Shown: positions 1 through 64,000 of the stretch, one piece after another
How positions within the stretch are numbered: the stretch's first letter is position 1
How the letters are laid out: each line of letters starts with the position of its first letter
Origin: a virus
Strand: one strand, 5' to 3'
Virus record (IMG/VR): IMGVR_UViG_3300025886_000014
Location: 1-64,000 of that record
DNA length: 64,000 bases
Notes under the pieces: generated by a model
What the model saw: the letters and a program-made list of their open reading frames with translations, nothing else
The model's database searches: none
What the model was told of the DNA's origin: nothing
Program-made: the position numbers and the translations under genes

Positions 1-146
1 GGTTGAGTTAGACAAGGTTTTTTTGTACCATCCACAGTTTCTGAAATTTCCAATGTTGTTCCATTAAGAACCGCATCAAATGTGCGAGTTATTGTTATTG
101 CATTGTCACTATCATCAAAATCTTCATGTGTTTTTGTAAATTGCAT
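1..146 (-). CDS. Partial structural-region protein of unknown function (N-terminal 48 residues)
   Basis: The left window edge cuts this gene. Reading the minus strand from the ATG at 146 gives an open frame starting MQFTKTHEDFDDSDNAITIT and running to base 1 without a stop. The visible part is acidic and then rich in Thr and beta-branched residues, as in the fibre proteins around it, but no family is recognisable. A TATAAATA late promoter lies 18 bases upstream at 165-172, so it is probably a late, virion-associated gene that begins its own transcript after the small fibre protein at 179-865. Function unknown; only the reading frame and promoter are directly supported. Confidence 0.6.
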   Translation of the reverse strand, partial: MQFTKTHEDFDDSDNAITITRTFDAVLNGTTLEISETVDGTKKPCLTQ

Positions 147-164
147 TTCAACTCCGTTTTATTT

Positions 165-172
165 TATTTATA
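165..172 (-). promoter_or_regulatory. T4-type late promoter
   Basis: The minus strand reads TATAAATA, the exact T4 late-promoter element recognised by the phage gp55-type sigma factor, with related NATAAATA motifs in marine T4-like phages. It sits in the 32-base gap between two genes, 18 bases upstream of the ATG at 146. Confidence 0.7.
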
Positions 173-178
173 TACAAA

Positions 179-865
179 TTATACATATGTAAACATAACA
201 GTAAGATCAGAACCCGCTGTAGTGCTTCCAATTTGTGTTATATCTACCGTTAAATAATCATCTTCTACTAATGATATGCTAGGAGAACTATTAACAACTT
301 TTGTTCCACCATCAGCAATTACCAATGTAGCAGCAGAAGAACCGTTCTTATTCACTGTTACATTTATTCCAGCACCAACTGGTGCTGTGTTAACTCTCGC
401 AACAATTTTGCTTATTGTGTTTGATGTGCTAGGTGAGTACCATCTTTTTGTACCAGTAGTAACGATCAATGCGCCAGTTTGAACCATACTCACTATGCTT
501 GAAGCAGTATCTTGAACTACTCCAGACGTATTAGTTGTTTCTAAAGTTCCTGTCGCGGATGCTTTAAGAACTACTGCTGTTGAACCAGAGCCAATCTTCA
601 TAGCAGGAATTACCATTTCACCGCTATCACTAGCCGTTAAAGAAACTGTATTTGCACCAGTGCCAATTTCTATTGAAGGCAACCCAATTGCACCACCTAC
701 GTTTGATGAAATTGATCCACTATCCCCTAGATATAATGTATTACCGCTTAAATGTAAATCTTTCCACTTTTTAGTGGATGAACCTAAATCATATGCAGAG
801 TCGTTACTAGGATTAAAATTTCCAAACATCTCTCCATTTGCTAATGATCTTCCTTTGGTGGGCAT
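179..865 (-). CDS. Small tail-fibre-like structural protein
   Basis: A 228-residue protein rich in Ser, Thr, Gly and Val. Its N-terminal part carries the module NDSAYDLGSSTKKWKDLHLS (about residues 21-40), followed by short glycine-punctuated beta-strand repeats. The same module occurs twice in the 5716-residue fibre (as DLGSPT-[KE]-[KR]-F), so this gene is part of the same fibre family. The second half (about residues 130-228) looks like a compact beta-sandwich tip. A late promoter lies at 893-900. It is probably a short accessory fibre or fibre tip, at the end of a run of adhesin genes; the exact role is inferred. ATG start at 865. Confidence 0.7.
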   Translation of the reverse strand: MPTKGRSLANGEMFGNFNPSNDSAYDLGSSTKKWKDLHLSGNTLYLGDSGSISSNVGGAIGLPSIEIGTGANTVSLTASDSGEMVIPAMKIGSGSTAVVLKASATGTLETTNTSGVVQDTASSIVSMVQTGALIVTTGTKRWYSPSTSNTISKIVARVNTAPVGAGINVTVNKNGSSAATLVIADGGTKVVNSSPSISLVEDDYLTVDITQIGSTTAGSDLTVMFTYV

Positions 866-892
866 ATTAGGTTATCCTTAGTTATTATCTAC

Positions 893-900
893 TATTTATA
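893..900 (-). promoter_or_regulatory. T4-type late promoter
   Basis: TATAAATA on the minus strand in the 46-base gap between the genes at 912-3683 and 179-865, 27 bases upstream of the ATG at 865. Position and sequence match the other late promoters in the window. Confidence 0.75.
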
Positions 901-911
901 TGATTATCAAT

Positions 912-3683
912 TTATATTGGTTTAATAACAAATTTATTTCTTGTGGTATATACGTCCATCATTCCATTATTACCCAATGTTATAAATTTATCCCCTTCTG
1001 GAGTGAAATGAACATCTGCCATATTTTTATTATTTGGACCAGTTAATAAATATTCATGGGTATTGAATGTACTACTAGAGAATGGATTTGTAATTGTATA
1101 TTCTCGCACAAAACCTTTGGTGCTTGGACCACCAACAATTATCATTTTATTCTCAGAATCGTTTAATGCCATACCAGTAATCAGACTATAATCAGGTAGT
1201 GTTGAAAAAGCAGAATCATATACCGCACTGTAAATTTCATTTGAATCTGATAGATTATACCTATGAACTTTCTGAGCGGTAGTGCTTCTATTTTCAATAA
1301 CATACATCTGTTTTCCATCAGAGGTTAATGTTACATCATGCAGCCGATTTGATGGAATGTAAGCATCTAAATTTAAATATTTTTGTGTTTGTACCGTAAC
1401 TGCTGAATTTAAATCCGCACTGTCATTATTTGCTGCACTGCTATTGGTGAGTTGAAATGATTGTATTTGAGTTTCAGTAGTTTTTGGAAGATAGATAGTA
1501 GTTTCATCCTGATTAAGTTCAAACCCAGCACCAGCAGAAACATCTGTCACACCAAGTGTTGATCTTTCCACATCAAAAGTTGCAGTTGAAACATCGTATG
1601 GAATTGACATGCTATATTGTCTTGTTATTGAGGAATTTGATAAATAAAATTTTGTTCCAATTCTATTCATTTTAAAATGTTTTAGTCTTGGTGAAGCAAT
1701 AATTTGAGGTGAACGTCTTGTATATGATCCACTCCAAGGTTGGATTATTCCAGCATCATTTTGCACAGTTGTTATATCATATGGTGTAGACATTGTAAAT
1801 TCATAAACGTAATTTGTATCATTATCCCAAATAAATATAGAACTGCCATCTGGTTTAAGTTCTATTCCCCAACAACTATATAATTTTGATTCTGTTACAT
1901 TATCTGTATTTGGACTTTTTTGGCCTATACCATGGCTCACTGTAGCAGTGGGAGTTGCTGATGATATTAGCCAAGGAGTTGTTAATGTGTATTGTTTTAA
2001 CTGTCCTTTATCATAAGCACATCCCCATAAAATATATAATTTAGTACCATCAGCAGAAATTGTAAAGCATTGAGGATATGCTGAGTGTATAAAATCGTAT
2101 TGAATTTTATACCCAATAACTCTAAGTACTTGGTTTATCAATATAAATATTGAGTTTTTGTTAAAATGTGCAGCCCTTCTATATGTTGGAAAGGGACTAT
2201 ACCCTTCTGGTAATATTTCTCTGAAGTGTTGAGTAATTGTGGAAAATGTTGAATCAGTTCGTACATATCCATAACCTTCTCTAGTATTACCACCACTACC
2301 ACCTTTACCTCCAGGCCAATAAAATCTTTTTGTAGATTCAAAAATAGAAAACAATCCTACATAATTTGCAGTGCATATTTGATCTTTATGACTTAAATCA
2401 TGTTGCTTAATTCCATTAGCATCCATAATATAATAATGTTTGCCATCTTTTGATAAATGTGTGGTAAAAGTATTATCATATATATTTTGTGTGGGATACC
2501 ATTTTGTTATAAAGTTTCTAAACCAAGCAACATACGTGTAATCTCTAATCTGGCTGTTCGCTGATTGAGAAACAGTCACAGGATTTTGAATATTCGCGTT
2601 CTCATAATAATCAGTTTTATAATATGCAGAATCATCTAATTCGTATGGATTTGTAAGATCGTATTGGTATATATTATTATGACCTTTATCTGCCAAAAAT
2701 AATCTAGTACCAGAATCATTAAAATCTAAACCAAACAAATTACTTGAATTTATTGCTTCTGTAATACTGTTTGAAATTCCTAAATTATTATATATTCCTA
2801 ATGATTTATCTGGAGTAGATGTTGAGAACAATGAATCAACCCCATAAGGATTGTTAAGATTATATTGATCAACTGTTCTTCCACTACTTGAGTTATTCAC
2901 AGCAAATAATTTTTTACCAGATATATTACCAGTTGATAATGAAGAATCAACATCATTAAAAACAATTCCTTGGCAATTTGTCAAAAGTCTTAATGGTGAT
3001 GATACCTTATATTTTACATCTGGTGCGCCTAATCCAATGTAATCGTAAAAGTCTGGAATATTTCCAAATGTGACATGTGCTTGAGTTGGGGTATATTCAA
3101 GTGTAAAATAAAAACTATTTTCAAGATAGTTTGAATCTAAATTGCTTTTTTTTGGCAACCCACTTTTTCCACTGCCTGTAGCAATTTGTCCAGTAAATTT
3201 ATAAACATCATTTGTAATTTCTTCTGTATATTCAGAATAATCATAATCTCCTGATGTTCTAGAAAGAACTGGTGTTATTGTATATTCGTTTCCAGAACCA
3301 ACTAATTGTGAAATTGTTGGATTAAGTCTTTGGTTTGATGGACGATTTGCTATTGACCCCTTAGATACATGTGCAATCCATTCAGTATCCATGTTAAAAA
3401 GATCAACATTATCAAGAATTCCAAGACTTGTACTAGTCAACTGTTGTACAGTCCAAGTTATAGGATTAGCATCAGAATCGTATTTATTGAGACTTACAAT
3501 AGGTGTGTATGGGTCTGTATTTGGCGAAAAAGTAGAATCAAATGTTGAGAGATATATATCGTCTTTATATTCTACTTTTTTAATCTCTTCATGTATAGCA
3601 CCAACTGTTACATAATTTTGATTGAGGTACATTTTAAATTTTCTTGCGTCAGAATCGTAATATACTTGATATTCTTCTGGCAT
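912..3683 (-). CDS. Probable beta-propeller fibre/adhesin protein
   Basis: A 923-residue protein. From about residue 240 to the C-terminus it repeats a pattern of the type 'F..DGTKLY(I/V)....-(I/V)-Y-Q-Y-(D/T)-L-(T/S)-xPY(D/E)': examples are IYQYDLTNPYELDDSAYY, VYEFTMSTPYDITTVQND and LKQYTLTTPWLISSATPT. Such repeats, in which each blade reports a value along a beta-strand meander, are typical of beta-propellers. The N-terminal about 230 residues are non-repetitive. The start codon overlaps the stop of the upstream 2202-residue adhesin (TAATG), implying translational coupling and probably one assembly. A host-surface-binding or fibre-tip role is inferred from context; no enzymatic motif is seen. 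Confidence 0.65.
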   Translation of the reverse strand: MPEEYQVYYDSDARKFKMYLNQNYVTVGAIHEEIKKVEYKDDIYLSTFDSTFSPNTDPYTPIVSLNKYDSDANPITWTVQQLTSTSLGILDNVDLFNMDTEWIAHVSKGSIANRPSNQRLNPTISQLVGSGNEYTITPVLSRTSGDYDYSEYTEEITNDVYKFTGQIATGSGKSGLPKKSNLDSNYLENSFYFTLEYTPTQAHVTFGNIPDFYDYIGLGAPDVKYKVSSPLRLLTNCQGIVFNDVDSSLSTGNISGKKLFAVNNSSSGRTVDQYNLNNPYGVDSLFSTSTPDKSLGIYNNLGISNSITEAINSSNLFGLDFNDSGTRLFLADKGHNNIYQYDLTNPYELDDSAYYKTDYYENANIQNPVTVSQSANSQIRDYTYVAWFRNFITKWYPTQNIYDNTFTTHLSKDGKHYYIMDANGIKQHDLSHKDQICTANYVGLFSIFESTKRFYWPGGKGGSGGNTREGYGYVRTDSTFSTITQHFREILPEGYSPFPTYRRAAHFNKNSIFILINQVLRVIGYKIQYDFIHSAYPQCFTISADGTKLYILWGCAYDKGQLKQYTLTTPWLISSATPTATVSHGIGQKSPNTDNVTESKLYSCWGIELKPDGSSIFIWDNDTNYVYEFTMSTPYDITTVQNDAGIIQPWSGSYTRRSPQIIASPRLKHFKMNRIGTKFYLSNSSITRQYSMSIPYDVSTATFDVERSTLGVTDVSAGAGFELNQDETTIYLPKTTETQIQSFQLTNSSAANNDSADLNSAVTVQTQKYLNLDAYIPSNRLHDVTLTSDGKQMYVIENRSTTAQKVHRYNLSDSNEIYSAVYDSAFSTLPDYSLITGMALNDSENKMIIVGGPSTKGFVREYTITNPFSSSTFNTHEYLLTGPNNKNMADVHFTPEGDKFITLGNNGMMDVYTTRNKFVIKPI

Positions 3684-6600
3684 TATATTATACCCCCCGT
3701 TAGAGAAGATACGATAGGATCAAATATCATACTAGTTGAATCAAAATCAGGTGGAATACTATCTAAGGTTATATACCTCATAAATTGTATATCGCCAAGC
3801 CAAGATATATCTAAACCGCTTGTGCCGTTATATTGAAATGAAATTTCCATCGGTGTAGCAGATGAATCTGTTGGTCTTGATAAACTATTTACAATTGGCC
3901 TCTTATTTTCAGAATCCACAGATTTTCCAATAAAATGTAAATGAGAGGTTCTATGCATGTTAGATTCTGATATATCATATGCTTTAATATAGAAGGTTTT
4001 GTTGTCAGCATCATGACCTATTTGTAGAATAGGAGTTTGATAATTATCAACAGAATATGTCCAATCAATACTATCTCCTCTATCATCAGAATCTTTAAGG
4101 TGTATCAAAAAACTTGGCCTCGCGAAAGCAAGATTAGAATCTGGTTGATATATGTATGTGTGATCATCTCCTGTTATAGTTCCAATATATGAACCACTTG
4201 ATTCTTGAACTAATGGAGAATTAAATCCACCGAAGCCATCAGATTCATATATAGGCATAGTTTTCCTAATAGGTCTATAGTTTGAATCTTCAACTAATCC
4301 CAATGTCATATTTTGTGGTCTTGGTGCAACATCTGCATTAGTGTATTGCCAATCAGCGGGTGGCGCACCAGTGGTTTTGAAAGGCATCTTGAAATCAATA
4401 TTAGCACCTTCACCAAATACTCCAGTGCCATATTGTTCACTTGGATTATCATCAACTAATATAGTATAAGCACTTTCTAAAGCATTTGGTAAAATACCTA
4501 CTTTGCGCCACGATTTAACATCAGCAGTGTATGGACTATTTTCATTCGCTAAAATGGATGAACCATCATGAGCCGTTAGGAAAACATCATCTGGGTCTTT
4601 TGTAAGTTTGTCACCAAACCCAAATTCTGTTAAAAATTGTGCAGTGTAATCATTACCATTTCTTTTTTGGTTTCTAGTTAAACGAAATTCTTTTAGCAGA
4701 AAATCTCCATATACATCTTCATAAATTCCAAGAGTAGGATTCCAAGAGTCTTTTTTATTAAACATGATGTTATCTGTACTAATCAGAGAATTTATGTCTA
4801 AATTTATTGAACTACTATCTACCTTTATACCATCTATATAAGTTCTAATTACATTAGAGTCTCCACTGTAGTTTAAAGATGTGGAGAACCAATCACCTAA
4901 AGTATAAGGTACATTATGTAATTTACTTTTTGAAATACCGTGTGTTATAGTACCATCAGTGCCATAACTAAGTACAGTATCTACAATTTGAGGATTTAAG
5001 ATTAAATGTGTACTACTATCATTTTTTATCGTAGGTGCTGAATCAATAGTATATTGGAGAGCATACTTATTACTATCATGGATAATAAAATCTCTAATAT
5101 AACGAAATTTACTTGCTGCTACATAATCATCTATATACCACTCTGACATAGGATTTCCTGTAGTGAAAGTTGTATCTACAGTACTTTGATTTATTAAAAG
5201 TTTTCCTTCAAATGTTGGAGAATTAGTGGGATTAAGTAAATCATATGTTGGACCAAAATCTTTTTGAAAAATACAATCTTTAATTATAATTTCATTAACA
5301 TTAACTTTACTGTTTTTATAAGACGAATAATTATTTCTATTTGGAACTAACCATGATTTATAGTTTGTAAATATGCATCCTTCAAATTTTATGATATTAT
5401 CTGATGATCCTGCATCGCGAGAAGATTGATATGTTCTCCACCCAATGTCTTTATTATTAAAATCAAAAATGCATTTGAACGCAATACCATGTGCGCTTTT
5501 AAAAATAATATCAGGGTTGTAAGAATGATATTCTGCTTTCTTGATATTCATAAATGCAAGTTGAGTATTTGATGTAGTTGCTTCATCAAAAATCCTATGT
5601 ACTTTAATTTTCAATTCTACATCATTAGGATTATCTGTTGTACCACAAATTAAAAATCCTACGTCAAAAAAGATACTAGTCTTGGTGTTATAATGGGTTT
5701 GAGTACCAGTTTGTGAAGCCGAAACTTCATATTTTCCAGTAGGTAGAACTAAAGCGTCACCTTCAGATAATCCAGCCAAAGCCGTTTTTATATCAGTATT
5801 TTGACCACCAGAATAATGTACTATAGACCCTCCAGTTTTAGCAACATAGTCTGTTGCATATTGCAATCCAGTTTGTTCACCTCTATTATTTCTTACTGCT
5901 TCAGCAATTGTAACAGAACAATCTTTAAAGTCACTATACATTTGAGGATTATATAATAAACTAGATTTTAAAGTCCCTTGCCAACTATCACCAAGAGAGT
6001 CCATACCAAATGCACCATCTCCAGAAGAACTTGAAGCATTTCTATCAGCAGAAGGAATAGTTTCTATTAGATCAACTGGATCAAGTTTCCATGAATTAGC
6101 ACCTATTCTGACCTTTGAATGAGAATGTACACACCATTTTCTATGTTCAAAATTGTCAAAAAGCCTCCCCCTTCTAAATTTGTGCATCAGTGCTAGAGAT
6201 GTATGCATCGCCCCTTTGTTTACATCGGACTGATATCCTCTGGTATCCTTTGAACTTATGGTGCGAATAAAATATGGATAATCACTGAAAGGCCAAGTCG
6301 TGCCTTGGTCTGAAAGATACTCTGCTGGTGCTAAACCTTGAGAACCATCAATAGATAACATTATCTGGTGTAATATTCTAAAATTAAAATATCTATCATG
6401 ATTATCACTCGTTATTCCTGGATACCAAGATTCGTAATATGCTTTGAATGAAACGGCAATGTTTTGGTTCAAATATGGCGAATAGGCGTCACCTCTATGA
6501 TCAGGTTCTATGATCATTCCACCTACGTTTACGCCGTTTGAGTTATGATTTTGCGGGTAATAACTTGCTGGTGGTCCAGGCCATTGAGATGGTCTAATAG

Positions 6601-9600
6601 TACCAAACTTGCTGGCTTGTCGGTTATATTGATTTTCAGGTATTTGACTATCAGGCATTTCTAAATCATCATTGATCCAATCTATATTAGTTATAACACC
6701 CCCCACATTTTTATGTGTACCCAATCGTTCACCTAAACCTCCAAATACACCATCAATTATTAGGGCGTCTTTTTTAAGAGTATTAATATATGGTTGAATA
6801 TTATTAATTACTTTAAATTGATTAAAAGCACCTTCACCATAATCGCCAGGGTAGTACACACCACGATTCTGACCGCGAGTATCGCTGACAGCATTAATGT
6901 TTTTAGTTCCATCCGTAGAAGAAATCTTTTCTCCCTTTTTTAACATAATACTATAAGGAGCATCATTCTCAGGAAAATCTACATAACCGATATATGCAGC
7001 ACTCGCGAATATATAAATTCTACTATCTGGTTCTGATATGATATAAGATACACGCTCACTTCCAAAATCCTTAACCATAGGATATACATCTGTTTGATAT
7101 GCCGAAGCACCAAATCCATCATCACCCAATCCCCCTCTAGGGACAAATTTATCAGGAGCAATTGAACCAAAAGACTGTGGATGAGGGGCTGTTGGAAAAC
7201 CATCTCCCATATCCCCCTTCCCAGAAGGTTGTTTGTAACGTTGATTAGTATTATAAACTTGGGTATCAAGATATGGCGAAACATACCTATAATCTACATA
7301 GGTATGGGTGGCTCTGTGCCTTCTAAGTGAGGACCATGCACCTGTAGAACCAGTTTTAGTCGGATCACCAGAGTATCTATCTATAGGTCTATTAAATTGT
7401 GCATTTCCTCCATAATAATCGTCTGAGTTATCATACTGAGATGTTTTGGAAAGGCCATCAATTCTGAAGTTACTCATTTGTCCATACGTTTCACTAACAA
7501 ATTGCCCATTAGTATACATATAAGGGTGAACACCAATTTTAGATGTTTCAAAAAGAGTTAAATATACTGGACAATTTGTTCTATTATATTTATGAGCATT
7601 AGTTTTGGCAAGTTCTGGTCCATAAAATACCGATTTTTGAGCAAACCACATACCAGTGTAATCAGCAGGATGACCACTTCTATTATCAGCAGGGTCTATT
7701 TCAATGTAATAAGTTTTAGTACCACCCTTGTGTATTGATACGTTATCAATATAAGTATAATTTCCAGCAGAAAAAACTCTCGCCCCGCCTAATAAATCCC
7801 CTCTAGTACCATATCCTGGAATTGCATTTTGATTTTTATTAAGCGCAACCCCAGCAGTGCCTTCCCGCGCCATTGGCGTAACTGAAGCAGGTGTAAGACA
7901 GTCAACTATTTCTTGGTGTGTCCAAGGATCATAGTCACTTCCTAAACTAGAATTCCACCTATCTCCCCAATATGTTGTTAATCCACCTACTGGTTGTCCT
8001 GGAGTTGATCCAGATTGTAAATACTGCCCTTTATTATTATTATGCCACTCCTTTATAAAATCAACTGCCCACTTTTCTTGTTTTAGTCCAATATTTTCTG
8101 ACATTCCATCAGTTTGTTTAGCCTTATATGCAGCCTCTGCACCAAATTTAAGACCAGTTCCAAGACTACTAAAAAGACTAGCGTTACCTGTCGCAACACC
8201 ATCGCGCCGCCAATTAGCAGGTGCGGTATCAAACGCTGCTGCGTTAATGGTATTGTTGCGGTGTTTGGTAATGTCATCTTCCAGAAAAATTGATCCTAAT
8301 GGTGCTGGCTTGTTTTCATTACGCAGTGGTGGAGCCGAAAGAAAATCCACTGAATTATGGCTTTTATGCCCATTCTCATCGTATCCCGCGAGTGGTAAAT
8401 AATCATCAGTATACCAACGATCAGGTCTGTGATATCCCAAATCAAACGCTTCTGGATATTTTTGAATATGCATATAATATCTAGCGATAAACGAATAAAT
8501 AAGACCTCTACTGTTGATTGAATACACTTCACCGCTGGGAATGACAGCCCCAGTATCATCTAGGTTCCGAATTCCACCACTAAGATAACGATTGTTTCCC
8601 ACAAACCGAGCAGCGGTGCTTTTTTCCCATTGCGGCATCCACATCCATTGAAGAGTAATACCGTAATACTGCTTTCTGTGGTCAATATCATAAGCAGGAG
8701 TGTAACCATCTGCATGAGTATATCCAGGAATATTTTGCTTACTTGCGCTGGGAATATTTTCATTTAAATTATCGTAAAAATGTTGTGGTCTATAACCATC
8801 AACGGCATTTGCCATAGTATATTTTGCGATTAATCGCGCATTTGCATTATCTCCACTGATCCCACCTGACGAACCAAAACACCAAAGAGGAAATCCAACA
8901 TATCCATTGTTTATGCGGCTATTAATATATTTATAACGTGTATGTTGTAGATTGAGAGGACGTCTTGTTACTTTACTTATATCTTGTTCACCGTCAACAG
9001 TGCAATCTTCATTTGTATATGCTAGTTTGCTTAACTTTTGAACAGTAGGATAATCATAATAATAGTTCCAAGACCCATCTTGCTCATTATTAAATGTACT
9101 ATAAGGAAATATATCAGTATTATAATTCTCAGCACCATCTGATCTACTTCTAGTGGATGAATCCAACATTGAAGGTGAATTTGTAAATGTTGCATTACTC
9201 AAATCTTCAAAAGAAGTCAAAGCCCATTGTCGTGCAGGTAAAGATTTATTAATAGAATTAGAACCTTGATAATTACTATCAATCCATAACCTAACTCTTC
9301 CTGGATCAGTGTTTACGTCCCAAGAAATTGTATGAATATCATTATCTGTTGGTGCTGGAACTATTAATGATGGTCCATCAGCACCACCCGCTGATAACTT
9401 TAAATCGGCTCCAGAGTTTATAGTTTGTAATTGTACTCTATTTACCGCACCGCCCATGTAAAATAAAGTTTTATCTGTTGGTGACATTGTTGTTTGAACG
9501 GTCCATGAAGAAGGAACTTTTCTGTCCATAGTAAAAATATTCATAAAACCACTATCAATAATATATTTAACAGATGCACCATCATCAGGAGTTCTAGTTA

Positions 9601-10291
9601 ATTCAACAGAATCTCCGTTTTTCCATAATTCATAATTAAATCCATCAAATGTAAGTGCATTATGCGTCCAAGTGTTTGCGTCAAGACTACTGGCACTAGA
9701 GGTATACTGAACCCCATTTACAATAATTCCTTCTTCATTTAATACTAAAATATCTTTAAATTTATCCATTACAGCAAAAACGGTGTCATTTGTTGCAGAA
9801 TTTTCTTTACGATACCAAAATTCAATAGTAAATGGCGAAAATAATACCATACTATCAAGGCTACTATCAACAGTAATAAAGTCAAGACTACTATCAAAAA
9901 ATAATGAAGAATTTCCATTATTATATGGCCCATGTTTAACTGCTTGAGTACGACCATATTGAGTGATTGTATGGGAATCTGAAGAAAAATCTAAAATAGA
10001 AGAAACTCTTGGATTTGCTATATCAAATATTGAAAAATCATCAGCAATACTTTTATTCATCCAGAATTCTATACTAAAAGAATCTCTTACCCCAGGAGAT
10101 AAAAAATCAAAAAATGTGCTATCTAACCTTAAATGTGTACCATCATCAAAATTATAAGAAAATGATGAGGTAGTGCTTAAATCAAAAAATCTGTAAATAG
10201 CATTATTTTTTTTTACTACTGCCTCATCACCTTCAACAACATCAACCGAAGATATGTCGGCCTCTGTATTACATATTTGAATATTACTCAT
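3683..10291 (-). CDS. Large LamG-type adhesin / tail fibre subunit
   Basis: A 2202-residue protein. Its N-terminal about 350 residues contain repeated lectin-like strands such as DSFSIEFWMNKS and SPFTIEFWYRKENSATNDTV followed by ANTWTHNALTFDG, which is the pattern of concanavalin A-like/LamG (Laminin_G_3) domains that bind glycans. A second jelly-roll-like segment with YIDGIKVDSSS appears near residues 1780-1850. The long central part is rich in Tyr, Asn, Gly, Pro and aromatic residues and matches no family I recognise. The ATG follows directly after the stop of the 5716-residue fibre, with no space for a promoter, so it is expressed with that fibre. I infer a receptor-binding protein carried on or with the giant fibre. 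Confidence 0.65.
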   Translation of the reverse strand: MSNIQICNTEADISSVDVVEGDEAVVKKNNAIYRFFDLSTTSSFSYNFDDGTHLRLDSTFFDFLSPGVRDSFSIEFWMNKSIADDFSIFDIANPRVSSILDFSSDSHTITQYGRTQAVKHGPYNNGNSSLFFDSSLDFITVDSSLDSMVLFSPFTIEFWYRKENSATNDTVFAVMDKFKDILVLNEEGIIVNGVQYTSSASSLDANTWTHNALTFDGFNYELWKNGDSVELTRTPDDGASVKYIIDSGFMNIFTMDRKVPSSWTVQTTMSPTDKTLFYMGGAVNRVQLQTINSGADLKLSAGGADGPSLIVPAPTDNDIHTISWDVNTDPGRVRLWIDSNYQGSNSINKSLPARQWALTSFEDLSNATFTNSPSMLDSSTRSRSDGAENYNTDIFPYSTFNNEQDGSWNYYYDYPTVQKLSKLAYTNEDCTVDGEQDISKVTRRPLNLQHTRYKYINSRINNGYVGFPLWCFGSSGGISGDNANARLIAKYTMANAVDGYRPQHFYDNLNENIPSASKQNIPGYTHADGYTPAYDIDHRKQYYGITLQWMWMPQWEKSTAARFVGNNRYLSGGIRNLDDTGAVIPSGEVYSINSRGLIYSFIARYYMHIQKYPEAFDLGYHRPDRWYTDDYLPLAGYDENGHKSHNSVDFLSAPPLRNENKPAPLGSIFLEDDITKHRNNTINAAAFDTAPANWRRDGVATGNASLFSSLGTGLKFGAEAAYKAKQTDGMSENIGLKQEKWAVDFIKEWHNNNKGQYLQSGSTPGQPVGGLTTYWGDRWNSSLGSDYDPWTHQEIVDCLTPASVTPMAREGTAGVALNKNQNAIPGYGTRGDLLGGARVFSAGNYTYIDNVSIHKGGTKTYYIEIDPADNRSGHPADYTGMWFAQKSVFYGPELAKTNAHKYNRTNCPVYLTLFETSKIGVHPYMYTNGQFVSETYGQMSNFRIDGLSKTSQYDNSDDYYGGNAQFNRPIDRYSGDPTKTGSTGAWSSLRRHRATHTYVDYRYVSPYLDTQVYNTNQRYKQPSGKGDMGDGFPTAPHPQSFGSIAPDKFVPRGGLGDDGFGASAYQTDVYPMVKDFGSERVSYIISEPDSRIYIFASAAYIGYVDFPENDAPYSIMLKKGEKISSTDGTKNINAVSDTRGQNRGVYYPGDYGEGAFNQFKVINNIQPYINTLKKDALIIDGVFGGLGERLGTHKNVGGVITNIDWINDDLEMPDSQIPENQYNRQASKFGTIRPSQWPGPPASYYPQNHNSNGVNVGGMIIEPDHRGDAYSPYLNQNIAVSFKAYYESWYPGITSDNHDRYFNFRILHQIMLSIDGSQGLAPAEYLSDQGTTWPFSDYPYFIRTISSKDTRGYQSDVNKGAMHTSLALMHKFRRGRLFDNFEHRKWCVHSHSKVRIGANSWKLDPVDLIETIPSADRNASSSSGDGAFGMDSLGDSWQGTLKSSLLYNPQMYSDFKDCSVTIAEAVRNNRGEQTGLQYATDYVAKTGGSIVHYSGGQNTDIKTALAGLSEGDALVLPTGKYEVSASQTGTQTHYNTKTSIFFDVGFLICGTTDNPNDVELKIKVHRIFDEATTSNTQLAFMNIKKAEYHSYNPDIIFKSAHGIAFKCIFDFNNKDIGWRTYQSSRDAGSSDNIIKFEGCIFTNYKSWLVPNRNNYSSYKNSKVNVNEIIIKDCIFQKDFGPTYDLLNPTNSPTFEGKLLINQSTVDTTFTTGNPMSEWYIDDYVAASKFRYIRDFIIHDSNKYALQYTIDSAPTIKNDSSTHLILNPQIVDTVLSYGTDGTITHGISKSKLHNVPYTLGDWFSTSLNYSGDSNVIRTYIDGIKVDSSSINLDINSLISTDNIMFNKKDSWNPTLGIYEDVYGDFLLKEFRLTRNQKRNGNDYTAQFLTEFGFGDKLTKDPDDVFLTAHDGSSILANENSPYTADVKSWRKVGILPNALESAYTILVDDNPSEQYGTGVFGEGANIDFKMPFKTTGAPPADWQYTNADVAPRPQNMTLGLVEDSNYRPIRKTMPIYESDGFGGFNSPLVQESSGSYIGTITGDDHTYIYQPDSNLAFARPSFLIHLKDSDDRGDSIDWTYSVDNYQTPILQIGHDADNKTFYIKAYDISESNMHRTSHLHFIGKSVDSENKRPIVNSLSRPTDSSATPMEISFQYNGTSGLDISWLGDIQFMRYITLDSIPPDFDSTSMIFDPIVSSLTGGII

Positions 10292-13200
10292 TTATTTCTC
10301 CGTAAATAACCAACCATTTGCAACATTATAGTACACTAACCCAAACGCTGCCCGATCAACATCAATAGTCAAGTCAGAATCACTTGCTTCTATTTTATGA
10401 CCGTTCCTATTTATAGTAATATTATTAGTGTTTGCATTTCCAGTACCATCAATAAATCTAATTTCATCACCCAAATTAGCCGAAACTGGAAGATTAATAG
10501 TCTTGGCAGTAGACGTATCAATAATCAATCTTTGATTAGCAGTTGCGGTTATTGGTGTACTAGTGATTTCTGTCCAATTTGCCGCGCCAGCAGTTGTTCT
10601 TGCCGCAACATAAGCACTATCAACAAGGGTAGTAACAGAAGAGATGCCTATTCCAGTTGGATTAGATTTTACCCATTGAGAAGTATTATCACTATCAGTA
10701 TAGTAAACATAAGTTTCAAGGACTTCTGGATCAAACCACATGGAACCTACGCTTGGTGATGCAGGAGGATTATCTGAAATTGTTAATCCACCACCACTAC
10801 TACTTGACCTTGCTGCAACGTATGCACTATCAATCATATTAATAATAGATGCACTATCTGTTCCAGCGGTAACCCTCGCAGCAACATAAGCACTATCCAC
10901 TACAGAACTAACTGCCGAATTTATAGTACTTGTACTAGCACCTATTTGACTTAATGCGTTGATAACAATCTCATCACCAGAATTTGCGGCATTAATAAGT
11001 GTAATTGTACTTGAACTTGTTGTATTATAGTCCACACCCTTTAATAAATTTATACCATTTAAGAATACAGTAACTGAATTAACACTATAGTTAAGTGTAT
11101 TTGAATTTTGATCTGAGCCAGTAAATACTGTTTGATTTGATGTTGCTGTATAGTAATAAGATGTGATGGTTGATGTAAACGAACCACTTCCACCGCCAGA
11201 AGTTTGTCTTGCTTGAACATAAGCACTATCTACTAACGCTATAATAGATGCACTATCTACAGAACCACCACCGCCAGAAGTTTGTCTTGCTTGAACATAA
11301 GCACTATCTACAGTAGATGAAATATCATCAAAGTTTGCTAATTTTACCCAATTTCCAGCGTGAGCGAAGTAACCTTTTCCAGTACCATGAACGTGAGCAA
11401 ACATTCCATGATATGTTGATGCGCTTGGAAGATCACCTTCTACCGAATATACATTTGAGTAAAGCATTTTTCCAGTGGTAGTAATATTGTTACTACCCAT
11501 GTCAATCGCACCTGTCATAGTGCCACCAGAGAGAGGTAATTTAGCGGCAATACTATTTGTTAAAGTAGTGGAGAAATTAGCGTCATCTCCAATCGCCGCC
11601 GCCAATTCATTGAGCGTATCCAGTGCAGCAGGTGCTGAAGCGACCAATGCCGCCGCTGCACTATCAGCAATTGATCTTATATCTGAAGTTCTTGCTAATT
11701 CATGCCAATCAGCACCAACAGCAATTTTTGGAAGTTGTGCTTGGTTATCATATACAACCATACCTTTATATGTTGTAGCACTTGGTAATTGATTAGTGAA
11801 AGCAAAAGTATTATTATAGTAAATCGTATTACCACCAAAGTCAACATCTCTAGTCCCAATACCAGTAATTGGATTAATATGCGCTGAGTCTATTATACCT
11901 CTAATGTAAGGAGTAGAAATAAATCCTTGGATATATCCACTATCTGCTATACCTTTAACATATTCACTATCAATGAAAGTTTTCACATAATTTGAGTCTG
12001 CATGAGTTTTTATGTGACTTGAATCTGCAATTCCTAGAATATGTGGGATTGTTACTTTATTAAACGGTACTCTGAGATCAACATAAGCACTATCAACAAA
12101 TCCCAATATCGCATCCGAATCTATTCCTAGAACTTTAGCAGAATTACCAGCATTATCTGTAACTTTTAGTCCAGCAGGAGCAGCCGTTATTCTAGTGTTA
12201 CCTATGTTTATTGTACTACCACTTAGATATAAATCTTTGAATTTCTTGGTAGGTGAACCAAGATCAAAGGCACTATCTAATTCTGGAAGAATATGACCAG
12301 TTGCCGCTAATTTAGCATCAATAACAGTTGTCACATATGCAGAATCCGCTGCCGATAAAATGAACGCACTGTCATACTTTGTATCTGTAATATTAAATAC
12401 ATATGCACTGTCCATGAAACCTTTTACATAACTTGAATCCGCAATTCCTTTGACATAAGATGAATCTATATGAGTTTTTAGATAATTAGAATCTGCTGCT
12501 GATTGAATGTGGTTTGAATCTGCGATTCCTTTAATAAATGCAGAATCAATATTATTAGAAGTTTTCACATATGCAGGGGTTATGATGCCTTTAATATATG
12601 AAGAATCTATATTAACTTTAAGATAATTAGAGTCTGCAATTCCTAAGACATAGGCACTATTAATGAAAGTTTTTACATAATTTGAGTCTGCAATTCCTAA
12701 GACATAACCAGACGATGCCACAGTTTTTACATAATTTGAGTCTGCAATTCCTAAGACATAACCAGACGATGCCACAGTTTTTACATAATCTGAATCCGCT
12801 GCTGAGAGGAAGAGCGCACTATCATATTTTCCATCAGTAATACTGAATACATACGCACTATCAATGAAACTTTTTATATAATTTGAATCTGCCTTTGATC
12901 TTACATATTCTTGAGTAACTGCTGAGAATATCCAATTAGAGTCAGCGCGAAGTTGGACATAAGAACTATCAATGAAGTGTGATATCGCATCTGAATCTAT
13001 TCCACCAAACTTTAAAAGATTTCCAGCACTATCAGAAAGTTCCAAACCACTTGCATTAGAAGATATTATGACTTCTCCAAGTGAAATTGAGTTTCCACTT
13101 AGATATATATCTCTAAATCTTTCAGTAGGTGATCCTAAATCATATATCGTATCTAAGGCTGGAATTATATCTCCTACTGCTTTGTGAGTTGACATAATAT

Positions 13201-16200
13201 AAGCACTATCAATATTCAATTCAGTTTTTACATAATCTTCAGTTACTGTGGTTTTTACCCAATCTGAGTCATAAATTTCTGATATATTAGTACCATCAAT
13301 AAAGAAACCACTATCAGCATTTATTTTTCCATTAACATCAAAGGTAAAACTTGGAGAAAGTTTACCCACACCAATAAATTTACTTGGAGACTTGTATGTG
13401 GTGTATGATGCACCTTCATCCCAAGGAGTTTCCAGAACTAATTTTTCACCGTTTACTTCAATATGACCATTGAAAATTTCTAACGCTGGTTGTTCTGCTG
13501 CGCCTGTAATGGGTTCTTGTGTACCATGTATAACAACTTTACCACCAACAGCAAGACCAGTACCAGTAGTTAAATTTCCTATAGTTGGACCTAATGTTTC
13601 AATTGCTTCTTGTCCAGCAGTTACACCAGTTACTCCACTAGTTCTAAGTTGAGTTTGAACACCAACTCTTGATGGATTAGAATCCCAATGACTATAAGAT
13701 ATTTTACCAATACCAACTTTAGTACCATGTGTGGCTTCAAAGCCTGTTGGGTTTGTAAATTGTGCTTCACCGCGACCAAGAGCCTTTTCAAGAGTGGTTA
13801 AATCGCCATACTTAGCAGAAAGAATGTGCTTAACTCTAAATGCTATAATATCTCCACCAACAACACTATCAAGTTTATCATTAATATAGGCAGAATCAGG
13901 CCAAGCAGTGCGAACAAGATCGTTAATATAATCTTCATCAATCATTTCAATAATTGCACTAGAGTCCGCACCAGATGGATTAGCACCAAAAGAGTATCTT
14001 TCTGCTACATATGCACTATCAAAAAATTCAGTTGCTGAATCTGGTGTAATTTGATAATTAATAACATTAGTATAATGATTTAGATAGATGTTACTATCAA
14101 GTCCACCAGTTGGAAGAATAACATCACCTTGATATGTTAATCCTTCAAGGTTAACATTACCATTAACATCTAGTGTATAATTTACATTAGTTTTATATAC
14201 ACCATTAGAATCTGGACCATATCTTAAATAACCAGGAGTTAAAGTTGCAGTACTATTATCTAAATTAATACCAACAAACTCAAAATCATTAGCACCCTTA
14301 TATACAAGATGTGACGCCCCACCACTTGGACTTTTTTGGAAGAATGTATCGTTAGTGCATGTCGTTCTAAGATATTCTTTATTAATTATACCTTCAACAT
14401 ACTCTTGATCAGCCGCTGTCAAAATCCAAGCACTATCTGCTGCAACGTATCTGATATAATTGTAAAGTCTCATACCTTGCATATAGAAATCATGCTCATT
14501 ACCAGCAGCATCAGTTCCATTAACATTAATTGGACCATTTACTTCAAGAGCATATTTAGTTCCAGCCCTTCCATTTTCATTAACTTTTTCACAAGTAATA
14601 TCAGTTCCACCATCACCATAGGAACCATATGCTGCCGCACTTTTATATTGTATAGCAGTTGCTGGAACAATATTAATTTCATCTTGCTCAATTACAACTT
14701 GACCGCCTTGAATGGATAGAGTATTATCAGTTGATACTGTTGTTGCTGTTGTTCCGAGTCCAATACCAACACTGTTCGCTGCGCTATTTACTGCACCGCC
14801 GACTGTAATATTGGTTCCTAATCCCAAAGCATTTTGACCGTATACAGTAATATTTCTACCTAAACCAATACCACCTTGATTTCCTGCGGCTCCAGTAGCA
14901 GTAACTGTATTACCGATTGCAATAGCACCATGAGTGGCAATATTATTTCTACCAAGCGCAATCGCTTCAGTGTCTGAAGTATTACCTCTACCAAATGCTA
15001 TAGAGTGTGTTGTATTGCTATTACCACTACCAAGATTTACCTCGTTATCATAACCAAATGCTAAACCTTCTTTTTGAACATCATTTGAAGAACCAAATGC
15101 TAGACCATTTAACTCAACAACATTTTGTTTACCAAATGCTAAACCACCATTTGCAGTAATTGTGTTTCCTATACCATAGACCATAGCGGTTGAAGGTGTA
15201 TTTGTACTGCTAGTTGAGGCTCCAGACTGACCACTACCATATACAGAAACATAACTATTACCTGAGTTATTAGAACCGTAAATATTTGCTTTAGAGTTAT
15301 TTGTGTTATCAGTTCCAACAGTAATGCCTGGAATAGAACTTGTTCCAGCACCCATTGTATTATTTTTACCAATAACTACTGATTTGCTTCCAGCATCGTT
15401 TGAGTAACCAATAGATACTGCATCTTGCCTTGCGACATTGGGTAATGCTGAAGTACCACCACCTATTGCAACTGATCTTGCACCTAAAGTTTTTACATAT
15501 ATACCCATAGCAGCAGTTGCACCCGCCGCTTGTACTGAACGGCCCATGGCAACAGCATAATTACCTGTATTTTGAACGTAACTACCAATTGCAACACCAC
15601 CAGTTTTAGATGTGCTATTAAGACCGAAAATAGTACTATAGTTGGCTCCACTATTACCTTGACCAACCATAACTGCGCCGGTCTTACCAACCACATTATT
15701 ACCAATGGCAAATCCACCGCTACCAGAATAAGCATTATATCCTAATGCTATTGATCCTTGTGAACCGTGACTTCTAACATTTTTACCAATTGCTACACCA
15801 TTGCTACCAGCAAAAACAGAACTACCAACCGCGACTGATTTTGATGATGCAGTACCTTGTGATCCAACAAAAACACCACCAGTACCTGTCGCTTTACCGT
15901 CTGCACCAATAGCAACCGCACCAGTACCACTTGTCACATGAACATTTCTGCCCATCGCAACAGCATTTTTCCCATGCACAGTAACTTCTTTACCAACACC
16001 AACCGCACCTTTTGCGCTACTTCTCATTATAATATTTTGGCCTACAGCGAGAGCATCTTCTTTTTGTAATAAATTATCATTACCAATGGCAATTGTATAT
16101 TGCTTATCTAACTGATTATTATTACCAATTGAAGTTGTATCTTCTTTTTTAACTACACTGTTAGCACCAATCATTAACGATCTATCAGATGTTCTATAAG

Positions 16201-19200
16201 CAAGTAAGTCTCTACCTATTGCTGTAACATTATTGGCAGTACTTGGATTCATCAATGGGAATGAGGATTGGTCATTCGCAATACCAACATTATATCCAAT
16301 CGTAATTCTATTTCCTAATGAAGTATTGAAAGCACCCGCTGAGTTAATTTTTGACCCAAGTGATACAATTTGTTCTTTGTTATAGATGAATGGATTATTT
16401 GGAACTGGAGTGCCGCTGGTATTATTAGTAGGTCTTGCAATAATACCAATACCCATAGCAACACTATTGCGCTGTGGCATATCAATACCTTGACCAAGTG
16501 CAACACTGTTATTGTTATTTTTAGATGCCGTTGTCGCAGATTTTTTGACTTCACCAACTTTTACATCAAAGCCCAATGCAGTTGAGAAATGTGATGCTTT
16601 GGTGTTATTACCTATTGCAATAGACTGATAGCCGACTTCACTATCTTCCCAATAATTGGATGCCCCAAAACCATCAAGCGCACCTATTCTGAGCGCACCT
16701 CTCTGTGGTATCCACATAAATCTTGCTTCTGCGCCCTTATTAGGAACATTTCCACGAATAACAGTACTAACGTCATTATCTGCAATACCAGCACCACCTG
16801 CACCAGTAGAAATACCACTTTGGAAATTATTGGATAAGAACATTACATTTCCAGAGTCAACAACAAATCTTGTTGCTAAATCACCAGTTAATAAGGTTTT
16901 CGGTCCTATAATAACCGCACCTTCATCATCATAGAAGATTTTCTTTTGAACCCCAAGAGACACATTTTCAATCTTCCAAGGAGTTTGAAGTCTTATACCA
17001 ATATAATCTGAATCAACGATTCTACCAATATGCGAATCAAGATCAAGTCTATGAGTTTTTCGGAAAATGTTTAAAGATTTATCCGTATTTACTACATCAA
17101 AACTATCTACTAATATATGATGCAAATTACCAGTAGGTGTGGTAAAGGATTTACCACCAAGAACAGGAGAACCATCAGATTCATATTTGAAAACTACGTT
17201 ACCAGCATCAACCTTTGTATTATCAAATGTCTGGAAATGATTTGATGACCGATCAAAGAAATGTTGAAAGCGTTGATATTTGTGATTTTCATGATTAGGA
17301 TTAAGAACATTTTCTGGGAATGTTGTTCTATTTCCAGAACCATCAGATTCATATTTATAGAAGTCTACTGGTTCCCCAACAAACATACGTGACATTGAAT
17401 CAAGAGTAAAGTCACCATTGGTAAGTTCAAAACTTCCCTTAACATGAATTTTGCCAGTGTTAGTTCCAACATCAAGTGGATCAATAGTGATTTCACTTGG
17501 TCCTCTAATCAAGGTTTGATAAGAACTATCAATTTTAGCAGTTTTGATGTATGCACTATCAACATCTAATTGACTAATTCTAGCACTATCAACAAGTAAT
17601 TGGCTAACATAAGCATCATCAATTTGGGCATATTTGATATATGCACTATCAACCACATCCCATTTTAGTTGTTTTATATAGGCACTATCAACATCTAATT
17701 GGCCTATGTTAGCACTATCAACAAGTAATTGACTGATATATGTATCTAAAATTTGATCTGCTTTAAGAATTTTAATGTAAGCACTGTCAGCATCTAATTG
17801 ACTAATTCTAGCACTGTCTGAAGTAAATTGTTTAATTGTAGCACTGTCAGTTACTATCAAATGACCAATTGTGGAACTGTCAACAATTAATTGACTGATA
17901 TAGGAACTATCAATTCTGGCGTACTTAATATAAGCACTATCAGAAATTAACTGATCAATTGAGGCTGAATCAGCATCTACAAATTTAACACTTAAACTGT
18001 CTTGCATCACAACAGGTTTTGAGAATGTTACAGGTTTCAGAAAGTTTAATACTGGTAGTGGTGGATTTTGTAAAATATCAACAACATGAGAATCCAAAGT
18101 AACTTGATATTGCACATCAACATAGCGTTGATTACCTGTAATCGTACCATTATAACTACCATCAGATTCTACTTTACCTAATAAACCACCTATACCATCA
18201 CTATCTTGTTTTAATTCTTGTTTTGTCCTTAAAGGTCCAAATAGGAAATCATTTCCTGGTCTAATCGCTAGATTATTTACTGTAAATGTAACTGCATTAA
18301 GTCCAATAGGATCAGTAGTCGCCGTAACATTTTTAACTATATGTGAATCCATTCCCACTATAAGATGAGAATCAAATGTAGTTTCTGGATTAATATTTTG
18401 ATAATGACCATATGCGTCTTTAGTTGCGTCAATTAATGATCTTGGAACTACATGCGTAACTGTTTTCTTAGGACCAAAGAACCAAGTTTTTCCAGAATCA
18501 ACGTGAACATCTGCATCAAATTGAATTCTTTTTCTATTTACTGGATCACCGCTACTTTCAAAATGCATACCACCTTTAACAACAAAACTATCATGTGTTG
18601 TTAGTCTAGAACCAGTATGAGGATATCCTGGATAGGCGGCATGTGCCATAGCCTCACTACCAAGAGTAACATGACCAAATAAATTTGTTGGTCCGACAAT
18701 TTCTGTTCTGCTTGTAAGTGTAGGAGTTCTATCTTGAATTGTGATTTTATCACCAAGAATCATACTCGCTGAATCTGTTACACCATAAGCAGATGGGAAT
18801 AAACCAGGAACAACATTAAGATCACTAAACACTCTAATTTCAAATGAATCTACAATAGTAAAATCGCGGTCTTTTAATAATTGACCTTTTACTGTACCAA
18901 TAGAGTCTGTGAGTTTAACAATTGGATCAACTACACCAAACAAAGAAAGTCCAGCATTAATAGCGAGAGAATTGCCAGCATTATCAATAATGTTAGAAAC
19001 TCTTGGAATAGAAGTGCCACCAACCGCGATAATTCTATCACCAATAATAATGGATGGTTTAGAATTAGAATCATTCTGAGGAATAAGTTCTGCCCCATGA
19101 AGTTGTGTATCACTATTCAATACTGATGGTTCTTTAATATAAACATTTTTAAGTCTATTAGTATTCGTCATTAAGTTATGAGATGGTCCACCATATCCAT

Positions 19201-22200
19201 ACTGTGACGAATCAAAGAGTGTTCTGTTGCCTAATGAATCATAATCAATATATCTGTTTAGAAGTACTGTTGCTCCACCAGAAGTGGTTCTTGTAATTCG
19301 TAAGAAGTCAAAATTTACAGAATCTGTAAATGATAATACAATATGAGAATCTGCATCATTGGGTCCAAATGCATTTTGAATTTGAGTATTATTCAAAGAT
19401 ACTGTTTGAGTTTCTTGTACATAGTTGCTATCAATTGTAAATACATATGCTTCTTCAAGAACATTATCATGTCCAAGAACTTTTAGACCACCTCTTAAAT
19501 GAGTGCTATCGCCAACATATAGACCGTTTTTCCCTTTTATTTGACTAGCATCATAAACACCAAGACCATCTCCAGAATCTCTGCCATTAAATGATCCAAT
19601 TTTAACAGCACCACCAATATTAACAAAAGAATCAATATTAAAAAATCCAATGGTGGTTAATCCACCACCAATTGTTAAATCACTCTCAACATGTAAATTA
19701 CCACCAATAAATGCACTGTCAGATGTGGTTAATCTTGTTACACCACTTAAACTCCCACCAATTTGCATACTATCGGCAAATGTAACTGGACCAGAAGCAT
19801 CTAAAGATGTTACACCACTTAAACTTCCAGCAATAGTCACACTATCTTCAACTAAAAGATTTTTTTCAAACCTTGCGTTACCGCGAAGATCAAGATTATG
19901 AGTTGCCGAGTCGCCTCTTTTGTTAATAGCAACTTTTATACTGCCATCATAGTATAATCCACTTGCATGAGTTCCATCATACAGTTGTCCTGGTGCGCCA
20001 ATGTAAACCGCATTGAAACTATCGTGCTTCCAATAGTAATCAGAATCCCAAATACTAATAATATATGCAGAGTCAAGTAAACTTCTAAAGAATGCTTTTG
20101 ATGCAGCACTCGCGCTGGGGTTTGCTGTAAATGTTTCTTGAAGAAAATCAGCGTCTATTTTACTTCTAATATATGGTTGGTCAATATAACCAGTTTGTCG
20201 CAACCAAGACTTGTTAGGCCAAGCAGTTTGTGAGCCACCATCGCCGCTAAAGACAATCGGTGGATTACTAAGATAATCATCGCCTTCTTTATCTGTAGTT
20301 CTGATATTAATTCTACCTTGAACATCAAGTCCTATAGAATCTCCAACACCACTACTAAATGATGTATGTCTAGTATTATAGGAAGCAAGTGTAAGGTTAC
20401 TATCATCAGTAGCATCATCAATGGTAGTTCCAGTTTTACTTAGATTACTAGCGTAAGCAGCATTTCCACCACCATTAATATCTGGATTCCAACCTGTCCA
20501 TGTTTGGTTATTTGTAAGACCTATTGCTACAGTTTTATGTCCATCGTTTGGATTGTAAACAAGAGCATCTGGATAAATTACCCAAGAGTTGAATGAATCT
20601 ACTCTTTGTTGTACATAGTCAGTATCAAAATAACTTACAACAGAACTAAGAATTTTACTATTAGGACGTAAAACATAACTATCAAAACTTAAATTACCAA
20701 TATAAAAACTATCATCAACCGAGTTGTCTAACCAACGAACTGATCCACCAATTCTAATACTATCAGCAAATGTAATTGGACCAGAAGCAGTTAAAGATGT
20801 TACTCCAGAAACTGCCCCAGCAACAGTTAAATCGCCACCAATGGTCATACTATCCGTTGATTTAAATGTTGTCACAGTTTGTATTGCGCCAGCCATATCA
20901 AGATTCGTGACGCCACTTAAACGCCCACCAATGGTCATACTATCCGTTGATTTAAATGTTGTCGCAGTTTGAATAGCACCCGCCATATCTAAATTAGTAA
21001 CGCCACTTAAACGTCCACCAATTTGCATACTGTCAGTACCTTTATAGGTAGTAACAGTTTCCAAAGCCCCCGCCATTTCCAAATTCGTGACACCGCTTAA
21101 ACGTCCACCAATTTGCATACTGTCAGTACCTTTATAGGTAGTAACAGTTTCTAGAGAACCAGCCATATCTAAATTAGTAACGCCACTTAAACGTCCACCA
21201 ATTTGCATACTGTCAGTACCTTTATAGGTAGTAACAGTTTCTAGAGAACCAGCCATATCAAGATTCGTGACACCGCTTAAACGTCCACCAATTTGCATAC
21301 TGTCCGTTGATTTAAATGTTGTCGCAGTTTTAATTCCACCAGCCATATCTAAATTAGTAACGCCACTTAAACGTCCACCAATTTGCATACTGTCCGTTGA
21401 TTTAAATGTTGTCGCAGTTTTAATTCCACCAGATAAAGTTACTGCGCCAGCAACGGTCAAATCCCCACTAATTTGAACACTATCTCCGATAACTGCTGTT
21501 GTACCCACATCTAATGAAGTACCTATAGTAACAGAATCTCCAAATTTACCATGAGTATTTACATCTAAATATCCACCAGTTTTTAAATATCCAGTAGAAA
21601 CATCAAGATTACCACCTACAACTAAATCTTTACCAATACCCACAGAATCATTAAGTGTTACCGTACCTTGAACAATAAGATCACTATCTATAATTACACT
21701 AGATTTAAATCTTTTTGGTGCTATAGTACCAGCACCACCAGTAACAATAGGGAGTGCTTTTAACGATAAGTATTGCCCAAAGACAATTTCAGCAGTTGGT
21801 ACGCCATTCGCTGCCGTACCAGCAGAATCAAATTGTGATGAATCATATGCTGTACCCACATTTGGAGTACCAGTTCCTAGTGTAATATTTCCTACTGCTC
21901 CCTTATTGCGAGTTGTCCCTTTTGATGTATTGACCCCTACGCGAGTGGATACATCAGCAAATGTCGCACCATCATATAATTCAAAACTATCACCTATCCC
22001 ACCAACAACATTTTTAATCGCAAATATAGAATCGTTTAAGAATTGCCCTATATTAGTTAAACTTGGTAAATTAAATTCAACAGTTTTACCATCAGTCAAA
22101 ATACCATTTGTATTTCTTATGATAACAATACCTGGATTAGATTGTTCAATACTTACAACTGTTGCTGTTGGTAACGCTACAGCAGGTTGTTCAATTTCTA

Positions 22201-25200
22201 TTTGTTTATTTGAAGGATCAACTCCAGCAACATAATCTCTAATATCTTGATCATTAATAAGAATTGATGCTATATAACTATCACCACCTACTTGATTTAC
22301 ACCGTTTACTTTGCTGCCACCAATTCTAAGCGTACCTCTAATATCTAAGGCATATTCAGCAGTATGTTTACCAATAGCAACTTTGGTGTTATCAAGATAT
22401 GTATCAAGTGCTGAATCAGGGTTATTTAAAATAATTTGATTTTCTTGATTTCCAGTAAGAGTAACATCTCTACCAATGATAAAGTTTCCTTTACCATTTG
22501 TGGTATGTATTGTATTTCCTTGACCAAAAATGAAATTTTCTGAAACATTAGTTGCAGGAGTAACATTTATATAACCAGTACTTCCACCAGCAACAGTATT
22601 ATTAAAACCAATCCAATAATTTTTTGATTGTGTTCCTAATGATCCAACACCATAAACAAGAGGTCCACCAGAATATATTTGATATGTTGAATGTGCAGTA
22701 GCAGAATCTTTATTTCCTTCACCAATGAAATACGAATTAGTTGATCGCATTTCATTTGGATTACCACTTGCACCACCAATTACAACAGAATTCGCAACAG
22801 TTCTGGCACTACTTCCTATTTTATTATCATAACCACCAATATTAATAGAATAACTAGTGCTTAGATTTCCAGATGCATCTCCAATATCAGTATTATAACC
22901 ACCAATATTTACCGAATATTCTGCGTCAATATGGGTATTATATCCACCAACATTTACTGAATAATTAGCATTTGTACCAATATCGGTATTCTGACCTGCA
23001 ATATTTGCACTGTAGGAAGCATCAATATCATTATTATATCCACCCAGATTTATAGAATAGTTGGCATTTGCGGTAATTTGCAGACCGCGACCACCAACAG
23101 TTGTGTTCCAACGTCCACCCGTCAAAGTATTTGAGTAACCACCAACACTAACATTATTTTCTCCACTAATGTTAATGTTGTATCCACCTAAACTAGCATT
23201 ACCTGTCGTACTCGCACCAGAAGAAATGGTGACACTTTGACCACCAACAATTACACCGTAACTGCCAGAAAGAGAATTAGATACCCCACCAATTATTGCA
23301 TTATAATCACCACTTATTGCACTTGAATATGATGAGAAAATTCCAGATGTTGTTGATGCTGATGTGATATCATTATTATATCCACCTATTATAACACCAA
23401 TATCGCCAGCAAGATCATTATGCTGACCACCAACAATCGCACCCCACTCTGCATCAGCAGTCGTTTCATTAATATAACCACCTGCTATAATGTTATAGTT
23501 ACCAAGCATATTGTTTTGGTAACCACCAACATTTGTGTTATATGTTCCACCAACAGTTAATGCATATGATCCACCAAAGTTACTACTATAGTTTCCAGTT
23601 ACATTAGTCCTATTACTAGTAGAATTGGTATAACCACCAATATTTGTAGCGTATTGTCCATCCGCTTTTAAATATCTACCACCAATAGCAACACTATAGT
23701 TTCCATCAACTCTACTCTGATCACCCCCAAGAACAACTCCATAGTCTCCATCAACTCTATTAAAGTACCCCATACCAATAGAATGTGCGCCAATAGTATC
23801 ATTTCTATGATCAGCATTTGCATTAATTTGACCAACTCTAAATACATCACCCAAAGGATAGTATGCCATAAGAGAAACATTTGAAGAAACATTACTAAAA
23901 CTAGAAAGTGCTTTAGTAGTATCGGCAGAATCAAAGAATGGTTCACCTTGACCTATTTTACTTGTATATGATCCACTGTAATTTCCTCTAAAGATAAATC
24001 CACGATTTCCTTCTGCTTCCACAGGTACATTTGGAACCGCGACATGCATACCAATAGGCTTATTACCATTTGTATATGTGATTTGAAGTCCATTATCACT
24101 CCACGGTGAATTTTGCAGTAGTGTCCCATCTGGTAGTAATTTAAGATTTTCTCCACTATAGATAAGATCACCAGTTACATAAAGATTACCAACTCCACTT
24201 GAAACAGGCACTGCCATTCTTGTTAAATCAGAATCACTACCAATTGTAACATTACCGCCTTGAATAGACATAAAGTTATCATGAGTGTTTGAAAGTGGTA
24301 TAAATTCTCCAACAGTACCAGCCTGACCAGTACCCAAGTTAATACCAATAGAGCGGTCACCACCAACATTAACATTTTTACCAAAAGCAAAAGAACCTTG
24401 AGCCGTACTAGGGAAAGTTATACCTTCACCGAATGCAAAGTTATAGGAACCTGCAATATTATGTGAAAACCCAAGTGCTACTGAATTGGTTGCCGAAACC
24501 GTATTTCCAGCAGCACTTGTACCACCTATAGCAATTGATGCACTGCCTGTTATTTGATTTCCTATACCAATCGCGACTGCACCAGTACCGCTTGTAACTT
24601 GAGTGTCACCAATAGAAATTGATTTATCACCAACTCCTGTATTGGCCTTACCAATCGCGATTCCTTGCGATGAAGTTATTTGATTACCTTCACCAAAAGC
24701 AATACTGGTTAATGCATTGGCACTAACGATATTTTCTTTACCAATCGCAATACTAGTTGTAGCACCAGCATTAATAATTGACTTAGTTCCAGAAACAAAT
24801 GAACCATCCGCATACGTTTCAGAAGAATCTCCTTGAGCATATGAAGCAGTTCCTTTAGCAATGGTATTTTTACCAAATGCTGTGGAATAAGTACCCATTT
24901 CAGTATTTTTGATTGTGCCTGTTACGAAATATCCAGCCCTAAATCTTGCTTTAGCAGGATCAAACATCATTCTGGATTTATCACTATCTAAATCTACAAC
25001 AATTTGATATTGATCATTTATACTTGGACTTCCAGCCCCCACAGTATTTAAAGCATAATATTGTGCTGACGTATTTAATCTTCCAGATACTTGAAAAAGA
25101 TTACCTATAAGAGTGGTATCTGTTCTGAAATCAAATGCATGTGCTGGTCTATTAGTACCAATACCAATTCTGGCTCCGATTTGAAATACGTCAGTAACTC

Positions 25201-27442
25201 CAGGTTCTCTTATAGTAGGTAAATAGAAAACATCATTAATATCATAAGGAGAGAATTGCTTTTCAAAAATACCGCCGCCAATAAACCTTTCACCTTTTCT
25301 ATACATATTTCCATAGAAATCAATAGAACCATCTTTGTGAAATGATATTAAATTACTATCTAAAGCACCTTTTAAAGAAATAAGACTACTTCCTGGAGTA
25401 CCCACACTATCGTAAAGAACTGCGTGAACACCACCACCAATTGTTGCACTATCAAAACTATAATCAGATTTGAAAACATTTTTCTGTAGAGTGGATGTTA
25501 GTTGAGAGTCATTTAATTCAAGCCCATAGAAATCGTGTGCGTATGAAGTGCCTCTTCCGGTTTGTGAACCATAATTAAGTGTAAGTGACGCTGATTGTCC
25601 AGTAGGTTTATGGTAATCGCCACCAATTCTAAAACCTTCTGCAAATATATTTCCAGATTTTGTTAGTGTGAGGTGGTAGTAGGAAGAATCTGCTGTTGGG
25701 TCTGGACCTTTACCATTAACAGTTTCTTTGCCAAAATGAATACCGTCCAATGATCCCAAATGATCTTGCCATGTGCGATTTTGTGTTCTTATAAACCCAT
25801 CATCATTTATAAGCCTACCTTGTCCCGGTTCAGAACTAAGAATACCATGAGGTGTAAGTTGAAGTGAATACATGCTATCAACAAAAATTTTATCAAAATA
25901 TCCAAGATCATATACCGCTCTCAAACCTTCAAGTTCAGAAATCATTGCACTATCAGAAACAAACTGCCCAATACGCCCAGAGTCGTATAAAATTGAAGAA
26001 CCACTAATACGCGCTATGTGTGCGCTATCAACACCACTTAATTTTCCACCAATATGCAATCCACCAGCGATTTCCATAGGCAAACTAGATTTCCACAATC
26101 CAGGTGCTGGACTAACTTGCCCTTGAAAACCAGATGCATCTGCTTGATAAGTAAAACTTCCTCTACCGTGAATTGGTGAATTGTAACTTCTATTACTGAA
26201 AACGGTAATACCAGCACCATCAGCAGCAGCACTATCCATGGCTGAATCTGCTAAAATGATATTCTTATCATTTACAGAAACTGTTGTTGAGTTAATAATA
26301 GTTTGAATACCATCAACTTGCAAATCACCTTTGATAATAACACGACCACTATTACTATCAATCGCAGAAGGATCAATAACGATATCTGCTGGACCAGTGA
26401 TCAATGGTTGATACGATGTTTCAATATGAGCATATGTAATTTTCGCAGAGTCGGACATGAGTTGTCCAACATAAGCACTATCAATATCTGCCCTAGAAAT
26501 ATATGCACTATCAATATCTACTTGACCTATATCCGCACTATCAATATCAGTATGATCAATAAGAGCGTATTTAATGTATGCACTGTCAATCGTTACATCA
26601 TTGATATATGCACTGTCAATATCAGCATATTTGATGTACGCACTGTCAATCGTTACATCATTGATATATGCACTGTCAATATCAGCATATTTGATGTACG
26701 CACTGTCAATTGATACATTATCAATATGCCCACTATCAATATCGGCATATTTAATATATGCTGAGTCAATTGATACATTATCAATATGTCCACTATCAAT
26801 ATCGGCATATTTGATGTATGCACTGTCAATTGTTAGATTATCAACATGACCACTATCAACATCCATAAATTTGATGTGAGCAGAATCGATAGAAACATTA
26901 TCAATGTGTCCACTATCCATATCAAAATGACGTATATAAGCACTATCAACACGCAAGTTGTCAATATGGGAACTGTCAATGTCGGCAAATTGTATATAAG
27001 CAGAATCGCTACGAAGATCATGAATATAGGCACTGTCTGCCTCCAAAAATGTAATATGCGCGGAATCAGAAATAAGCCCTTTTATAACCGCACTGTCTGC
27101 ATTGAAAAAACGAATATATGCACTGTCAACACTTAGATTATTAAAACTACCAGAATCGCCAACAAGACTTTGGAGTTTTAGATAATCTAATCCGCGACTG
27201 TCATCTAGTAATACTAATCTACCATCTTGTGCTATTCCTGGATTATCTGGAAAAAGTGATGTAAAATATTCACCACCAATCGTAGCAATTCTGGATGCAT
27301 CACCAGTGACATTTACTTCTGGCCCTATACCAATAAAAAGTTTTTTGGATGTTTCAGCATATGAATACGCTATTTCACCTACTTTAAGATTTGATGGGGC
27401 ATCAACATTTGATGATCGTTTTATTCTTATAGTTGCTGGCAT
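10292..27442 (-). CDS. Giant modular tail fibre (5716 aa) with YadA-like beta-roll repeats
   Basis: An uninterrupted 17.15-kb frame. The N-terminus (MPATIRIKRSSNVDAPSNLK, then KVGEIAYSY) is of the kind found in long fibres of marine T4-like phages. In order it shows: 10-residue DSAYI/DSGHI repeats (about residues 100-345); YadA-head-like repeats of the type S-x-A-I-G-x-x-N (about 850-1040); GGYN-type relatives (about 1210-1550); eight or so 30-residue TDSMQIGGRLSGVTNLDMAG repeats (about 2000-2210); another DSAYI block (about 3160-3310); a second long YadA-like block (about 3600-4235); DSNYVKG repeats (about 4810-5050); and a C-terminal domain ending LVYYNVANGWLFTEK. YadA-type heads form trimeric left-handed beta-rolls, so a long trimeric shaft is likely. 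A late promoter lies 32 bases upstream. The size is extreme even for phage fibres. Confidence 0.9.
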   Translation of the reverse strand: MPATIRIKRSSNVDAPSNLKVGEIAYSYAETSKKLFIGIGPEVNVTGDASRIATIGGEYFTSLFPDNPGIAQDGRLVLLDDSRGLDYLKLQSLVGDSGSFNNLSVDSAYIRFFNADSAVIKGLISDSAHITFLEADSAYIHDLRSDSAYIQFADIDSSHIDNLRVDSAYIRHFDMDSGHIDNVSIDSAHIKFMDVDSGHVDNLTIDSAYIKYADIDSGHIDNVSIDSAYIKYADIDSGHIDNVSIDSAYIKYADIDSAYINDVTIDSAYIKYADIDSAYINDVTIDSAYIKYALIDHTDIDSADIGQVDIDSAYISRADIDSAYVGQLMSDSAKITYAHIETSYQPLITGPADIVIDPSAIDSNSGRVIIKGDLQVDGIQTIINSTTVSVNDKNIILADSAMDSAAADGAGITVFSNRSYNSPIHGRGSFTYQADASGFQGQVSPAPGLWKSSLPMEIAGGLHIGGKLSGVDSAHIARISGSSILYDSGRIGQFVSDSAMISELEGLRAVYDLGYFDKIFVDSMYSLQLTPHGILSSEPGQGRLINDDGFIRTQNRTWQDHLGSLDGIHFGKETVNGKGPDPTADSSYYHLTLTKSGNIFAEGFRIGGDYHKPTGQSASLTLNYGSQTGRGTSYAHDFYGLELNDSQLTSTLQKNVFKSDYSFDSATIGGGVHAVLYDSVGTPGSSLISLKGALDSNLISFHKDGSIDFYGNMYRKGERFIGGGIFEKQFSPYDINDVFYLPTIREPGVTDVFQIGARIGIGTNRPAHAFDFRTDTTLIGNLFQVSGRLNTSAQYYALNTVGAGSPSINDQYQIVVDLDSDKSRMMFDPAKARFRAGYFVTGTIKNTEMGTYSTAFGKNTIAKGTASYAQGDSSETYADGSFVSGTKSIINAGATTSIAIGKENIVSANALTSIAFGEGNQITSSQGIAIGKANTGVGDKSISIGDTQVTSGTGAVAIGIGNQITGSASIAIGGTSAAGNTVSATNSVALGFSHNIAGSYNFAFGEGITFPSTAQGSFAFGKNVNVGGDRSIGINLGTGQAGTVGEFIPLSNTHDNFMSIQGGNVTIGSDSDLTRMAVPVSSGVGNLYVTGDLIYSGENLKLLPDGTLLQNSPWSDNGLQITYTNGNKPIGMHVAVPNVPVEAEGNRGFIFRGNYSGSYTSKIGQGEPFFDSADTTKALSSFSNVSSNVSLMAYYPLGDVFRVGQINANADHRNDTIGAHSIGMGYFNRVDGDYGVVLGGDQSRVDGNYSVAIGGRYLKADGQYATNIGGYTNSTSNRTNVTGNYSSNFGGSYALTVGGTYNTNVGGYQNNMLGNYNIIAGGYINETTADAEWGAIVGGQHNDLAGDIGVIIGGYNNDITSASTTSGIFSSYSSAISGDYNAIIGGVSNSLSGSYGVIVGGQSVTISSGASTTGNASLGGYNINISGENNVSVGGYSNTLTGGRWNTTVGGRGLQITANANYSINLGGYNNDIDASYSANIAGQNTDIGTNANYSVNVGGYNTHIDAEYSVNIGGYNTDIGDASGNLSTSYSINIGGYDNKIGSSARTVANSVVIGGASGNPNEMRSTNSYFIGEGNKDSATAHSTYQIYSGGPLVYGVGSLGTQSKNYWIGFNNTVAGGSTGYINVTPATNVSENFIFGQGNTIHTTNGKGNFIIGRDVTLTGNQENQIILNNPDSALDTYLDNTKVAIGKHTAEYALDIRGTLRIGGSKVNGVNQVGGDSYIASILINDQDIRDYVAGVDPSNKQIEIEQPAVALPTATVVSIEQSNPGIVIIRNTNGILTDGKTVEFNLPSLTNIGQFLNDSIFAIKNVVGGIGDSFELYDGATFADVSTRVGVNTSKGTTRNKGAVGNITLGTGTPNVGTAYDSSQFDSAGTAANGVPTAEIVFGQYLSLKALPIVTGGAGTIAPKRFKSSVIIDSDLIVQGTVTLNDSVGIGKDLVVGGNLDVSTGYLKTGGYLDVNTHGKFGDSVTIGTSLDVGTTAVIGDSVQISGDLTVAGAVTLSGGIKTATTFKSTDSMQIGGRLSGVTNLDMAGGIKTATTFKSTDSMQIGGRLSGVTNLDMAGSLETVTTYKGTDSMQIGGRLSGVTNLDMAGSLETVTTYKGTDSMQIGGRLSGVTNLEMAGALETVTTYKGTDSMQIGGRLSGVTNLDMAGAIQTATTFKSTDSMTIGGRLSGVTNLDMAGAIQTVTTFKSTDSMTIGGDLTVAGAVSGVTSLTASGPITFADSIRIGGSVRWLDNSVDDSFYIGNLSFDSYVLRPNSKILSSVVSYFDTDYVQQRVDSFNSWVIYPDALVYNPNDGHKTVAIGLTNNQTWTGWNPDINGGGNAAYASNLSKTGTTIDDATDDSNLTLASYNTRHTSFSSGVGDSIGLDVQGRINIRTTDKEGDDYLSNPPIVFSGDGGSQTAWPNKSWLRQTGYIDQPYIRSKIDADFLQETFTANPSASAASKAFFRSLLDSAYIISIWDSDYYWKHDSFNAVYIGAPGQLYDGTHASGLYYDGSIKVAINKRGDSATHNLDLRGNARFEKNLLVEDSVTIAGSLSGVTSLDASGPVTFADSMQIGGSLSGVTRLTTSDSAFIGGNLHVESDLTIGGGLTTIGFFNIDSFVNIGGAVKIGSFNGRDSGDGLGVYDASQIKGKNGLYVGDSTHLRGGLKVLGHDNVLEEAYVFTIDSNYVQETQTVSLNNTQIQNAFGPNDADSHIVLSFTDSVNFDFLRITRTTSGGATVLLNRYIDYDSLGNRTLFDSSQYGYGGPSHNLMTNTNRLKNVYIKEPSVLNSDTQLHGAELIPQNDSNSKPSIIIGDRIIAVGGTSIPRVSNIIDNAGNSLAINAGLSLFGVVDPIVKLTDSIGTVKGQLLKDRDFTIVDSFEIRVFSDLNVVPGLFPSAYGVTDSASMILGDKITIQDRTPTLTSRTEIVGPTNLFGHVTLGSEAMAHAAYPGYPHTGSRLTTHDSFVVKGGMHFESSGDPVNRKRIQFDADVHVDSGKTWFFGPKKTVTHVVPRSLIDATKDAYGHYQNINPETTFDSHLIVGMDSHIVKNVTATTDPIGLNAVTFTVNNLAIRPGNDFLFGPLRTKQELKQDSDGIGGLLGKVESDGSYNGTITGNQRYVDVQYQVTLDSHVVDILQNPPLPVLNFLKPVTFSKPVVMQDSLSVKFVDADSASIDQLISDSAYIKYARIDSSYISQLIVDSSTIGHLIVTDSATIKQFTSDSARISQLDADSAYIKILKADQILDTYISQLLVDSANIGQLDVDSAYIKQLKWDVVDSAYIKYAQIDDAYVSQLLVDSARISQLDVDSAYIKTAKIDSSYQTLIRGPSEITIDPLDVGTNTGKIHVKGSFELTNGDFTLDSMSRMFVGEPVDFYKYESDGSGNRTTFPENVLNPNHENHKYQRFQHFFDRSSNHFQTFDNTKVDAGNVVFKYESDGSPVLGGKSFTTPTGNLHHILVDSFDVVNTDKSLNIFRKTHRLDLDSHIGRIVDSDYIGIRLQTPWKIENVSLGVQKKIFYDDEGAVIIGPKTLLTGDLATRFVVDSGNVMFLSNNFQSGISTGAGGAGIADNDVSTVIRGNVPNKGAEARFMWIPQRGALRIGALDGFGASNYWEDSEVGYQSIAIGNNTKASHFSTALGFDVKVGEVKKSATTASKNNNNSVALGQGIDMPQRNSVAMGIGIIARPTNNTSGTPVPNNPFIYNKEQIVSLGSKINSAGAFNTSLGNRITIGYNVGIANDQSSFPLMNPSTANNVTAIGRDLLAYRTSDRSLMIGANSVVKKEDTTSIGNNNQLDKQYTIAIGNDNLLQKEDALAVGQNIIMRSSAKGAVGVGKEVTVHGKNAVAMGRNVHVTSGTGAVAIGADGKATGTGGVFVGSQGTASSKSVAVGSSVFAGSNGVAIGKNVRSHGSQGSIALGYNAYSGSGGFAIGNNVVGKTGAVMVGQGNSGANYSTIFGLNSTSKTGGVAIGSYVQNTGNYAVAMGRSVQAAGATAAMGIYVKTLGARSVAIGGGTSALPNVARQDAVSIGYSNDAGSKSVVIGKNNTMGAGTSSIPGITVGTDNTNNSKANIYGSNNSGNSYVSVYGSGQSGASTSSTNTPSTAMVYGIGNTITANGGLAFGKQNVVELNGLAFGSSNDVQKEGLAFGYDNEVNLGSGNSNTTHSIAFGRGNTSDTEAIALGRNNIATHGAIAIGNTVTATGAAGNQGGIGLGRNITVYGQNALGLGTNITVGGAVNSAANSVGIGLGTTATTVSTDNTLSIQGGQVVIEQDEINIVPATAIQYKSAAAYGSYGDGGTDITCEKVNENGRAGTKYALEVNGPINVNGTDAAGNEHDFYMQGMRLYNYIRYVAADSAWILTAADQEYVEGIINKEYLRTTCTNDTFFQKSPSGGASHLVYKGANDFEFVGINLDNSTATLTPGYLRYGPDSNGVYKTNVNYTLDVNGNVNLEGLTYQGDVILPTGGLDSNIYLNHYTNVINYQITPDSATEFFDSAYVAERYSFGANPSGADSSAIIEMIDEDYINDLVRTAWPDSAYINDKLDSVVGGDIIAFRVKHILSAKYGDLTTLEKALGRGEAQFTNPTGFEATHGTKVGIGKISYSHWDSNPSRVGVQTQLRTSGVTGVTAGQEAIETLGPTIGNLTTGTGLAVGGKVVIHGTQEPITGAAEQPALEIFNGHIEVNGEKLVLETPWDEGASYTTYKSPSKFIGVGKLSPSFTFDVNGKINADSGFFIDGTNISEIYDSDWVKTTVTEDYVKTELNIDSAYIMSTHKAVGDIIPALDTIYDLGSPTERFRDIYLSGNSISLGEVIISSNASGLELSDSAGNLLKFGGIDSDAISHFIDSSYVQLRADSNWIFSAVTQEYVRSKADSNYIKSFIDSAYVFSITDGKYDSALFLSAADSDYVKTVASSGYVLGIADSNYVKTVASSGYVLGIADSNYVKTFINSAYVLGIADSNYLKVNIDSSYIKGIITPAYVKTSNNIDSAFIKGIADSNHIQSAADSNYLKTHIDSSYVKGIADSSYVKGFMDSAYVFNITDTKYDSAFILSAADSAYVTTVIDAKLAATGHILPELDSAFDLGSPTKKFKDLYLSGSTINIGNTRITAAPAGLKVTDNAGNSAKVLGIDSDAILGFVDSAYVDLRVPFNKVTIPHILGIADSSHIKTHADSNYVKTFIDSEYVKGIADSGYIQGFISTPYIRGIIDSAHINPITGIGTRDVDFGGNTIYYNNTFAFTNQLPSATTYKGMVVYDNQAQLPKIAVGADWHELARTSDIRSIADSAAAALVASAPAALDTLNELAAAIGDDANFSTTLTNSIAAKLPLSGGTMTGAIDMGSNNITTTGKMLYSNVYSVEGDLPSASTYHGMFAHVHGTGKGYFAHAGNWVKLANFDDISSTVDSAYVQARQTSGGGGSVDSASIIALVDSAYVQARQTSGGGSGSFTSTITSYYYTATSNQTVFTGSDQNSNTLNYSVNSVTVFLNGINLLKGVDYNTTSSSTITLINAANSGDEIVINALSQIGASTSTINSAVSSVVDSAYVAARVTAGTDSASIINMIDSAYVAARSSSSGGGLTISDNPPASPSVGSMWFDPEVLETYVYYTDSDNTSQWVKSNPTGIGISSVTTLVDSAYVAARTTAGAANWTEITSTPITATANQRLIIDTSTAKTINLPVSANLGDEIRFIDGTGNANTNNITINRNGHKIEASDSDLTIDVDRAAFGLVYYNVANGWLFTEK
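12668..12775 (-). repeat. Perfect 54-bp tandem duplication in the giant fibre
   Basis: Bases 12668-12721 and 12722-12775 are identical. They encode two copies of the 18-residue unit SGYVLGIADSNYVKTVAS (phase arbitrary). Flanking units of the same family have diverged, so this copy arose recently by in-frame duplication. Confidence 0.9.
14745..16650 (-). repeat. YadA-head-like beta-roll repeat block 2 in the giant fibre
   Basis: The translated minus strand repeats an approximately 14-residue unit with the core (A/V)-A-(I/M/L)-G-x-(N/G), for example YQSIAIGNNTKAS, NSVALGQGIDMP, TSIGNNNQLDKQ and GIGLGRNITVYGQNALGLG. This is the pattern of the YadA head family of trimeric autotransporter adhesins. 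The repeat runs almost unbroken for about 630 residues. Confidence 0.8.
17521..17960 (-). repeat. Second DSAYI 10-residue repeat block in the giant fibre
   Basis: The minus strand encodes repeated units of the form DSAYIKYARI-DSSYISQLIV, related to the 60-bp array near the N-terminus but far more diverged. It precedes a conserved segment (TLIRGPSEITIDP) that also follows the N-terminal array (PLITGPADIVIDP), so a whole module of repeats plus downstream domain is duplicated inside the gene. Confidence 0.75.
20821..21450 (-). repeat. 90-bp tandem repeat array in the giant fibre
   Basis: The segment ccacttaaacgtccaccaat recurs with small changes at a constant 90-base spacing (for example near 20913, 21003, 21093, 21183, 21273 and 21363). 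Each unit encodes 30 residues containing TDSMQIGGRLSGVTNLDMAG. About seven clear copies are present; some neighbours are almost identical in DNA, implying recent duplication or gene conversion. Confidence 0.9.
22790..24905 (-). repeat. YadA-head-like and GGYN beta-roll repeat block 1 in the giant fibre
   Basis: From 24905 down to about 24330 the protein repeats units such as TSIAIGKENIVSANALTSIA and GAVAIGIGNQITGSASIAIG. From about 23810 to 22790 it continues with a variant core, (V/I)-x-(I/V)-GGY-(N/S), for example YSVNVGGYNTHIDAEYSVNI. The second form looks like the first with a Gly-Gly-Tyr/Asn turn replacing the usual one. Confidence 0.8.
26440..27150 (-). repeat. 60-bp tandem repeat array (20-residue DSAYI/DSGHI units)
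   Basis: Units of exactly 60 bases encode two 10-residue repeats each, e.g. DSAYIKYADIDSGHIDNVSI. The copies at 26581-26640 and 26641-26700 are identical; neighbours differ at a few positions. The array stays in frame throughout, so it is a protein repeat and not a CRISPR. Constant 10-residue spacing suggests a beta-helical shaft. Confidence 0.9.
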
Positions 27443-27474
27443 AAAATCTGAACCTTAATTTACACTTCTTTTTG

Positions 27475-27482
27475 TATTTATA
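27475..27482 (-). promoter_or_regulatory. T4-type late promoter of the giant fibre
   Basis: TATAAATA on the minus strand, in the 52-base gap between the 78-residue protein and the giant fibre, 32 bases upstream of the ATG at 27442. Confidence 0.8.
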
Positions 27483-27494
27483 TAATTATACAGA

Positions 27495-27731
27495 TCAAAA
27501 CCCCTCGCCAGCATCAATAGTTTGTTTATCAAATAATAGTTGTGGTTGAAATTGTGCGCTTGTCGCATTAAAAACTAACACATCTCCATTCACTGCACCA
27601 TTACCTGCAACATTTGCAAGTTGCCCAATATCTGAAACTACTTCAATTTGAGCGATTTGTGGAACAGGAGTACCCAAGGTAATTTTTTTAATAACCGTAT
27701 TTGTAGAAATAACCTTTACAGTATCAGTCAT
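27495..27731 (-). CDS. Small fibre-cluster protein, paralogue of its upstream neighbour
   Basis: A 78-residue protein starting MTDTVKVISTNTVIKKITLG and then containing GQLANVAGNGAVNGDVLVFN, a phrase of the sort found in phage fibre N-terminal regions where a domain 'displays' a following repeat. Its first 20 residues closely resemble the start of the 56-residue protein encoded just upstream (IKVVSSNTIQKKI versus VKVISTNTVIKKI). Its ATG overlaps the stop of that gene (ATGA), so the two are translationally coupled. A connector or capping role next to the giant fibre is plausible from position only. Confidence 0.65.
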   Translation of the reverse strand: MTDTVKVISTNTVIKKITLGTPVPQIAQIEVVSDIGQLANVAGNGAVNGDVLVFNATSAQFQPQLLFDKQTIDAGEGF

Positions 27732-27898
27732 GATGATCTCCTAATTAATTCTTTTTTAGTAATAATTGACGGTAGATATATAGAACCATAATGCTGAACT
27801 GTAAGTTCAACCTTACTATGTTTTGAAACTACTTTATCTATGAAAATCTTTTTTTGTATAGTGTTTGAAGAGACAACTTTTATATTCTTGGTAATCAT
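27728..27898 (-). CDS. Very small protein (56 aa), N-terminal paralogue of the next gene
   Basis: An open frame from the ATG at 27898 to the TGA at 27730-27728. The product starts MITKNIKVVSSNTIQKKIFI and ends ITKKELIRRSS. The N-terminus is clearly related to that of the 78-residue protein downstream, and the stop overlaps that gene's ATG. These two facts, together with the filled 170-base gap, are why I call it real despite its size. It has no signal peptide or membrane segment. Function unknown. Confidence 0.6.
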   Translation of the reverse strand: MITKNIKVVSSNTIQKKIFIDKVVSKHSKVELTVQHYGSIYLPSIITKKELIRRSS

Positions 27899-27901
27899 AA
27901 T

Positions 27902-28288
27902 TTAATTAACGCTTGGTGATACAGTGAGTGTCCCTTGAAGTATTCTTTCAATTATTGTTGTGTTGGTAGCAGAATCTTGATAACTCAACTCAACATCATA
28001 AACATATCTTCCTGCTTTCATTGTATCTGTTATAGTATTTGCAAGAGATAGTTGTAAAACATTTGGATTATCAAGATCAAGAAATGAAGTTTCAAACGAT
28101 ATCGCAGAAGAGTCGCTTGTTGAATACGATTTCTTTATTTTTCCAGTTGCAGCATACGGTGTAATAGTTCCACCACTGTTTGCATCAAGTTTCTTAAATA
28201 TTTTTTTACTACCATCAGTTTCAAAACATTCAAGTCTAAGTGTTATATCACTTCCTTGATCAACCATAATATCTTCAGATTGTGCCAT
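27902..28288 (-). CDS. Virion structural protein, possibly Ig-like fold
   Basis: A 128-residue protein. The start (EDIMVDQGSDITLRLECFET) and the later segment MKAGRYVYDVELSYQDS form the pattern 'dltl.l...dGs ... aGrYvYDvel' seen in Ig-like domains at the bases of phage receptor-binding proteins (BppU-N-like). The spacing of Asp/Ser-rich turns and the absence of cysteine pairs fit an extracellular beta-sandwich. It lies between a glycine-rich adhesin and the two tiny proteins before the giant fibre, all on one strand with gaps of fewer than 20 bases. The fold assignment is tentative; a fibre-attachment role is inferred from context. Confidence 0.55.
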   Translation of the reverse strand: MAQSEDIMVDQGSDITLRLECFETDGSKKIFKKLDANSGGTITPYAATGKIKKSYSTSDSSAISFETSFLDLDNPNVLQLSLANTITDTMKAGRYVYDVELSYQDSATNTTIIERILQGTLTVSPSVN

Positions 28289-28306
28289 TTTTTTTCTCCA
28301 GTATTT

Positions 28307-29593
28307 CTATCCAGCAAATCTTGCTTTTGTTCTATCGTATGTAATTCCAGAAGTATATCTAGTAGCATTAGCATCAAAAAACATAATTCTCACAAATCCA
28401 GGGCCACCTTGATTAGTACTAGGTGCTACGCTTTGACCACTAGTTCCTTTTGATCCAGTTCCACCAAACCCATATCCACCACCATTTGACTGTCTAGTGA
28501 AAAGATCATTAAAACCCTTCCCTCTTGATCCAATTCCACCACCATGTGTTGTGGTCACTTCTAATATCCAATCTGCTTGTGATACACGCCATCCAAGACC
28601 CTCTCCCCTAATATCATGAGAAATGCCTTCAGTGGTAGGAGAACCTGATGTTTGATATCCGGGCGCACCACCACCGCCAAAAATAGATGAACTATAATTA
28701 AAACTAGGACTAGTAGTTAATGTTGAGCCATTATTAACTAAACATGCTGATAAATATGAAGTTCCTCCCCAACCACCAGCATAATGTAATTCTAATTTTG
28801 AGTTGTCATATATGGTAACTTTATTTCCAGTTCCAGGACCAAATGCATATCCAGATAAAGAATAACCTTGAGTTTCTATACTTCTAGTTCCACTATCAAA
28901 TGTAGATACTCTATGAGTATTAGTGGATTTTGCAGCCCCACCTACTGTAAGTACATTGCTTCCATTTTTATAAACGTAAGAATTTCCACCATCACTTGCA
29001 TTACCACTAACTCCTTGAAATCCCCATTCACCACTATTTGATGATCCACCAAGTGCTTTACCGCCATTTCCAACTCTAATTGTAATTACATCGCCCTCAG
29101 TTACAGGAATTGGATGTGTTTGTGCATAATCGCCACCATTTCCACCAGCGGGTGCGTTAATGAATGAAGATGAAATTCCACCACGACCAGACCAAGCCCA
29201 AGGTCCAATATAACCAGAAGCACCAGCACCTTGTATAAAAATTTTCATATGTGTAAATCCACAATGCTGTGGAATTGTATATGTGTAATCAGATGTTGTT
29301 GTTTGTGTTGATGATGCGACAGTATATACAGCATCAAAATATGGTTTTATCATAAAATCACTTAAAGATATTTTGCCTGAAGATGGAACACCAGTACTAT
29401 TAGATATTCCAGAGTTTATAATTAAATTCCCATCAGATTCTGCGACTAAACTACCACCTTTATAAAATTCCGATAAAGATACTGATCCAGCATCGCTAAA
29501 TTGATTCTTGATATCAGAAAAACTAAATGAACTATCACCATCTAAGTGAGGATAATTGCTATGTAAACTTGTAGGTTTAAATGTTGTTGGCAT
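28307..29593 (-). CDS. Glycine-rich tail-fibre adhesin
   Basis: A 428-residue protein in two parts. Residues 1-110 contain two related segments (FSFSDIKNQFSDAGSVSLSE and a later GKISLSDFMIKPYFDAVYTV) that look like a short virion-anchoring repeat. From about residue 130 onward the chain is glycine-rich, with patches such as GGGYGFGGTGSKGTSGQS, and ends with GGPGFVRIMFFDA, a typical terminal strand of marine phage glycine-rich adhesins. Glycine-rich polyproline-II-like sandwiches form the receptor-binding tip of gp38-type adhesins in T4-like phages; this comparison is structural inference. The ATG overlaps the end of the upstream fibre gene by 17 bases. Confidence 0.65.
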   Translation of the reverse strand: MPTTFKPTSLHSNYPHLDGDSSFSFSDIKNQFSDAGSVSLSEFYKGGSLVAESDGNLIINSGISNSTGVPSSGKISLSDFMIKPYFDAVYTVASSTQTTTSDYTYTIPQHCGFTHMKIFIQGAGASGYIGPWAWSGRGGISSSFINAPAGGNGGDYAQTHPIPVTEGDVITIRVGNGGKALGGSSNSGEWGFQGVSGNASDGGNSYVYKNGSNVLTVGGAAKSTNTHRVSTFDSGTRSIETQGYSLSGYAFGPGTGNKVTIYDNSKLELHYAGGWGGTSYLSACLVNNGSTLTTSPSFNYSSSIFGGGGAPGYQTSGSPTTEGISHDIRGEGLGWRVSQADWILEVTTTHGGGIGSRGKGFNDLFTRQSNGGGYGFGGTGSKGTSGQSVAPSTNQGGPGFVRIMFFDANATRYTSGITYDRTKARFAG

Positions 29594-30800
29594 TAGACTC
29601 TATCTTTTCCCTAAGATATTCAACATCTACTCTTAACTCATTTATTGCCTCTACAATAAGACCCATCATATTGCCATAACGAATTGCTTTATTTTCACCA
29701 TCAAATTCATAAACAACTTCTGGAAGAACTTCAGAAACTTCATCTGCCATAAGACCAGACATTTTTTCTTCTCTACCTTTATAGTTAAATGTATATCCAG
29801 CCAATGTACCAACTTTATCAAGAGCATTATCAATACGTTCAATATTTTCTTTCAATTTCCTATCAGATGCACTATTAAACGCTGTAATATCAGCATTTGA
29901 TGTAATCGCACCATCAGCATGTAATGTTGATGAGAGAGATAACGAATGACCATTATCTAGTACATCAGACCTAAGATATTTTGGATCAGTTATAGTATTA
30001 AGTATCAAAGAAGAGTCAACCCCAGCAGATGATCTTGCCAATACATACGCAGAATCAACTTGAGTTGATAGATTTGTTTCATCAATTAATTTGTGCCACG
30101 CCCCCCCATGAGAAAAATATCCCTTACCAGTTCCATGCACATGAGCAAACATACCATGATAAGTTGCTGCTGAAGGAAGATCGCCTTCTGTAGAATACAT
30201 ATTTGCATAAAGAGATTTGCCAGTTGTGATAATATTATTACTTCCCATATTAAGGTCAGCACTCGTAATATCACTTGTTCTTGCCGCTATATAATCACTA
30301 TCAACATGGGTAGTTACTCTTGCGTTTGTATAATATAGGTTTGTTGAACCTTCAGTAATTTCATCAGTATTATCTTTTGTCAGAATACTTGCGTCTACAT
30401 ACGCTTTTACTGATTGCTGAGATGGTACGTGAATGGCACTGTTTGATGCCATCCCATCTTCATCAAGTAAATCGCTTGTTTTAAGACCATCATTAATACC
30501 ATAACCTGCTAATGTAGTTGGTTTAAGTGTGATGTTTGAAAATGCTACAGTAGTAGGTTTTGTTAGAGTATTTAGAGTAGAACTATTTATTTTAGTGTAA
30601 ATATAATTGGAATCTACAAGTGCTTGAACTCCGCTACTTGTCAAAGCCCCAGTATTATTGTAATGCTGTTCTAAGTTTGCCAAGGTAACTTTTGCGGTAG
30701 CATAACCACCAGATAAATTGGTTCCTGTTACTACCAAAAAATTTAGATTACTATCTAAATCACTACTTGTGGCAGTTGGTAAATCTACTATTTTGACCAT
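29577..30800 (-). CDS. Tail fibre with C-terminal S74 intramolecular chaperone
   Basis: A 407-residue fibre. The C-terminal 100 residues (308-407) are a Peptidase_S74 / intramolecular chaperone autoprocessing domain: SASDRKLKENIERIDNALDK, then GLMADEVSEVLPEVV, then a terminal helix. The expected cleavage Ser and catalytic Lys are S312 and K317 (spacing five), matching the dyad of endosialidase-type chaperones, so the domain probably folds the trimer and is then cut off. Residues about 195-240 contain GDLPSAATYHGMFAHVHGTG, a module also present in the giant fibre. N-terminal part: KIVDLPTATSSDLDSNLNFL. The start at 30800 follows the previous fibre's stop by 11 bases. Confidence 0.85.
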   Translation of the reverse strand: MVKIVDLPTATSSDLDSNLNFLVVTGTNLSGGYATAKVTLANLEQHYNNTGALTSSGVQALVDSNYIYTKINSSTLNTLTKPTTVAFSNITLKPTTLAGYGINDGLKTSDLLDEDGMASNSAIHVPSQQSVKAYVDASILTKDNTDEITEGSTNLYYTNARVTTHVDSDYIAARTSDITSADLNMGSNNIITTGKSLYANMYSTEGDLPSAATYHGMFAHVHGTGKGYFSHGGAWHKLIDETNLSTQVDSAYVLARSSAGVDSSLILNTITDPKYLRSDVLDNGHSLSLSSTLHADGAITSNADITAFNSASDRKLKENIERIDNALDKVGTLAGYTFNYKGREEKMSGLMADEVSEVLPEVVYEFDGENKAIRYGNMMGLIVEAINELRVDVEYLREKIESNANNI

Positions 30801-30811
30801 CGTTTATCTTT

Positions 30812-32041
30812 CTATGCTATTATAAATGCTCTTACTTGGAGTTGCCATTTTGTTGCTGTTAATACACCAGTTCCCCCAGTATTTTTATCTTGATATATAC
30901 CTGGCCCACTAGATGCAATTCTAAGAGTTACATTTGTAGCATCTACTACCGCACCGAACCCTTGTTCTGGACCGTCATTGTCCGTACTTGGATGTATATC
31001 AATAATATCATTTACAACATATCCACCCTGTGCGTCAATGCATTTAAGTCTATAAGTTATAATATCAGGTTCTACACCTAAACCATGAGTGAAAACATTT
31101 TGACCAGAATTTGAAATTCCGACATAAGAACTTACATACTTTTTTACTAGTTTGCCAGAAACGTCTGTGGATATTTGTCTTTTTACTTGTAAAGGAGTCA
31201 TAATTAAATTATTTAAAAGACCACTATCTGCCTCAAAACTATCTGCAATCATATCGCCAGTAATTGAAGCACCAGATAGTGCGCCACTAAATGTTCCAGT
31301 TGTTGCTGTAATTCCACCAGTAGATGTTATAGCCGCTGAATTAATAGTGTTAAATGTTACGCTAGATGTTGAATCAACTTCTTGACCAATAGATATAGAA
31401 TCAGAACTTCCAATAGTAACACCAGTTCCACCCAAAGCATTAAAATTGTTTATTGATGCTAGAGTTGCCGCTGATAACGTAAGGCCAATTTTACCATTAG
31501 AATCAAGGGTAATATCACTATCGGTACTAAATGATCCACGCGCTCTAGAATCTGTAAAATATAGATTAGGGCTTCCTTCTGGAACATGTGAAGTAGTAAA
31601 CCCAACTTGAGAATCTTTTAAAAGACCATCCAGATTGTGGATTACTGGAATTCTTGCTTTATTAAAAACTCCAGTTGTTATTTTAGTTGTTGGTAGATTT
31701 GGAATTCTAGTAGTAGTAAATTGACCACTAGTAATTACACTTGCTGGTAGCGGATCAAGATGTGATGGACTTATTGAACTACAATTAAAAGAAAAAAGAC
31801 CGCTATTGGAATCATAAGACAATGTAGTATGACTACCGTTACCACCTGCTACAAGACTTAATGCTGTAGTAACGTAAGTTGAACCAGAACTTGCTTTAAT
31901 CTCATTAATTGCTTGAACCAAATCGGTTTTATTAGTTGTAGTGAGATTATCAGGTTCACCTACATATCCAGACATAGTGTTTGTTGCATTACGCCAAGTT
32001 TCTATTTTATCAGTTAAGTTTACTGTAATTTTTCTAGTCAT
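30812..32041 (-). CDS. Tail fibre, paralogue of the fibre on the other side of the radical-SAM operon
   Basis: A 409-residue protein. Its first about 140 residues (W-R-x-x-T-N... GYVGEPDNLTTTNKTDLVQA) match those of the fibre at 42452-43654 (W-R-M-K-T-N... YIGDLDDLNTTDSGSIVGA), including the following TGGxGxxxSLSYDS-type strand and the runs of 'ITTGxxxxARIP' repeats. The C-terminal about 130 residues (QNVFTHGLGVEPDIITYRLK) look like a different beta-sandwich tip. Its own late promoter lies at 32073-32080. It is probably a short fibre attached to the baseplate; a shared N-terminus with divergent C-terminus is typical of alternative receptor-binding proteins. Confidence 0.75.
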   Translation of the reverse strand: MTRKITVNLTDKIETWRNATNTMSGYVGEPDNLTTTNKTDLVQAINEIKASSGSTYVTTALSLVAGGNGSHTTLSYDSNSGLFSFNCSSISPSHLDPLPASVITSGQFTTTRIPNLPTTKITTGVFNKARIPVIHNLDGLLKDSQVGFTTSHVPEGSPNLYFTDSRARGSFSTDSDITLDSNGKIGLTLSAATLASINNFNALGGTGVTIGSSDSISIGQEVDSTSSVTFNTINSAAITSTGGITATTGTFSGALSGASITGDMIADSFEADSGLLNNLIMTPLQVKRQISTDVSGKLVKKYVSSYVGISNSGQNVFTHGLGVEPDIITYRLKCIDAQGGYVVNDIIDIHPSTDNDGPEQGFGAVVDATNVTLRIASSGPGIYQDKNTGGTGVLTATKWQLQVRAFIIA

Positions 32042-32072
32042 ATGCTCATCTTTGCTATAGGTTGCTTATGTT

Positions 32073-32080
32073 TATTTATA
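32073..32080 (-). promoter_or_regulatory. T4-type late promoter at the end of the radical-SAM operon
   Basis: TATAAATA on the minus strand, 31 bases upstream of the fibre ATG at 32041 and overlapping the last codons of the operon gene at 32076-32522. It restarts late transcription exactly where the non-structural operon ends. Confidence 0.8.
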
Positions 32081-32522
32081 AGGTTTCTAAGGCTAGTTTA
32101 AACTCATCCTCATAATATTTTCTAACATCTGGAACCATTCCTTTCATTTTTAAAGGAAATTCTATATTTTTCAATATTTGATCATAAGTATCAATATCTA
32201 AATGATATTGAATAAAATGTGGATCGTTTTCCGCTAGTAGATATTTATCATTTAATAATTCAAAGAAATTTTCATCAAAATCTTGAGATAACCAATATGC
32301 ATAACATATAGCAACAAAATATGATTTTGCTGGTCTAATAGTTTCATCAACATATTCATTAAAGTGTAGTAAAGCATCCCTTACAATATTTTCTTCACTC
32401 CATGTCACATCCATTTTATTCAAATCATCTGAATACTCTCTATTAAGTAAGTGATAAACTTGGGACGCTGTTCTCCATTTTCTCATACCAATCCAATAGC
32501 CCTTTATATCCGTTACATCCAT
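32076..32522 (-). CDS. Unrecognised protein ending the radical-SAM operon
   Basis: A 148-residue protein rich in Asp, Glu, Tyr and Phe, predicted mostly helical (for example PAKSYFVAICYAYWLSQDFD and KYYEDEFKLALETL), with no recognisable family or metal motif. The start at 32522 has a good ribosome-binding site (AGGA, eight bases before ATG) but makes an 80-base overlap with the radical-SAM gene upstream. A second ATG at 32414, encoding an identical MDVT start, would remove the overlap but lacks a clear ribosome-binding site. It resembles in length and composition the small partner or leader-binding proteins found with peptide-modifying radical-SAM enzymes, but no sequence evidence supports that. 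Confidence 0.6.
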   Translation of the reverse strand: MDVTDIKGYWIGMRKWRTASQVYHLLNREYSDDLNKMDVTWSEENIVRDALLHFNEYVDETIRPAKSYFVAICYAYWLSQDFDENFFELLNDKYLLAENDPHFIQYHLDIDTYDQILKNIEFPLKMKGMVPDVRKYYEDEFKLALETL

Positions 32523-33372
32523 TATCTAAATCCTTGACATATCGGTAATGTTCTGTTAAACAATTACCGAAATATTTGCATGAAGCGCAAATCGGACTTA
32601 TCATTTCTTCTTTTTCTTTTTCTGCCCAATCCAAGTAAGATTGAAAAGAATCCAACTCTTTAAAGTATTCCCTATCGTGAACATCAAACTCCAATACTCC
32701 AAACTTGCCGTTAGGAGTAATGTAAACATGATCATCCGAAAATGCATTGTATAATCCACTAAAAGACTCCTCTATCTTGTTTGCATTTACAAATTGAAAA
32801 TCCATTTGATTTTCTAATTCCATCCACTGAATAACAAACTTTTCAAAATCTAAATGCGTCACAGTAAATGCATTTGCTTGATTAATAGAATATGGTTTAA
32901 TCTCTACTGATTTAACAGCACCACACATATTCAATAATTTTATCATTTCATTTACATTCATCTTTAAAACTTGCGGTGATGCAAGAATAAGAACAGCAAT
33001 CGGTACTGGACTCATCATCATATTCTGAAATACCAAATTTGATTTCTCTCTTGCTTCAAAATCGTAAGATACTGATAGATAAACATCGTCATCAAAGAAA
33101 CCATCATGCATCATAGAATAGTTTGTGTTGATATTTATTTTTTTACCATAATACTTTTTAATTGTATTTTTAACATCATAAAAATAATTTTTCTTCATAG
33201 CACCAATTTCACCACCATATAGATCAACATGCTCTATATCTGGAATTTGTGAAAGTAATTCATCAAGTCTCTCAATTGAAATTTTTTTCTGATCGCCTAA
33301 TTGTTCTGAAGTAAGATAACAAAAATCACAGCGAAAATTACAAAAATAAGATGGATTTACAGATACAATCAT
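32443..33372 (-). CDS. Radical-SAM protein with SPASM-like C-terminus
   Basis: A 309-residue protein. The motif C11-x3-C15-x2-C18 (PSYFCNFRCDFCYLTSEQLG) binds the [4Fe-4S] cluster that cleaves S-adenosylmethionine; DLYGGEIG a little after is the usual SAM-contact GGE motif. The C-terminus (SPICASCKYFGNCLTEHYRY, then NGCNGY) supplies further cysteines in a SPASM-like arrangement that in related maturases holds an auxiliary cluster near the peptide substrate. Its ATG overlaps the TGA of another radical-SAM gene upstream (ATGA). The family mostly modifies ribosomally made peptides or proteins; the substrate here is unknown. Confidence 0.8.
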   Translation of the reverse strand: MIVSVNPSYFCNFRCDFCYLTSEQLGDQKKISIERLDELLSQIPDIEHVDLYGGEIGAMKKNYFYDVKNTIKKYYGKKININTNYSMMHDGFFDDDVYLSVSYDFEAREKSNLVFQNMMMSPVPIAVLILASPQVLKMNVNEMIKLLNMCGAVKSVEIKPYSINQANAFTVTHLDFEKFVIQWMELENQMDFQFVNANKIEESFSGLYNAFSDDHVYITPNGKFGVLEFDVHDREYFKELDSFQSYLDWAEKEKEEMISPICASCKYFGNCLTEHYRYVKDLDNGCNGYKGLLDWYEKMENSVPSLSLT

Positions 33373-34403
33373 GCATATTCTCTTACATATTCAGTAACTT
33401 TAGTATCCATTCTATTTAAAGAGATTATATCTTTAGCCATAGATTTCATATGTTGACAGTGATCTTCAACCATGTTATGTTGTTTCAAATCTTTAATTGT
33501 TTTACGGCATCCATTACAAATTTCAAACATAGGACAGGTAAAACACGAATTTTTAAGACTCATTAAACTCAAATCATTACTGAGAGGTGTCTCAAAACCC
33601 CCATTCATTTCATATTCAAAATCTATTGGTTTGTCAAAATCATCACCGAAAGAACCACAAGAATAGTAATCACCTTCTGGTTGAATATTACGAATGCCAC
33701 TATCACAGTTTCTGGACTGAGGACATATGGTTGGTTTTTTTCTTAACCTATTTAACATTTGTTGAGTATTATGTTCCCAATCACTAAGTCCTGCTTTCCA
33801 AATTTGAATATATCTCTCATAAATTTTTGATAATCTATATGGTGCTGACTGAGAACCAGATGCCATAGCATAATTTACCTTACAAACAACATTCATCTTC
33901 TTAGCAAGTTGTACAGTCTGTATTACAGTATCTTCATTTTCATCCACAATTACCGCAATAAATGATGGTCTATAGCCTACATGCTCAAGCATCGCATCAG
34001 AACATTTCCAAAAATCTTCTTCTGTAAATTCACTGTAATCTCCCTTGAGCCTACCACCGCCATATTGAAATGAAGTCCCAACACCAATTCTATGATGATT
34101 AAAGAGTTCTGCCCATTTTTTTGGTTTCATTAAAAAAGGATACAAATTGGTTGTAAGGGATATTGTCGCTGGCATATCATGTTTATCTAAAAACTCTATT
34201 AATTTCCAATAGTAGTTTGGCCTCATCATTAAAGGATCACCACCATTTACGATGATAGTTTGCGTTTCAGGAAATCTTTTAAGAAATTTGAATATCTTAT
34301 TCAAATCAAGTACAGCAGTGTTATCCTCTTGAGTAATTTTAGAGGAAGAACAAAATGAACATTTAAAATTGCATAATTCTGTTGGTTTGATAATTAAGTC
34401 CAT
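33369..34403 (-). CDS. Radical-SAM/SPASM protein
   Basis: A 344-residue protein. It has C11-x3-C15-x2-C18 (ELCNFKCSFCSSSK), then TIIVNGGDPLMM as the SAM-contact motif, and a long cysteine-bearing C-terminal half: CPQSRNCDSG, YYSCGSFG, NSCFTCPMFEICNGCRK and a final HC. This is a full SPASM-type layout able to bind one or two auxiliary iron-sulfur clusters, as in peptide maturases (PqqE, AlbA and anSME types). It lies in the operon between a 2OG-oxygenase-like gene and another radical-SAM gene, overlapping both by a few bases. The domain assignment is strong; the substrate is inferred to be a peptide or protein. Confidence 0.85.
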   Translation of the reverse strand: MDLIIKPTELCNFKCSFCSSSKITQEDNTAVLDLNKIFKFLKRFPETQTIIVNGGDPLMMRPNYYWKLIEFLDKHDMPATISLTTNLYPFLMKPKKWAELFNHHRIGVGTSFQYGGGRLKGDYSEFTEEDFWKCSDAMLEHVGYRPSFIAVIVDENEDTVIQTVQLAKKMNVVCKVNYAMASGSQSAPYRLSKIYERYIQIWKAGLSDWEHNTQQMLNRLRKKPTICPQSRNCDSGIRNIQPEGDYYSCGSFGDDFDKPIDFEYEMNGGFETPLSNDLSLMSLKNSCFTCPMFEICNGCRKTIKDLKQHNMVEDHCQHMKSMAKDIISLNRMDTKVTEYVREYA

Positions 34404-34978
34404 GGAGAATTCTTTATATTAAAACCAAAATTCATTGTGATTCTTTGCACATTGGGTTTTCTAAAATCCTCAACTCTATGTTGAAAATTTAAATCTTGAC
34501 TACCTAATATTAAATCATATTTTTTTGGTAAGTGATAACAAGTGACACGTTTATTTTGTCTCATATTTCGGAACATTATTTCACCACCGACTCCTTGTTC
34601 CATATCAGTGAAATATAGTAAAAAGAAAACATTTGCACCTTCTCTTAAATCATTATGCCAAGAACTAGAACCATCACATGCTCCATTCCAAATATATGAA
34701 TATATTAATTTTTTGCTCTCATAACAATCGTCATACTTTGATAAGTATGTATCATACAATAAATCAGCAGTTTTCTTTATTTTGTTTCGCATACCATTCA
34801 AATGATAATTCCAACAAATGCTATAACTTTTACAATCATCACCATCATTTAACCATTTTATTTTTGGAATATTATCACTACTCATATTTAACCACTTTAG
34901 TTTTGGCATAGTATCATTGATATGAATAAACATATTTTTATTATTTTCCATAAGATATCCTTGGTCTTTCATTTCCAT
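34394..34978 (-). CDS. 2-oxoglutarate/Fe(II)-dependent oxygenase-like protein
   Basis: A 194-residue protein. The motif WHNDLREG gives an HxD pair, and FQHRVEDFRK followed by QRITMNFGF gives the distal His and the Arg that would hold 2-oxoglutarate, the facial triad of this superfamily. It is a clear paralogue of the gene immediately upstream: GGEIMFRNMRQNKRVTCYHL here versus GGEIMYRNMKQNKRITAFHL there. The ATG overlaps the end of that gene by 10 bases. Members hydroxylate proteins, nucleotides or small molecules; in this operon a role in modifying a peptide or surface protein is inferred. An ATG six bases in is an equally possible start. Confidence 0.8.
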   Translation of the reverse strand: MEMKDQGYLMENNKNMFIHINDTMPKLKWLNMSSDNIPKIKWLNDGDDCKSYSICWNYHLNGMRNKIKKTADLLYDTYLSKYDDCYESKKLIYSYIWNGACDGSSSWHNDLREGANVFFLLYFTDMEQGVGGEIMFRNMRQNKRVTCYHLPKKYDLILGSQDLNFQHRVEDFRKPNVQRITMNFGFNIKNSPWT

Positions 34979-35523
34979 GGAGATTCCTTTACTTTAAATC
35001 TAAAAAGCATTGTTATTCTTTCTTGCTTCAATTCTCTTGTATGCTCAACTCTATGCTGAAACTTTAAATCATCACCTACACTTCCCATTACTATATCATA
35101 TTTTTTAGGTAGATGAAAAGCAGTTATTCTTTTATTTTGTTTCATATTTCTGTACATTATCTCACCACCATTATTCGGTTCTGAGTCTGTAAAATACAAA
35201 TTAAATTGTAAGTTGCCACCTTCAGTATCATGATGCCACTCACACGAACCAGTGTCCGTCCCATTCCACATAGTATAATAATCCAAGTGTTTTTCGGTTT
35301 CCCACGGCAAGTAGGTTTCCCAAAGTAAATCGGCAGTTTTTAGCATCTTACTTTTCATGGAGTGGAAATAATAATTCCACGCGACGCTTTGCCATCTGTC
35401 AGATTTATCAGAATTACTTCTCTTTAAGTATAACCATTTTAATTTTGGTAATGTATCTTTTATATGAATAAACATATCAGGATTATTTTCAATAAAACAT
35501 CCAGAATTTTTATCAATATTCAT
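34969..35523 (-). CDS. 2-oxoglutarate/Fe(II)-dependent oxygenase-like protein (tandem paralogue)
   Basis: A 184-residue protein read from the ATG at 35523, which follows the upstream stop by one base. Metal and cosubstrate residues: HHD in SCEWHHDTEGG (HxD), the His of FQHRVEHTRE, and the Arg of QERITMLFRF. It shares the KKYDIVMGS loop and the EIMYRNM strand with its downstream neighbour, so the pair came from a tandem duplication. An in-frame GTG at 35541 would add six residues but sits inside the previous gene. Substrate unknown; oxygen- and 2OG-dependent hydroxylation is the expected chemistry. Confidence 0.8.
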   Translation of the reverse strand: MNIDKNSGCFIENNPDMFIHIKDTLPKLKWLYLKRSNSDKSDRWQSVAWNYYFHSMKSKMLKTADLLWETYLPWETEKHLDYYTMWNGTDTGSCEWHHDTEGGNLQFNLYFTDSEPNNGGEIMYRNMKQNKRITAFHLPKKYDIVMGSVGDDLKFQHRVEHTRELKQERITMLFRFKVKESPWK

Positions 35524-35524
35524 T

Positions 35525-36055
35525 TTATTCCCAGCCCACACTTACAGTCATTCTTGGTTTAGAGCCAAAATAAGGTCTAATACAATGTACCATAGAACTA
35601 TTAAAAACTACTAACCTACCCACTTTTGGTTGTATTCTAGTCTTATTTTTTGGATATTGAAAAATATCAAGAGAATCATAAATATCCAACTCACCACCTT
35701 GCCAACCATTATTATCTATATCTATAAAAAATAATGTAATGATTTTAGACTCTGTTCCATCATGATGTGGTTCCCAAATCATATTTTCATTATTATCTTT
35801 TTCATACTTGACAATTTTTATCAAATGTGATATAGCAATTTTTTTTACATTTGAATCTTTCACCATCGCAATAGTTTTTGCTTTATTCAGATTTGGAAAG
35901 TCATCCATATTATCTTTAATATTTATCGCCATATTTTTTTGCATGTTAAATCTTGGCAAATCCTCAATAGAGGGATTGGCAAAAGAAAACTTGCTTTGTA
36001 TTCTTTCAAGTTCTTTTTTATTCAAAAAATCATCATAAATTTCTACAGAATTCAT
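35525..36055 (-). CDS. Prolyl-4-hydroxylase-type 2OG/Fe(II) oxygenase
   Basis: A 176-residue protein of the compact P4H-like form. EPHHDGTESK supplies HxD, WQGGELDIYD is the strand that follows the active site in this family, SSMVHCIRPYFGSKPRMTVS supplies the distal His and, ten residues on, the Arg for 2-oxoglutarate. It is only distantly related to the two paralogues downstream. Such enzymes are common in marine T4-like phages. The start at 36055 overlaps the upstream B12-type radical-SAM gene by 23 bases, placing it in the same transcript. Confidence 0.85.
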   Translation of the reverse strand: MNSVEIYDDFLNKKELERIQSKFSFANPSIEDLPRFNMQKNMAINIKDNMDDFPNLNKAKTIAMVKDSNVKKIAISHLIKIVKYEKDNNENMIWEPHHDGTESKIITLFFIDIDNNGWQGGELDIYDSLDIFQYPKNKTRIQPKVGRLVVFNSSMVHCIRPYFGSKPRMTVSVGWE

Positions 36056-37700
36056 CTAATCTTTCCTTTATCATTTCTTCATTTTTATTTAATAATATTT
36101 TCATTTCATTGACAATATCTTTACCTTTAAAGCGTCCCACATCAAACTTATCTATGCTATGTGGATTTTTATCATAAAATATATTTCTTATTAATTCTTT
36201 GTAAACAAAAAACATAGGAATATCATTCAATATATTCCACAATTCTTTTGCTACCTCGGAAACATTTTCATATGTAGTATATTCACTTATAAAACTTAAA
36301 CCTATATGTGGTGTAAACAAATTCATTATAAACATTTCTAGATATTCTTCAAACGTATATGAAAAACACTCAATTATAGTATCATATTCATATGCAACAT
36401 CCCCATATATTGGATTTACTTCAACATCATCCCATTTTCCGCTATAGTTACCATCAAATTGTGTTAATACTTTTGAAGTTTTTATTTTATACTTTTCTTG
36501 ATATTCTTTACTGGCAGTTTCAGTCGCTGGTAAAACCATGTAAGGATATCTAGTGTCTGCCCATACGTCAAGACCTTTCCATTCTTCCCAATCTTTTCCT
36601 TCATTATACCCAACTCTATAGTATACTTTAAATTCCTCGTAAAAATCTTTTAGTGTAGATCCCGGCATCGCTAAAATTAATTCTAAGTCTAACCATAATT
36701 CTTTTTCTTTAAAATTATTCCATTTATTAGTTAAATGATCCACCAACTCATAAGTTTCCTCAACATTAAGGTCTCTCCTGTTCGCAATTTTTCTCGCTTC
36801 TGGTGATATTGATTGTAAACTGATACTGATAACTTGACGAGTAATATCATGCTCAATCATAAAATCAAGCATTTCTTTTTTCTGTTCCAATTTTAAAGTT
36901 TTTAATACCGATAGATTTTCACCAATTTGAACCCCATTATCCACCATGTGCATCATCATTTCTCTATCACGTTCTTTAAACATTCCTGTATTAGCATCAC
37001 ACAAATCAATATGTACACCTTTGAACCGCCCTATAAATTCCATTTCATCCTTTATCACAGCCATAGGTTTTTTTAGAACTTTTGTTCCAGTACCGCCACC
37101 CCACTCACAATAAGAACACTTAAATGGGCATCCTCTAGTACTTTCATATATCAATGTTATTCGCTCATATAAGTCTATATTTTTAATGAAATGCTTATAT
37201 TCTTTGGTAAAATAATCTTCACATCTCTTATATACATTCGTATGTCCAAATGGAAGAGGAATTTTTAAAGAACTACCCAAATAAAATGGAATCTTTTTCT
37301 TATCAACAGAATCCTCTAAATACATATCAAGAAAGTATTGAACGAATATTTCTCCTGGAGCAAGAGGGTCTGCAACATAGTCATAATCTTTTATTATATC
37401 AGGGTCTTGTTGAGGACCACCCATAACTACTATGGTATCTGAGTCAAGGCCATTTCGTATCCTTTGGTTAATTTTATAATTCCAAACATAATTGGTAAAA
37501 AATACAATAGAACACCCTTTAACATTATCCAAACAATCTTGTATTGTAACTTCATTCCATTTGAATATTGGCTCCACCCAAGTAACTTTTTCTGGATATT
37601 TACCGTAATCTTCATAAAAACATTTAAAAAGCATCCAATGATAATTAAATTCGGCCCTTGAAGGTATTCCTGTTGGATTTATATAACCTACTTTAATCAC
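36033..37700 (-). CDS. B12-binding-like radical-SAM protein
   Basis: A 555-residue protein. Residues 1-125 look like a cobalamin-binding Rossmann-type domain: TIVVMGGPQQDPDII and YVADPLAPGEIFVQYFL follow the 'vvvGGp ... D.vv.GEge' pattern, though no DxHxxG ligand motif is visible, so cobalamin, if bound, would lack the lower-axial His. The radical-SAM core follows, with C191-x3-C195-x2-C198 (RGCPFKCSYCEWGGG). Class B enzymes of this layout methylate or rearrange unactivated carbons, including in peptides (PoyC-like). GTG start at 37700 with GGAG ten bases upstream; it overlaps the previous gene by eight bases. The domain calls are strong, the reaction is not known. Confidence 0.8.
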   Translation of the reverse strand: MIKVGYINPTGIPSRAEFNYHWMLFKCFYEDYGKYPEKVTWVEPIFKWNEVTIQDCLDNVKGCSIVFFTNYVWNYKINQRIRNGLDSDTIVVMGGPQQDPDIIKDYDYVADPLAPGEIFVQYFLDMYLEDSVDKKKIPFYLGSSLKIPLPFGHTNVYKRCEDYFTKEYKHFIKNIDLYERITLIYESTRGCPFKCSYCEWGGGTGTKVLKKPMAVIKDEMEFIGRFKGVHIDLCDANTGMFKERDREMMMHMVDNGVQIGENLSVLKTLKLEQKKEMLDFMIEHDITRQVISISLQSISPEARKIANRRDLNVEETYELVDHLTNKWNNFKEKELWLDLELILAMPGSTLKDFYEEFKVYYRVGYNEGKDWEEWKGLDVWADTRYPYMVLPATETASKEYQEKYKIKTSKVLTQFDGNYSGKWDDVEVNPIYGDVAYEYDTIIECFSYTFEEYLEMFIMNLFTPHIGLSFISEYTTYENVSEVAKELWNILNDIPMFFVYKELIRNIFYDKNPHSIDKFDVGRFKGKDIVNEMKILLNKNEEMIKERLDEFCRNL

Positions 37701-38331
37701 CTTTATAGAACTCCATATTCATAAATTGTATCTTTGTGAACCCTTTTAAAACCTTAGACGTATATGGAGTTTCCATTATAGCACTGTCTGGATGGGTAGA
37801 CATTTTTTTCATTTGAGTGTATAGTGTTTTGGCTGTAGGAACGTAAATAGGTCTATTCTCAATTTCAGTTTTGCAAAATTTCACCATGATTTTATAAAAG
37901 TCTATTTCTTGCCTTCTGGTTAAGCAATCTCTATAAATTCCATTTATTTGAATATTTGACATTATTGTATAATTTTTAGTTTTCTCTGTACCAATCCACC
38001 CTAACTCATAATCATTATTCACTGCTGTTTTGGGTGACCCAGTAAATTGAGTAGTGTAATCTTCTATCATAGATTTACTATTAACTTCAGATAATAAATT
38101 ACTTGATAATGGAACACTAAAAACGTACACTTCACTACTCAAAAAATTATCTAAAAAATGAATACATGGGGGTAATTCTATATCAACTGAATAATCAAAT
38201 ACTGTACGGCACACATTATAGTCTATATCAATTTCTTTTATTGGAGTAATTAATCTTTTCGCTCTTGTTGGAAACCTATTTATAAAAGATTGACTTATTG
38301 GAGATTTATCACCATTTCCATAAAAAAACAT
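37693..38331 (-). CDS. Unrecognised operon protein (212 aa)
   Basis: I do not recognise this protein. It has mixed alpha/beta composition, three scattered cysteines (for example YNVCRTVFDYS and VKFCKTEIENR) and no paired metal motif, signal peptide or membrane helix. The C-terminal part ends VLKGFTKIQFMNMEFYKGD. It lies between two radical-SAM genes with a one-base gap upstream and an eight-base overlap downstream, so it is co-translated with them and probably acts in the same pathway, as an adaptor or transferase; that is position-based inference only. Confidence 0.6.
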   Translation of the reverse strand: MFFYGNGDKSPISQSFINRFPTRAKRLITPIKEIDIDYNVCRTVFDYSVDIELPPCIHFLDNFLSSEVYVFSVPLSSNLLSEVNSKSMIEDYTTQFTGSPKTAVNNDYELGWIGTEKTKNYTIMSNIQINGIYRDCLTRRQEIDFYKIMVKFCKTEIENRPIYVPTAKTLYTQMKKMSTHPDSAIMETPYTSKVLKGFTKIQFMNMEFYKGD

Positions 38332-38332
38332 C

Positions 38333-39373
38333 TCATCTTAATCCTTGATTTTCAATATATCTATGTGTCATCTTATAAACACATTCATCAAAAATTTCCT
38401 CTGCATATTTGTAATCGTGTGCCATGAAACACCCAAGAGTACATCTATGGAAATATTCACAAGTAGAGCAATTGTACTTCTCAAGAAATGCTTTCTCAAT
38501 AGGCTTATTATTGGCCTTTTGTATATCAGTTTTATACATTGCTTTATCTCTTGGCTCTTGAACAAGATTTCCACACAAACACATAGTCCCATCCTCAAGA
38601 ACTAATTTAGATGATCTGCATGAAACAACATTACGTTCATTTTCTATCCAAGAACGAATAGGTTCAATCTTAGGATAATTATCTATAAAATGTGTAAAAA
38701 TATCGTAATGTTCTTTATCTGTCGGCATACTTCTTTCTGCTTGACAATCGGGCATGTAGTAATCAGCATAAACCTTAACACCTTTATGATATAGATCATG
38801 CATAAAATCTTTTGGATCAGTAAGCCAATATCTTATATTTGATTTAGTTAGAAGAACACCTATACCTTCTAAATCATCCCAAAAATCATATACATTCTCT
38901 TTGAAAATTTCTAAGTTTGGTTTGTTAAATCTACCTCTAGGATCATATGAGGTTACAAGTTTTGTAGCACATCCCATATCCCTACACGCTTTTAATATTT
39001 CTCTCACATAATCCTTTTTACTAATAACAAGATTAGTTACCCAATTAATACTCACTTCATCAAAGTTATATTTTTTTCCTAAGTTTACTATTCCTTGAGC
39101 AAGAGAAATGTAGTCATTCTTCAATTTTTCATCAAAAATTTCATCGGCAAATATTTCGCCACCCATAATATTTAAAACAACACGTTTTCTCATTTCTTTC
39201 TCAAAGAATTTTTCTATTGATTCTAATTTATCTAAAACTGTATCAATACCCACAATGTTGTCATGGTCTTGCCAGCAAAATGGGCAAGATAGATTACAAA
39301 ACTCAAACAAATGAATTGTATATTCTTGCTGCTTATCTCTTTTATCTCTTAAAATAAAATCTACTAAATCCAA
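38333..39373 (-). CDS. Radical-SAM/SPASM protein with TTG start
   Basis: A 346-residue protein with C26-x3-C30-x2-C33 (FCNLSCPFCWQDH), GGEIF as the SAM motif, and C-terminal cysteines in CLCGNLVQE, NCSTCEYFHRCTLGCFMAHD and DECVYKMTH, again a SPASM-like auxiliary-cluster region. The reading frame begins at a TTG that follows the upstream TGA directly; an AGGAG eight bases before it supports this start. The Trp right after the third cysteine (CW) is a common variant in peptide maturases. Its reaction is unknown; chemistry on a ribosomal peptide is the best-supported class. Confidence 0.8.
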   Translation of the reverse strand: MDLVDFILRDKRDKQQEYTIHLFEFCNLSCPFCWQDHDNIVGIDTVLDKLESIEKFFEKEMRKRVVLNIMGGEIFADEIFDEKLKNDYISLAQGIVNLGKKYNFDEVSINWVTNLVISKKDYVREILKACRDMGCATKLVTSYDPRGRFNKPNLEIFKENVYDFWDDLEGIGVLLTKSNIRYWLTDPKDFMHDLYHKGVKVYADYYMPDCQAERSMPTDKEHYDIFTHFIDNYPKIEPIRSWIENERNVVSCRSSKLVLEDGTMCLCGNLVQEPRDKAMYKTDIQKANNKPIEKAFLEKYNCSTCEYFHRCTLGCFMAHDYKYAEEIFDECVYKMTHRYIENQGLR

Positions 39374-40027
39374 TCAAACTTCTCCTGCACCAACTCCCCA
39401 AGTTAATAGGAAAAGTGGATTTTTTTCATAGGACCAATAATCAAATAAACCCTTTCCATTAAACATATATTCATTAAAATATTTAGAATAATAGGTCAAG
39501 TTTTTTTCATCTAATCCATTGTAGTAATAATAAAAATCTTCATGTTTTAATAAAGATACAAAATTAATACCTTTTATATCATCAGTATCATCTTCTTCAT
39601 GTGATATTACCCAATCTTTCATCTCATCATCTTGGATAATATACATATTATAAAGTGTCAATGAATCTAACTTTTTAATCCAAGTATCAATGACTTCTTT
39701 GTTATCATCAATGAAATCTTGATAGCAACCTAAACATTCTAAAGATAGATTTTTTTTCACCAAAAGAACCTCAATAATAAATTCTTCTAAAACTTTAATA
39801 TTTAATATTTGTGGAAACTGAAGATATATTTTTGCAAGGTTCTCTAAATCATTTCCTTCAACTTTAATATCACAAGGTAACTCTAAGTTGCTTAAATAAA
39901 CGAGTAATTTCTCACCTTGTAACTCACTATTTTCATAATCAATAATAAAATTAATACTATCATCAGAAAAATATTTTTGTAAATCATCAATACCTAGTGG
40001 TGCAGTCACTGTAACATAATTATTCAT
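39374..40027 (-). CDS. Unrecognised acidic operon protein (217 aa)
   Basis: A very acidic protein (many Asp and Glu, for example SHEEDDTDDIKG) with Tyr-rich segments such as EDFYYYYNGLDEKN. It has no recognisable domain. Leu-rich amphipathic stretches (KIYLQFPQILNIKVLEEFII) suggest helices. It lies between the CHSN-tail gene and a radical-SAM gene, seven bases after the former. By position it could be an adaptor that presents the substrate, like the peptide-recognition partners of many peptide-modifying enzymes, but nothing in the sequence proves it. Confidence 0.6.
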   Translation of the reverse strand: MNNYVTVTAPLGIDDLQKYFSDDSINFIIDYENSELQGEKLLVYLSNLELPCDIKVEGNDLENLAKIYLQFPQILNIKVLEEFIIEVLLVKKNLSLECLGCYQDFIDDNKEVIDTWIKKLDSLTLYNMYIIQDDEMKDWVISHEEDDTDDIKGINFVSLLKHEDFYYYYNGLDEKNLTYYSKYFNEYMFNGKGLFDYWSYEKNPLFLLTWGVGAGEV

Positions 40028-40034
40028 AATAAAA

Positions 40035-40862
40035 TTATCTCCTATTTCTTGATGAATGGCAATTAGAGTGGCAATTAGAATGGCATACAGATTCAGTATA
40101 TCCTGCTATATTTCCATCTATAGCAACAGTTTTCCATGCCTCATATAGATTATTGAATAATGTTTCCATATCACCATCATCAATTAAATCTCCAGCGACT
40201 ATCATTGAATGATCAACATCAGAAGAATCAATGGTGAAACTATGTCTAGGAGTTAAAACGCCCACTCCACTAACACTTATTGCTTTACCTATAACAGCAC
40301 CACTTCGTAAACTAACTGCATATTTTTGTGTCGCTGATGTACAAGCCGATTGAGCGTCTGAACGTAAGGTCTCTGCTTCTTGTTTTGTGGAAGGTTTTCC
40401 ACCAATACCATATGAATTCCAATTTGTAAAAAACTCTGAGATAAATCCACCAAAAGTAACACCAGCCCCAGCAGATACTTCGTTGTCTAAAGCATCTCTC
40501 CATTCACAAGCAAAGTTTTTTTCCTTTTCTGCATTTTCGGTAGATGCCGTATTGCGTGACGGTATTGGTATATTTCCACCTGGAATACCAGTTACAGTTC
40601 TTGTGGCAGTAAATTTTCTAACTCTAGTATATTGGTTAATATCCTTTAATAGAACAGCAAAAATATTTGATGCTGTTATTGGCCCATCCAACAAATCAGG
40701 ATTTGTTGTCACACCAGTTGTATTTCCATGAAAATAACTTGCTACTGATGCAAATGGTAGATTATCATCACCAAACACAATAGCATCATTAATTTTATCA
40801 GTCACAAACTGTCTGTATTTTGTAATTACAGGGTTTTCTGTAATAGGGTCTGATATTGCCAT
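40035..40862 (-). CDS. Putative modified structural protein with a C-terminal Cys/His/Ser repeat tail
   Basis: A 275-residue protein. Residues 1-259 form an ordinary-looking body rich in Ala, Ser, Thr and Asp (MAISDPITENPVITKYRQFV, then GGNIPIPSRNTAST and FGGFISEFFTNW). The last 16 residues are CHSNCHSNCHSSRNRR, three CHS units spaced by Asn and ending in basic residues. Outside the tail there are only two cysteines. The gene lies directly between two radical-SAM/SPASM genes in an operon that also encodes 2OG-oxygenase-like proteins. A repeated Cys/His/Ser tail next to radical-SAM/SPASM genes is the layout of a ribosomal-peptide precursor whose core is cross-linked or hydroxylated; an alternative is a metal-binding tail on a fibre. 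The body does not look like a typical short leader. AGGAG-type ribosome-binding site before ATG. Confidence 0.7.
   Translation of the reverse strand: MAISDPITENPVITKYRQFVTDKINDAIVFGDDNLPFASVASYFHGNTTGVTTNPDLLDGPITASNIFAVLLKDINQYTRVRKFTATRTVTGIPGGNIPIPSRNTASTENAEKEKNFACEWRDALDNEVSAGAGVTFGGFISEFFTNWNSYGIGGKPSTKQEAETLRSDAQSACTSATQKYAVSLRSGAVIGKAISVSGVGVLTPRHSFTIDSSDVDHSMIVAGDLIDDGDMETLFNNLYEAWKTVAIDGNIAGYTESVCHSNCHSNCHSSRNRR
40056..40085 (-). repeat. 12-bp tandem repeat coding for CHSN units
   Basis: On the plus strand gcaattagagtg is followed by gcaattagaatg and a partial third copy. Each 12 bases encode Cys-His-Ser-Asn in the minus frame. The near-identity of the units points to recent slippage-type expansion of the tail. 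Confidence 0.85.
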
Positions 40863-40872
40863 TCTTTATCTC

Positions 40873-41892
40873 CTAGACATTCTTTGCCAATTCCATCATT
40901 AAACTTTTAGGTGCGCCACACACATCACCTTCCCATCCTAATTGGTGACAATCACCACCACAATATTTTGCAACAGGACAAGAAAGGCAATTGGGGTTTC
41001 TCATTTTTTCTTCAATAATAGTTCGTATTCTTCTAGGACTATTTATAAGAGTTTTAATAGAATCATCCAAAGTTCCGAATTGAAATTCTGGTGCTGAATT
41101 CGGACAACCACTTATTGTACCATCTCCATTTATTGTAAATAATTTTGTTTCACAATCTCTACAAAAAGTGCCACACGTAGTAAGAGTTTTCTCAAACTTA
41201 GCATATACATTTTCAAGAAAGTCATTTTCAAACCAATCTCGCGCACCATATTTTTCACTTTGTTGATGCATTTTCAAAAAATAAGCATCTAATTCTTTAT
41301 TAGATGGAAATATCTCTGATGCTTCTCTAGCATTACCATTATTAGTTAATCTCTCTAAGGATACTTCTTGAACCCCTAATCTTCTACACCATCTCAATAA
41401 TACAATAGGGTCTTTTTCTAAAGTATCTTTAGTAAGACTAATAAACAAACGTATAGTTACACCATCTGCTAAAAGAGACTTGACGTTTTTATGCCATAAG
41501 TTATATTGTCTTTGATTATCAAATCTTATCTTACGGTCCCATGAAGTTCCTAACCTATTCCTAAGTGGGCCTTTTATAAATTCTCTATGCTGATCTTTTA
41601 ATTTATATACTAAATTGGTTGTGGCTCCCCAACTCATATTATCCCAAAGACCATCACAAGCATCATACACTTTTCTCATTTGCCCTACAGGTACAAGAAA
41701 TGGTTCGCCACCATGAAACTCTAAATGAATACCATCATCCTTCGCAGGTTTTTCTTCACGAAATCTATGTATCCAATCAACTATCTTATCAGTATTCCAA
41801 TAAATTTTAGCACCGTTGCTACCAGAGGTAAAACAGTGCTTACAGTTTAATTGACAAGTTTCTGTGGTTTTAAGATATACTGACCAAAACAC
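40873..41892 (-). CDS. Radical-SAM/SPASM maturase next to the CHSN-tail gene
   Basis: A 339-residue protein, the clearest maturase of the set. C13-x3-C17-x2-C20 (ETCQLNCKHCFTSG) is the radical-SAM site and H60-GGEP (61-64) the SAM-contact motif. A middle stretch (TCGTFCRDCETKLF, then GDGTISGCPNS) and the C-terminal C302-x2-C305-x5-C311-x3-C315-x9-C325 (NCLSCPVAKYCGGDCHQLGW) form a full SPASM domain for two auxiliary clusters, as in anaerobic sulfatase-maturating and sactipeptide-type enzymes. GTG start at 41892 with GAGG upstream; it overlaps the cupin gene by 23 bases. It lies immediately upstream of the CHSN-tail gene, making that protein the most likely substrate (inference). Confidence 0.85.
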   Translation of the reverse strand: MFWSVYLKTTETCQLNCKHCFTSGSNGAKIYWNTDKIVDWIHRFREEKPAKDDGIHLEFHGGEPFLVPVGQMRKVYDACDGLWDNMSWGATTNLVYKLKDQHREFIKGPLRNRLGTSWDRKIRFDNQRQYNLWHKNVKSLLADGVTIRLFISLTKDTLEKDPIVLLRWCRRLGVQEVSLERLTNNGNAREASEIFPSNKELDAYFLKMHQQSEKYGARDWFENDFLENVYAKFEKTLTTCGTFCRDCETKLFTINGDGTISGCPNSAPEFQFGTLDDSIKTLINSPRRIRTIIEEKMRNPNCLSCPVAKYCGGDCHQLGWEGDVCGAPKSLMMELAKNV

Positions 41893-42388
41893 TATTCATT
41901 TTATCCTCTATAAATTTTTCTAAGCCAAAACTCAAAGTAAGTGCTTCATGTTCATTAAATGCTTGGTGAGGGGTATTCGCAGGAATATGTAGTGTTGCAC
42001 CTTCCTTCAAAGTAAATACTGGTTCACCACCCATAGTATGACCTTCCATTGCTATCGTTTTCATTCCTTCACAACAATATATAACGACATTATCTGGATC
42101 AGTATGTTTTTTGAATGAATGAGCATTTTTTTCAGCATAAAATAAATGACATGTTATTGGGCCATTATGATCATACATATCTTCTAGTTCTAAACAATAA
42201 GAAAAAATCTCCGAGTTATATGCTTCCATTCTTTCAATTTTTATTGAATTTGTATTTTTATTTGCAAGAGTATCCGCAAAATTTTTCATTAGATGTTCTC
42301 TGCCATTTTCATCTATTGCATAAACCATATTTTGTTCATACGCAAGATCACTCGCAATTATTTTTAAGAATTGACTCTTAGTAAGCAT
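41870..42388 (-). CDS. Cupin/JmjC-like protein, first gene of the radical-SAM operon
   Basis: A 172-residue protein. The C-terminal half is a double-stranded beta-helix: FKKHTDPDNVVIYCCEGMKT provides HxD, LKEGATLHIPANTPHQAFNE provides the distal His, and ALTLSFGLEKF is the closing strand. This is the JmjC/cupin-8 pattern of protein hydroxylases, but the identical fold also serves as a sensor or non-catalytic cupin. It opens the operon, 20-27 bases after a perfect sigma70-type promoter, with AAGGA eight bases before its ATG. It could be an oxygenase acting with the 2OG enzymes downstream. Fold fairly sure, activity not. Confidence 0.7.
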   Translation of the reverse strand: MLTKSQFLKIIASDLAYEQNMVYAIDENGREHLMKNFADTLANKNTNSIKIERMEAYNSEIFSYCLELEDMYDHNGPITCHLFYAEKNAHSFKKHTDPDNVVIYCCEGMKTIAMEGHTMGGEPVFTLKEGATLHIPANTPHQAFNEHEALTLSFGLEKFIEDKMNSVLVSIS

Positions 42389-42414
42389 AACAAAATCCTT
42401 TAATGACTAAGACT

Positions 42415-42443
42415 ATTATAAACTACATAGCCTAAAATGTCAA
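42415..42443 (-). promoter_or_regulatory. Consensus sigma70-type promoter of the radical-SAM operon
   Basis: On the minus strand TTGACA (42443-42438) and TATAAT (42420-42415) are separated by exactly 17 bases, the textbook consensus for the host housekeeping sigma factor. It lies in the 63-base gap between the fibre stop (42452) and the cupin ATG (42388). T4-like phages use such promoters early, before the TATAAATA promoters, so this operon may be transcribed early or continuously. Confidence 0.85.
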
Positions 42444-42451
42444 TATGTAAT

Positions 42452-43654
42452 TTAGAGTTTAAGGACACACTCAATCATTTTTTCACCCTCAAAATCATTA
42501 CTTTCAAGAGCGAGACCTACTAATTCTGCACCATTAAACTCTGAACTAGCAACACCATCACGCCAAGTATATACTGCCTCACCTTTTCTAATTTGACCAT
42601 TTACTCTTACGGGAACCCTACCTTTAAGTGCAAGTGCTTGTCCTTCTGCTTCTGCATTCATAAGAAATGCTGGCTCTGCTGAAACGACTCCAATTGGAAT
42701 ACCAGAAGTGGTACATCTTGTAGTTTCACCAGTTGGCCCAAAATTTACCATCATAACAGTGCCTATTGGATAATCTTCATCTGTGGTATATTTTTCCGCA
42801 AGGTCAGCAAAATTAGCAGATGTAGCATTACCATGAAAAGTTGTTGCGTACATATTTGCGTATTTAAACGATGAACTACCCACACTGTAAGAGTTATCTG
42901 TGTCTGGAACAATATGCCCACCGTGATTTATTTGACCATTAAATGTTGATGTAACAGAAAGAGCGGAAGTCCCAACAGTAACCGTATTGTAAAAAGTACT
43001 AGTTCCATTATATACTCTTGTACCAGTGTATGATGTGGAAACATTATTTCTTACAAGAGATGGGTCCATTGCTTCTAATGGTATTGTAGTACCATCAGTC
43101 ACTATTTTACTAGCAGGAATATCAGGTATTCTTCCTATTAGAAAAGTTCCCCTATTAATTTTACTAGTATGTAAAGATGGAATACGATCACTATCAAATT
43201 GCCCAGCAGTGGTTTGATTTGCAGATAGATATGGTAATCTAGCAGTTGCTAATGTTCCAGTTGTTATAACCCCAGCATCTATTGCTGGTATTAATGATGG
43301 ATTAATAGTTCCAGTTGTTAATTTTCCAGCATCTAAATTAGGAATATCGTTTGCCGTGAGTGGATTACATGTGAATGTAAATACCCCACCACCAATACCT
43401 GCTGAATCTGTATAAGATAAACTTGAATATGTACCAGACCCACCAGTTGATAATGCTAATGCAGTTCTTGCTAATCCTTGCACTTCACCATTAACAGCAA
43501 ATTTACTTTCAATTGAATTTACTGCACCGACAATACTTCCACTATCAGTTGTATTTAAATCATCTAAATCACCTATATAAGTTGCAGTAAGGTTTGTTTT
43601 CATTCTCCAAGCATTTACTGAATTACTGAGATCAACATTTTCTAATCTAGCCAT
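42452..43654 (-). CDS. Tail fibre with conserved C-terminal domain
   Basis: A 400-residue fibre. The N-terminal about 150 residues are paralogous to those of the fibre at 30812-32041. The middle repeats 'IPALDAGxITTGTLxxARLP'-like units. The C-terminal part holds SYSVGSSSFKYANMYATTFH, then ANFADLAEKYTTDEDYPIGT, a C-terminal domain widely shared by fibres of marine T4-like phages. The start is the ATG at 43654, served by AGGTG six bases upstream; an in-frame GTG at 43663 is less likely. It is the last structural gene before the radical-SAM operon and ends nine bases before that operon's -35 box. A baseplate-attached short fibre is the likely role. Confidence 0.8.
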   Translation of the reverse strand: MARLENVDLSNSVNAWRMKTNLTATYIGDLDDLNTTDSGSIVGAVNSIESKFAVNGEVQGLARTALALSTGGSGTYSSLSYTDSAGIGGGVFTFTCNPLTANDIPNLDAGKLTTGTINPSLIPAIDAGVITTGTLATARLPYLSANQTTAGQFDSDRIPSLHTSKINRGTFLIGRIPDIPASKIVTDGTTIPLEAMDPSLVRNNVSTSYTGTRVYNGTSTFYNTVTVGTSALSVTSTFNGQINHGGHIVPDTDNSYSVGSSSFKYANMYATTFHGNATSANFADLAEKYTTDEDYPIGTVMMVNFGPTGETTRCTTSGIPIGVVSAEPAFLMNAEAEGQALALKGRVPVRVNGQIRKGEAVYTWRDGVASSEFNGAELVGLALESNDFEGEKMIECVLKL

Positions 43655-43865
43655 TAGTGTCACCTAACTTTCTGGAAATTTCTACAAGCAGATTTTTCAT
43701 ATCCGCTACTTCTGATTTTAATACTTGAAATTCTTCTTTTTCTTCTCGCATTTTTTTCTTTCTTGCCTTCGCTTTTTCAATTTCTACAAGATCACTATTA
43801 ATTATAGCACCAGATTCTAAATCTTTGACATAATTTTTTTCACCTTGAATTTTAGAAAATAACAT
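43647..43865 (-). CDS. Small coiled-coil protein of the baseplate/fibre region
   Basis: A 72-residue protein (MLFSKIQGEKNYVKDLESGA) followed by a highly charged helix (EKAKARKKKMREEKEEFQVL) and a heptad-like end (VADMKNLLVEISRKLGDTNG). The second two-thirds is predicted to be one long coiled coil. The ATG at 43865 has AGGTG six bases upstream; an upstream in-frame GTG at 43874 would lie inside the preceding gene. It overlaps the fibre gene start by eight bases. It may be a linker or a trimerisation or assembly helper for the adjacent fibre. Confidence 0.65.
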   Translation of the reverse strand: MLFSKIQGEKNYVKDLESGAIINSDLVEIEKAKARKKKMREEKEEFQVLKSEVADMKNLLVEISRKLGDTNG

Positions 43866-43866
43866 A

Positions 43867-46800
43867 TTAATCACCTAAACTTATTGCTCTTAAATCACGG
43901 ATGGCTGGAACTCTAGAAGAATTTGTTGACTTCATTACTATTTTTAATTTAAATTTAGTAAAATCTGGCATTGTGCCTGTATCACCGCCAATAGTGTAAA
44001 TATATTCTCTAAAAGTAACAAAGTCATTATCACTTGGCATAGGAGTATCTATCTTTGCTAAACTCCAAGGAACACTATCAAATTCAACATCACCCATTTG
44101 TGCCTTATAATACAACTCAACTTCGCAAACTGATGGCCTATTAATACCAGCAAAAACTTTCAAACCATTTGCTGGAGAGAGTAATCTTACAGATTTTGTG
44201 ATATGTTTTGCTGATGCTGAACCGTTCAAGGGATCAGTCTCTGCCTTATATGTTTCATATCCAGAAGTGGCTACATCAAGAACAACCTTACTTCCACCAC
44301 TAGTTGCTTGTGAAACTGGACTATCAATAATATTTTCAATTAAATTAACAGATGCTCTTTGCAAATCAATAACAGGAGAAACAAAATTAGATGTTGTTTC
44401 CATATTACCGTACACAAGAAGTGAAGAATGTCCCATACTACCTTCTCTAGTTGAGTGTGCAATTGATCTTGGCGCAGCATAATAATTATTAGTTTTTGTT
44501 ATGAATGGCTCTGTATTATATTGCACGTATGGGGATTCACTACCAGCATAAGATTTTCCACTAATACCTTTATGTGTAAAATTAATAGATGAACTTATAG
44601 GAGATAAGGTTTCAATATTAGGCCAAGCCAAATTGTAAGAATATTGTGGCGTTATTGTTACGTTAGTTCCACCAGTTATAATTGGGGATAATGGTGTACC
44701 AACCGCTGCCGTTCCAGCAGGTGTGGTTATTGTAGAAGCGGCAGAAACAAATGCAAAACTATTCGCATCAACTTCTGTTACAGTATGTGCTGTTCCACCA
44801 TTATTAATAGCAGCACCGTATGTTGCATTGACTACTCCAGATATTACAACACTATCACCAACAATTAAACCGTGATTAGGAGCATTTACCTTAACTGTTG
44901 TTTTATCAATAACTGATGTTGGTGCGCCCTTACCAAATAAGGTAATAGGATTGTTACTTAAAACTCTTACAGGAACATTGGCATTTTTGAGAGTAGCGAT
45001 ACCGCCAGTTGTATCAAAAGATGCTCTTTCCAATTTGAATTTCATATCTTCCCATTGCGCTGCTTCCCAAGTTACACTGTTTTGTGATTTAAATAGTGAT
45101 CCTAAAAATGGTTGTCTGTTTATTTTTTCTTCTGTAGTACCTAAAACGAATTCACCAACCTTTGAAGTATACAGTAAATAATCAGTATTATCCGTTAAAC
45201 AAACTATAGCATAGTCAGTACTATTACCTTTTAAATAAACTGGTTCATCAAACGTAAATACTGTTCCAACAGTAGCATCAGCACTTATAGAGACTTGAGC
45301 AGATGTTAGTAGTTTTTGAGAACCAGGAAGAATTACGTCAGAAGATGGATAACCATTTACCATTGGTCTTATTTGAACCCAAACAGGCATATCAGAACTT
45401 TTTTGTTTAAAGTACAATGTGACTCTACTAACGAATACTCCAGTTTGTTCATGAACTGTAAATGATTGTGCAAGAGGATCAATTCTTACAGTATTTTGTC
45501 CAGTGACTTCTCTGGTAACAGTTTCAGATGATGTGCCAACAACTTCTAATACTCTAGTTGTTTCAACATCCTCTTGTCTGGTATCCAATATACCAGTAGA
45601 AGTAAATACTCCAGATGCAGTGGTTATTGCTTTACTATCGTCTATGCTTGTTATATCGGTTAATTTAAATTCTACACTACCAGTTTTAAATCTAATAGTA
45701 TTTGTACTTGGAATAAAAAATGATCCTTCAATTTGACCATTTCCATCACTATATAACTTGGATGAAGTATTAGGATGAGATGTTGAGTTAACTTGACTGT
45801 TGCCATATTCTGTTTGTTTATGCGAGTTATACGAATTAAATGATTCTTGCTTAACCCAATCAGCAACAGAAACCCCATCAAAAAATGCGAACATTTCAGT
45901 ATTTGGTTGAAGACCAGATGCTCTGAAGAAAATCATTTTAGAACGCATAAATGGAATAAATGCCCATTGTACGAGTCTATCTCCAACAACTTCATTAACA
46001 GTACTGCTTCCAACAATCCTATTTACGACTGTGGTGTTCGTTCTTGCAATTCCTGTAGTAGTTCTTCTCCAATGTCTACGACTTGTACCAAATGCTCCAC
46101 TGCGAGTAGTAAATTGACTTACATCAGTAAATGCTTCTTCACCTGTGACATTTGATTGTGATGTTTGTGCGCCAACTTCAAGCCCATTTAGGTCAGAACC
46201 ACCCCAATTCCATTCCCATTCATTCCAAAGAACTGCTGCATCAGTATTAAGTCTTGTACCACCATCAATCATATTATCAGCAAGATATTCAATTTCTTTC
46301 CAATCATCACTGGCTGGAGACATTTTAACATGCCCTCTAAATCCTATAACCATAAATGGATTAACATTTTCAGTTCCAGATGCCAAACTCTGTTCTAAAT
46401 AATCAGTATGTGTGTAATCTAAATAAATATTATCACCAACTATAGTAGTTCTAGTAGAAAGCGCATCATCATAAACTAAACCAATATTATTTGCGCTAAA
46501 TTTTGGTCTTGCAAATTGTTCTTGGGGATCAATTGACCCTTTATATTCTTGATTTTTTACATCTATATGACTTTGATCAGAGAAGTTATCTGCAACGAAA
46601 CCAGTTTTGGTTCTAGGGTTTCCATTTTCATCAAACACTTGAATATTTTTAGTATCAACTTCAAGTAAAGAAAGTGTTACTTGTTCTTCTAAGTCATCCA
46701 CTCTCTTATCAATTTTACCAATATCGCGCATAGTGTATCGTTTGTTTTCAATCATGCTGAAAGTTAAATCTTTACTATTCAATGTGTATGGATTAACCCT

Positions 46801-48201
46801 CACGCGATAAATTTCCATAGAGTTTGATGGAACATCTGGAAATTTTGGTTCAAATGATGGAGTTCCTTCAATATACTTAAATTCTCCAGATTGTTGAATT
46901 ATTAATTTATCATATCTTGGTAAATAATATTCAATATCTCCTGTCATAAGAGATATTGGTTTTGGAATTGCTGGAACTCTTGCAGACGAATGAGTGAAAT
47001 TATTACCACTTTGACCTTTAGATGGTCTTAGATCAATAATATCTTTTAAATCAACTTCTGAACCATCTTCCATAACATATGTTGGAATATTATCATAGGT
47101 AAACCCAGCACCAACATAGGAATTAGGTGCAAAGTAATCTCCTTGACCATGTTCAAAATATGTAAATGAAACCCAAATTGTAGTGTTATCTAAAGAGTGA
47201 CCATTTTTTAATCTTAATTTTCCAGTTTCATAAAAGGCATCTCTCTGCCCGTTATCCAATATAAATTTATCAGTAATAATATCACCAGTTGCATCACCAT
47301 ATCTAATTTCTGGAACAGATATAATATCAACTTCATTTAAATCCACTGAGACATTAGTAGCACCAGCAGTCCAAGCAACCGTATAATTTCTTGTTCCAGT
47401 TTGTTTTGTTTTTGGTGCAAGAGTGGCAGATGCTTTATATACATAAGCAATGATCGTGAATGTTTCATCTACACTTGTATCGGTAGCAACTAAACTATTA
47501 ACTGTTGCTGATGAAGAGTTAAGGCTTCCACTAGTCACACCATGCGATTGAATAGTACCAGAACTATTAGATACAATCCAATCAGATATATCAGAGAAAA
47601 CTTCACCAGATGCACAAGTGAATGTTAATGTTGTAGAACCAGCAGACAGTGTTGCTGCAAATTTCTTCTGCTGATAAATTGATAAATTTGTTACCGCTTT
47701 CGCTCTTGGATTTGATACTGAAAAAAGAAGTCCTTTATTGTTTGCACCATGAATAATAGACCTAGAGTTTTGTTGATATATGTTAGCATAATCGCTAGTA
47801 GTTAAACCAACACTCTTTGCGTCAGTGGAAAAGAATTTTGTAGAGTTCATTTGAACATCAAAAATATAAAGTTTATACGCCACCAAAGCAACACCAGAAG
47901 AGTCTACTATTTCATCATATTTTTCAATTGCTCTAACTCTACAACTACCAACAGTATTACCACCCCAATCAACACTATCCTTAATGTGTACAACACCAAG
48001 TTCTGATATATTTGGAATACCTTTTAGACCAGAAACCGAAATAATAACATAATGCCCATATGCGGCCCCGACACTATCGTTTGTAACAGTTTCAGTTGTG
48101 GTTGATTTACTTACAGATAAAAATGTAGGGAGATTTTTCTGTATCTTGTAACCATTAACATATGCTTTACCGGGAGAAACCCTTAGTTTAATATTCGCCA
48201 T
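43867..48201 (-). CDS. Large baseplate/tail protein, C-terminal part of a split DUF4815-type protein
   Basis: A 1444-residue structural protein. The first residues, IKLRVSPGKAYVNGYKIQKN, are the segment that in single-chain DUF4815-type tail proteins follows directly after the domain encoded by the previous gene here. Beyond it are beta-rich repeats, a central region with LMTGDIEYYLPRYDKLIIQQ (typical of very large baseplate-attached proteins of marine T4-like phages), and a C-terminal jelly-roll-like domain. The ATG overlaps the upstream stop (TAATG). Its place after gp8 is where T4 has genes 9-11, so a wedge periphery or fibre-attachment role is likely. Confidence 0.75.
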   Translation of the reverse strand: MANIKLRVSPGKAYVNGYKIQKNLPTFLSVSKSTTTETVTNDSVGAAYGHYVIISVSGLKGIPNISELGVVHIKDSVDWGGNTVGSCRVRAIEKYDEIVDSSGVALVAYKLYIFDVQMNSTKFFSTDAKSVGLTTSDYANIYQQNSRSIIHGANNKGLLFSVSNPRAKAVTNLSIYQQKKFAATLSAGSTTLTFTCASGEVFSDISDWIVSNSSGTIQSHGVTSGSLNSSSATVNSLVATDTSVDETFTIIAYVYKASATLAPKTKQTGTRNYTVAWTAGATNVSVDLNEVDIISVPEIRYGDATGDIITDKFILDNGQRDAFYETGKLRLKNGHSLDNTTIWVSFTYFEHGQGDYFAPNSYVGAGFTYDNIPTYVMEDGSEVDLKDIIDLRPSKGQSGNNFTHSSARVPAIPKPISLMTGDIEYYLPRYDKLIIQQSGEFKYIEGTPSFEPKFPDVPSNSMEIYRVRVNPYTLNSKDLTFSMIENKRYTMRDIGKIDKRVDDLEEQVTLSLLEVDTKNIQVFDENGNPRTKTGFVADNFSDQSHIDVKNQEYKGSIDPQEQFARPKFSANNIGLVYDDALSTRTTIVGDNIYLDYTHTDYLEQSLASGTENVNPFMVIGFRGHVKMSPASDDWKEIEYLADNMIDGGTRLNTDAAVLWNEWEWNWGGSDLNGLEVGAQTSQSNVTGEEAFTDVSQFTTRSGAFGTSRRHWRRTTTGIARTNTTVVNRIVGSSTVNEVVGDRLVQWAFIPFMRSKMIFFRASGLQPNTEMFAFFDGVSVADWVKQESFNSYNSHKQTEYGNSQVNSTSHPNTSSKLYSDGNGQIEGSFFIPSTNTIRFKTGSVEFKLTDITSIDDSKAITTASGVFTSTGILDTRQEDVETTRVLEVVGTSSETVTREVTGQNTVRIDPLAQSFTVHEQTGVFVSRVTLYFKQKSSDMPVWVQIRPMVNGYPSSDVILPGSQKLLTSAQVSISADATVGTVFTFDEPVYLKGNSTDYAIVCLTDNTDYLLYTSKVGEFVLGTTEEKINRQPFLGSLFKSQNSVTWEAAQWEDMKFKLERASFDTTGGIATLKNANVPVRVLSNNPITLFGKGAPTSVIDKTTVKVNAPNHGLIVGDSVVISGVVNATYGAAINNGGTAHTVTEVDANSFAFVSAASTITTPAGTAAVGTPLSPIITGGTNVTITPQYSYNLAWPNIETLSPISSSINFTHKGISGKSYAGSESPYVQYNTEPFITKTNNYYAAPRSIAHSTREGSMGHSSLLVYGNMETTSNFVSPVIDLQRASVNLIENIIDSPVSQATSGGSKVVLDVATSGYETYKAETDPLNGSASAKHITKSVRLLSPANGLKVFAGINRPSVCEVELYYKAQMGDVEFDSVPWSLAKIDTPMPSDNDFVTFREYIYTIGGDTGTMPDFTKFKLKIVMKSTNSSRVPAIRDLRAISLGD

Positions 48202-49154
48202 TATGCGCTATCCTCGAATCTTATGAAAAACGGTGTAACTGTGTAATCTCCAGACTCATCATTTGTTCTAACCGCCATTAAATCATTAATTAAATTATAT
48301 TGATCTAATCCAGTAACTCTTTCTGCTATTTTTGAATTCACAACATTAGCAACATACACGAATGTTTGTCCTGATGTTATAAGGTCTTGAGTCGTAAGTA
48401 CTAATTTAATTCTAAATCTATCTGCACCAGGCGCAGTTTGGTTTGGGACACTACCTTGATTATCATATAAAGTAACATCATCATCTACTGTGACGATATC
48501 TTGTTCTACCTTAAAGCCAACAACCTTTGAAATATCATTGGTATATTTTGAAAGTATTATTTCTTGTTGAGGTGCGTGAACAAAAAAACCTTGTGTAAAA
48601 AAGTCTTGATTTCCACTTGAAAATTTGGTTCCAAAACCATATGCTGGATTAATTGTTGTATTAGTTGTTTGTACTATCAAACGAGTTGATCCATTATTCT
48701 CAACTAATTCTTCTGATGGAGAAATATTAATAGTTTCAGTTGAAGATGTGCCACTAAGTGTATTTGTATACTGAACATATAATGTGTCAGGGTCTGGAGA
48801 TGATGCTAAAACAACCTCTAATATTTTTATAGTTACTCCAGAAGTTTGTCCTACAAAGGATTTACCAACTAAAGAACTTGAATTGGCTGGTAGTGCATTT
48901 GTAGATGTATCCAATTTAATAAATCGGTATCTATTATTAATTGCAACACCACCAGCAGAAACCGCTGCACCTTCTTTGAAGATGTTTTTACCAAAGCGAT
49001 TGACTCCTTCTTGGATAATCGTTTGGAGTTGGGTCAGTTCTCTTGCTTGTAATGCCTTTTTATTGTTAAAGAGAATACGTTGAAAACTTTTATCTTCATC
49101 GTAGTCATCCCTATAAACATTTGCAAAAGTATTTGTGGTGAATGTCTTAACCAT
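48201..49154 (-). CDS. DUF4815-type baseplate protein, N-terminal part
   Basis: A 317-residue protein. DDYDEDKSFQRILFNNKKAL, then QARELTQLQTIIQEGVNRFG and IFKEGAAVSAGGVAINNRYR are hallmark phrases of DUF4815 phage tail proteins ('fxrvLF.pgkaLQAREL.qLQ..lq.q..rfg..ifkdG..v.gG'). It ends NDESGDYTVTPFFIRFEDSA, which in single-gene versions continues into '...SPGKAYVNGY', here the start of the next gene in the -1 frame. So two genes encode what is usually one protein. The stop overlaps the next ATG, so ribosomes probably reinitiate. Confidence 0.75.
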   Translation of the reverse strand: MVKTFTTNTFANVYRDDYDEDKSFQRILFNNKKALQARELTQLQTIIQEGVNRFGKNIFKEGAAVSAGGVAINNRYRFIKLDTSTNALPANSSSLVGKSFVGQTSGVTIKILEVVLASSPDPDTLYVQYTNTLSGTSSTETINISPSEELVENNGSTRLIVQTTNTTINPAYGFGTKFSSGNQDFFTQGFFVHAPQQEIILSKYTNDISKVVGFKVEQDIVTVDDDVTLYDNQGSVPNQTAPGADRFRIKLVLTTQDLITSGQTFVYVANVVNSKIAERVTGLDQYNLINDLMAVRTNDESGDYTVTPFFIRFEDSA

Positions 49155-49169
49155 TATAGTTTCTTTCTA

Positions 49170-50546
49170 TCAAGTACAATTGTCTAGTTTAATAACTATT
49201 TTAATATCTTCAGTTTGATTGGCAACTCTAGCCACCGCTGCTCTATTATCTATGTATAAAACATCACCAGACCTTGGATGTACCTCTGGTTTAATTTTAG
49301 AAGAGTTGGAAGATATGACTCCACTTCCAGACCCACCATCTTCATTAACAGTTTCACCATCAACAAACGAAACATAGCCCGTTGAATCAAATTGATGATA
49401 AAATAGATTGCTATCAACTACGTTGTCAAGAAATGCTCTCGCCCCACTTGTAGCACCTACAACATATCTATCTTTAGTAAATCCCACACTTGGTGTTACT
49501 TTCATTTGATATAGAGTATTTCCAGAATTGGAATTAAAGTGTTTACCAGTTGATCCATGAGAATCTTTTAAGTTTTTCATAATTCCAATTTGTCTGAAGT
49601 CTTGTCCAGTTATGAAGTCTGTTTGATTTCCAGTAATTTTTGAATTTATCATTATAGACTTAGCACGTAAATCAACAGAAGCATTCGCACCAATACCTCT
49701 TGCATTTGAAAATACAGGTCTAATTGAGGCTGTTGAACCTGTAGCATGTATAGTTGTTAATATTGCACCATCTAAATCATCTTGGGTATGGAAGGTGCTA
49801 GAGTCTGATGCAAACATTACTTTCTTTATCACACCACCACTAGTTGTTACCAATATGTTACCGTCAAGTACACCATTAACTTGTACTCTACAAGAATCTG
49901 TATAATTTAAACCACCACTATCTACAATAAATGAAGTAATTTCGCTACGTCTTGCGGTTTGTTGGATAGCGTATTGTTTATTCTCAGCCCCAGTTGAATT
50001 CGAATCAACACTCTCTATGTGTCTGATGGGCATCCAATCTTGGGTCATATAATAATTAGCCTCTAAAGGAGAGACACTGTATAAAAATTTCCATCTATAT
50101 CCATCGGATGTGCCAATTACATGATTATTTTGTCCAGTTGGTTTTATAGTAGATGGTACTGTTGCACCAACAGAATTTCTACCTGTTACCAAACAAATAT
50201 AAACATCTTGAGCATCAGTCATAACATAATATGGAATGCCATCAGAATCATATTGATTCATAGTTCTTTCATCATCATATTGAGCATAAGTCACACCACT
50301 TGTCCAATTTTGTCTTTTAACAACAAGTGATGCGGAATTGATTTTTATTATACTCTGTAATCCTTTTCGGAAATCATTTTCTTCATCAACATCTTGTCTT
50401 GGTGCTGGTGCTAAATCACCACCGTTACCCCAAGATTGAGATTTTGATAATCCTAGATAAAAAGATGGACTAACACCAGTAGTAATATTTTTCAACACTG
50501 GTTGAATTAGTTCTTGCTTGAGGGTTTCCGTTACAATTGATGCCAT
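49170..50546 (-). CDS. 8: Baseplate wedge protein gp8
   Basis: A 458-residue protein. The N-terminus shows SPSFYLGLSKSQSWGNGGDL and later VKRQNWTSGVTYAQYDDERT and GTSDGYRWKFLYSVSPLEAN, which match T4 gp8 landmarks (a 'fgrsepW' strand, 'vipRrdWtsgt.Y.qYdd' and 'pGDGYvWeylf'). gp8 dimers form part of the wedge together with gp10, gp7 and gp6. It is longer than T4 gp8 (334 residues), because of a C-terminal extension, as is usual in marine relatives. The gene order gp25, gp6, (gp7-like), gp8 is that of T4-like baseplate operons. Confidence 0.85.
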   Translation of the reverse strand: MASIVTETLKQELIQPVLKNITTGVSPSFYLGLSKSQSWGNGGDLAPAPRQDVDEENDFRKGLQSIIKINSASLVVKRQNWTSGVTYAQYDDERTMNQYDSDGIPYYVMTDAQDVYICLVTGRNSVGATVPSTIKPTGQNNHVIGTSDGYRWKFLYSVSPLEANYYMTQDWMPIRHIESVDSNSTGAENKQYAIQQTARRSEITSFIVDSGGLNYTDSCRVQVNGVLDGNILVTTSGGVIKKVMFASDSSTFHTQDDLDGAILTTIHATGSTASIRPVFSNARGIGANASVDLRAKSIMINSKITGNQTDFITGQDFRQIGIMKNLKDSHGSTGKHFNSNSGNTLYQMKVTPSVGFTKDRYVVGATSGARAFLDNVVDSNLFYHQFDSTGYVSFVDGETVNEDGGSGSGVISSNSSKIKPEVHPRSGDVLYIDNRAAVARVANQTEDIKIVIKLDNCT

Positions 50547-50559
50547 ATTATTTCCTACT

Positions 50560-51765
50560 TTAGATTAAAGCGTCCTTAGTTTGCTGTATTGTTTTTCCCT
50601 TAATATCACTTATAAGAGTTGAACCTATACTATACTTTGTATTTATATAGTTAGAATCACCTTTACAGTCACAAAACTCTTTAATTGTTCTATATCTTGG
50701 TGATGGGAAATTAATAGTATTTCCTACGCTGTCATAAGGAGCATTTGCCGCCGCTGATTGAAAACAAAAGTTTTGAACAGTAAGTGTTCCGATATTAATA
50801 CTGTCTAAACTATGATCTCTAAAATGATTACTAGATGAATAATAATCTGAATCTATAGATGATTTTATTTTTGTTAATGGTCTATTATTTACTCTTTCAT
50901 GAGTAATAAGACTTGGACTAAATCCAGTTGGCCCATACATATTACCAATAGAAGCGTCATACGACAACCCCCACTCCAACATTCCAGACGAGTCATCTAT
51001 GTAAAGAATTTTATCTGGATCAAACGCACCACTACTTGCTTCTATTACAACACAGTTTCCAGAAGGCACAATCGCAGTGCAACTTAAAGGAATATGTTCC
51101 ATAGAAAATTTATGACTTGAATCCTCTATTGCCAGATCAGGATCAATTGTGGGTGTTGGAGTCTCCGACTTTATAGTTACTGAATTATCAGTATTAATTT
51201 CCATTTCTGCTGCAAGATGAAATCCTGCTGGATGTACAAATTTTCTATAAAAATCTTCATATTCTCCAAGTGATGTTTTTGATTTAATTAGAACCGAAAG
51301 TACTTGATAAACTCCACCATCTTGAATTACTTTTGTTGAGTGTGGCCCGATTTCAGAAGCACTATCCCCAACCATAAATAAATCTTTTTTAGGATATATA
51401 ATTTCACTAGTATTATCATTATAAAATGATCTGAAAAATCCTTTCGCAGAGTACAGTGAACCTTTAACTCTAAAAAATTTTGCAAAGTTTCTTAAAACTT
51501 CTCTTGGTTCATTGAAAAATTCTTGGCCCATACCCAAAGCAAATTCTTTAAACATATTATCAATATATAAGAGATTAGTTGTTCCTATATCTCTAATATC
51601 ATATAAGTCTTTGATAACATCATTAAACTGACCATCAGAGTCCATATAATCATAATAGGTCTCTATAAATGTTATAAGGTTTGGATAAGAACTAGCAAAA
51701 TATTCTGGCAAAATGTCTTTTACCAAACTAGATTTTATGATATGATCAATTCTATTTTCTTTCAT
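50560..51765 (-). CDS. Baseplate wedge protein at the gp7 position
   Basis: A 401-residue protein starting IKSSLVKDILPEYFASSYPN, followed by LITFIETYYDYMDSDGQFND and DIGTTNLLYIDNMFKEFALG, then FAKFFRVKGSLYSAKGFFRS and EDFYRKFVHPAGFHLAAEME. These are standard phrases of a structural protein found between gp6 and gp8 in marine T4-like phages. T4 has gp7 (1032 residues) there, but this protein is much smaller and I see no direct sequence similarity, so I do not assign it as a true gp7. It is translated from the same late transcript as gp25, gp6 and gp8. Confidence 0.7.
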   Translation of the reverse strand: MKENRIDHIIKSSLVKDILPEYFASSYPNLITFIETYYDYMDSDGQFNDVIKDLYDIRDIGTTNLLYIDNMFKEFALGMGQEFFNEPREVLRNFAKFFRVKGSLYSAKGFFRSFYNDNTSEIIYPKKDLFMVGDSASEIGPHSTKVIQDGGVYQVLSVLIKSKTSLGEYEDFYRKFVHPAGFHLAAEMEINTDNSVTIKSETPTPTIDPDLAIEDSSHKFSMEHIPLSCTAIVPSGNCVVIEASSGAFDPDKILYIDDSSGMLEWGLSYDASIGNMYGPTGFSPSLITHERVNNRPLTKIKSSIDSDYYSSSNHFRDHSLDSINIGTLTVQNFCFQSAAANAPYDSVGNTINFPSPRYRTIKEFCDCKGDSNYINTKYSIGSTLISDIKGKTIQQTKDALI

Positions 51766-51766
51766 T

Positions 51767-53584
51767 TTATAATACTATCTTTTGGTCTGTATTTTCTATA
51801 TTTCCATAAGACCGTGATACACCCGTATCCAATGTAAGGATATAATTTCTTAAAGGGGATATGACTGCTTGATCTTGTGGGACTACTGATACTTTGATTT
51901 CTGACAAGCCACCAACAATGGATGTTGGAGCAAAGGTATTAATTGTTAGTACGCCATTAAGATTATCATATGAACCTATGCCAGTTTCAAGAATAGTTCC
52001 AGTAGCGGGAACAAAAATTTCTATTTTATTTGAAGATAACTTATTTCTAAAAATGCAAACGCTGTTTCTATAAACAAATTGTGAAGATTGTATAGTATGT
52101 GTAGTATCGTTAAATGATGCTAACGGAATTGGAAAATTCAAAGAATATGAATTGATGCTCCCTAAAATTGGTGAGAATCTTTGTTGAACTTTAATATCCA
52201 TTTTAGAAGATAATATGGAACGATCAACACTATCAATACCTGTTAGTAATGGAGACCTTCTAAATTTATTTTCAAATTTACCTAAATTGTTTGTAAAATA
52301 TGTTGAAATATAACTATCAACTAATGTTTCTAAGGTTGATAATGTTGATGATGTTAAACCATTATTATAATAAAATTCTGTGGTTGTTTCAACATATGTG
52401 ATTTGTGGTTCTACGAATACGTTGCCTATAGACATAATGGATAAATTATCAGTAAACGATGTTTTTATTTGATTTTGTGTAGATGTTTTTATGTCATCGC
52501 TGGTTCCATCTGGAAACTTTAATGACATATAAACTTTTCCATAATCTTTTGGAATATTCTGTTCTCCACCCCAAACTGCTGCGTCTGTAACAGTAGGAAA
52601 CTTAGATAATATCATACCTTTATAATCTAAAGGTGTAACTAATCTTTGCTGAGAAGAAAATTGTATAGGTGCAAGTTTTTTAATTGTCTCAATAGATTCT
52701 CTGTCTGTTCCAGAATGTGATGCTATTTGAGTACCAACGCTAATGTTATAACTAACACTGTTTACCACTAAAGACCCTATCGCAGAAAATGTAGTAGAGC
52801 CGTTTGCATCTGGTCCAGAAACTACATTATATGTCACTAATATTTTTCCACCAACAGGCGGTGCTTTTCCAAAAGACACTCCATCTCCAAAATTAAGTTC
52901 ATAATGACCATTAGGAGATTCTTTTATATCGTAATATTCTGTTGTTGCTGTGACTTCAATAGCATCCTCTAAAAAAGTGTAAGTAGTGTAGAGTGATGTT
53001 GTTGGTGTATCATACACTCTAACATCAAGAGTGCTTGTATCTATATTTTCATCTGGAATGACGTATGTTTGATTTGTTGACAGAGAGTCAACTAAGAAGG
53101 TTTTTGTTTTTGTTGTGCCTTCATAAACTAATACATTTTCAAATGTATAAAGACCACTTAGATCATTTGCTGTTACTGCTGCCCTACTAGAAAATTCGTA
53201 TGATCCTGTGTCATTTGAGGCTGTGAATGATGTTCCTATAGGTAAAGTTATTGAGGACGGTCTGCCCCCAACCCCCGATAAATCTATGGATGCTGTTATT
53301 GTTGATTTTGACGCATTTTTTGATTTTGGTCTATACCCAAGACCTTCAGCATGAGATACTACAGATGATCTTAATTGTGCAGTGTTTAGAAAAGACTCAT
53401 TAGTAGCAAAGTTTGCTATCAATCCATTAAAATGTGTATTATATGCCAAAACATCTAAAATATTTGATAAGCCTGATGTTTCAAAATCATAGTCACTAAA
53501 CTCAGTACTATTCGCAAGATAAGTTTTTAATGATGATTTTATTTGATCAAAATCTAATTGAGTTGATGTAATATTTGTTGCCAT
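51767..53584 (-). CDS. 6: Baseplate wedge protein gp6
   Basis: A 605-residue protein close in size to T4 gp6 (660). Signature: LDFDQIKSSLKTYLANSTEF, then SGLSNILDVLAYNTHFNGLI, then ANFATNESFLNTAQLRSSVV and SHAEGLGYRPKSKNASKSTI, all typical of gp6. The centre belongs to the Baseplate_J-like family (YYDIKESPNGHYELNFGDGV, then TPLDYKGMILSKFPTVTDAA). gp6 dimers link neighbouring wedges into the inner ring around the hub and change conformation on contraction. One base separates it from the gp7-position gene and it directly follows gp25. Confidence 0.92.
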   Translation of the reverse strand: MATNITSTQLDFDQIKSSLKTYLANSTEFSDYDFETSGLSNILDVLAYNTHFNGLIANFATNESFLNTAQLRSSVVSHAEGLGYRPKSKNASKSTITASIDLSGVGGRPSSITLPIGTSFTASNDTGSYEFSSRAAVTANDLSGLYTFENVLVYEGTTKTKTFLVDSLSTNQTYVIPDENIDTSTLDVRVYDTPTTSLYTTYTFLEDAIEVTATTEYYDIKESPNGHYELNFGDGVSFGKAPPVGGKILVTYNVVSGPDANGSTTFSAIGSLVVNSVSYNISVGTQIASHSGTDRESIETIKKLAPIQFSSQQRLVTPLDYKGMILSKFPTVTDAAVWGGEQNIPKDYGKVYMSLKFPDGTSDDIKTSTQNQIKTSFTDNLSIMSIGNVFVEPQITYVETTTEFYYNNGLTSSTLSTLETLVDSYISTYFTNNLGKFENKFRRSPLLTGIDSVDRSILSSKMDIKVQQRFSPILGSINSYSLNFPIPLASFNDTTHTIQSSQFVYRNSVCIFRNKLSSNKIEIFVPATGTILETGIGSYDNLNGVLTINTFAPTSIVGGLSEIKVSVVPQDQAVISPLRNYILTLDTGVSRSYGNIENTDQKIVL

Positions 53585-54025
53585 TTATCTTAACCTTGCA
53601 ATATCTGTTTCTAGTGTTAATATTTCTTTATTATTGATAACTTGAAAAGTAATAATTACTGAACAAGAATTATATTGACCTCTTATACTAGCAGATATAT
53701 CTAAAACTCTTACTCTTGGTTCATAATTCTCAATCACATCTCTTATTTGATTTTCAATATCAGTTGCATTAATATCATCCGCTAAATCAAACAAGAGCCT
53801 TACAATATTTCCACCGTAAAACATATTAAATGGTTTCTCATAATGATTGGTCATAATCAAATTTTTTACTGCTTGTTTTACAGCCGCCGCATCATTTTTT
53901 TTGAAAATATCACCGTTTTTTCTTTTAGTAAAGGATAAATCAATATCACTATAAGAAGAAGTTTTCAAAGTTATTTGAGATAGTACTCCTAAATTTTTGT
54001 CTTCCAGTGATAAGTTTTTTGCCAT
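53585..54025 (-). CDS. 25: Baseplate wedge protein gp25
   Basis: A 146-residue protein of the GPW/gp25 family. It has TKRKNGDIFKKNDAAAVKQA, then VKNLIMTNHYEKPFNMFYGG and IRDVIENYEPRVRVLDISAS; the EPR triplet is the conserved core of the family, which initiates sheath assembly and holds gp6. T4 gp25 has 132 residues. A TATAAATA promoter lies 27 bases upstream, starting a transcript that continues through gp6, gp7-like and gp8. Confidence 0.93.
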   Translation of the reverse strand: MAKNLSLEDKNLGVLSQITLKTSSYSDIDLSFTKRKNGDIFKKNDAAAVKQAVKNLIMTNHYEKPFNMFYGGNIVRLLFDLADDINATDIENQIRDVIENYEPRVRVLDISASIRGQYNSCSVIITFQVINNKEILTLETDIARLR

Positions 54026-54052
54026 CTAATTTCTCTTTGTTTTCTTTTATAG

Positions 54053-54060
54053 TATTTATA
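54053..54060 (-). promoter_or_regulatory. T4-type late promoter of the wedge genes
   Basis: TATAAATA on the minus strand in the 45-base gap between the spike gene and gp25, 27 bases upstream of the ATG at 54025. Confidence 0.8.
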
Positions 54061-54070
54061 AAGTTTTCAT

Positions 54071-56188
54071 CTAACTTGAAGTGTAATCCTCACCATACGC
54101 ATCAACAATATTCATTGAATCTGCTATTTTTCCAACATCTTGTTCTGGAATTTCTACTAAATCTGTTGAACTAAGAACATTATTGTTCCATAGTGTTTCT
54201 AAATCCATTTTAAAAAATGCTTTATAGTTGGATGGTATTTTTGGAGTACTTATTGCAATTTGGGCATGATGTGACTCATTATTTGGGTCTAATTTATCAT
54301 AGTATAACGACATTTTATCGTACTGAATATTATCTTTAAGATATACCGCCAAATCATACGTCTTACTTAATGCTACTTTTCCAGTTGTAACAGAAATTAA
54401 TTCATAAACTATTGCTCTACCAGTTTGTTTTAAGTCATTAATACTTTCGCTCTCTACAACTTCTTCTGGTCCTAGTTTGTAAATACCTTCTGCGACATTT
54501 AAAGAATAACCATCAAACTGATCAAGAGTTTGATATAGATCAATAATTCTAGCATGAGGAATAAGATTCCTTGCGATTGCTCTCCTATCCTCTAAGGCAA
54601 CTATGTGTGAAATAGTTATTGGGTCACCTTCAGTTGCAGAAAATTTTGATATTGAGGTATTATTTGATAATTTTGTACTTGAGTTAATTACAGTTAGTGT
54701 TGATGGATTAAATAATGGATTTGGTATCAACTGGTGATGCTTATCTTTTTCTGCGGCCTCTGAATGTAATGTTCTAGTAATTCTAGACTCTCTTCCATGC
54801 GGCCCAATATCTTTAGAACCCGATACTGTATTTTCTTTTTTATTCACCATTCTTCCTAATTCGGTTGGTGCGGGATCACTATATGTAGGAGATAAAACTC
54901 CTTTACTCACTTGCCTTAAAATAAATTTACTGTTTTGTAAATTATTAGAGTTTTTAAGTTTTGATCTTACAGAACTTATTGTTAAATTGTTTTCAGTAAT
55001 CCCACCAGTTGGAACAGATAAGTCTATTGAATTATTAATACCACCATCAGCATCAACGCTACATTGTCTAATTCCAAATCGAGTTTCTGATAATATTCTT
55101 TTTATTTCAGAGTCTACTGGCTGTGCAGTTTCGTCTAAATTTGCTGAAAAATTTGTTTGCCTTTCAAATTTTTGATCAGATGGTTTCGCACCTCTACCAG
55201 GAGTTGCAACTCCTGCCTTATTTGCAAATTCTGCACCAGAAGCATTCCCAGCCAAATAACCTACAAATTTTCCGTCTGCTTTGGCGTTATTGGTTATGTA
55301 TAAATTTTTAGTTTGAACAGTTTCATTAACAAAAATATTCTTAGAGTAAGTTATCATATCTTTACCACCAATGGTTCCAGCAGTACCAATACAAGTCATA
55401 TTTTCGGCAATCATATTAATATTTGGAGAACTTATCGCTAAATCTGTTTCTGAGGTAAACGTCAAAGAACCTTTATGTGAATAATCACTAGAACCGTCTA
55501 TAATATTTGTTAAACTACCTTTTATAGCATTTGTCACATTACCTAACAAAGTATTAGTAGATTGTTTAAGAACTGTCACTGATTTGGATTTTTTTATATA
55601 TTCTCTCATCACACCACCAATAGTTTTTGTGAAGGAACCCACAATATCTAAAACTTTTTTACCACCTACATTGATATTATAGTCACCTTTTACATTTAAA
55701 TTGTAATCACCAGTAACTGTCATATTCAAATTTCCAGTATACAAAACTGTACCGTCACCCTCAATCGTCATCGTGTGTTCGCCACTACAAATATCAATTC
55801 TATTACCAGTACTATTGATAATTATAGTACCATCTGGTTGTATGTCAACTCCAGCACCACAAGCATGTTTCAAAAGTATTCTCTCTCCACCCGGCGTATC
55901 ATTTACTTCAATTACGTGACCACATAAAGACTCATCAACTTGAACTTTGGAGTAATCATAATCATGAACTGGTTGGTAACCCATACCTTTTCCAGGAATA
56001 CCATTTTTAATATTTAAATTATTTGTATTTTCACCTCTAGCAGATTCATTTATAGAACTTTTTCCAGTATATTCTGCTTTTGGAAACTGATTTGAGGGAT
56101 CAAGAAAACCTTTTCCAACGCCTTGATTTTCATTGGCAAATGGAAAATTCTTTTCTCTGGTTATAATATCATCTATCTCTGTTGTCAT
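54071..56188 (-). CDS. 5: gp5-like central spike protein with beta-helical repeats and C-terminal extension
   Basis: A 705-residue protein. Residues about 85-140 (GHVIEVNDTPGGERILLKHA, then GVDIQPDGTIIINSTGNRID) begin a triple-stranded beta-helix whose repeats follow (LNMTVTGDYNLNVKGDYNIN and so on to about residue 310), as in the T4 gp5 C-terminal spike. It lacks the OB and lysozyme parts, which are in the gene at 58106-58984. After a linker, residues about 500-680 form a domain with NDLKQTGRAIVYELISV and LAVYLKDNIQYDKMSLYYD, which looks like a peptidase-M15-type fold lacking its catalytic His and Asp. The spike would pierce the outer membrane; a role for the last domain is unknown. Confidence 0.7.
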   Translation of the reverse strand: MTTEIDDIITREKNFPFANENQGVGKGFLDPSNQFPKAEYTGKSSINESARGENTNNLNIKNGIPGKGMGYQPVHDYDYSKVQVDESLCGHVIEVNDTPGGERILLKHACGAGVDIQPDGTIIINSTGNRIDICSGEHTMTIEGDGTVLYTGNLNMTVTGDYNLNVKGDYNINVGGKKVLDIVGSFTKTIGGVMREYIKKSKSVTVLKQSTNTLLGNVTNAIKGSLTNIIDGSSDYSHKGSLTFTSETDLAISSPNINMIAENMTCIGTAGTIGGKDMITYSKNIFVNETVQTKNLYITNNAKADGKFVGYLAGNASGAEFANKAGVATPGRGAKPSDQKFERQTNFSANLDETAQPVDSEIKRILSETRFGIRQCSVDADGGINNSIDLSVPTGGITENNLTISSVRSKLKNSNNLQNSKFILRQVSKGVLSPTYSDPAPTELGRMVNKKENTVSGSKDIGPHGRESRITRTLHSEAAEKDKHHQLIPNPLFNPSTLTVINSSTKLSNNTSISKFSATEGDPITISHIVALEDRRAIARNLIPHARIIDLYQTLDQFDGYSLNVAEGIYKLGPEEVVESESINDLKQTGRAIVYELISVTTGKVALSKTYDLAVYLKDNIQYDKMSLYYDKLDPNNESHHAQIAISTPKIPSNYKAFFKMDLETLWNNNVLSSTDLVEIPEQDVGKIADSMNIVDAYGEDYTSS

Positions 56189-56191
56189 ATT

Positions 56192-58102
56192 TTACCCTCT
56201 ATTAAGTTTTGCCATGCTGCCTTGACTCCGTTCCATTTCAGCATATCTTGCTACAGTTGCTGGATCACTAATTTGAACTAGTATTCTTCTGCTTGTGCCA
56301 CCCACTATATGTTCCCATATTTGATAAACATTTGTGTCAAACCCCTTTTCGTAGAACTGGTGTCCAGTATATTCAGTGAATTTTTTTCCAATTGGATATC
56401 GGCTTGCATCTTTCCAATCTTCAGTTACATATTGAAAATCATACATTTCTGGATAGGATGCGTGTTGAGAAAATCCTTTTGATTCTGCAAGATACTGTGA
56501 ACCCACAAAAGGACCATCTCGCGCATTCGCTTTAGGTTCAATAACTTCTTGAGTCTGTGGAGCAACTGCATTTGATACTGAAACATCTCTTATACCAGTT
56601 GCAATTACTGATGGACTTATAGAACTTTTTCGTCCTTCAATGCTTAGATTTCTTTTTTTAAAATGTTTAAATACGAAATTTTCCATAGATATTCCCGGAT
56701 CAATTTTATTATCTGGATCAGTGTCGTTATGACCCCAGACTTGACCTCCTGAGTGAATTGAATAAAACGCCCTTAAAAAGTTTTTGAGTGAAGCCCATTG
56801 TGCGTTATTTATTGATGAACTATTTGCGAACTTATCTGGATTTTTAGTTCCACTGGCGCAATTATATCCACCAACAAGACATATACCGACACTAAAATTA
56901 TTATGCCCCCCAGTTTTAGCATGTGCGCCAACTTCGTTTAATGGTCTACCCCTTTGTAATGACCCATCTCTACGAATAACATAATGATATCCTATACCAG
57001 AAAAATCTCTAGCCTTGTGCCACTGATCAATTTCTTCTGCACCGATATTTTGATTAATATATGTGGCACTCCAATGAACAACAACCTCACTGATTTCCCT
57101 TGTAGCACCTCTAAATTCTGATATTATTTCTTCATAAGAATGAATTCTTGTGAAAGTATATTTTTCATCTGGGTTTTTCCATGCTTGTTCAGTCTTAGTT
57201 GATACCCTATTACCCAAAGTTTTCTTTTGTACTGATAAACTACCAGAATTAACCATATTTGTAATAGATGGGTCTAGCAAACCAATCGTGTCTTGTAAAA
57301 TTGATATGTTATCAAGGGGGAACGCTTTTGAAATCTTTTCTGATATTAGTCGCGACACTATATCGTTTCTTCCATCTAAAACATTTTGTAATGTTTCTAA
57401 TTGTTCTGATGCATTCAATAGACCTTTAGATAATGAAGTTATTTCATTACTAATAACAGGATTGGTATTTTCTAACAATCTATTTATAATTCCACCCTTT
57501 ACATCTGCTAAATTATTATTAATTTGAGATTCAAAATCGGAAGCGGCATTTTTAAACTTATCTTCAATTCCACCAATCCCTTGTGCGACTGTACTTAAAC
57601 TACTCAACATATCAGTTACTGATGAAAGAGCATCTATAGAATTTCCAGTTAGTTCACTTAAAGCACTAGCATTAGGTAGTTTTCCTATTACGGACTCTAA
57701 ATTGGCGGCAATTGATGCTGGCGCAGGTGAAGTTATTATTTGGTTTAATTGTATTGGAGTAGAAGATAAATCCGAACTCAACCCAGTAAGAGCCTCAAGT
57801 ATAACAGGCCCAGAAGGAATTTTTTGTAAATCTGAAAATCCTTCAAGTTCTGAAGTTATTTTAGCAACACCCAAATTCTCAACTAAAGAGTTTGGGTCTA
57901 AGTAATCAACCTCTTGAACTAAAGATTGAATTCCACCTACAATCTCATCAACCTTACCCCCAAGTGGTGTAGACCTAACATTTGTTATATTTTTAGCAGA
58001 AGTTAAAATATTATCAGCAGTCGCAGATAGATCAGAAACATTTTTTAAATTACTTAACGCTTGATTTACTTGAGAAAAATCTATACTATTTGTTAATGGC
58101 AT
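56192..58102 (-). CDS. Baseplate hub protein with N-acetylmuramoyl-L-alanine amidase domain
   Basis: A 636-residue protein. Residues 1-300 are helical and rich in Ser, Asn and Leu (a tail-associated spacer). Residues about 317-480 form an Amidase_2/PGRP-type domain: HWSATYINQN (H343), WHKARDFSGIGYHYVIRRDG, VGAHAKTGGHNNFSVGICLV, and WGHNDTDPDNKIDPG (H458, with D468 in the third zinc-ligand position that is Cys in T7 lysozyme and Asp in many relatives). It would cut the amide bond between muramic acid and L-alanine. The last about 130 residues (GFSQHASYPEMYDFQYVTED) have unknown function. It lies between the OB/lysozyme hub gene and the spike gene. Confidence 0.85.
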   Translation of the reverse strand: MPLTNSIDFSQVNQALSNLKNVSDLSATADNILTSAKNITNVRSTPLGGKVDEIVGGIQSLVQEVDYLDPNSLVENLGVAKITSELEGFSDLQKIPSGPVILEALTGLSSDLSSTPIQLNQIITSPAPASIAANLESVIGKLPNASALSELTGNSIDALSSVTDMLSSLSTVAQGIGGIEDKFKNAASDFESQINNNLADVKGGIINRLLENTNPVISNEITSLSKGLLNASEQLETLQNVLDGRNDIVSRLISEKISKAFPLDNISILQDTIGLLDPSITNMVNSGSLSVQKKTLGNRVSTKTEQAWKNPDEKYTFTRIHSYEEIISEFRGATREISEVVVHWSATYINQNIGAEEIDQWHKARDFSGIGYHYVIRRDGSLQRGRPLNEVGAHAKTGGHNNFSVGICLVGGYNCASGTKNPDKFANSSSINNAQWASLKNFLRAFYSIHSGGQVWGHNDTDPDNKIDPGISMENFVFKHFKKRNLSIEGRKSSISPSVIATGIRDVSVSNAVAPQTQEVIEPKANARDGPFVGSQYLAESKGFSQHASYPEMYDFQYVTEDWKDASRYPIGKKFTEYTGHQFYEKGFDTNVYQIWEHIVGGTSRRILVQISDPATVARYAEMERSQGSMAKLNRG

Positions 58103-58105
58103 CTA

Positions 58106-58984
58106 TTATTCTCCTGCTTGCGGTTCATATTCATCAACTGTTGTTATATAAGTAGCAAAAACTTCTCTTGCAAACTTAAATCTTTCTGGATGTGAACCCA
58201 ACTTTGGTATTTCATATTTTCTTTCCCATACCCATGCAGAATCTTTTATAGTTTTGGCATTTTTCATTGCAGTATAAACATGCTTGTGAGTTCCCCGTAA
58301 TTCCACCATAACAAATTGAAGTTGTGTATCTAAATCATCCCAAGTTAATCCATTTGTATCTGCAAAAGAATGAAGTGCTTTTGCTCTCACAGAATTCCAT
58401 TGGGCGATACCTATACTATCACTACCATCTCTACCGTCACCTGCATTTCTTGCCTTAGTACTCATTTTTGGTGTAGATTCAACCATAAAATTTCCAACTA
58501 TTCCTGCTGATTGTTCTGGGGAAAATCCTTGACTTAAAAAATAATGATATGATATCTCTGGATTACTACCACCAGGTAAGTTCAACTTTTTAACTTTTCC
58601 ATCATAATAGTCTTTCGGTTGATAATTTTCAATGTAACCTTCATCATAACCATGTATCGGTGGGCTATTCCATTCAGATTCCATAGTAGGGATTGATCCT
58701 ATAACAAGTGGATTTTGAGAATTAGTACCATCAGTAAAAAAACCAACTACCATTGCACCAGGCTGAAGTCTAGGCATTTTCCCTATGCCAGAAATACCAC
58801 CTTCTGTTGTTGGAAGCATTACTTGCGACCAAGGAAGATCATTTAAAGGAATGTCTGTTAATCTTTCACTATGGAGACCTTGTATCCTTACTCTAACTCT
58901 TCCTAGTTTTAAAGGGTCTAAGTTATCTTCAACAATACCTACAAACCAACGCATCGTGTCACCATAAAAATCTTGTGGTTGCAT
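58106..58984 (-). CDS. 5: gp5-like hub protein: OB fold plus tail lysozyme
   Basis: A 292-residue protein read from the ATG at 58984, which has GAGG nine bases before it; an upstream in-frame codon at 59029 would lie within the hub gene and is rejected. Residues 1-105 (DTMRWFVGIVEDNLDPLKLG, then RVRVRIQGLHSE and PWSQVMLPTTEGG) are the gp5 OB fold that joins the hub to the spike. Residues about 145-275 (GFSPEQSAGIVGNFMVESTP, then GSDSIGIAQWNSVRAKALHS) match phage tail lysozymes, with the Glu in NFMVES a likely catalytic acid. It cleaves glycan strands during infection. T4 joins OB fold, lysozyme and spike in one chain; here the spike is a separate gene. Confidence 0.88.
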   Translation of the reverse strand: MQPQDFYGDTMRWFVGIVEDNLDPLKLGRVRVRIQGLHSERLTDIPLNDLPWSQVMLPTTEGGISGIGKMPRLQPGAMVVGFFTDGTNSQNPLVIGSIPTMESEWNSPPIHGYDEGYIENYQPKDYYDGKVKKLNLPGGSNPEISYHYFLSQGFSPEQSAGIVGNFMVESTPKMSTKARNAGDGRDGSDSIGIAQWNSVRAKALHSFADTNGLTWDDLDTQLQFVMVELRGTHKHVYTAMKNAKTIKDSAWVWERKYEIPKLGSHPERFKFAREVFATYITTVDEYEPQAGE

Positions 58985-58989
58985 AATAA

Positions 58990-60324
58990 TTATCCTCTTT
59001 CTGGAGTTTTTTGTGACAAGCGACTGCACCCAACTGTTGCCATATATTTCGGTCCAGAGAATACATGCCGTACTGCATGAATCATATAAGTTCCAGATTT
59101 TTTTGGGTCATGCTGAATTTCTTTTTCAAACTCCAACATTCTTGAAAAATCTAAATTTATGGTATTACCAATGCTAACATTTTTATTTGTTTGACAGAAA
59201 TTTCTTCCAGCAACTGATATATCTATAGAAGATTTATTTAATACACCTCTTAAAGATATAGCCTTTGCTTTTAGCATATGTGCAGAAACATCATTTGCTT
59301 CACTATAATTTTTATATTCGTTTTCATATGAATTTGTTGGAGTAATTCTAGTAATTTGCCTTGTATCATATTCTTGAATTTTTTTACTATTAAAAGTATT
59401 CGTAGTATCAATAACCAATTCTTTTTGACCTGATTTAAAAACACTACTTTTCAAGTCTTTAAGAACATCTGCCATAATATGTTTATTTTCTAATTTAGAA
59501 CCTTTTACCGTATCAATGTGTGTGTATGTGCTAGACATAAAACCTAACTGACATAACATTATAGTATTTTCGGCGTTAGACTGTGCAGTATCATTGATTA
59601 TAAATGATTGTCCGTTTTCATCCAAATTATTGTTCGCAATTCCTTGATTATAAAAGTATGGTGAATCAAGTGCGTTCAATGGTTTAGATGTTAGTATAGT
59701 TTCTAGATCAACATATCTTATCTTATCATCAGCCAATGTTGAAAAAAGATAAAATGGCATACCACTTTTTGTTACTGCGCGTCTTTGTATCCATTCACAT
59801 GCACCTAATGGTGTCAAATTTGGAACAATTATTTTCATAGGACCATCATTATGATTTTGAGATGATATATTAAACATATCTCTGTTAAGGTGTTCCTTTA
59901 AAATATTTTTTATTATAATATCTGGAGAGCCGCTGTATGATTTAGAAACTCTTATTAATTTAGATAAAAATGAAATATCTTCTAAAACTTGTAATAAAAT
60001 TACTTTGTCTTTACCATTTGTACTTAATGTGTTAATAACTTCAGTAACAATAAAATTCTTTCTTATATTTGCAAATTCAGTTTCAATCTCTACTAATAAT
60101 TTTTCTGTACCAGAAAACCCTATTCTATTCATCAAGTCATCATTATCTAGTATAGCGATTTCGCCACTAATAAATGGATTATTAATGTTTTCAAATAATT
60201 TAATTTCAATGGAAACTGCACTCAACTCAATTGAGCCTGACATTCTTTCTCCACTGATTTCACATTTTTTTAGATTATAACTGAAAGGTGATCTATTTTC
60301 TGGTTCAATACTACGAGTTTTCAT
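58990..60324 (-). CDS. 27: Baseplate hub protein gp27-like
   Basis: A 444-residue protein. The beginning (SYNLKKCEISGERMSGSIEL, then SISFELFENINNPFISGEI-type strands at residues 35-60) and a middle stretch (IIVPNLTPLGACEWIQRRAV, then TKSGMPFYLFSTLADD) are typical of the T4 gp27-family hub, which forms a trimeric torus above gp5. T4 gp27 has 391 residues. It lies immediately upstream of the OB/lysozyme gene, as hub and spike partners usually do, and right after gp53. The assignment rests on these phrases and on gene order rather than on a full alignment. Confidence 0.72.
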   Translation of the reverse strand: MKTRSIEPENRSPFSYNLKKCEISGERMSGSIELSAVSIEIKLFENINNPFISGEIAILDNDDLMNRIGFSGTEKLLVEIETEFANIRKNFIVTEVINTLSTNGKDKVILLQVLEDISFLSKLIRVSKSYSGSPDIIIKNILKEHLNRDMFNISSQNHNDGPMKIIVPNLTPLGACEWIQRRAVTKSGMPFYLFSTLADDKIRYVDLETILTSKPLNALDSPYFYNQGIANNNLDENGQSFIINDTAQSNAENTIMLCQLGFMSSTYTHIDTVKGSKLENKHIMADVLKDLKSSVFKSGQKELVIDTTNTFNSKKIQEYDTRQITRITPTNSYENEYKNYSEANDVSAHMLKAKAISLRGVLNKSSIDISVAGRNFCQTNKNVSIGNTINLDFSRMLEFEKEIQHDPKKSGTYMIHAVRHVFSGPKYMATVGCSRLSQKTPERG

Positions 60325-60327
60325 AAT

Positions 60328-61047
60328 TTAGTCCACCAATAATGATAGTTTATAATTATCATATATCTCTAAAATATTATCTGCTTTTATGACACGTATT
60401 ACTTTAGTTTCATTATTTAATTTTTGATAATAATCAAGATGTGTGACCTCAGTGTTTGAACCACCTCCGACTGTCGGATCAATATCAACTTGATCACCAG
60501 AGGCATTAGTAAAATATCTGGCTGCAAGATGTTCACTTGAATGTGATTGTAGAGTTATTGATTGAGTAGAATCTCCAGTTTTCTGAATAGTTTCGCCGTT
60601 AGTAAACGATTTAGTACCTTTTACAACAATATGACCTAAGTTCACATCTCTGTCAATAATCTCAGCAACTGTAGTAGAAGTAACTCCTGTAATGCTATCA
60701 CCTATTTGCATTTTGGTAAAAAAGTAATCTCTTGTAACCAAAGTTGTATTTGGATGTTTTTTCTTTGACCAAGTAACCACATCATTTGACCGTATTGGAA
60801 ATCCATTTCTACGAATTTTATCATTCATAAGATAAAATGTCCAGTAATATTTGGTTGATCCATATAATTTTTGTGAAAGAGTATCTGGCCTTTCGCCTTC
60901 AATAATTTCATATTTTTCATATATAGAAATATTATTTTTTAACTCATCTATAACATCTACATATGCCGATATATTTTGAATTATGGAAGGATCAGTTTCA
61001 TCCCCAAAGTTATACAACTCTATTGGAAATCTGTTAAAAAATGTCAT
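60328..61047 (-). CDS. 53: Baseplate wedge protein gp53
   Basis: A 239-residue protein. FPIELYNFGDETDPSIIQNI, then YEIIEGERPDTLSQKLYGST and KYYWTFYLMNDKIRRNGFPI are characteristic of gp53, the last protein added to the wedge, which carries a LysM-like segment ('i.egerPd.lA.klYG...yyW.i...N'). T4 gp53 has 196 residues. The ATG overlaps the stop of the gp48 gene, so they are translationally coupled. Confidence 0.9.
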   Translation of the reverse strand: MTFFNRFPIELYNFGDETDPSIIQNISAYVDVIDELKNNISIYEKYEIIEGERPDTLSQKLYGSTKYYWTFYLMNDKIRRNGFPIRSNDVVTWSKKKHPNTTLVTRDYFFTKMQIGDSITGVTSTTVAEIIDRDVNLGHIVVKGTKSFTNGETIQKTGDSTQSITLQSHSSEHLAARYFTNASGDQVDIDPTVGGGSNTEVTHLDYYQKLNNETKVIRVIKADNILEIYDNYKLSLLVD

Positions 61048-62036
61048 TATCCTACCCCCATTCCATCAAACATCGTCCTAGCATTTGTCTGATCAAAATC
61101 TTGTCTGGTGAATGTTTCACTTTCAACAAACGACATACTAATATCAACTTCAGAATAATCACCCCCAGCATGAAAACCAGAACTTCCAGAATTATAGGTA
61201 GCATTAAATGATTTCATATGCATATCTTTAAATATAAATGCTTCATTAGTGTGGTCCATTTCTTTTGTATCATAAAGTAAGTGGATTCTAAACATAGGTG
61301 GAAACCTGTATCCGACAACAATACCACCTCTAACTATTCCTTCTGGATATAAATTTTTTCTGAACCAATTAATGATATCCTTAATTTCTTCTGCCTCAAT
61401 TTTTGAGTTTGGGATAAGTTTAAATGACCAAGAAAATTCTCTTAAATTAACAGATTTAAATATTGCTCTCATATTAGGATTTGGTGTTGTTTGCAAAGAT
61501 GATCTTACTGCACCACCCGCTGAACCAAATTTATTTACGAGTTTTGAAATTCCTACTCTTGCTAAGTCTTGGCTTTCAAATTCACTTCTCATAATTTTTG
61601 CAGCATCTGTAAAAATACTAGATTCTTTAAGTGCCTTACCAACTGCTGCAACACCACCAGAACCACTATTTAAAATGTCATTTAAACCAGTAGCAAATGT
61701 TCCGAACTCCATATTTTCATACGCAACACCGTCTTGTATCTGAATTGATGGTGGCATATATAAATGACAAGTTTCACCACTTCTTCTTTTTACTTGTCTT
61801 TTCAGTATTTCTTTAGTATTAAATAATTGACCCTTTTCTTGAAATGCCCTACTCAACGCATCCGCAGATAGAAATCCACTAGGACCAATACCCATTCTCT
61901 TATCTGTAGAATTTGCAGCATGAGCATTTATAACACTTCCCACCTCAATAGGATCAATATCTAAAGTTTCAAATCTTATTCTTGCTTTGTAACGATCTCT
62001 CTCATGGATTGGGAATTCTAGTCTATTTCCTGGCAT
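61047..62036 (-). CDS. 48: Baseplate tail-tube cap protein gp48
   Basis: A 329-residue protein (T4 gp48: 364) read from the ATG at 62036 (MPGNRLEFPIHERDRYKARI), where the family's proteins begin; an upstream frame from 62069 runs through the late promoter and is rejected. It continues with RRSGETCHLYMPPSIQIQDG, FSWSFKLIPNSKIEAEEIKD and KDMHMKSFNATYN, phrases of the T4 tail-cap family. gp48 sits on the hub and templates tube polymerisation, with gp54. A late promoter lies 33 bases upstream and shares the divergent gap with the gp4 promoter. Confidence 0.85.
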   Translation of the reverse strand: MPGNRLEFPIHERDRYKARIRFETLDIDPIEVGSVINAHAANSTDKRMGIGPSGFLSADALSRAFQEKGQLFNTKEILKRQVKRRSGETCHLYMPPSIQIQDGVAYENMEFGTFATGLNDILNSGSGGVAAVGKALKESSIFTDAAKIMRSEFESQDLARVGISKLVNKFGSAGGAVRSSLQTTPNPNMRAIFKSVNLREFSWSFKLIPNSKIEAEEIKDIINWFRKNLYPEGIVRGGIVVGYRFPPMFRIHLLYDTKEMDHTNEAFIFKDMHMKSFNATYNSGSSGFHAGGDYSEVDISMSFVESETFTRQDFDQTNARTMFDGMGVG

Positions 62037-62046
62037 GTTTTTTTTC

Positions 62047-62054
62047 CATAAATA
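62047..62054 (+). promoter_or_regulatory. Probable late promoter of gp4 (CATAAATA)
   Basis: The plus strand reads CATAAATA, one base off TATAAATA and fitting the NATAAATA form reported for marine T4-like phages. It lies 22 bases upstream of the gp4 ATG at 62077 and faces the minus-strand promoter at 62070-62077. Confidence 0.55.
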
Positions 62055-62069
62055 CATTAATACTACCAT

Positions 62070-62077
62070 TATTTATA
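62070..62077 (-). promoter_or_regulatory. T4-type late promoter of the gp48-gp53-hub transcript
   Basis: TATAAATA on the minus strand, 33 bases upstream of the gp48 ATG at 62036. The last base coincides with the first base of the gp4 gene on the other strand, so the two transcription units overlap head to head. Confidence 0.8.
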
Positions 62078-62568
62078 TGAGAAAAATGAGAACACACAAA
62101 GGCAAATATAAAATAAAAAATCGTAAAAAGTACAAAGGTGATGCTGATAATATTATATATCGTTCTGGATGGGAAAGATATGCATTTCAGTGGTGTGACA
62201 CTCAACCACAAATTACTGAATGGTCATCCGAGGAAGTAGTAGTACCCTACTACTATGAAGTTGATAAAAAGTATCATAGATACTTCATGGACTTAAAAAT
62301 AAAACTCAACGGTAAAATTTATCTCATAGAAATAAAACCAGATTCACAAACTAAACCACCTAAAGTGCCATCTCGCAAAACTAAGCGTTATATTAATGAA
62401 GGCATGACTTATGTAAAAAATATGAATAAGTGGAAAGCAGCAGACCAATATGCTAAAGATAGAGGGTGGACATTTGAAATCTGGACTGAAAAAACATTGA
62501 CGAAGATGGGTATTATGCCTAAACAACCGAAACCGCTTCCAAAGTTGAAAAAATTAAAACGTCTATAA
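62077..62568 (+). CDS. 4: Head completion protein gp4
   Basis: A 163-residue protein. KYKIKNRKKYKGDADNIIYR then SGWERYAFQWCDTQPQITEW, SSEEVVVPYYYEVDKKYHRY and FMDLKIKLNGKIYLIEIKPD follow T4 gp4 (also called gp50/65) closely, including the IEIKP strand that resembles a nuclease core (E-x-K). gp4 is added to the packaged head before tail joining. The ATG at 62077 follows the CATAAATA promoter; a second ATG at 62086 matches the T4 start more closely and has a weak GAG before it. A further upstream in-frame codon at 62035 is rejected because it lies across the promoter. Confidence 0.9.
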   Translation: MRKMRTHKGKYKIKNRKKYKGDADNIIYRSGWERYAFQWCDTQPQITEWSSEEVVVPYYYEVDKKYHRYFMDLKIKLNGKIYLIEIKPDSQTKPPKVPSRKTKRYINEGMTYVKNMNKWKAADQYAKDRGWTFEIWTEKTLTKMGIMPKQPKPLPKLKKLKRL

Positions 62569-62573
62569 ATTGA

Positions 62574-62581
62574 TATAAATA
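62574..62581 (+). promoter_or_regulatory. T4-type late promoter (plus strand)
   Basis: TATAAATA on the plus strand, in the 38-base gap after gp4 and 25 bases upstream of the ATG at 62607. Confidence 0.8.
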
Positions 62582-62606
62582 ACAGTGAATAACTTTGGGA
62601 ATATAA

Positions 62607-63191
62607 ATGTCTAATCTGTTTCAAAATTTAGAAGTACAAGCGTTCAGAGCGGGAATTACGCCTAGAACTAAGGAGTCAATTTCTTGGTTCAAAGATAAAG
62701 CATCTAAAATGGGAAAAATAAATAGAAATGAACTCATGAAAGATGAGACTCTTAGACTTCAAAATCGGCAAGCAGTCGGCAAGATGTTTATGTACTTCTA
62801 TGACCCAAAAGGCAAAGATACACTACCGTACTACGATAGTTTTCCGCTCACTATAATTGTTGGTAAAGCAAAGGGTGGATTCGCTGGACTAAATCTACAC
62901 TATCTACCCATGACTTTAAGAGCAAAATTTCTTGATAGTTTATTAGAAATTACAAATAATAAAAAATATAATGATACAACCAAATTTAAAATGTCGTATG
63001 AATTACTTCAAGGGGCGGCAAAATTTAAATACTTCAAACCTTGCTATAAGCACTATTTAGCAAATCATGTAAGAAGTCGTTTTGCTTTGGTTCCAGCACC
63101 AGAATGGGAAATCGCGACCTTTTTACCAACTGCTGATTTTCAGAAAATGTCTCAAGCAAAAGTACATAAAATATCAAGAGGTATGATCTAA
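62607..63191 (+). CDS. Conserved virion-assembly-region protein, not recognised
   Basis: A 194-residue protein (MSNLFQNLEVQAFRAGITPR). The phrase MFMYFYDPKGKDTLPYYDSF followed by PLTIIVGKAKGGFAGLNLHY and LPMTLRAKFLDSLLEI is strongly patterned and of the kind conserved among marine T4-like phages, but I cannot name the protein from memory. The basic N-terminal part (KDKASKMGKINRNELMK) and the position after gp4 would suit a DNA-end or neck-associated protein such as gp2, but that is only a guess. It starts its own late transcript and its stop overlaps the next gene's ATG region. Confidence 0.6.
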   Translation: MSNLFQNLEVQAFRAGITPRTKESISWFKDKASKMGKINRNELMKDETLRLQNRQAVGKMFMYFYDPKGKDTLPYYDSFPLTIIVGKAKGGFAGLNLHYLPMTLRAKFLDSLLEITNNKKYNDTTKFKMSYELLQGAAKFKYFKPCYKHYLANHVRSRFALVPAPEWEIATFLPTADFQKMSQAKVHKISRGMI

Positions 63192-63754
63192 TGCAAGCAC
63201 AAACTATAGAAAATTTCAAAAGTGGCATCAGAGAAGGAATTTCAAGATCAAACCTTTTTCATGTAGAATTACCTTCAATTTCTGGCGTAAATATAGATGC
63301 TAATGATTTGAATATACTTTGTAAAAATGTTGCTCTACCATCAAGACAAATCTCAACAGTAGATAGGGTTATTGGGATTGTAACTGAAAAAGTTGCGAAC
63401 ACATTCATAACAGATGATATTAACTTATCTTTTCATGTAACTAACGACTACAACATAAAAAGGTATATTGAAAGTTGGATGAATCTAGCGGTAGACAATG
63501 AAACTTATGAGTTAGGATATAAGTATGGCACAAATGGGTATGGTAAAGAAGTAGTAATACATCAACTTGCTCATAATAATAGAAAGACATTTATTCCAAG
63601 TGGAACGGGAATGCAATTATCAAAAAAAGTATATACGTGTGTACTTGAAAGAGCGTTTCCAACTACTTTGAGTTCAATTGAATTAACTAATGAATTAGAT
63701 GGGCTTGTTGAAGTAAGTCTATCATTGACGTATACAAATTGGAGAAGTAAATAA
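63191..63754 (+). CDS. Tail-tube-fold protein (gp19/gp54-like)
   Basis: A 187-residue protein. RSNLFHVELPSISGVNIDAN then LNILCKNVALPSRQISTVDR and an alternating beta-strand pattern (LSFHVTNDYNIKRYIESWMN; YTCVLERAFPTTLSSIELTN) match the T4-like tail tube family (gp19) fold, in which one face forms the inner tube wall. The same fold serves in the tube initiator gp54. Because it lies next to gp26 and near gp48, an initiator or baseplate copy is as likely as the major tube protein, which is usually encoded with the sheath. The stop TAA shares its last base with the next ATG. Confidence 0.6.
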   Translation: MQAQTIENFKSGIREGISRSNLFHVELPSISGVNIDANDLNILCKNVALPSRQISTVDRVIGIVTEKVANTFITDDINLSFHVTNDYNIKRYIESWMNLAVDNETYELGYKYGTNGYGKEVVIHQLAHNNRKTFIPSGTGMQLSKKVYTCVLERAFPTTLSSIELTNELDGLVEVSLSLTYTNWRSK

Positions 63755-64000
63755 TGGCACTACCAAAACTAAATGATAAACCAAAATATGAATTAACGAT
63801 TCCATCAACCAAGACAAAGGTAAAGTTTAGACCTTATTTGGTTAAAGAAGAAAAAGTGTTAATGTTGGCAATGGAGTCTGAAGATAAAAGGGCAACAGTA
63901 AATGCTATTGTTGATACTATTATGGCGTGTCTTGAAGGTGATGTTGACCAAAATAAATTAACCTCTTTTGATGTTGAATATATGTTTCTCAAACTTAGGT
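63754..64000 (+). CDS. 26: Baseplate hub assembly protein gp26 (partial, N-terminus)
   Basis: The right window edge cuts this gene after 82 residues. It starts MALPKLNDKPKYELTIPSTK and continues KVKFRPYLVKEEKVLMLAME, the standard opening of gp26-like proteins ('lPklntP.yeltiPSt...vkyRPFLVKEEKiLLiAmEs'). In T4, gp26 takes part in assembling the hub. The start ATG overlaps the previous stop (TAATG). Confidence 0.85.
   Translation, partial: MALPKLNDKPKYELTIPSTKTKVKFRPYLVKEEKVLMLAMESEDKRATVNAIVDTIMACLEGDVDQNKLTSFDVEYMFLKLR

Follow-up and report, generated by a model that had tools for sequence, protein, structure and literature searches.

A 5716-residue putative tail-fibre protein composed of adhesin-type modules in a marine T4-like phage

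A protein of 5716 residues is encoded by a single gene in the fibre cluster of a marine virus. It probably represents one chain of the long tail fibre of a T4-like myovirus related to the Kyanoviridae, arranged as a trimer from a mosaic of adhesin modules and docking further proteins at its distal end. The gene is located in a window of 64,000 nucleotides (positions 1 to 64,000 of the IMG/VR record IMGVR_UViG_3300025886_000014). This record is linear with 66,122 bases, so that the window represents only part of the genome of a larger phage. On this reading, a single chain of about 600 kDa, consisting of modules of the bacterial-adhesin type, would suffice for marine T4-like phages to build an entire long tail fibre. 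Such giant fibres form a conserved family and are not assembly errors. All of the module types are known by themselves; their combination in a single chain of such size is undescribed as far as the searched literature shows, in which no paper on a giant fibre of this kind was found. The first-pass annotation of the sequence had rated the gene among the longest of phages. It does rank there, but holds no record, because the profile of phrog_701 in PHROG comprises 6136 positions.

Table 1 Features of the giant gene and of its neighbourhood in the window (aa, residues of the giant unless given as a protein length)
Feature	Position	Strand	Basis
Giant tail-fibre gene, 5716 aa	10292..27442	-	ORF and homologues
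Marine-fibre N-terminus, aa 1-99 (MPATIRIKRSS..GEIAYSY..LFIGIG)	27146..27442	-	Conserved; many viral contigs and Pelagibacter phage Mosig
Pentapeptide-repeat solenoid 1, aa 100-345, 20 residues per coil	26408..27145	-	Autocorrelation, phmmer, model
Linker/collar domains, fold unassigned, aa 346-845	24908..26407	-	Low-pLDDT model
YadA-type beta-roll A1, aa 846-1060	24263..24907	-	Profile match to solved heads; model
YadA/UspA1-type beta-roll A2, aa 1205-1745, GGYNN-type turns	22208..23830	-	Sequence match
30-residue tandem repeats, aa 1980-2235 (TDSMQIGGRLSGVTNLDMAG..)	20738..21505	-	TRF, autocorrelation
Second, degraded pentapeptide stalk, aa 3140-3335; then collar motif GPxxIxIDP as in cassette 1	17438..18025	-	Autocorrelation, self-similarity
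YadA-type beta-roll B, aa 3605-4300	14543..16630	-	Sequence match
DSxYVxxxA nine-residue repeats, aa 4810-5210, putative alpha/beta coiled-coil-like stalk	11813..13015	-	Autocorrelation; low-confidence model
Module common to cyanophage and roseophage fibre/wedge-connector proteins, aa 5276-5381	11300..11617	-	Sequence match
T7 gp17 N-terminus-like beta domain, aa 5422-5506	10925..11179	-	Weak, Z about 6
T4 gp9/gp10 and CBA120 TSP4-type domain, aa 5617-5716	10295..10594	-	Fold match, phmmer
Late promoter octamer of the T4 type, TATAAATA, 33 nt ahead of the start codon (ATG) of the giant	27475..27482	-	Octamer enrichment
P0002, 2202 aa, LamG-like stretch, candidate distal adhesin	3683..10291	-	ATG directly after the giant's stop
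P0003, 923 aa, candidate for a distal part of the fibre, overlaps end of P0002	912..3683	-	Gene order
P0004, 228 aa, short fibre-like, own late promoter	179..865	-	Sequence, octamer 893-900
P0005, 128 aa, candidate assembly factor of the L-shaped-tail-fibre-assembly family	27902..28288	-	phrog_3304, E 3e-9
Fibre-cluster protein with Peptidase_S74 (chaperone) domain	29577..30800		Domain match
Baseplate genes gp25, gp6, wedge and hub	49170-60324		PHROG profiles
Upstream enzyme island among fibre genes: five radical-SAM and two to three 2OG-Fe(II) oxygenase genes	32443..41892	-	Sequence matches

The proposed succession of repeat modules was confirmed. Amino-acid autocorrelation of the giant peaked at lag 20 (65% identity), lag 30 (74%) and lags 18 and 9, and TRF detected a 60-bp array at 26555-26924 and a 90-bp array at 20827-21420. 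Both ends had been described as typical for marine fibres; at least 500 relatives of the N-terminus and at least 594 of the C-terminus were found in viral contigs and confirmed by tblastn. The assignment as a tail fibre agrees with matches of the C-terminal part to PHROG tail fibre families (E 1e-22 to 4e-10) and with the position of the locus between baseplate wedge and neck genes. A Pfam search with 2000-aa slices of the giant gave nothing above the cut-off.

The first stalk (aa 100-345) can be read in fives (ADIDS GHIDN VSIDS AYIKY) as a ladder of pentapeptide repeats, with Asp-Ser at an exact spacing of ten residues and one step of 15. About 45 pentads are in register, the centre is I or V in 38 of 42, and A is commonest two positions before it. 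The stretch thus has more than the eight contiguous pentapeptides of the A(D/N)LXX-type pattern that mark a pentapeptide-repeat protein. Among solved structures, phmmer matched the designed protein 4yfo (E 2.8e-11), NP275-NP276 (2j8k; E 1.4e-10, 128 residues gap-free and in pentad register) and All3740 (E 6e-5). The pentapeptide-repeat proteins NP275-NP276 and All3740 (PF00805/PF13599) have the same five-residue ladder with I/L in the centre, A/G two before and 20 residues per coil. In contrast to them, the giant carries Asp-Ser at i+1/i+2 in every second pentad, remains below the Pfam gathering score (PF13599 15.7 bits, cut-off 38) and would use the repeat as a fibre stalk. In the AlphaFold2 model, this stalk forms a beta solenoid that is interrupted at intervals of 20 residues (pLDDT 74-90 over aa 131-290). 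With Foldseek/VIA, pectate-lyase-type right-handed beta-helices were nearest to the solenoid model among the matches listed, so the quadrilateral shape of the beta-helix rests on the sequence match. The pentapeptide family is absent among the Foldseek matches listed, which is uninformative, and no match at E <= 0.001 was obtained with the N-terminal model. Structure prediction in segments had been recommended before; for the C-terminal part and most linker parts it gave models of low confidence (mean pLDDT 40 and 50).

Beta-roll and beta-helix parts, as expected from the first inspection, are present. Beta-roll A1 matched the solved heads of CbpF, BpaC, YadA and UspA1 (E 2.8e-12 to 7e-8), the region of A2 matched UspA1 (E 1.7e-4), and roll B matched YadA (E 6e-4 to 3e-3). 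In trimeric autotransporter adhesins (YadA, UspA1, BpaC), left-handed beta-roll heads alternate with stalk repeats, as in the giant. However, a YadA-type C-terminal membrane anchor was not found in the giant, which ends in a domain of the gp9/gp10 type and belongs to a phage fibre cluster. The match of the second stalk to pentapeptide-repeat proteins is weak (E 0.06); aa 3148-3340 gave shifted matches to the first stalk of relatives, which reflects the self-similarity of the cassettes.

In aa 4810-5210, a periodicity at lag 9/18 was observed. The repeats are similar to the nonads of alpha/beta coiled coils, which are known from Tcar0761 and from the fibre of a streptococcal prophage (PMC4786415). 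The known examples (Tcar0761; prophage hyaluronidase 2C3F) share with the giant repeats of nine residues with a polar cap residue, followed by a short helix that in the giant is predicted, but their consensus is MATKDDIAN instead of DSxYVxxxA, and the helices of the giant (seven residues every nine residues) come from a model of low confidence only (pLDDT 24-30). The repeats suggest a stalk similar to an alpha/beta coiled coil. For the C-terminal 100 aa, fold matches were obtained with TSP4 (Z 12.5), T4 gp9 (Z 11.2) and T4 gp10 (Z 10.8, 26% identity) at an rmsd of 2.0-2.2 across 92-97 residues, and phmmer matched TSP4 with E 0.0016.

The giant lies in a T4-like structural cluster beside the baseplate wedge genes. 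Of the 15 TATAAATA octamers in the window, six precede a gene start by no more than 60 nt, although only 1.8% of the positions fall into such stretches (p 1.6e-7). These gene-proximal octamers are read as a map of T4-type late promoters of the cluster; they are situated at 893-900, 27475-27482, 32073-32080, 54053-54060 and 62070-62077 (-) and at 62574-62581 (+). The order baseplate, fibres, giant, P0002, P0003, P0004, neck and terminase is kept in three related records (G001, G002 and G007), with the neck and terminase calls read from translated ORF sequence. At the place of P0004, all three carry a protein of 591-596 aa, of which P0004 matches just both ends; relative to this counterpart, about 365 aa are deleted internally in the phage of the window. 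Between the gene of P0005 and the giant, two small overlapping ORFs of 78 aa (27495-27731, -) and 56 aa (27728-27898, -) were noted. Both are matched in G001 and G003, the 78-aa ORF also in G002, with 61-92% identity.

The nearest isolates by gp6 belong to the Kyanoviridae, namely C48C1 (39% identity), Methylophilales phage Melnitz (35%) and Pelagibacter phage HTVC008M (33%); those at only 33-35% identity infect Methylophilales and Pelagibacter. A megablast search of isolate phages gave no match. Phage C48C1 resembles the window by a large fibre ORF near a gene for L-shaped-fibre assembly, of the same family as P0005. Its product of 3347 aa (L177:31012-41055, annotated as hypothetical) consists largely of YTGNYSRxFAGNY and SYTRTRxSAY repeats, which are unrelated to those of the giant and not DS-rich.

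With the T4 long tail fibre (gp34-gp35-gp36-gp37, gp9/gp10) the giant has the T4-like neighbourhood, the late promoter and repeated beta modules in common. The domain type of gp9 and gp10 is borne by the giant at its C-terminus. T4 uses four fibre proteins (gp34 1289 aa, gp37 1026 aa) and lacks pentapeptide and YadA modules, whereas the giant has both of these in one chain, which would take the place of the several proteins. The fibre would most likely be a trimer of three parallel chains, and the conserved N-terminus may attach the fibre to the virion. The body can be understood as a mosaic of adhesin-type stalk modules, presumably grown by duplication and module swapping: two cassettes of pentapeptide repeats and YadA rolls, the 30-residue beta repeats and the stalk of nine-residue repeats. 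In T4, and likewise in the CBA120 tailspikes, gp9/gp10-type domains serve to connect fibres. The C-terminus of the giant therefore most likely docks the co-translated distal proteins P0002 and P0003, which would bind the receptor. Since the giant ends in a domain of the connector type, receptor binding at the tip may fall to a different protein.

We consider it an even chance that the giant is the proximal and connecting part of the fibre only, with host recognition left to the 2202-aa and 923-aa proteins encoded directly downstream. The gp9/gp10-type domain would fit a connector, as would the position of P0002 directly behind the stop of the giant and its LamG-like stretch. Between the window and the phage of G007, P0002 and P0003 match only in short, weak stretches. 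However, between close phages they are 86% and 92% identical, respectively, and thus hardly more variable than the giant. In bacteria, YadA-type heads like those contained in the giant have an adhesive function, and gp9/gp10-type domains could equally be simple trimer caps. No solved relative of P0002 or P0003 was found by phmmer.

The description as a single frame of 5716 residues holds. From 27442 to 10292 on the minus strand, the frame starts with ATG and is open over 5716 codons, corresponding to a computed mass of about 602 kDa. The window contains no ambiguous base (N), and at its base composition an open frame of this length would arise by chance with a probability of about 10^-172. A homologue of 5747 aa is encoded without interruption in IMGVR_UViG_3300020317_000004 from an independent metagenome. 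It is collinear with the giant end to end over 5765 alignment columns, with 92-93% identity and nine small in-frame length differences. For this pair, pS was 0.167, pN 0.039 and dN/dS 0.21 over the full length, and dN/dS was below 1 in each 300-codon block. The gene is under purifying selection across its entire length. Further homologues in other records comprise 5167, 4508 and 4423 aa, and in several more the frame is still open after more than 3500 aa, where the fetched DNA ends. The distant relative G004 (177 kb) has two proteins, of 4062 and 1284 aa, as the equivalent of the giant; thus, a single chain is not obligatory.

This two-gene form would also fit a polyprotein that is cut after translation into several fibre proteins, with S74- or G2-type chaperone domains in adjacent genes; the same holds for the repetition of the cassettes (aa 100-1745, aa 3140-4300) and for the Peptidase_S74 domain encoded at 29577-30800. 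We regard this as improbable, as neither an S74 nor another protease domain was detected inside the giant itself. That two or more fibre genes were joined within the repeats by the assembler, which the tandem arrays could have confused and for which the two genes of G004 might speak, can practically be dismissed in view of the collinear independent contig, the 5167-aa homologue and the purifying selection over the full length.

A very long fibre had been predicted for extended beta-roll and beta-helix parts. The T4 long tail fibre measures 145 nm (PMC5537660). Divided by about 2,540 residues, this corresponds to 0.057 nm per residue. The rise of a solenoid is about 0.48 nm per coil. We estimated 10 nm for the approximately 430 pentapeptide residues and about 47 nm for the approximately 1,430 beta-roll residues. 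This adds up to about 280 nm if the remainder follows the T4 rate, and to about 150 nm if it is partly globular. Hence, a length of roughly 150-300 nm is estimated, and the fibre would indeed be long; the beta-roll and beta-helix parts, however, shorten it, because they are compact with about 0.02-0.03 nm per residue.

Furthermore, the dipeptide Asp-Ser (DS) is strongly enriched in the giant (160 observed, 45 expected). Outside the periodic parts, 96 DS were found versus 32 expected, and 13 DT versus 28 expected; ES and NS show no excess there. In the comparison with the homologous locus L091 outside the repeats, 89 of 93 DS pairs (96%) are kept at 66% identity and often with different flanks. 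The mean retention of 98 dipeptides in this comparison is 44% and the next best after DS reaches 73%. In nine pairwise comparisons of the family, DS ranks first in conservation in eight and third in one. An exchange of DS for DT did not occur between the window and L091 (0 of 133), compared with 55 of about 350 other serines replaced by Thr, and it is rare within the giant family. The serine codons are mixed (GATAGT 63, GATTCT 30, GACAGT 24 and others) without TCN bias, which argues for a constraint at the protein level and rules out a cause in the DNA such as GANTC or another site. DS excess is common to other marine fibres and absent from the giant of C48C1 and several other fibre families, in a set of loci that is biased by its DS-rich query.

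Turn and helix capping is the plainest reading of DS. We somewhat favour a purely structural capping role at helix N-caps, solenoid corners and strand starts, without chemistry. In the periodic parts, DS marks each corner pair of the solenoid and opens every 7-residue helix of the model, and DS-rich fibres occur in phages without detected radical-SAM genes (G004). On the other hand, Thr is usually an acceptable cap, yet it almost never replaces Ser after Asp, and DT is depleted. This near-exclusion of Thr argues for a more specific role, e.g. in serine modification or metal binding. The approximately 160 DS might then be a conserved chemical code of modified sites, or of sites for seawater cations at the trimer axis, with the neighbouring radical-SAM/SPASM, B12-radical-SAM and 2OG-oxygenase enzymes modifying the fibre before assembly. 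This far-reaching version is considered unlikely. If the constraint were due to modification, this would amount to virion chemistry of a new type, and the islands of radical-SAM and oxygenase genes near phage fibre genes would have found their purpose.

The radical-SAM genes of the island include one of the B12-dependent C-methyltransferase-like type and two of the SPASM peptide-maturase-like type. Ten of the records with a giant fibre extend upstream of the gene, and each of them had four to five PF04055 matches; G001 and G005 are truncated there. The distant but DS-rich G004 had none. Among records of other lineages, PF04055 was matched in 6 of 14 DS-rich versus 4 of 14 DS-poor ones, and the island is thus unsupported as the cause of the DS richness. 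The link of island and DS is unproven, since DS-poor marine records, one of them with 12 radical-SAM genes, carry such genes no less often than DS-rich records of other lineages. The 2OG oxygenase PF13640, tried as another correlate of DS, is likewise patchy in its distribution. Comparing gene presence between DS-rich and DS-poor loci, a set biased by the fetching query, no single exclusive gene was found. In G002, four of the five radical-SAM genes are 85-95% identical to those of the window and the B12 type 84%, whereas conservation is far lower in the adjacent fibre genes, and its giant fibre aligns at 66% or less. As a separate observation, 12 radical-SAM gene matches were counted in the marine viral record IMGVR_UViG_3300020450_000010 (L036, G030; 124,715 bp).

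Follow-up and report, generated by a model that had tools for sequence, protein, structure and literature searches.

A conserved phage cluster of radical-SAM enzymes and 2OG oxygenases, with the C-terminal tail of a phage protein as its probable substrate

The window analysed here is a stretch of 64,000 nucleotides of viral DNA, corresponding to positions 1-64,000 of the IMG/VR record IMGVR_UViG_3300025886_000014 (one strand, 5' to 3'). It contains 13 consecutive open reading frames on the minus strand, from 42388 down to 32076, with intergenic gaps of -80 to +10 nt. Motif and profile searches identify five radical-SAM (rSAM) enzymes, three 2OG oxygenases and one JmjC-like cupin, which are encoded together with the CHxS protein and the proteins P217, P212 and P148. 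The genes and their flanks are listed below; the gene-presence counts refer to the 59 loci that are seen in full (full-view loci).

42452-43663, minus strand: tail-fibre gene, upstream flank of the cluster (phrog_19602, tail fibre, 1.5e-15)
41870-42388, minus strand: cupin/JmjC-like Fe(II) enzyme, 172 aa (57/59 loci)
40873-41892, minus strand: rSAM1, 339 aa, rSAM enzyme with SPASM domain (59/59 loci)
40035-40862, minus strand: CHxS protein, 275 aa, proposed substrate, third gene of the cluster; its C-terminal tail is kept in relatives despite a divergent body
39374-40027, minus strand: P217, 217 aa, phrog_20767, conserved partner of non-enzymatic appearance (59/59 loci)
38333-39373, minus strand: rSAM2, 346 aa, with a C-terminal Cys cluster (59/59 loci)
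37693-38331, minus strand: P212, 212 aa, no assigned function (5/59 loci)
36033-37700, minus strand: B12-dependent rSAM enzyme (B12-rSAM), 555 aa, C-methyltransferase-like, kin of TokK, CysS and KedN5 (32/59 loci)
35525-36055, minus strand: OGa, 2OG-Fe(II) oxygenase, 176 aa, HHD motif (17/59 loci)
34969-35541, minus strand: OGb1, 2OG-Fe(II) oxygenase, 190 aa
34394-34978, minus strand: OGb2, 2OG-Fe(II) oxygenase, 194 aa, of the OGb1 family
33369-34403, minus strand: rSAM3, 344 aa, with a C-terminal Cys cluster (57/59 loci)
32443-33372, minus strand: rSAM4, 309 aa (57/59 loci)
32076-32522, minus strand: P148, 148 aa, phrog_20737 (2.1e-31), conserved gene with which the set ends (49/59 loci)
30812-32041, minus strand: probable tail-fibre gene, downstream flank of the cluster (weak tail-fibre PHROG matches, 1.6e-4)

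The open reading frames, motifs, profiles and family invariants confirm the five rSAM enzymes, three 2OG oxygenases and one cupin, tightly packed on one strand, of a preliminary description of this DNA. That description let the cluster end at 42443, which is 55 nt past the cupin start; the 13-gene run itself stands. It also placed the cluster between two tail-fibre genes, and tail-fibre matches are indeed found on both sides, those on the downstream side being weak. T4-like baseplate genes are found upstream of the cluster.

The CX3CX2C motif is present in all five rSAM proteins (residues 13-20 of rSAM1, 26-33 of rSAM2, 191-198 of B12-rSAM and 11-18 of both rSAM3 and rSAM4). B12-rSAM, rSAM3 and rSAM4 score above the Pfam Radical_SAM cut-off (36.4, 41.1 and 33.2 bits, respectively), and rSAM1 and rSAM2 score below it (18.5 and 23.8 bits); the latter two are assigned to the superfamily by their matches with the phage family phrog_1802 (1.8e-61 and 2.3e-41). 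rSAM1 is also above the cut-off of the SPASM-domain model TIGR04085 (35.1 versus 27 bits). When compared with characterized families, rSAM1 and rSAM3 resemble the peptide and protein maturases PapB, DynA and anaerobic sulfatase maturase (anSME), the best NCBIfam likeness of rSAM3 being DynA (1.8e-15, below cut-off). B12-rSAM matches TokK in the PDB (2.8e-14, residues 40-356) and the KedN5 model (1e-23, below the cut-off of that model).

OGa is above the PF13640 cut-off, OGb1 is below it (7.8e-4) and OGb2 has no Pfam match of its own. OGb1 and OGb2 are members of a single family; all 18 of its members keep HxD, Y, H and R, and 12 of them match PF13640. The HxD...H triad and arginine of Fe(II)/2OG enzymes are seen as the invariant H108, D110, H167 and R179 of the OGb family, and OGa is assigned through PF13640. 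The cupin is above the cut-offs of Cupin_2 and JmjC_2 and has an invariant HxD...H (H95, D97 and H141) in its family, from which it is probably the fourth Fe(II)/2OG enzyme of the cluster. For P217, which is predicted by AlphaFold with a pLDDT of 95, PDB sequence and fold searches give no match. P212 occupies the slot that is held by P356 in most loci, and no relation of P212 to P356, P300 or the 2OG families is detected with hhalign. P148 has no Pfam match.

The C terminus of the CHxS protein in the window is CHSNCHSNCHSSRNRR (residues 260-275, about 40035-40085 including the stop codon). A tblastn search of phages with the whole protein gives no match, and with another query the alignment stops at residue 170 of 186 (residues 1-170 only), so that the tail is probably hidden by the low-complexity filter; the relatives have been collected by DNA pattern scans instead. 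Matches due to chance, out of frame or of low complexity have been rejected; they make up four of the 120 viral matches and most of those in genome contigs, where many are in high-GC actinobacteria. The relatives have a 16-residue tail with the consensus CHx[S/N]-CHx[S/N]-CHx[S/A/N]-R[G/S/N]-RR, which is the exact C terminus in 180/180 distinct proteins. Cysteine occupies tail positions 0, 4 and 8, that is every fourth residue, in all 180, although for some of these proteins C and H were imposed by the search pattern. The positions left free by the search are also conserved, the third residue after each Cys being S or N in 91-97% and the position between the Arg residues being G in 89%. The identity among relatives is 81% for the tail versus a median of 30% for the body, and the size of the protein varies from 120 to 360 aa.

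In the AlphaFold model the body is confident and the tail is of low confidence, which describes a predicted folded body with a flexible C-terminal tail. No Pfam or NCBIfam family describes the protein and it has no informative NCBIfam match; PDB sequence and fold searches return nothing, the predicted body being unlike any virion protein of known fold, and no leader or RRE domain is identified in the CHxS system. A c-type heme site (CxxxCH) has been considered for the tail and rejected because of the overlapping repeats and the absence of heme genes. As a separate observation, G at tail position 13 goes with OGc (p = 6e-5, uncorrected) and with P356 (1e-4) when kinship is ignored; this association is set aside as evidence because shared ancestry is not controlled for.

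rSAM1, the CHxS protein, P217 and rSAM2 are always present in the full-view loci, the cupin, rSAM3 and rSAM4 are present in 97% of them, and the 2OG oxygenases, B12-rSAM and others are variable; each locus has four to seven rSAM genes. The gene set is in the same order at all 59 loci, so that the cluster is not a chance arrangement. The linkage is seen in both search directions. Starting from rSAM1, with no use of the motif, the CHxS gene is the next gene in 74/74 loci having at least 700 bp after rSAM1 (the remaining six end earlier and are left out). Starting from the motif, with no use of rSAM, a same-strand rSAM gene is found within 4 kb in 109/114 loci with the C-terminal motif; in most of the five exceptions the sequence is cut near the CHxS gene. 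Among 50,697 phage records, the three queries rSAM1, rSAM3 and P217 each match 7, which are identical for all three, and in four isolates the tail gene directly follows rSAM1, though the identity of rSAM1 is only 38-50%. The cluster is thus supported as one conserved unit, as supposed initially, and the scattered, unlinked homologues that would have spoken against it are not what is found in the relatives.

It is possible, though unlikely, that the tail is just a metal-binding site (three Cys and three His; Fe, Zn or Cu) and that the rSAM and 2OG enzymes have other targets, such as tail fibres, LPS precursors or host proteins. Cys-His clusters readily bind metals, and enzymes encoded among fibre genes could have several substrates. 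For a plain metal site, however, there would be no need of the exact C-terminal position, of the fixed R-x-R-R or of as many as four to seven rSAM enzymes, the linkage of the CHxS gene with rSAM1 is essentially complete in both directions, and the (CHxS)3 register resembles the repeat substrates of known rSAM maturases. The CHxS tail is very probably what is modified, and its invariance beside rSAM1 gives the earlier idea of action on one substrate much better support; we infer that it is likely that all the enzymes of the cluster share this tail, and some of them could also act on neighbours such as fibres, against the single-target view.

The gene set occurs in jumbo phages of Agrobacterium, Sinorhizobium, Burkholderia, Ralstonia and Pseudomonas and in hundreds of viral contigs. 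Regions rich in rSAM genes have been reported before: a structural cluster with eight rSAM genes in phage 332-Vera, termed highly unusual (PMC12390700), rSAM cassettes within the host-recognition cluster of pelagimyophages (PMC7029224), cupin, rSAM and 2OG genes listed for the Burkholderia jumbo phages FLC6 (PMC8066314) and SURPRISE13 (PMC11898562), which carry the gene set, and RP12/RP31 among rSAM-rich jumbo phages (PMC5468394). The initial view that no phage system with the whole combination had been described is thus correct in that the gene set has been unexplained so far, but it is not unrecorded. The new point is the CHxS tail as the likely substrate, as the earlier reports name neither a substrate nor such a tail. 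In the T4-like genome TARA_ERS488813_N000010, 12 rSAM genes occur with Fe-S assembly genes and are interpreted as Fe-S metabolism (PMC5332604), and rSAM/SPASM genes are listed as ahbD in PMC9301287, in agreement with auxiliary metabolic genes (Fe-S, heme or nucleotide metabolism) that would lie beside the CHxS gene through hitch-hiking on a genomic island. This is highly improbable for the present cluster, given four distinct rSAM enzymes and one non-metabolic protein in fixed order with near-complete co-occurrence, and in the NCBIfam profile search all heme and queuosine families stay below their cut-offs.

In the Agrobacterium phage Atu_ph07, the CHxS protein is gp170, which lies at the boundary of the MS-defined cluster of virion proteins, CDS 170-215 (PMC6102473); the numbering has been checked with gp215, the major head protein. 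The C-terminal tryptic peptide expected from gp170 ends in CHASCHNSR. All three virion-protein clusters of that study span 45 genes, and their edges may therefore be hand-drawn. The context of baseplate and tail-fibre genes also favours a place in the virion, and it is fairly likely that the CHxS protein is a virion protein, as it may be in the phage of the window. The contrast drawn previously between peptide modification and virion assembly may not hold, given that the protein proposed as substrate probably belongs to the virion.

The set is also found on the chromosomes of some Bdellovibrionota, predatory bacteria, and terminase and tail-sheath searches in the genomes carrying it are empty. 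The system is therefore not phage-only and can exist outside virions; the support in the rSAM1 tree is too weak for the direction of gene movement between phages and bacteria. These chromosomal copies would fit a released compound, for which the body is a carrier and a small modified C-terminal peptide is cut off as a metallophore, toxin or signal, as for mycofactocin, PQQ and peptide-carrier natural products, where multi-step C-terminal tailoring is typical. Yet the set has no conserved protease, exporter or immunity gene, the body is a fold of 120-360 aa encoded among tail genes, and the tail is invariant, whereas released peptides usually diversify, making this a decidedly improbable explanation.

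The 13 genes probably form a dedicated, RiPP-like protein-maturation cassette acting on the C-terminal tail of what is probably a virion protein. The precursor would be a folded phage protein, made of the CHxS body and the free tail. Inside the infected cell, the three Cys-His repeats would be the target of radical reactions catalysed by rSAM1 to rSAM4, which most likely lead to cross-links of the thioether or carbon-carbon type or to the oxidation of Cys, His or Ser/Asn. Tail residues may be hydroxylated by the 2OG oxygenases and the JmjC-like cupin, and in the phage of the window a methyl group may be added by B12-rSAM. The substrate may be presented, or the enzymes scaffolded, by P217 and P148 and, in most relatives, also by P356. 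The matured protein would then enter the virion, probably in the tail, baseplate or fibres, where its rigid, modified or metal-binding tip may aid host recognition or penetration. More tentatively, this may be a new multi-enzyme radical/oxygenase pathway of large tailed phages and of gene-sharing predatory bacteria, by which the C-terminal tip of a protein of the particle or surface is cross-linked, hydroxylated and, in some cases, methylated to give a structure needed for Gram-negative entry, a step of virion biogenesis without described precedent.

The many-rSAM structural regions hereby become a testable system with a named candidate substrate and tail sequence, and direct testing is possible because cultured phages exist (Agrobacterium Atu_ph07, Burkholderia SURPRISE13 and FLC6, and Pseudomonas DT01). 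If the proposal is true, RiPP-like radical chemistry takes place on phage particle proteins, the rSAM genes that surveys list as metabolic (such as ahbD) need re-reading, and a large untapped enzyme set with a clear 16-residue substrate is available. The copies in predatory bacteria hint at a shared use in the attack on Gram-negative cells.

Among known systems, the maturation of RiPPs by rSAM/SPASM enzymes (PapB ranthipeptides, DynA dynobactin, CXXX-repeat and His-Xaa-Ser) is similar in that SPASM-type rSAM genes lie next to the gene of a ribosomal substrate, in which Cys, His and Ser form a short repeat, and the best model likenesses of the cluster enzymes are of that kind, all far below the family cut-offs: 42.7 of 340 bits for PapB and 33.6 of 370 for TIGR03978 with rSAM1, 56.8 of 450 for DynA and 31.7 of 267.9 for TIGR03977 with rSAM3 (TIGR03978 and TIGR03977 being the HxsB/HxsC models of the HxsA-D system), and 37.9 versus 350 for the CXXX-repeat model TIGR04115. 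The CHxS proteins do not match an HxsA-type precursor, having no informative NCBIfam match; the Cys at every fourth residue of CXXX-repeat substrates is seen in the CHxS tail. Unlike in those systems, the putative substrate here consists of a folded phage protein and its C-terminal tail, and at least four distinct rSAM enzymes are proposed to work together with several oxygenases. The anSME enzymes modify Cys or Ser in a short motif of a folded protein; rSAM1 and rSAM3 reach 38.8 and 46.7 bits with TIGR03942 (cut-off 349), and the gene set has no sulfatase with the C/S-x-P/A-x-R target. TokK, CysS and KedN5 act on small-molecule intermediates, whereas the B12-rSAM gene sits within the CHxS set. 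The cupin shares HxD...H with the JmjC ribosomal-protein hydroxylases (PF08007, RoxA/YcfD type), JmjC_2 being matched by 15/19 family members, but it has half their size and its match is limited to the C-terminal part of the model. The rSAM-rich regions of 332-Vera, TARA_ERS488813_N000010, pelagimyophages, FLC6, SURPRISE13 and RP12/RP31, published as gene lists, are the same kind of cluster in structural regions. The general hallmark of RiPP systems, a conserved core beside dedicated enzymes, is found in the CHxS tail and its cluster.

The gene set is a real, widespread and conserved system, and it is best read as working like a RiPP pathway, whose putative target is the tail at the C-terminus of a protein that is probably part of the virion. 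In the window, which comes from a fragmentary virus record of 66,122 bases, the 13 ORFs overlap or lie at most 10 nt apart, and all five radical-SAM (rSAM) proteins have the CX3CX2C motif. Upstream are T4-like genes for the baseplate wedge, hub and tube cap, together with an amidase and a DUF4815 protein, and tail-fiber-like genes bound the set on its flanks. The features considered here are:

42388 to 32076, minus strand: cupin, rSAM1, CHxS protein (the proposed substrate), P217, rSAM2, P212, B12-dependent rSAM (B12-rSAM), three 2OG oxygenases, rSAM3, rSAM4 and P148, in this order
29577 to 30800: a further tail fiber, with a C-terminal Peptidase_S74 chaperone domain
43867 to 49154: two ORFs (1444 aa and 317 aa) that overlap at base 48201
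912 to 27442: a row of very long ORFs (5716, 2202 and 923 aa)

The Peptidase_S74 domain is also present in the prey-recognition fibers of Bdellovibrio (PMC10769870). The 1444 and 317 aa ORFs align to successive parts of a single long family (phrog_358/DUF4815) and are either one gene split in two or a genuine pair; a PHROG search of the 2202 and 923 aa proteins gave no match.

The CHxS protein, encoded by the third gene of the set, ends in CHSNCHSNCHSSRNRR. Annotated relatives, identified via rSAM1 at 38 to 50% identity, are Agrobacterium phage Atu_ph07, Burkholderia phages SURPRISE13, FLC6 and FLC8, Sinorhizobium phage Phosso and Pseudomonas phage DT01. Four of these were examined: directly after rSAM1 comes a gene whose product has a different body but ends in CHSSCHASCHNSRSRR, CHSSCHTSCHGSRGRR, CHTSCHASCHSSRSRR or CHTSCHTSCHSARGRR. 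When queried separately, rSAM1, rSAM3 and P217 retrieve the identical 7 of 50,697 phage records. The rSAM1 alignment search finds 361 relatives in IMG/VR, of which 80 were taken into the linkage count; the tail gene is next after rSAM1 in 74 of these loci, and the other six end within 700 bp. The tail pattern alone matches at least 120 stretches in IMG/VR. Among the matches listed, 114 are ORF C-termini, with a same-strand rSAM gene within 4 kb in 109, and most of the remaining five are cut near the CHxS gene. Because the search pattern itself fixes the C, H and R of the tail in this motif-found set, the fair evidence comes from the loci found through rSAM1, from the tail's exact placement at the C-terminus and from its S/N and G residues. 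A stop codon directly follows the tail in 180/180 distinct CHxS proteins, and when 74 of these are aligned, the tails have a median identity of 81% versus 30% for the bodies. In one locus (L121, CHxS protein at 8105-8878), the tail has four repeats (CHSNCHSNCHSNCHTNRSRR) instead of three, and seven rSAM genes are in view alongside.

The body of the CHxS protein is predicted by AlphaFold with a mean pLDDT of 87.6 (pTM 0.84), and its last 15 residues with a pLDDT of 53-57. The predicted fold has no match in the PDB (best E 0.29); in a viral structure library there are two matches under E = 0.001 (A0A8A6C8P8 and A0A6J5PFP0) and a third, weaker one, to a 296 aa Atu_ph07 protein of the same length as the Atu_ph07 CHxS protein. 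P217 is predicted confidently (pLDDT 95), also with no PDB match for its fold.

Across the 59 loci seen in full, rSAM1, the CHxS protein, P217 and rSAM2 are present in 100%, and the cupin, rSAM3 and rSAM4 in 97%, followed by P356 (86%), P148 (83%), the 2OG oxygenase families OGb (81%), OGc (68%) and OGa (29%), B12-rSAM (54%) and the further rSAM type rSAMx (19%), with 4 to 7 rSAM proteins and 0 to 5 2OG oxygenases per locus. The core is therefore constant, while the tailoring enzymes vary from locus to locus. HxD...H is invariant in the cupin family, which has JmjC_2 matches, as are HxD, H and R in OGb. In a second locus type (L090, L114, L123, L143, L168, L175-L177), CHxS genes of 125-140 aa form a tandem pair, followed by several rSAMx genes and P217; IMGVR_UViG_3300025138_000014 has both types on one contig (L030/L184 and L168). 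In SURPRISE13 (L007, 21406-22583), two dihydrofolate-reductase genes lie between rSAM2 and rSAM3, within the CHxS cluster.

Mass spectrometry of Atu_ph07 places most virion proteins in clusters, CDS 170-215 among them (PMC6102473). The gene numbering agrees with this cluster, since the CHxS protein is gp170 and the major head protein is gp215, and the place of gp170 is suggestive, though only suggestive, of a virion location.

A genome-wide tail scan with follow-up also located the gene set on contigs of Bdellovibrionota MAGs. The tail is present in 8 of 291 Bdellovibrionota genomes, and CHxS and rSAM genes occur on MAG chromosomes at L273, L298-L300, L302-L303 and L304-L311. As read by eye from the sequence, the neighboring genes are clearly chromosomal (thiolase, acyl-CoA dehydrogenase, cytochrome oxidase, methionyl-tRNA synthetase and pyruvate kinase). 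A tail sheath was searched for in six of the eight genomes and not found, and the readable start regions of these CHxS proteins have no obvious signal peptide. As Bdellovibrio recognizes prey by phage-like fibers (PMC10769870), the phage and Bdellovibrionota sets possibly share a role in attacking cells. Two further loci (L210 and L248) are on contigs assigned to one Euryarchaeota and one Bacteroidetes MAG; these contigs may belong to phages and have been misbinned, or come from phages that infect other hosts.

Clusters of rSAM genes in phages have been noted before (PMC12390700, PMC5332604, PMC7029224, PMC8066314, PMC11898562, PMC5468394); in searches of open-licence papers, none was found that links them to a substrate. 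The gene set lies outside every RiPP family tested. rSAM1 and rSAM3 resemble the peptide/protein maturases PapB, DynA and anaerobic sulfatase maturase, with scores far under the cut-offs of those families, and B12-rSAM resembles the TokK and CysS methyltransferases.

Follow-up and report, generated by a model that had tools for sequence, protein, structure and literature searches.

The window, by which we mean the whole 64,000-nucleotide stretch of DNA analysed here, belongs to a 66-kb viral contig (IMG/VR record IMGVR_UViG_3300025886_000014). An open reading frame with an ATG start on its minus strand (40035-40862) encodes a protein of 275 amino acids, hereafter the tail protein, which ends in ...ESVCHSNCHSNCHSSRNRR-stop. 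Consistently with the first-pass annotation, which had reported a Cys-His-Ser repeat tail at the extreme C-terminus, the last 16 residues (260-275; positions 40038-40085, minus strand) read CHSNCHSNCHSSRNRR, and alignment and codon data point to them as the likely site of modification. The gene had also been described as lying between two radical-SAM/SPASM genes, and this was borne out, with one further gene intervening: the SPASM-type radical-SAM gene rSAM1 (A; 40873-41892), carrying CX3CX2C and SPASM cysteines, lies 10 bases upstream on the 5' side, and the radical-SAM/SPASM-like gene rSAM2 (C; 38333-39373), recognised by family profiles, lies on the 3' side, separated from the tail gene by gene B (39374-40027; 217 aa, phrog_20767). 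All cassette genes described in the window are on the minus strand.

Upstream of rSAM1 lies D (41870-42388), a putative JmjC/cupin-type 2OG protein hydroxylase (JmjC_2 and Cupin_2 above cut-off), whose HxD and distal His are kept in 111/111 homologues and which has a conserved G-x-K motif. Beyond rSAM2 follow I (37693-38331; 212 aa, seen by profile comparison in close relatives only), the B12-type radical-SAM gene G (36033-37700; nearest to KedN5 C-methyltransferases at 83 bits, below the equivalence cut-off), the 2OG-Fe(II) oxygenase H1 (35525-36055; PF13640 above cut-off), the 2OG-Fe(II) oxygenase-like H2 (34969-35541; PF13640 E 8e-4, below cut-off), its relative H3 (34394-34978; similar to H2, no Pfam match itself), the radical-SAM/SPASM gene rSAM3 (E; 33369-34403; nearest to DynA), the radical-SAM gene rSAM4 (F; 32443-33372) and, at the cassette end, L (32076-32522; 148 aa, with profile matches in other cassettes). 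rSAM3 and rSAM4 were recognised by family profiles and by CX3CX2C, a motif present in 133/143 rSAM1, 107/107 rSAM2, 64/64 rSAM3, 40/41 rSAM4, 42/42 G and 87/88 J sequences. The presence of multiple radical-SAM enzymes per tail suggests that some of them act on other targets. In other cassettes a further family, K (~350-385 aa, starting like M-x-H-L-F-x-x-V-Y), was recorded (L256:11698-12816, L257:7030-8187, L258:11986-13122, L013:9643-10713 and L015:10436-11491); it was not found in the window and has no Pfam or NCBIfam assignment.

We explored the structure of the tail protein with an AlphaFold model built from 46 sequences. The body was ordered and alpha/beta (pLDDT 84.6 for the model), while the tail was disordered and exposed (pLDDT ~50). 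Foldseek found no relative of this model in the PDB; viral structure matches, with E up to 0.004, were a 178-aa protein of the same length as the tail protein of Pseudomonas phage DT01, an uncultured-phage protein and the Atu_ph07 homologue. The B model was confident (pLDDT 94) and likewise had no fold match in the PDB by Foldseek; B is possibly involved in substrate recognition. Neither the tail protein nor B was assigned a function by Pfam, NCBIfam or PHROGs, and the tail protein had no Pfam match and no S74 domain of its own.

When genomes were scanned with a DNA pattern (C-H-x-x-C-H-x-x-C-H-x-x-R-x-R-R-stop), the ending CH-x-[SN]-CH-x-[SN]-CH-x-[SN]-R-G-R-R-stop turned up on at least 120 viral contigs, and it was also present in Bdellovibrio-like bacteria and in cultured jumbo phages that infect four host genera. 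The tail-bearing carriers span 124-364 aa. The whole window protein had no tblastn match in the phage collection, because its body diverges too fast; a 20-aa tail query by tblastn also had no match, and the bodies of two other carriers (L017 and L032) matched no cultured phage. Homologues were thus reached through the neighbouring genes and not through the tail protein body. The rSAM1 and B genes matched an identical set of seven GenBank records, all of them jumbo phages, with Agrobacterium, Sinorhizobium, Burkholderia and Pseudomonas as hosts, and in five of these seven the gene after rSAM1 ends in CHSSCHASCHNSRSRR, CHTSCHASCHSSRSRR, CHSSCHTSCHGSRGRR (two Burkholderia phages) or CHTSCHTSCHSARGRR. 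Four full-length relatives retain the tail with bodies down to ~52% identity, and a fifth relative is cut short ahead of the tail. Many loci encode two tandem tail proteins, and one 151-kb viral contig (G015, the record of L176/L091) has both a single-tail and a tandem-tail locus (30709-30759 and 48460-48896). The tail protein at L047:8105-8878 carries four repeats rather than three (...CHSNCHSNCHSNCHTNRSRR).

Conservation was concentrated in the tail. A 46-sequence alignment had 10 invariant columns, nine of them within the tail, and the bodies diverged beyond recognition; these 46 proteins had been selected as tail bearers, and the linkage test selected on rSAM1 (below) is therefore the stronger evidence. 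In 185 distinct motif-selected proteins, in which Cys, His and Arg were fixed by the search and the other positions were free, positions 4, 8 and 12 were almost always Ser or Asn and position 14 was Gly in 164. Tail-bearing sequences used both Cys codons and both His codons about equally, and all six Arg codons occurred. Since synonymous codons vary, selection acts on the amino acids of the tail. The final Arg codons of the window gene include AGGAGA (within 40035-40060), a stretch that may at the same time act as ribosome-binding site for gene B; roughly one sequence in four has CGN codons at these positions and still encodes Arg.

The first-pass annotation had proposed searching for CHxxCHxxCHxxR tails beside radical-SAM genes, and had named a tail found mostly in phages without such genes as the outcome that would count against it. 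When 80 viral loci were picked solely by rSAM1 alignment, a gene following rSAM1 bore the strict tail in 74 and the remaining six stopped short of that position, so that the tail was present on the next gene at every testable locus (74/74). At rSAM1-selected loci with adequate flanks, B was present in 66/66, rSAM2 in 59/60, D in 71/73 and K in 54/60, and the cassettes were collinear and on the same strand across loci. In 20 relatives picked by their baseplate wedge protein, tail and rSAM1 were both present in two and both absent in 18, which indicates an accessory unit whose parts are gained and lost together; some of these contigs are fragments, which makes absence less certain than presence. 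Moreover, in 12 tail-bearing records the cassette was hardly or not at all visible; 11 of these contained radical-SAM genes, and the twelfth is an 18-kb fragment with weaker matches to the J profile. The adverse outcome was therefore not observed. Tail and cassette travel as one accessory unit made of rSAM1, B, rSAM2 and usually the JmjC-like hydroxylase, often accompanied by rSAM3/4, the B12-type radical-SAM protein and 2OG oxygenases. A coincidental or hitch-hiking neighbourhood of unrelated genes is contradicted by these co-occurrence tests, by the conservation of the tail and by its codon diversity, and we give it almost no weight.

In the window the cassette lies among tail-fibre genes. 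A tail-fibre-like gene (42452-43663, minus strand; phrog_19602 tail fiber protein, E 1.5e-15) is upstream of it, a fibre gene with a Peptidase_S74 chaperone (29577-30800, minus strand; PF13884 E 8e-14) is downstream, and between 51 and 64 kb the window carries genes for a T4-like baseplate and tail. These baseplate and tail genes, together with fibre-like genes near both cassette ends, resemble the region described by Zaragoza-Solas et al. We also considered whether cassettes in phages are always linked to S74 fibres; this is unsupported, such fibres being present in just 8/22 tail-bearing viral records.

The first-pass annotation had called the carrier a virion protein, and the jumbo phage Atu_ph07 bears on this. 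In the Atu_ph07 report (PMC6102473), virion proteins identified by mass spectrometry cluster in CDS 31-76, 170-215 and 284-329. Counting annotated CDS put the tail protein at CDS 170; the same count returns gp132 (tail sheath) as published and is consistent with the published gp140 and gp181/182. The first CDS of the published cluster 170-215 is thus the tail protein. Of its neighbours, rSAM2 (168) and B (169) precede the cluster, and its range covers rSAM1 (171) and D (172). This is only suggestive of the tail protein being in the particle, on the strength of a cluster boundary rather than a protein table, and the earlier description stands to that extent. We regard it as probable that the tail protein is part of the virion in phages.

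The same unit occurs in bacteria. In 257 Gb of bacterial and archaeal genomes, 19 prokaryote contigs matched the DNA pattern; three were clearly false (lacking a stop codon behind the tail, interrupted by internal stops, or in an ORF of just 29 aa), and the cassette accompanies most of the remaining matches. We dismissed the matches in Frankia (L140), Pseudoalteromonas (L141) and Bordetella (L147) as due to chance, and one at a contig edge (L146) is of uncertain status. Within one Bdellovibrionota order, 5/129 genomes carry one copy each; most of these cassette-bearing bacterial genomes are MAGs, and two copies lie on 219- and 382-kb contigs amid genes that look housekeeping-like by eye from their N-termini. 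In the rSAM1 tree, most Bdellovibrio-like sequences form one clade among viral ones and one falls elsewhere. The bacterial tail protein has no obvious signal peptide. Peptidase_S74 fibre chaperone genes adjoin the cassette at four Bdellovibrio-like loci, and three of the four start with a prepilin-type motif (L248:6155-7192, L249:18456-19646 and L259:248-1525), the start of the fourth being outside the region analysed. Since the S74 fibres of Bdellovibrio, known as MAT proteins, contribute to the recognition of prey (PMC10769870), a contact role is suggested for the bacterial cassette, and by analogy the Bdellovibrio-like unit may serve prey contact. The MAT fibre paper does not mention radical SAM; the tail protein differs from MAT fibres in lacking S74, and wherever the start of an adjacent S74 gene could be read, its product has an N-terminus of prepilin type.

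We compared the cassette with known radical-SAM systems. The ranthipeptide (PapB), CXXX-repeat (TIGR04115), dynobactin (DynA) and His-Xaa-Ser (HxsB/HxsC) systems likewise place a SPASM radical-SAM enzyme beside a protein with a repetitive C-terminus of Cys, His and Ser; in the cassette, in contrast, the tail sits on a folded protein 124-364 aa long, and a leader, a protease and an exporter were unrecognised. No cassette member attained the cut-off of any named RiPP maturase family (HxsB 33.6/370, HxsC 31.7/267.9, TIGR04115 37.9/350 and DynA 56.8/450 bits). A maturase lay beside the substrate at all 74 testable loci, as is characteristic of RiPPs, whereas the carriers, with their length and modelled ordered body, are not short leader-core precursors, and neither a leader protease nor an exporter was recognised among the cassette genes of the window. 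Pfam and NCBIfam detected no RiPP recognition element, and the fold of B had no PDB match. Because two defining features of RiPPs fail, we do not class the system as a RiPP in the strict sense; by analogy, the system may nonetheless work like a radical-SAM RiPP system.

By sequence, the best PDB relatives of rSAM1 were anaerobic sulfatase-maturating enzymes (anSME; E ~3e-7), which modify Cys or Ser in a protein motif and not in a short peptide; rSAM1 reached 38.8-46.7 bits against them, for a cut-off of 349, and the tail lacks a sulfatase motif. D shares HxD...H and G-x-K with the JmjC/ROX ribosomal oxygenases, a family that hydroxylates His or Arg of proteins, and differs from them in being short (172 aa) and virus-encoded; from its sequence, it is a putative hydroxylase. 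Radical-SAM cassettes occur in host-recognition clusters of pelagimyophages (PMC7029224), and T4-like marine phages with as many as 12 radical-SAM genes, accompanied by genes for Fe-S assembly and with no reported substrate, were described in 2017 (PMC5332604). Compared by description, those cassettes likewise belong to T4-like marine phages, the former in the host-recognition region; the two papers report no substrate, no tail motif and no spread beyond those phages. In the open-licence papers searched, a scope that leaves aside preprints and most subscription papers, no description of the tail-cassette system was found. The enzyme families of the cassette are known; the novelty would lie in the system, since to our knowledge no radical-SAM cassette has been described that modifies a virion protein at its end. 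A reader giving more weight to the enzymes could call it a variant.

Taken together, these data make it likely that the gene encodes a host-contact virion protein in which the disordered C-terminal 16 residues serve the cassette as its dedicated substrate. We hold with high confidence that the tail is covalently modified by the cassette, and give about even chances to a role of the tail protein in host contact. As for the chemistry and function of the modification, we infer the following scheme. rSAM1, perhaps guided by B, would act on each Cys-His-x-Ser/Asn repeat, most likely joining the Cys sulphur or the His to a neighbouring residue; a Cys-based thioether specifically is a tentative assignment. 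The JmjC/2OG enzymes would hydroxylate His, Asn or Arg near the repeats, and the product would be a rigid, basic tip contacting the Gram-negative cell surface at adsorption or entry. More speculatively, the unit common to unrelated tailed phages and predatory bacteria might be a mobile cassette that gives a surface-contact protein a cross-linked and hydroxylated tip, one able to attach to, or break through, some conserved feature of the outer membrane of Gram-negative cells.

Other readings of the tail were weighed against this one. Follower peptides occur in some RiPPs, and a tail that is disordered, terminal and obligately paired with rSAM1 could be a recognition handle of this kind, with its basic R-x-R-R end possibly docking the enzyme and the modified residues lying in the body. 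The bodies, however, have almost no invariant residue, whereas the tail keeps Cys and His, typical targets of such chemistry, and a repeat number that varies (four at L047) fits a substrate better than a docking motif; we therefore find a handle unlikely, while giving it more room than the remaining alternatives. Metal sites built from Cys and His are also known, as are fibre tips filled with metal, and the regular Cys-His repeats would suit a tail that carries no covalent modification and binds a metal such as Zn or Fe, in which case a trimer could stack ions axially. Metal binding leaves unexplained both the strict pairing with rSAM1 and B and the conserved Ser/Asn at positions 4, 8 and 12, and appears improbable.

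The modified tail might instead be excised and released as a free peptide, either a bacteriocin-like RiPP or a superinfection factor. The RiPP-like enzymes, the ABC-transporter-like ORFs seen by eye, from N-termini, near the bacterial cassette L249, and a faint, non-significant resemblance between the tail and Cys-rich bacteriocin precursors (TIGR04065, E 0.07; TIGR04333, E 2.8) go in that direction. Against this, the body is large and folded, a protease or exporter was unrecognised in the cassette of the window, and the Atu_ph07 virion cluster starts at the tail protein gene; a released peptide thus seems as improbable as metal binding.

If the tail is indeed a substrate built into the particle, radical chemistry would take part in building a virus, as a new route to the part that meets the host, and phage adsorption would be linked with prey contact through a unit shared with predatory bacteria. 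The tail is also a candidate substrate for the radical-SAM genes of marine T4-like phages, its motif is precise enough for searching any genome, and cultured carrier phages exist, among them Burkholderia phages FLC8 and SURPRISE13, Atu_ph07, Pseudomonas phage DT01 and Sinorhizobium phage Phosso.

Two minor observations concern neighbouring genes. One 5716-aa ORF of the window (10292-27442) contains many DSAYI/DSGHID-type repeats and is probably a giant fibre protein. A Burkholderia jumbo phage has, between rSAM2 and rSAM3 of its cassette, a pair of genes that carry a dihydrofolate reductase annotation (L013:14406-15583).

Follow-up and report, generated by a model that had tools for sequence, protein, structure and literature searches.

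A conserved sigma70-class promoter and an internal late box on a putative protein-modification operon among the late fibre genes of a marine T4-like phage

The window analysed here, a stretch of 64,000 nucleotides from the IMG/VR virus record IMGVR_UViG_3300025886_000014 (positions 1 to 64,000), represents the structural region of a T4-like marine myovirus, whose record is 66,122 bases long, and nearly all of its genes are carried by the minus strand. Its baseplate wedge is closest to those of Phage C48C1, Melnitz and HTVC008M. Among the late structural and fibre genes lies an operon of putative protein-modification genes (42388 to 32076, minus strand; Table 1), on which two promoter elements of different classes are found, a perfect sigma70-class site at the junction between a fibre gene and the cupin gene that opens the operon, and a T4-type late box inside the second gene. 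Both elements are present and conserved among relatives, and the genes behind the two motifs fall into different classes. It is probable (roughly 0.6) that the sigma70 site is a functional early-class promoter of the operon and that the internal box is a late promoter which boosts the substrate gene and the later genes; the activity, the timing and the identity of the substrate in this statement are inferred from sequence. Both promoter types are known. The novelty lies in their combination on an apparently undescribed protein-modification operon among late fibre genes, and joint early and late promoter use on a fibre-region operon of this kind was not found in the literature searched.

Table 1. 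Promoter elements, operon genes and neighbouring late boxes in the window
Feature	Position	Strand	Remarks
Late box	54053..54060	-	Closest intergenic late box ahead of the operon; baseplate/fibre block; could read through into the operon
Sigma70-class promoter	42415..42443	-	-35 TTGACA 42443-42438; 17-bp spacer; -10 TATAAT 42420-42415
Predicted 20-nt leader with AAAGGA ribosome-binding site	42389..42408	-	From sequence and promoter geometry
Cupin/JmjC-like protein, first operon gene	41870..42388	-	Pfam Cupin_2 1.5e-6, JmjC_2 2.9e-6
Radical SAM/SPASM protein, peptide-maturase-like	40873..41892	-	phrog_1802 1.8e-61; TIGR04085 SPASM domain above cut-off
Internal T4-type late box TATAAATA	41040..41047	-	Lies within the radical SAM gene; 177 nt ahead of the substrate gene
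Likely substrate (precursor) protein	40035..40862	-	C-terminus CHSNCHSNCHSSRNRR; invariant C-terminal tail
Conserved protein	39374..40027	-	phrog_20767 6.9e-53
Radical SAM protein	38333..39373	-	Pfam Radical_SAM 5.7e-5, under curated cut-off
Protein without PHROG or NCBIfam match	37693..38331	-	PHROG and NCBIfam searches
B12-type radical SAM protein	36033..37700	-	NF033712 KedN5-like 1e-23, under curated cut-off
2OG-Fe(II) oxygenase	35525..36055	-	PF13640 1.9e-7
Probable 2OG-Fe(II) oxygenase	34969..35541	-	PF13640 7.8e-4, under curated cut-off
Protein resembling the oxygenase-like protein 34969-35541	34394..34978	-	Likeness by eye; no Pfam match
Radical SAM protein	33369..34403	-	PF04055 2.7e-10
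Radical SAM protein	32443..33372	-	PF04055 7.1e-8
Last operon gene	32076..32522	-	phrog_20737 2.1e-31
Late box TATAAATA	32073..32080	-	31 nt upstream of the next fibre gene 30812-32041; would restart late transcription for that gene

Early and late promoter classes around the operon

An earlier note on this DNA had reported a TTGACA-17-TATAAT promoter without mismatch exactly at the junction between the fibre and the operon, and this is borne out. The site, TTGACATTTTAGGCTATGTAGTTTATAAT (0 mismatches, 12/12 hexamer bases, spacing 17), falls entirely within 42389-42451, the 63 nt that separate the fibre stop (42452) from the cupin ATG (42388). The ATG follows 26 nt past the -10 hexamer, and the predicted transcript start is an A at about 42408. 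The perfect 17-spaced pair of hexamers occurs as a single copy in the 66-kb record, as against 0.09 expected from dinucleotide shuffles. When spacings of 16-18 are allowed, the window holds a second perfect site, TTGACA-16-TATAAT at 55848..55821 (minus strand), within the structural gene 54071-56188; hence a perfect match alone is not decisive, and position and conservation are. The sequence of this second site (55821-55848) was found in identical form in two other genomes, G003 and G028. Weaker promoter-like sites in a consensus scan of the window were at chance level only, and an Rfam scan of the window and of the related loci L006, L007 and L014 gave no match.

In marine T4-like phages the sigma70 promoters are taken as early and the motif (N/T)ATAAATA as late (PMC2984593, PMC9004378, PMC3037559). 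The record is a 66-kb fragment with structural genes only, and the comparisons with early genes were made in relatives. Across the fetched relatives and the window record, 28/44 of the TTKACA-17-TATAAT sites are placed 3-60 nt upstream of a gene start, compared with about 2-5% of positions. Those examined in the relatives G021 and G025 precede the genes for SSB (gp32), the sliding clamp, DNA polymerase, the primase-helicase and NrdB (ribonucleotide reductase small subunit), as well as an exonuclease and a nucleotide-sugar epimerase. The late motif TATAAATA, on the other hand, precedes the baseplate wedge, tube cap, tail sheath, tail tube, portal and neck genes in the large relatives, and it stands 3-60 nt upstream of genes in 25/44 copies in G025 (8% for permutations) and in 17/30 copies in G021 (7%). 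Since the motif of the junction site stands before genes of replication and nucleotide metabolism, and TATAAATA before virion genes, the junction site is assigned by its sequence to the early (host sigma70) promoter class. In a further relative, G029, near-identical TTGACATTYGTTCT..TATAAT promoters occur in series (50758-52229 and 55759-55787), each before a small gene, in the manner of a repeated early promoter cassette.

The late promoters which had been claimed for the surrounding structural genes are likewise confirmed, by the placement of TATAAATA in gaps upstream of genes and not by its raw count. The latter (15 in the window, 13 expected) shows no over-representation and was dropped as evidence, being at chance level, with placement tested in its stead. 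In the window record, 5/15 copies fall 3-60 nt before the start of a gene on the same strand, where permuted 8-mers give 3%. Of the intergenic gaps of at least 20 nt in the window, six hold or touch TATAAATA; the remaining one, 42389-42451, is free of it and carries the sigma70 site.

The early promoters of S-PM2, Syn9 and Melnitz have these hexamers at this spacing too, in front of replication genes (PMC2984593, PMC9004378). As in those phages, relatives of the window (G021, G025 and G026) encode, for the late class, a homologue of the sigma factor gp55, the window fragment itself being without a gp55 gene. The site described here differs from these promoters in lying between late fibre genes and in that it would drive a modification operon rather than replication genes.

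The operon and its likely substrate

The first radical SAM/SPASM protein matched peptide-maturase models below their cut-offs; none of the RiPP maturase families was above its curated cut-off, and the general SPASM domain model alone passed. The third gene of the operon encodes a protein of 275 residues, which ends in the tail pattern CHxxCHxxCHxSRxRR shared with the family of loci L001-L029. The residues C260, H261, C264, H265, C268, H269, R272, R274 and R275 are invariant in 20 sequences whose mean column identity is 30%. No curated family covers this tailed protein. Its fold model (pLDDT 78) found no match among solved structures and matched uncharacterised phage proteins only, including one of the jumbo phage Atu_ph07, and a virion role is neither supported nor excluded by the predicted fold.

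RiPP operons are recognised by a conserved modifiable core in a co-encoded precursor, and such a core is present here in the invariant CHxxCHxxCHxxRxRR tail. The tailed protein is the likely substrate of the operon enzymes, and the substrate would be sought in the operon itself, not elsewhere among the virion genes; the earlier note had considered the case of a virion protein as substrate. As in the radical SAM RiPP operons of the PapB, DynA and His-Xaa-Ser families, a SPASM-type radical SAM protein is encoded beside a gene with a conserved Cys/His-rich C-terminus, and further oxidative enzymes are present. Unlike in those operons, all family models are far under their cut-offs, the precursor has 190-320 residues and is not a short peptide, and the operon sits in a phage fibre region. 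No phage radical SAM system of this type was found described in the literature searched.

The tail, as CHxxCHxxCHxxRxRR, is also found behind the same cupin and radical SAM genes in the jumbo phages Atu_ph07, Phosso, FLC6 and DT01, and the jumbo phages that share the family are phages of Agrobacterium, Sinorhizobium, Burkholderia and Pseudomonas. The first genes stand in the same order (cupin, radical SAM, tailed protein) in Atu_ph07, Phosso, FLC6/FLC8, SURPRISE13 and pPa_SNUABM_DT01, but before the cupin of these jumbo phages neither a perfect sigma70 site nor TATAAATA was found. In Atu_ph07, CATAAATA stands 40 nt ahead of the tailed gene, and no late box was seen close to the substrate gene of Phosso.

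The internal late box and the proposed timing

What would separate the enzymes and the substrate in time is the internal late box, which was missed by the earlier note. The motif TATAAATA is found shortly upstream of the tailed gene in all checkable loci except L029, where two copies of AATAAATA take its place. Three positions are occupied by the box, namely codon 282 of the radical SAM gene of the window, a point about 21 nt further on (L023), and the radical SAM stop codon, the last of these being 26-34 nt upstream of the tailed gene (L008-L019 and L021-L022). A late box at most 200 nt upstream of the substrate gene is present in 11/12 representatives, which are not independent of each other, compared with 4% expected for each. 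A codon alignment of seven representatives, all picked because they have the box, shows no other invariant 8-mer in the radical SAM gene and no other run of three invariant wobble bases. Upon synonymous shuffling, the box of the window arises in 6%, which is not significant alone, and those of other relatives arise in 0.7% to 13%. The recurrence of the box at different positions is taken to be a stronger argument than either the codon test or the shuffling. An early and a late promoter on one unit are also known from the 'middle' genes of RB49, S-PM2 and Syn9 (PMC2984593). Unlike the overlapping promoters of those phages, the late box here is internal and precedes the likely substrate gene, and the two promoters would serve different parts of the operon.

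Under the preferred reading, host RNA polymerase with its housekeeping sigma factor would read the sigma70 site early in infection, and this early transcription would cover the whole operon independently of the surrounding late programme, with the cupin and the first radical SAM protein present first. The late polymerase at the internal box would add transcription of the substrate gene and of the enzymes behind it, most of the substrate would be made once the late polymerase takes over, and late read-through from the fibre block into the operon is likely as well. As no terminator was found between the two promoters (terminators in the consensus scan being at chance level), the early RNA should also include the substrate gene, and the order in time would therefore not be strict. 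The proposal that enzymes accumulate before their substrate survives in part: the early-class site argues for enzymes that start early, but the substrate, as the third gene of the same operon, would be transcribed together with them. Enzyme before substrate would then be a question of amounts, with the greatest effect on the cupin and the first radical SAM protein. The suggestion that the operon is made early or at all times is well founded in the early-class motif and its conservation. The guess on timing now takes the form of two predicted transcript starts, an early one at about 42408 and a late one just downstream of 41040, and the Cys-His-tailed protein is the product to look for by mass spectrometry. 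If this reading is right, the arrangement shows how a phage can time the post-translational modification of a late protein of its own. A more elaborate version is judged less likely than not, namely that a single operon has enzyme-before-substrate timing built in, with an early host-read promoter for the radical SAM machinery, a gp55-type late promoter that is kept by selection in spite of its changing position and supplies the Cys-His-tailed protein at virion assembly, and, as the outcome, a chemically cross-linked phage component of a sort not yet described.

Alternatively, the operon could be a self-contained cargo cassette with a constitutive promoter, which is on throughout infection, so that early timing is irrelevant to the substrate and the late box is incidental. 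The T4-style middle system is absent from marine T4-like phages, and without that switch host sigma70 promoters need not shut off (PMC2984593). Radical SAM cassettes are reported to come and go near the fibres of pelagimyophages, in a study where promoters and substrate were not analysed (PMC7029224), and C48C1, the nearest annotated relative, has the fibre-region genes without the modification operon. A late box that stands before the tailed gene in nearly all representatives, at different positions, is however hard to call incidental, and the constitutive cassette is considered rather unlikely.

Conservation of the junction promoter among relatives

With the radical SAM protein as query, a scan gave 30 related viral loci (L001-L030), in which the site was counted as kept if both hexamers had at least 10/12 bases, the spacing was exactly 17 bp and the position was the fibre/cupin junction. 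The promoter is kept in 22/30 loci (L001-L020, L028 and L030), as TTGACA or TTTACA 17 bp before TATAAT, or before TAAAAT in L014. Among 11 distinct sequences the pairwise identity is 94% in the hexamers as against 45% in the spacer. The deeper relatives L023, L024, L026, L027 and L029 have no such sigma70 consensus site at the junction, where the gap is small or absent, and L021 and L022 are without the cupin. A doubtful TTTACA-17-TATAAT within the start of the cupin reading frame of L025 was left out of the count. The junction promoter is, judging by this distribution, a trait of the lineage of the window and not of the whole gene set.

These loci bear on a second alternative, in which the operon is effectively late, being transcribed mainly by read-through from the fibre block with little added by the sigma70 site. 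No terminator was found between the fibre and the operon, and in L023, L024, L026 and L027 the cupin gene begins directly at the fibre stop or overlaps it and leaves no room for a promoter, so that read-through suffices there. Yet 22 loci retain the hexamers and the 17-bp spacing in spite of a changing spacer sequence, so something selects for the site, and an effectively late operon is improbable. A chance match in an AT-rich genome, for which it speaks that 9/100 dinucleotide shuffles of the window hold at least one perfect 17-spaced match and that weaker matches are at chance level, is ruled out by the conservation over diverged junctions unless the sequence is kept for another reason, and is given hardly any weight.

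The relatives show further variation in their promoters. Two tandem TTTACA-17-TATAAT promoters, 70 nt apart, lie upstream of the cupin in L013. The cupin ATG stands only 7 nt past the -10 hexamer in L008-L013, L015-L019 and L030, and the early mRNA would therefore be leaderless; some further sites of the early type in G021, G025 and G029 show a similarly short distance from the -10 hexamer to the start. L021 (15907-15935) and, at the same place, L022 carry a TTTACA-17-TATAAT within the operon, in the 3' portion of the gene for the B12-type radical SAM protein.

A second, divergent site, TTGACA-16-TATAAT, is found on the minus strand of L006 (about 3193-3220), L007 (9432-9459), and L014 and L020 (near 9430-9460). 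These sites have the initial sequence AAGAYTCTKCTTAGTGAG in common and face the 3' end of the fibre gene in antisense orientation. They are not followed by an ORF of at least 50 aa, and they may possibly give rise to an early antisense RNA against a late gene.
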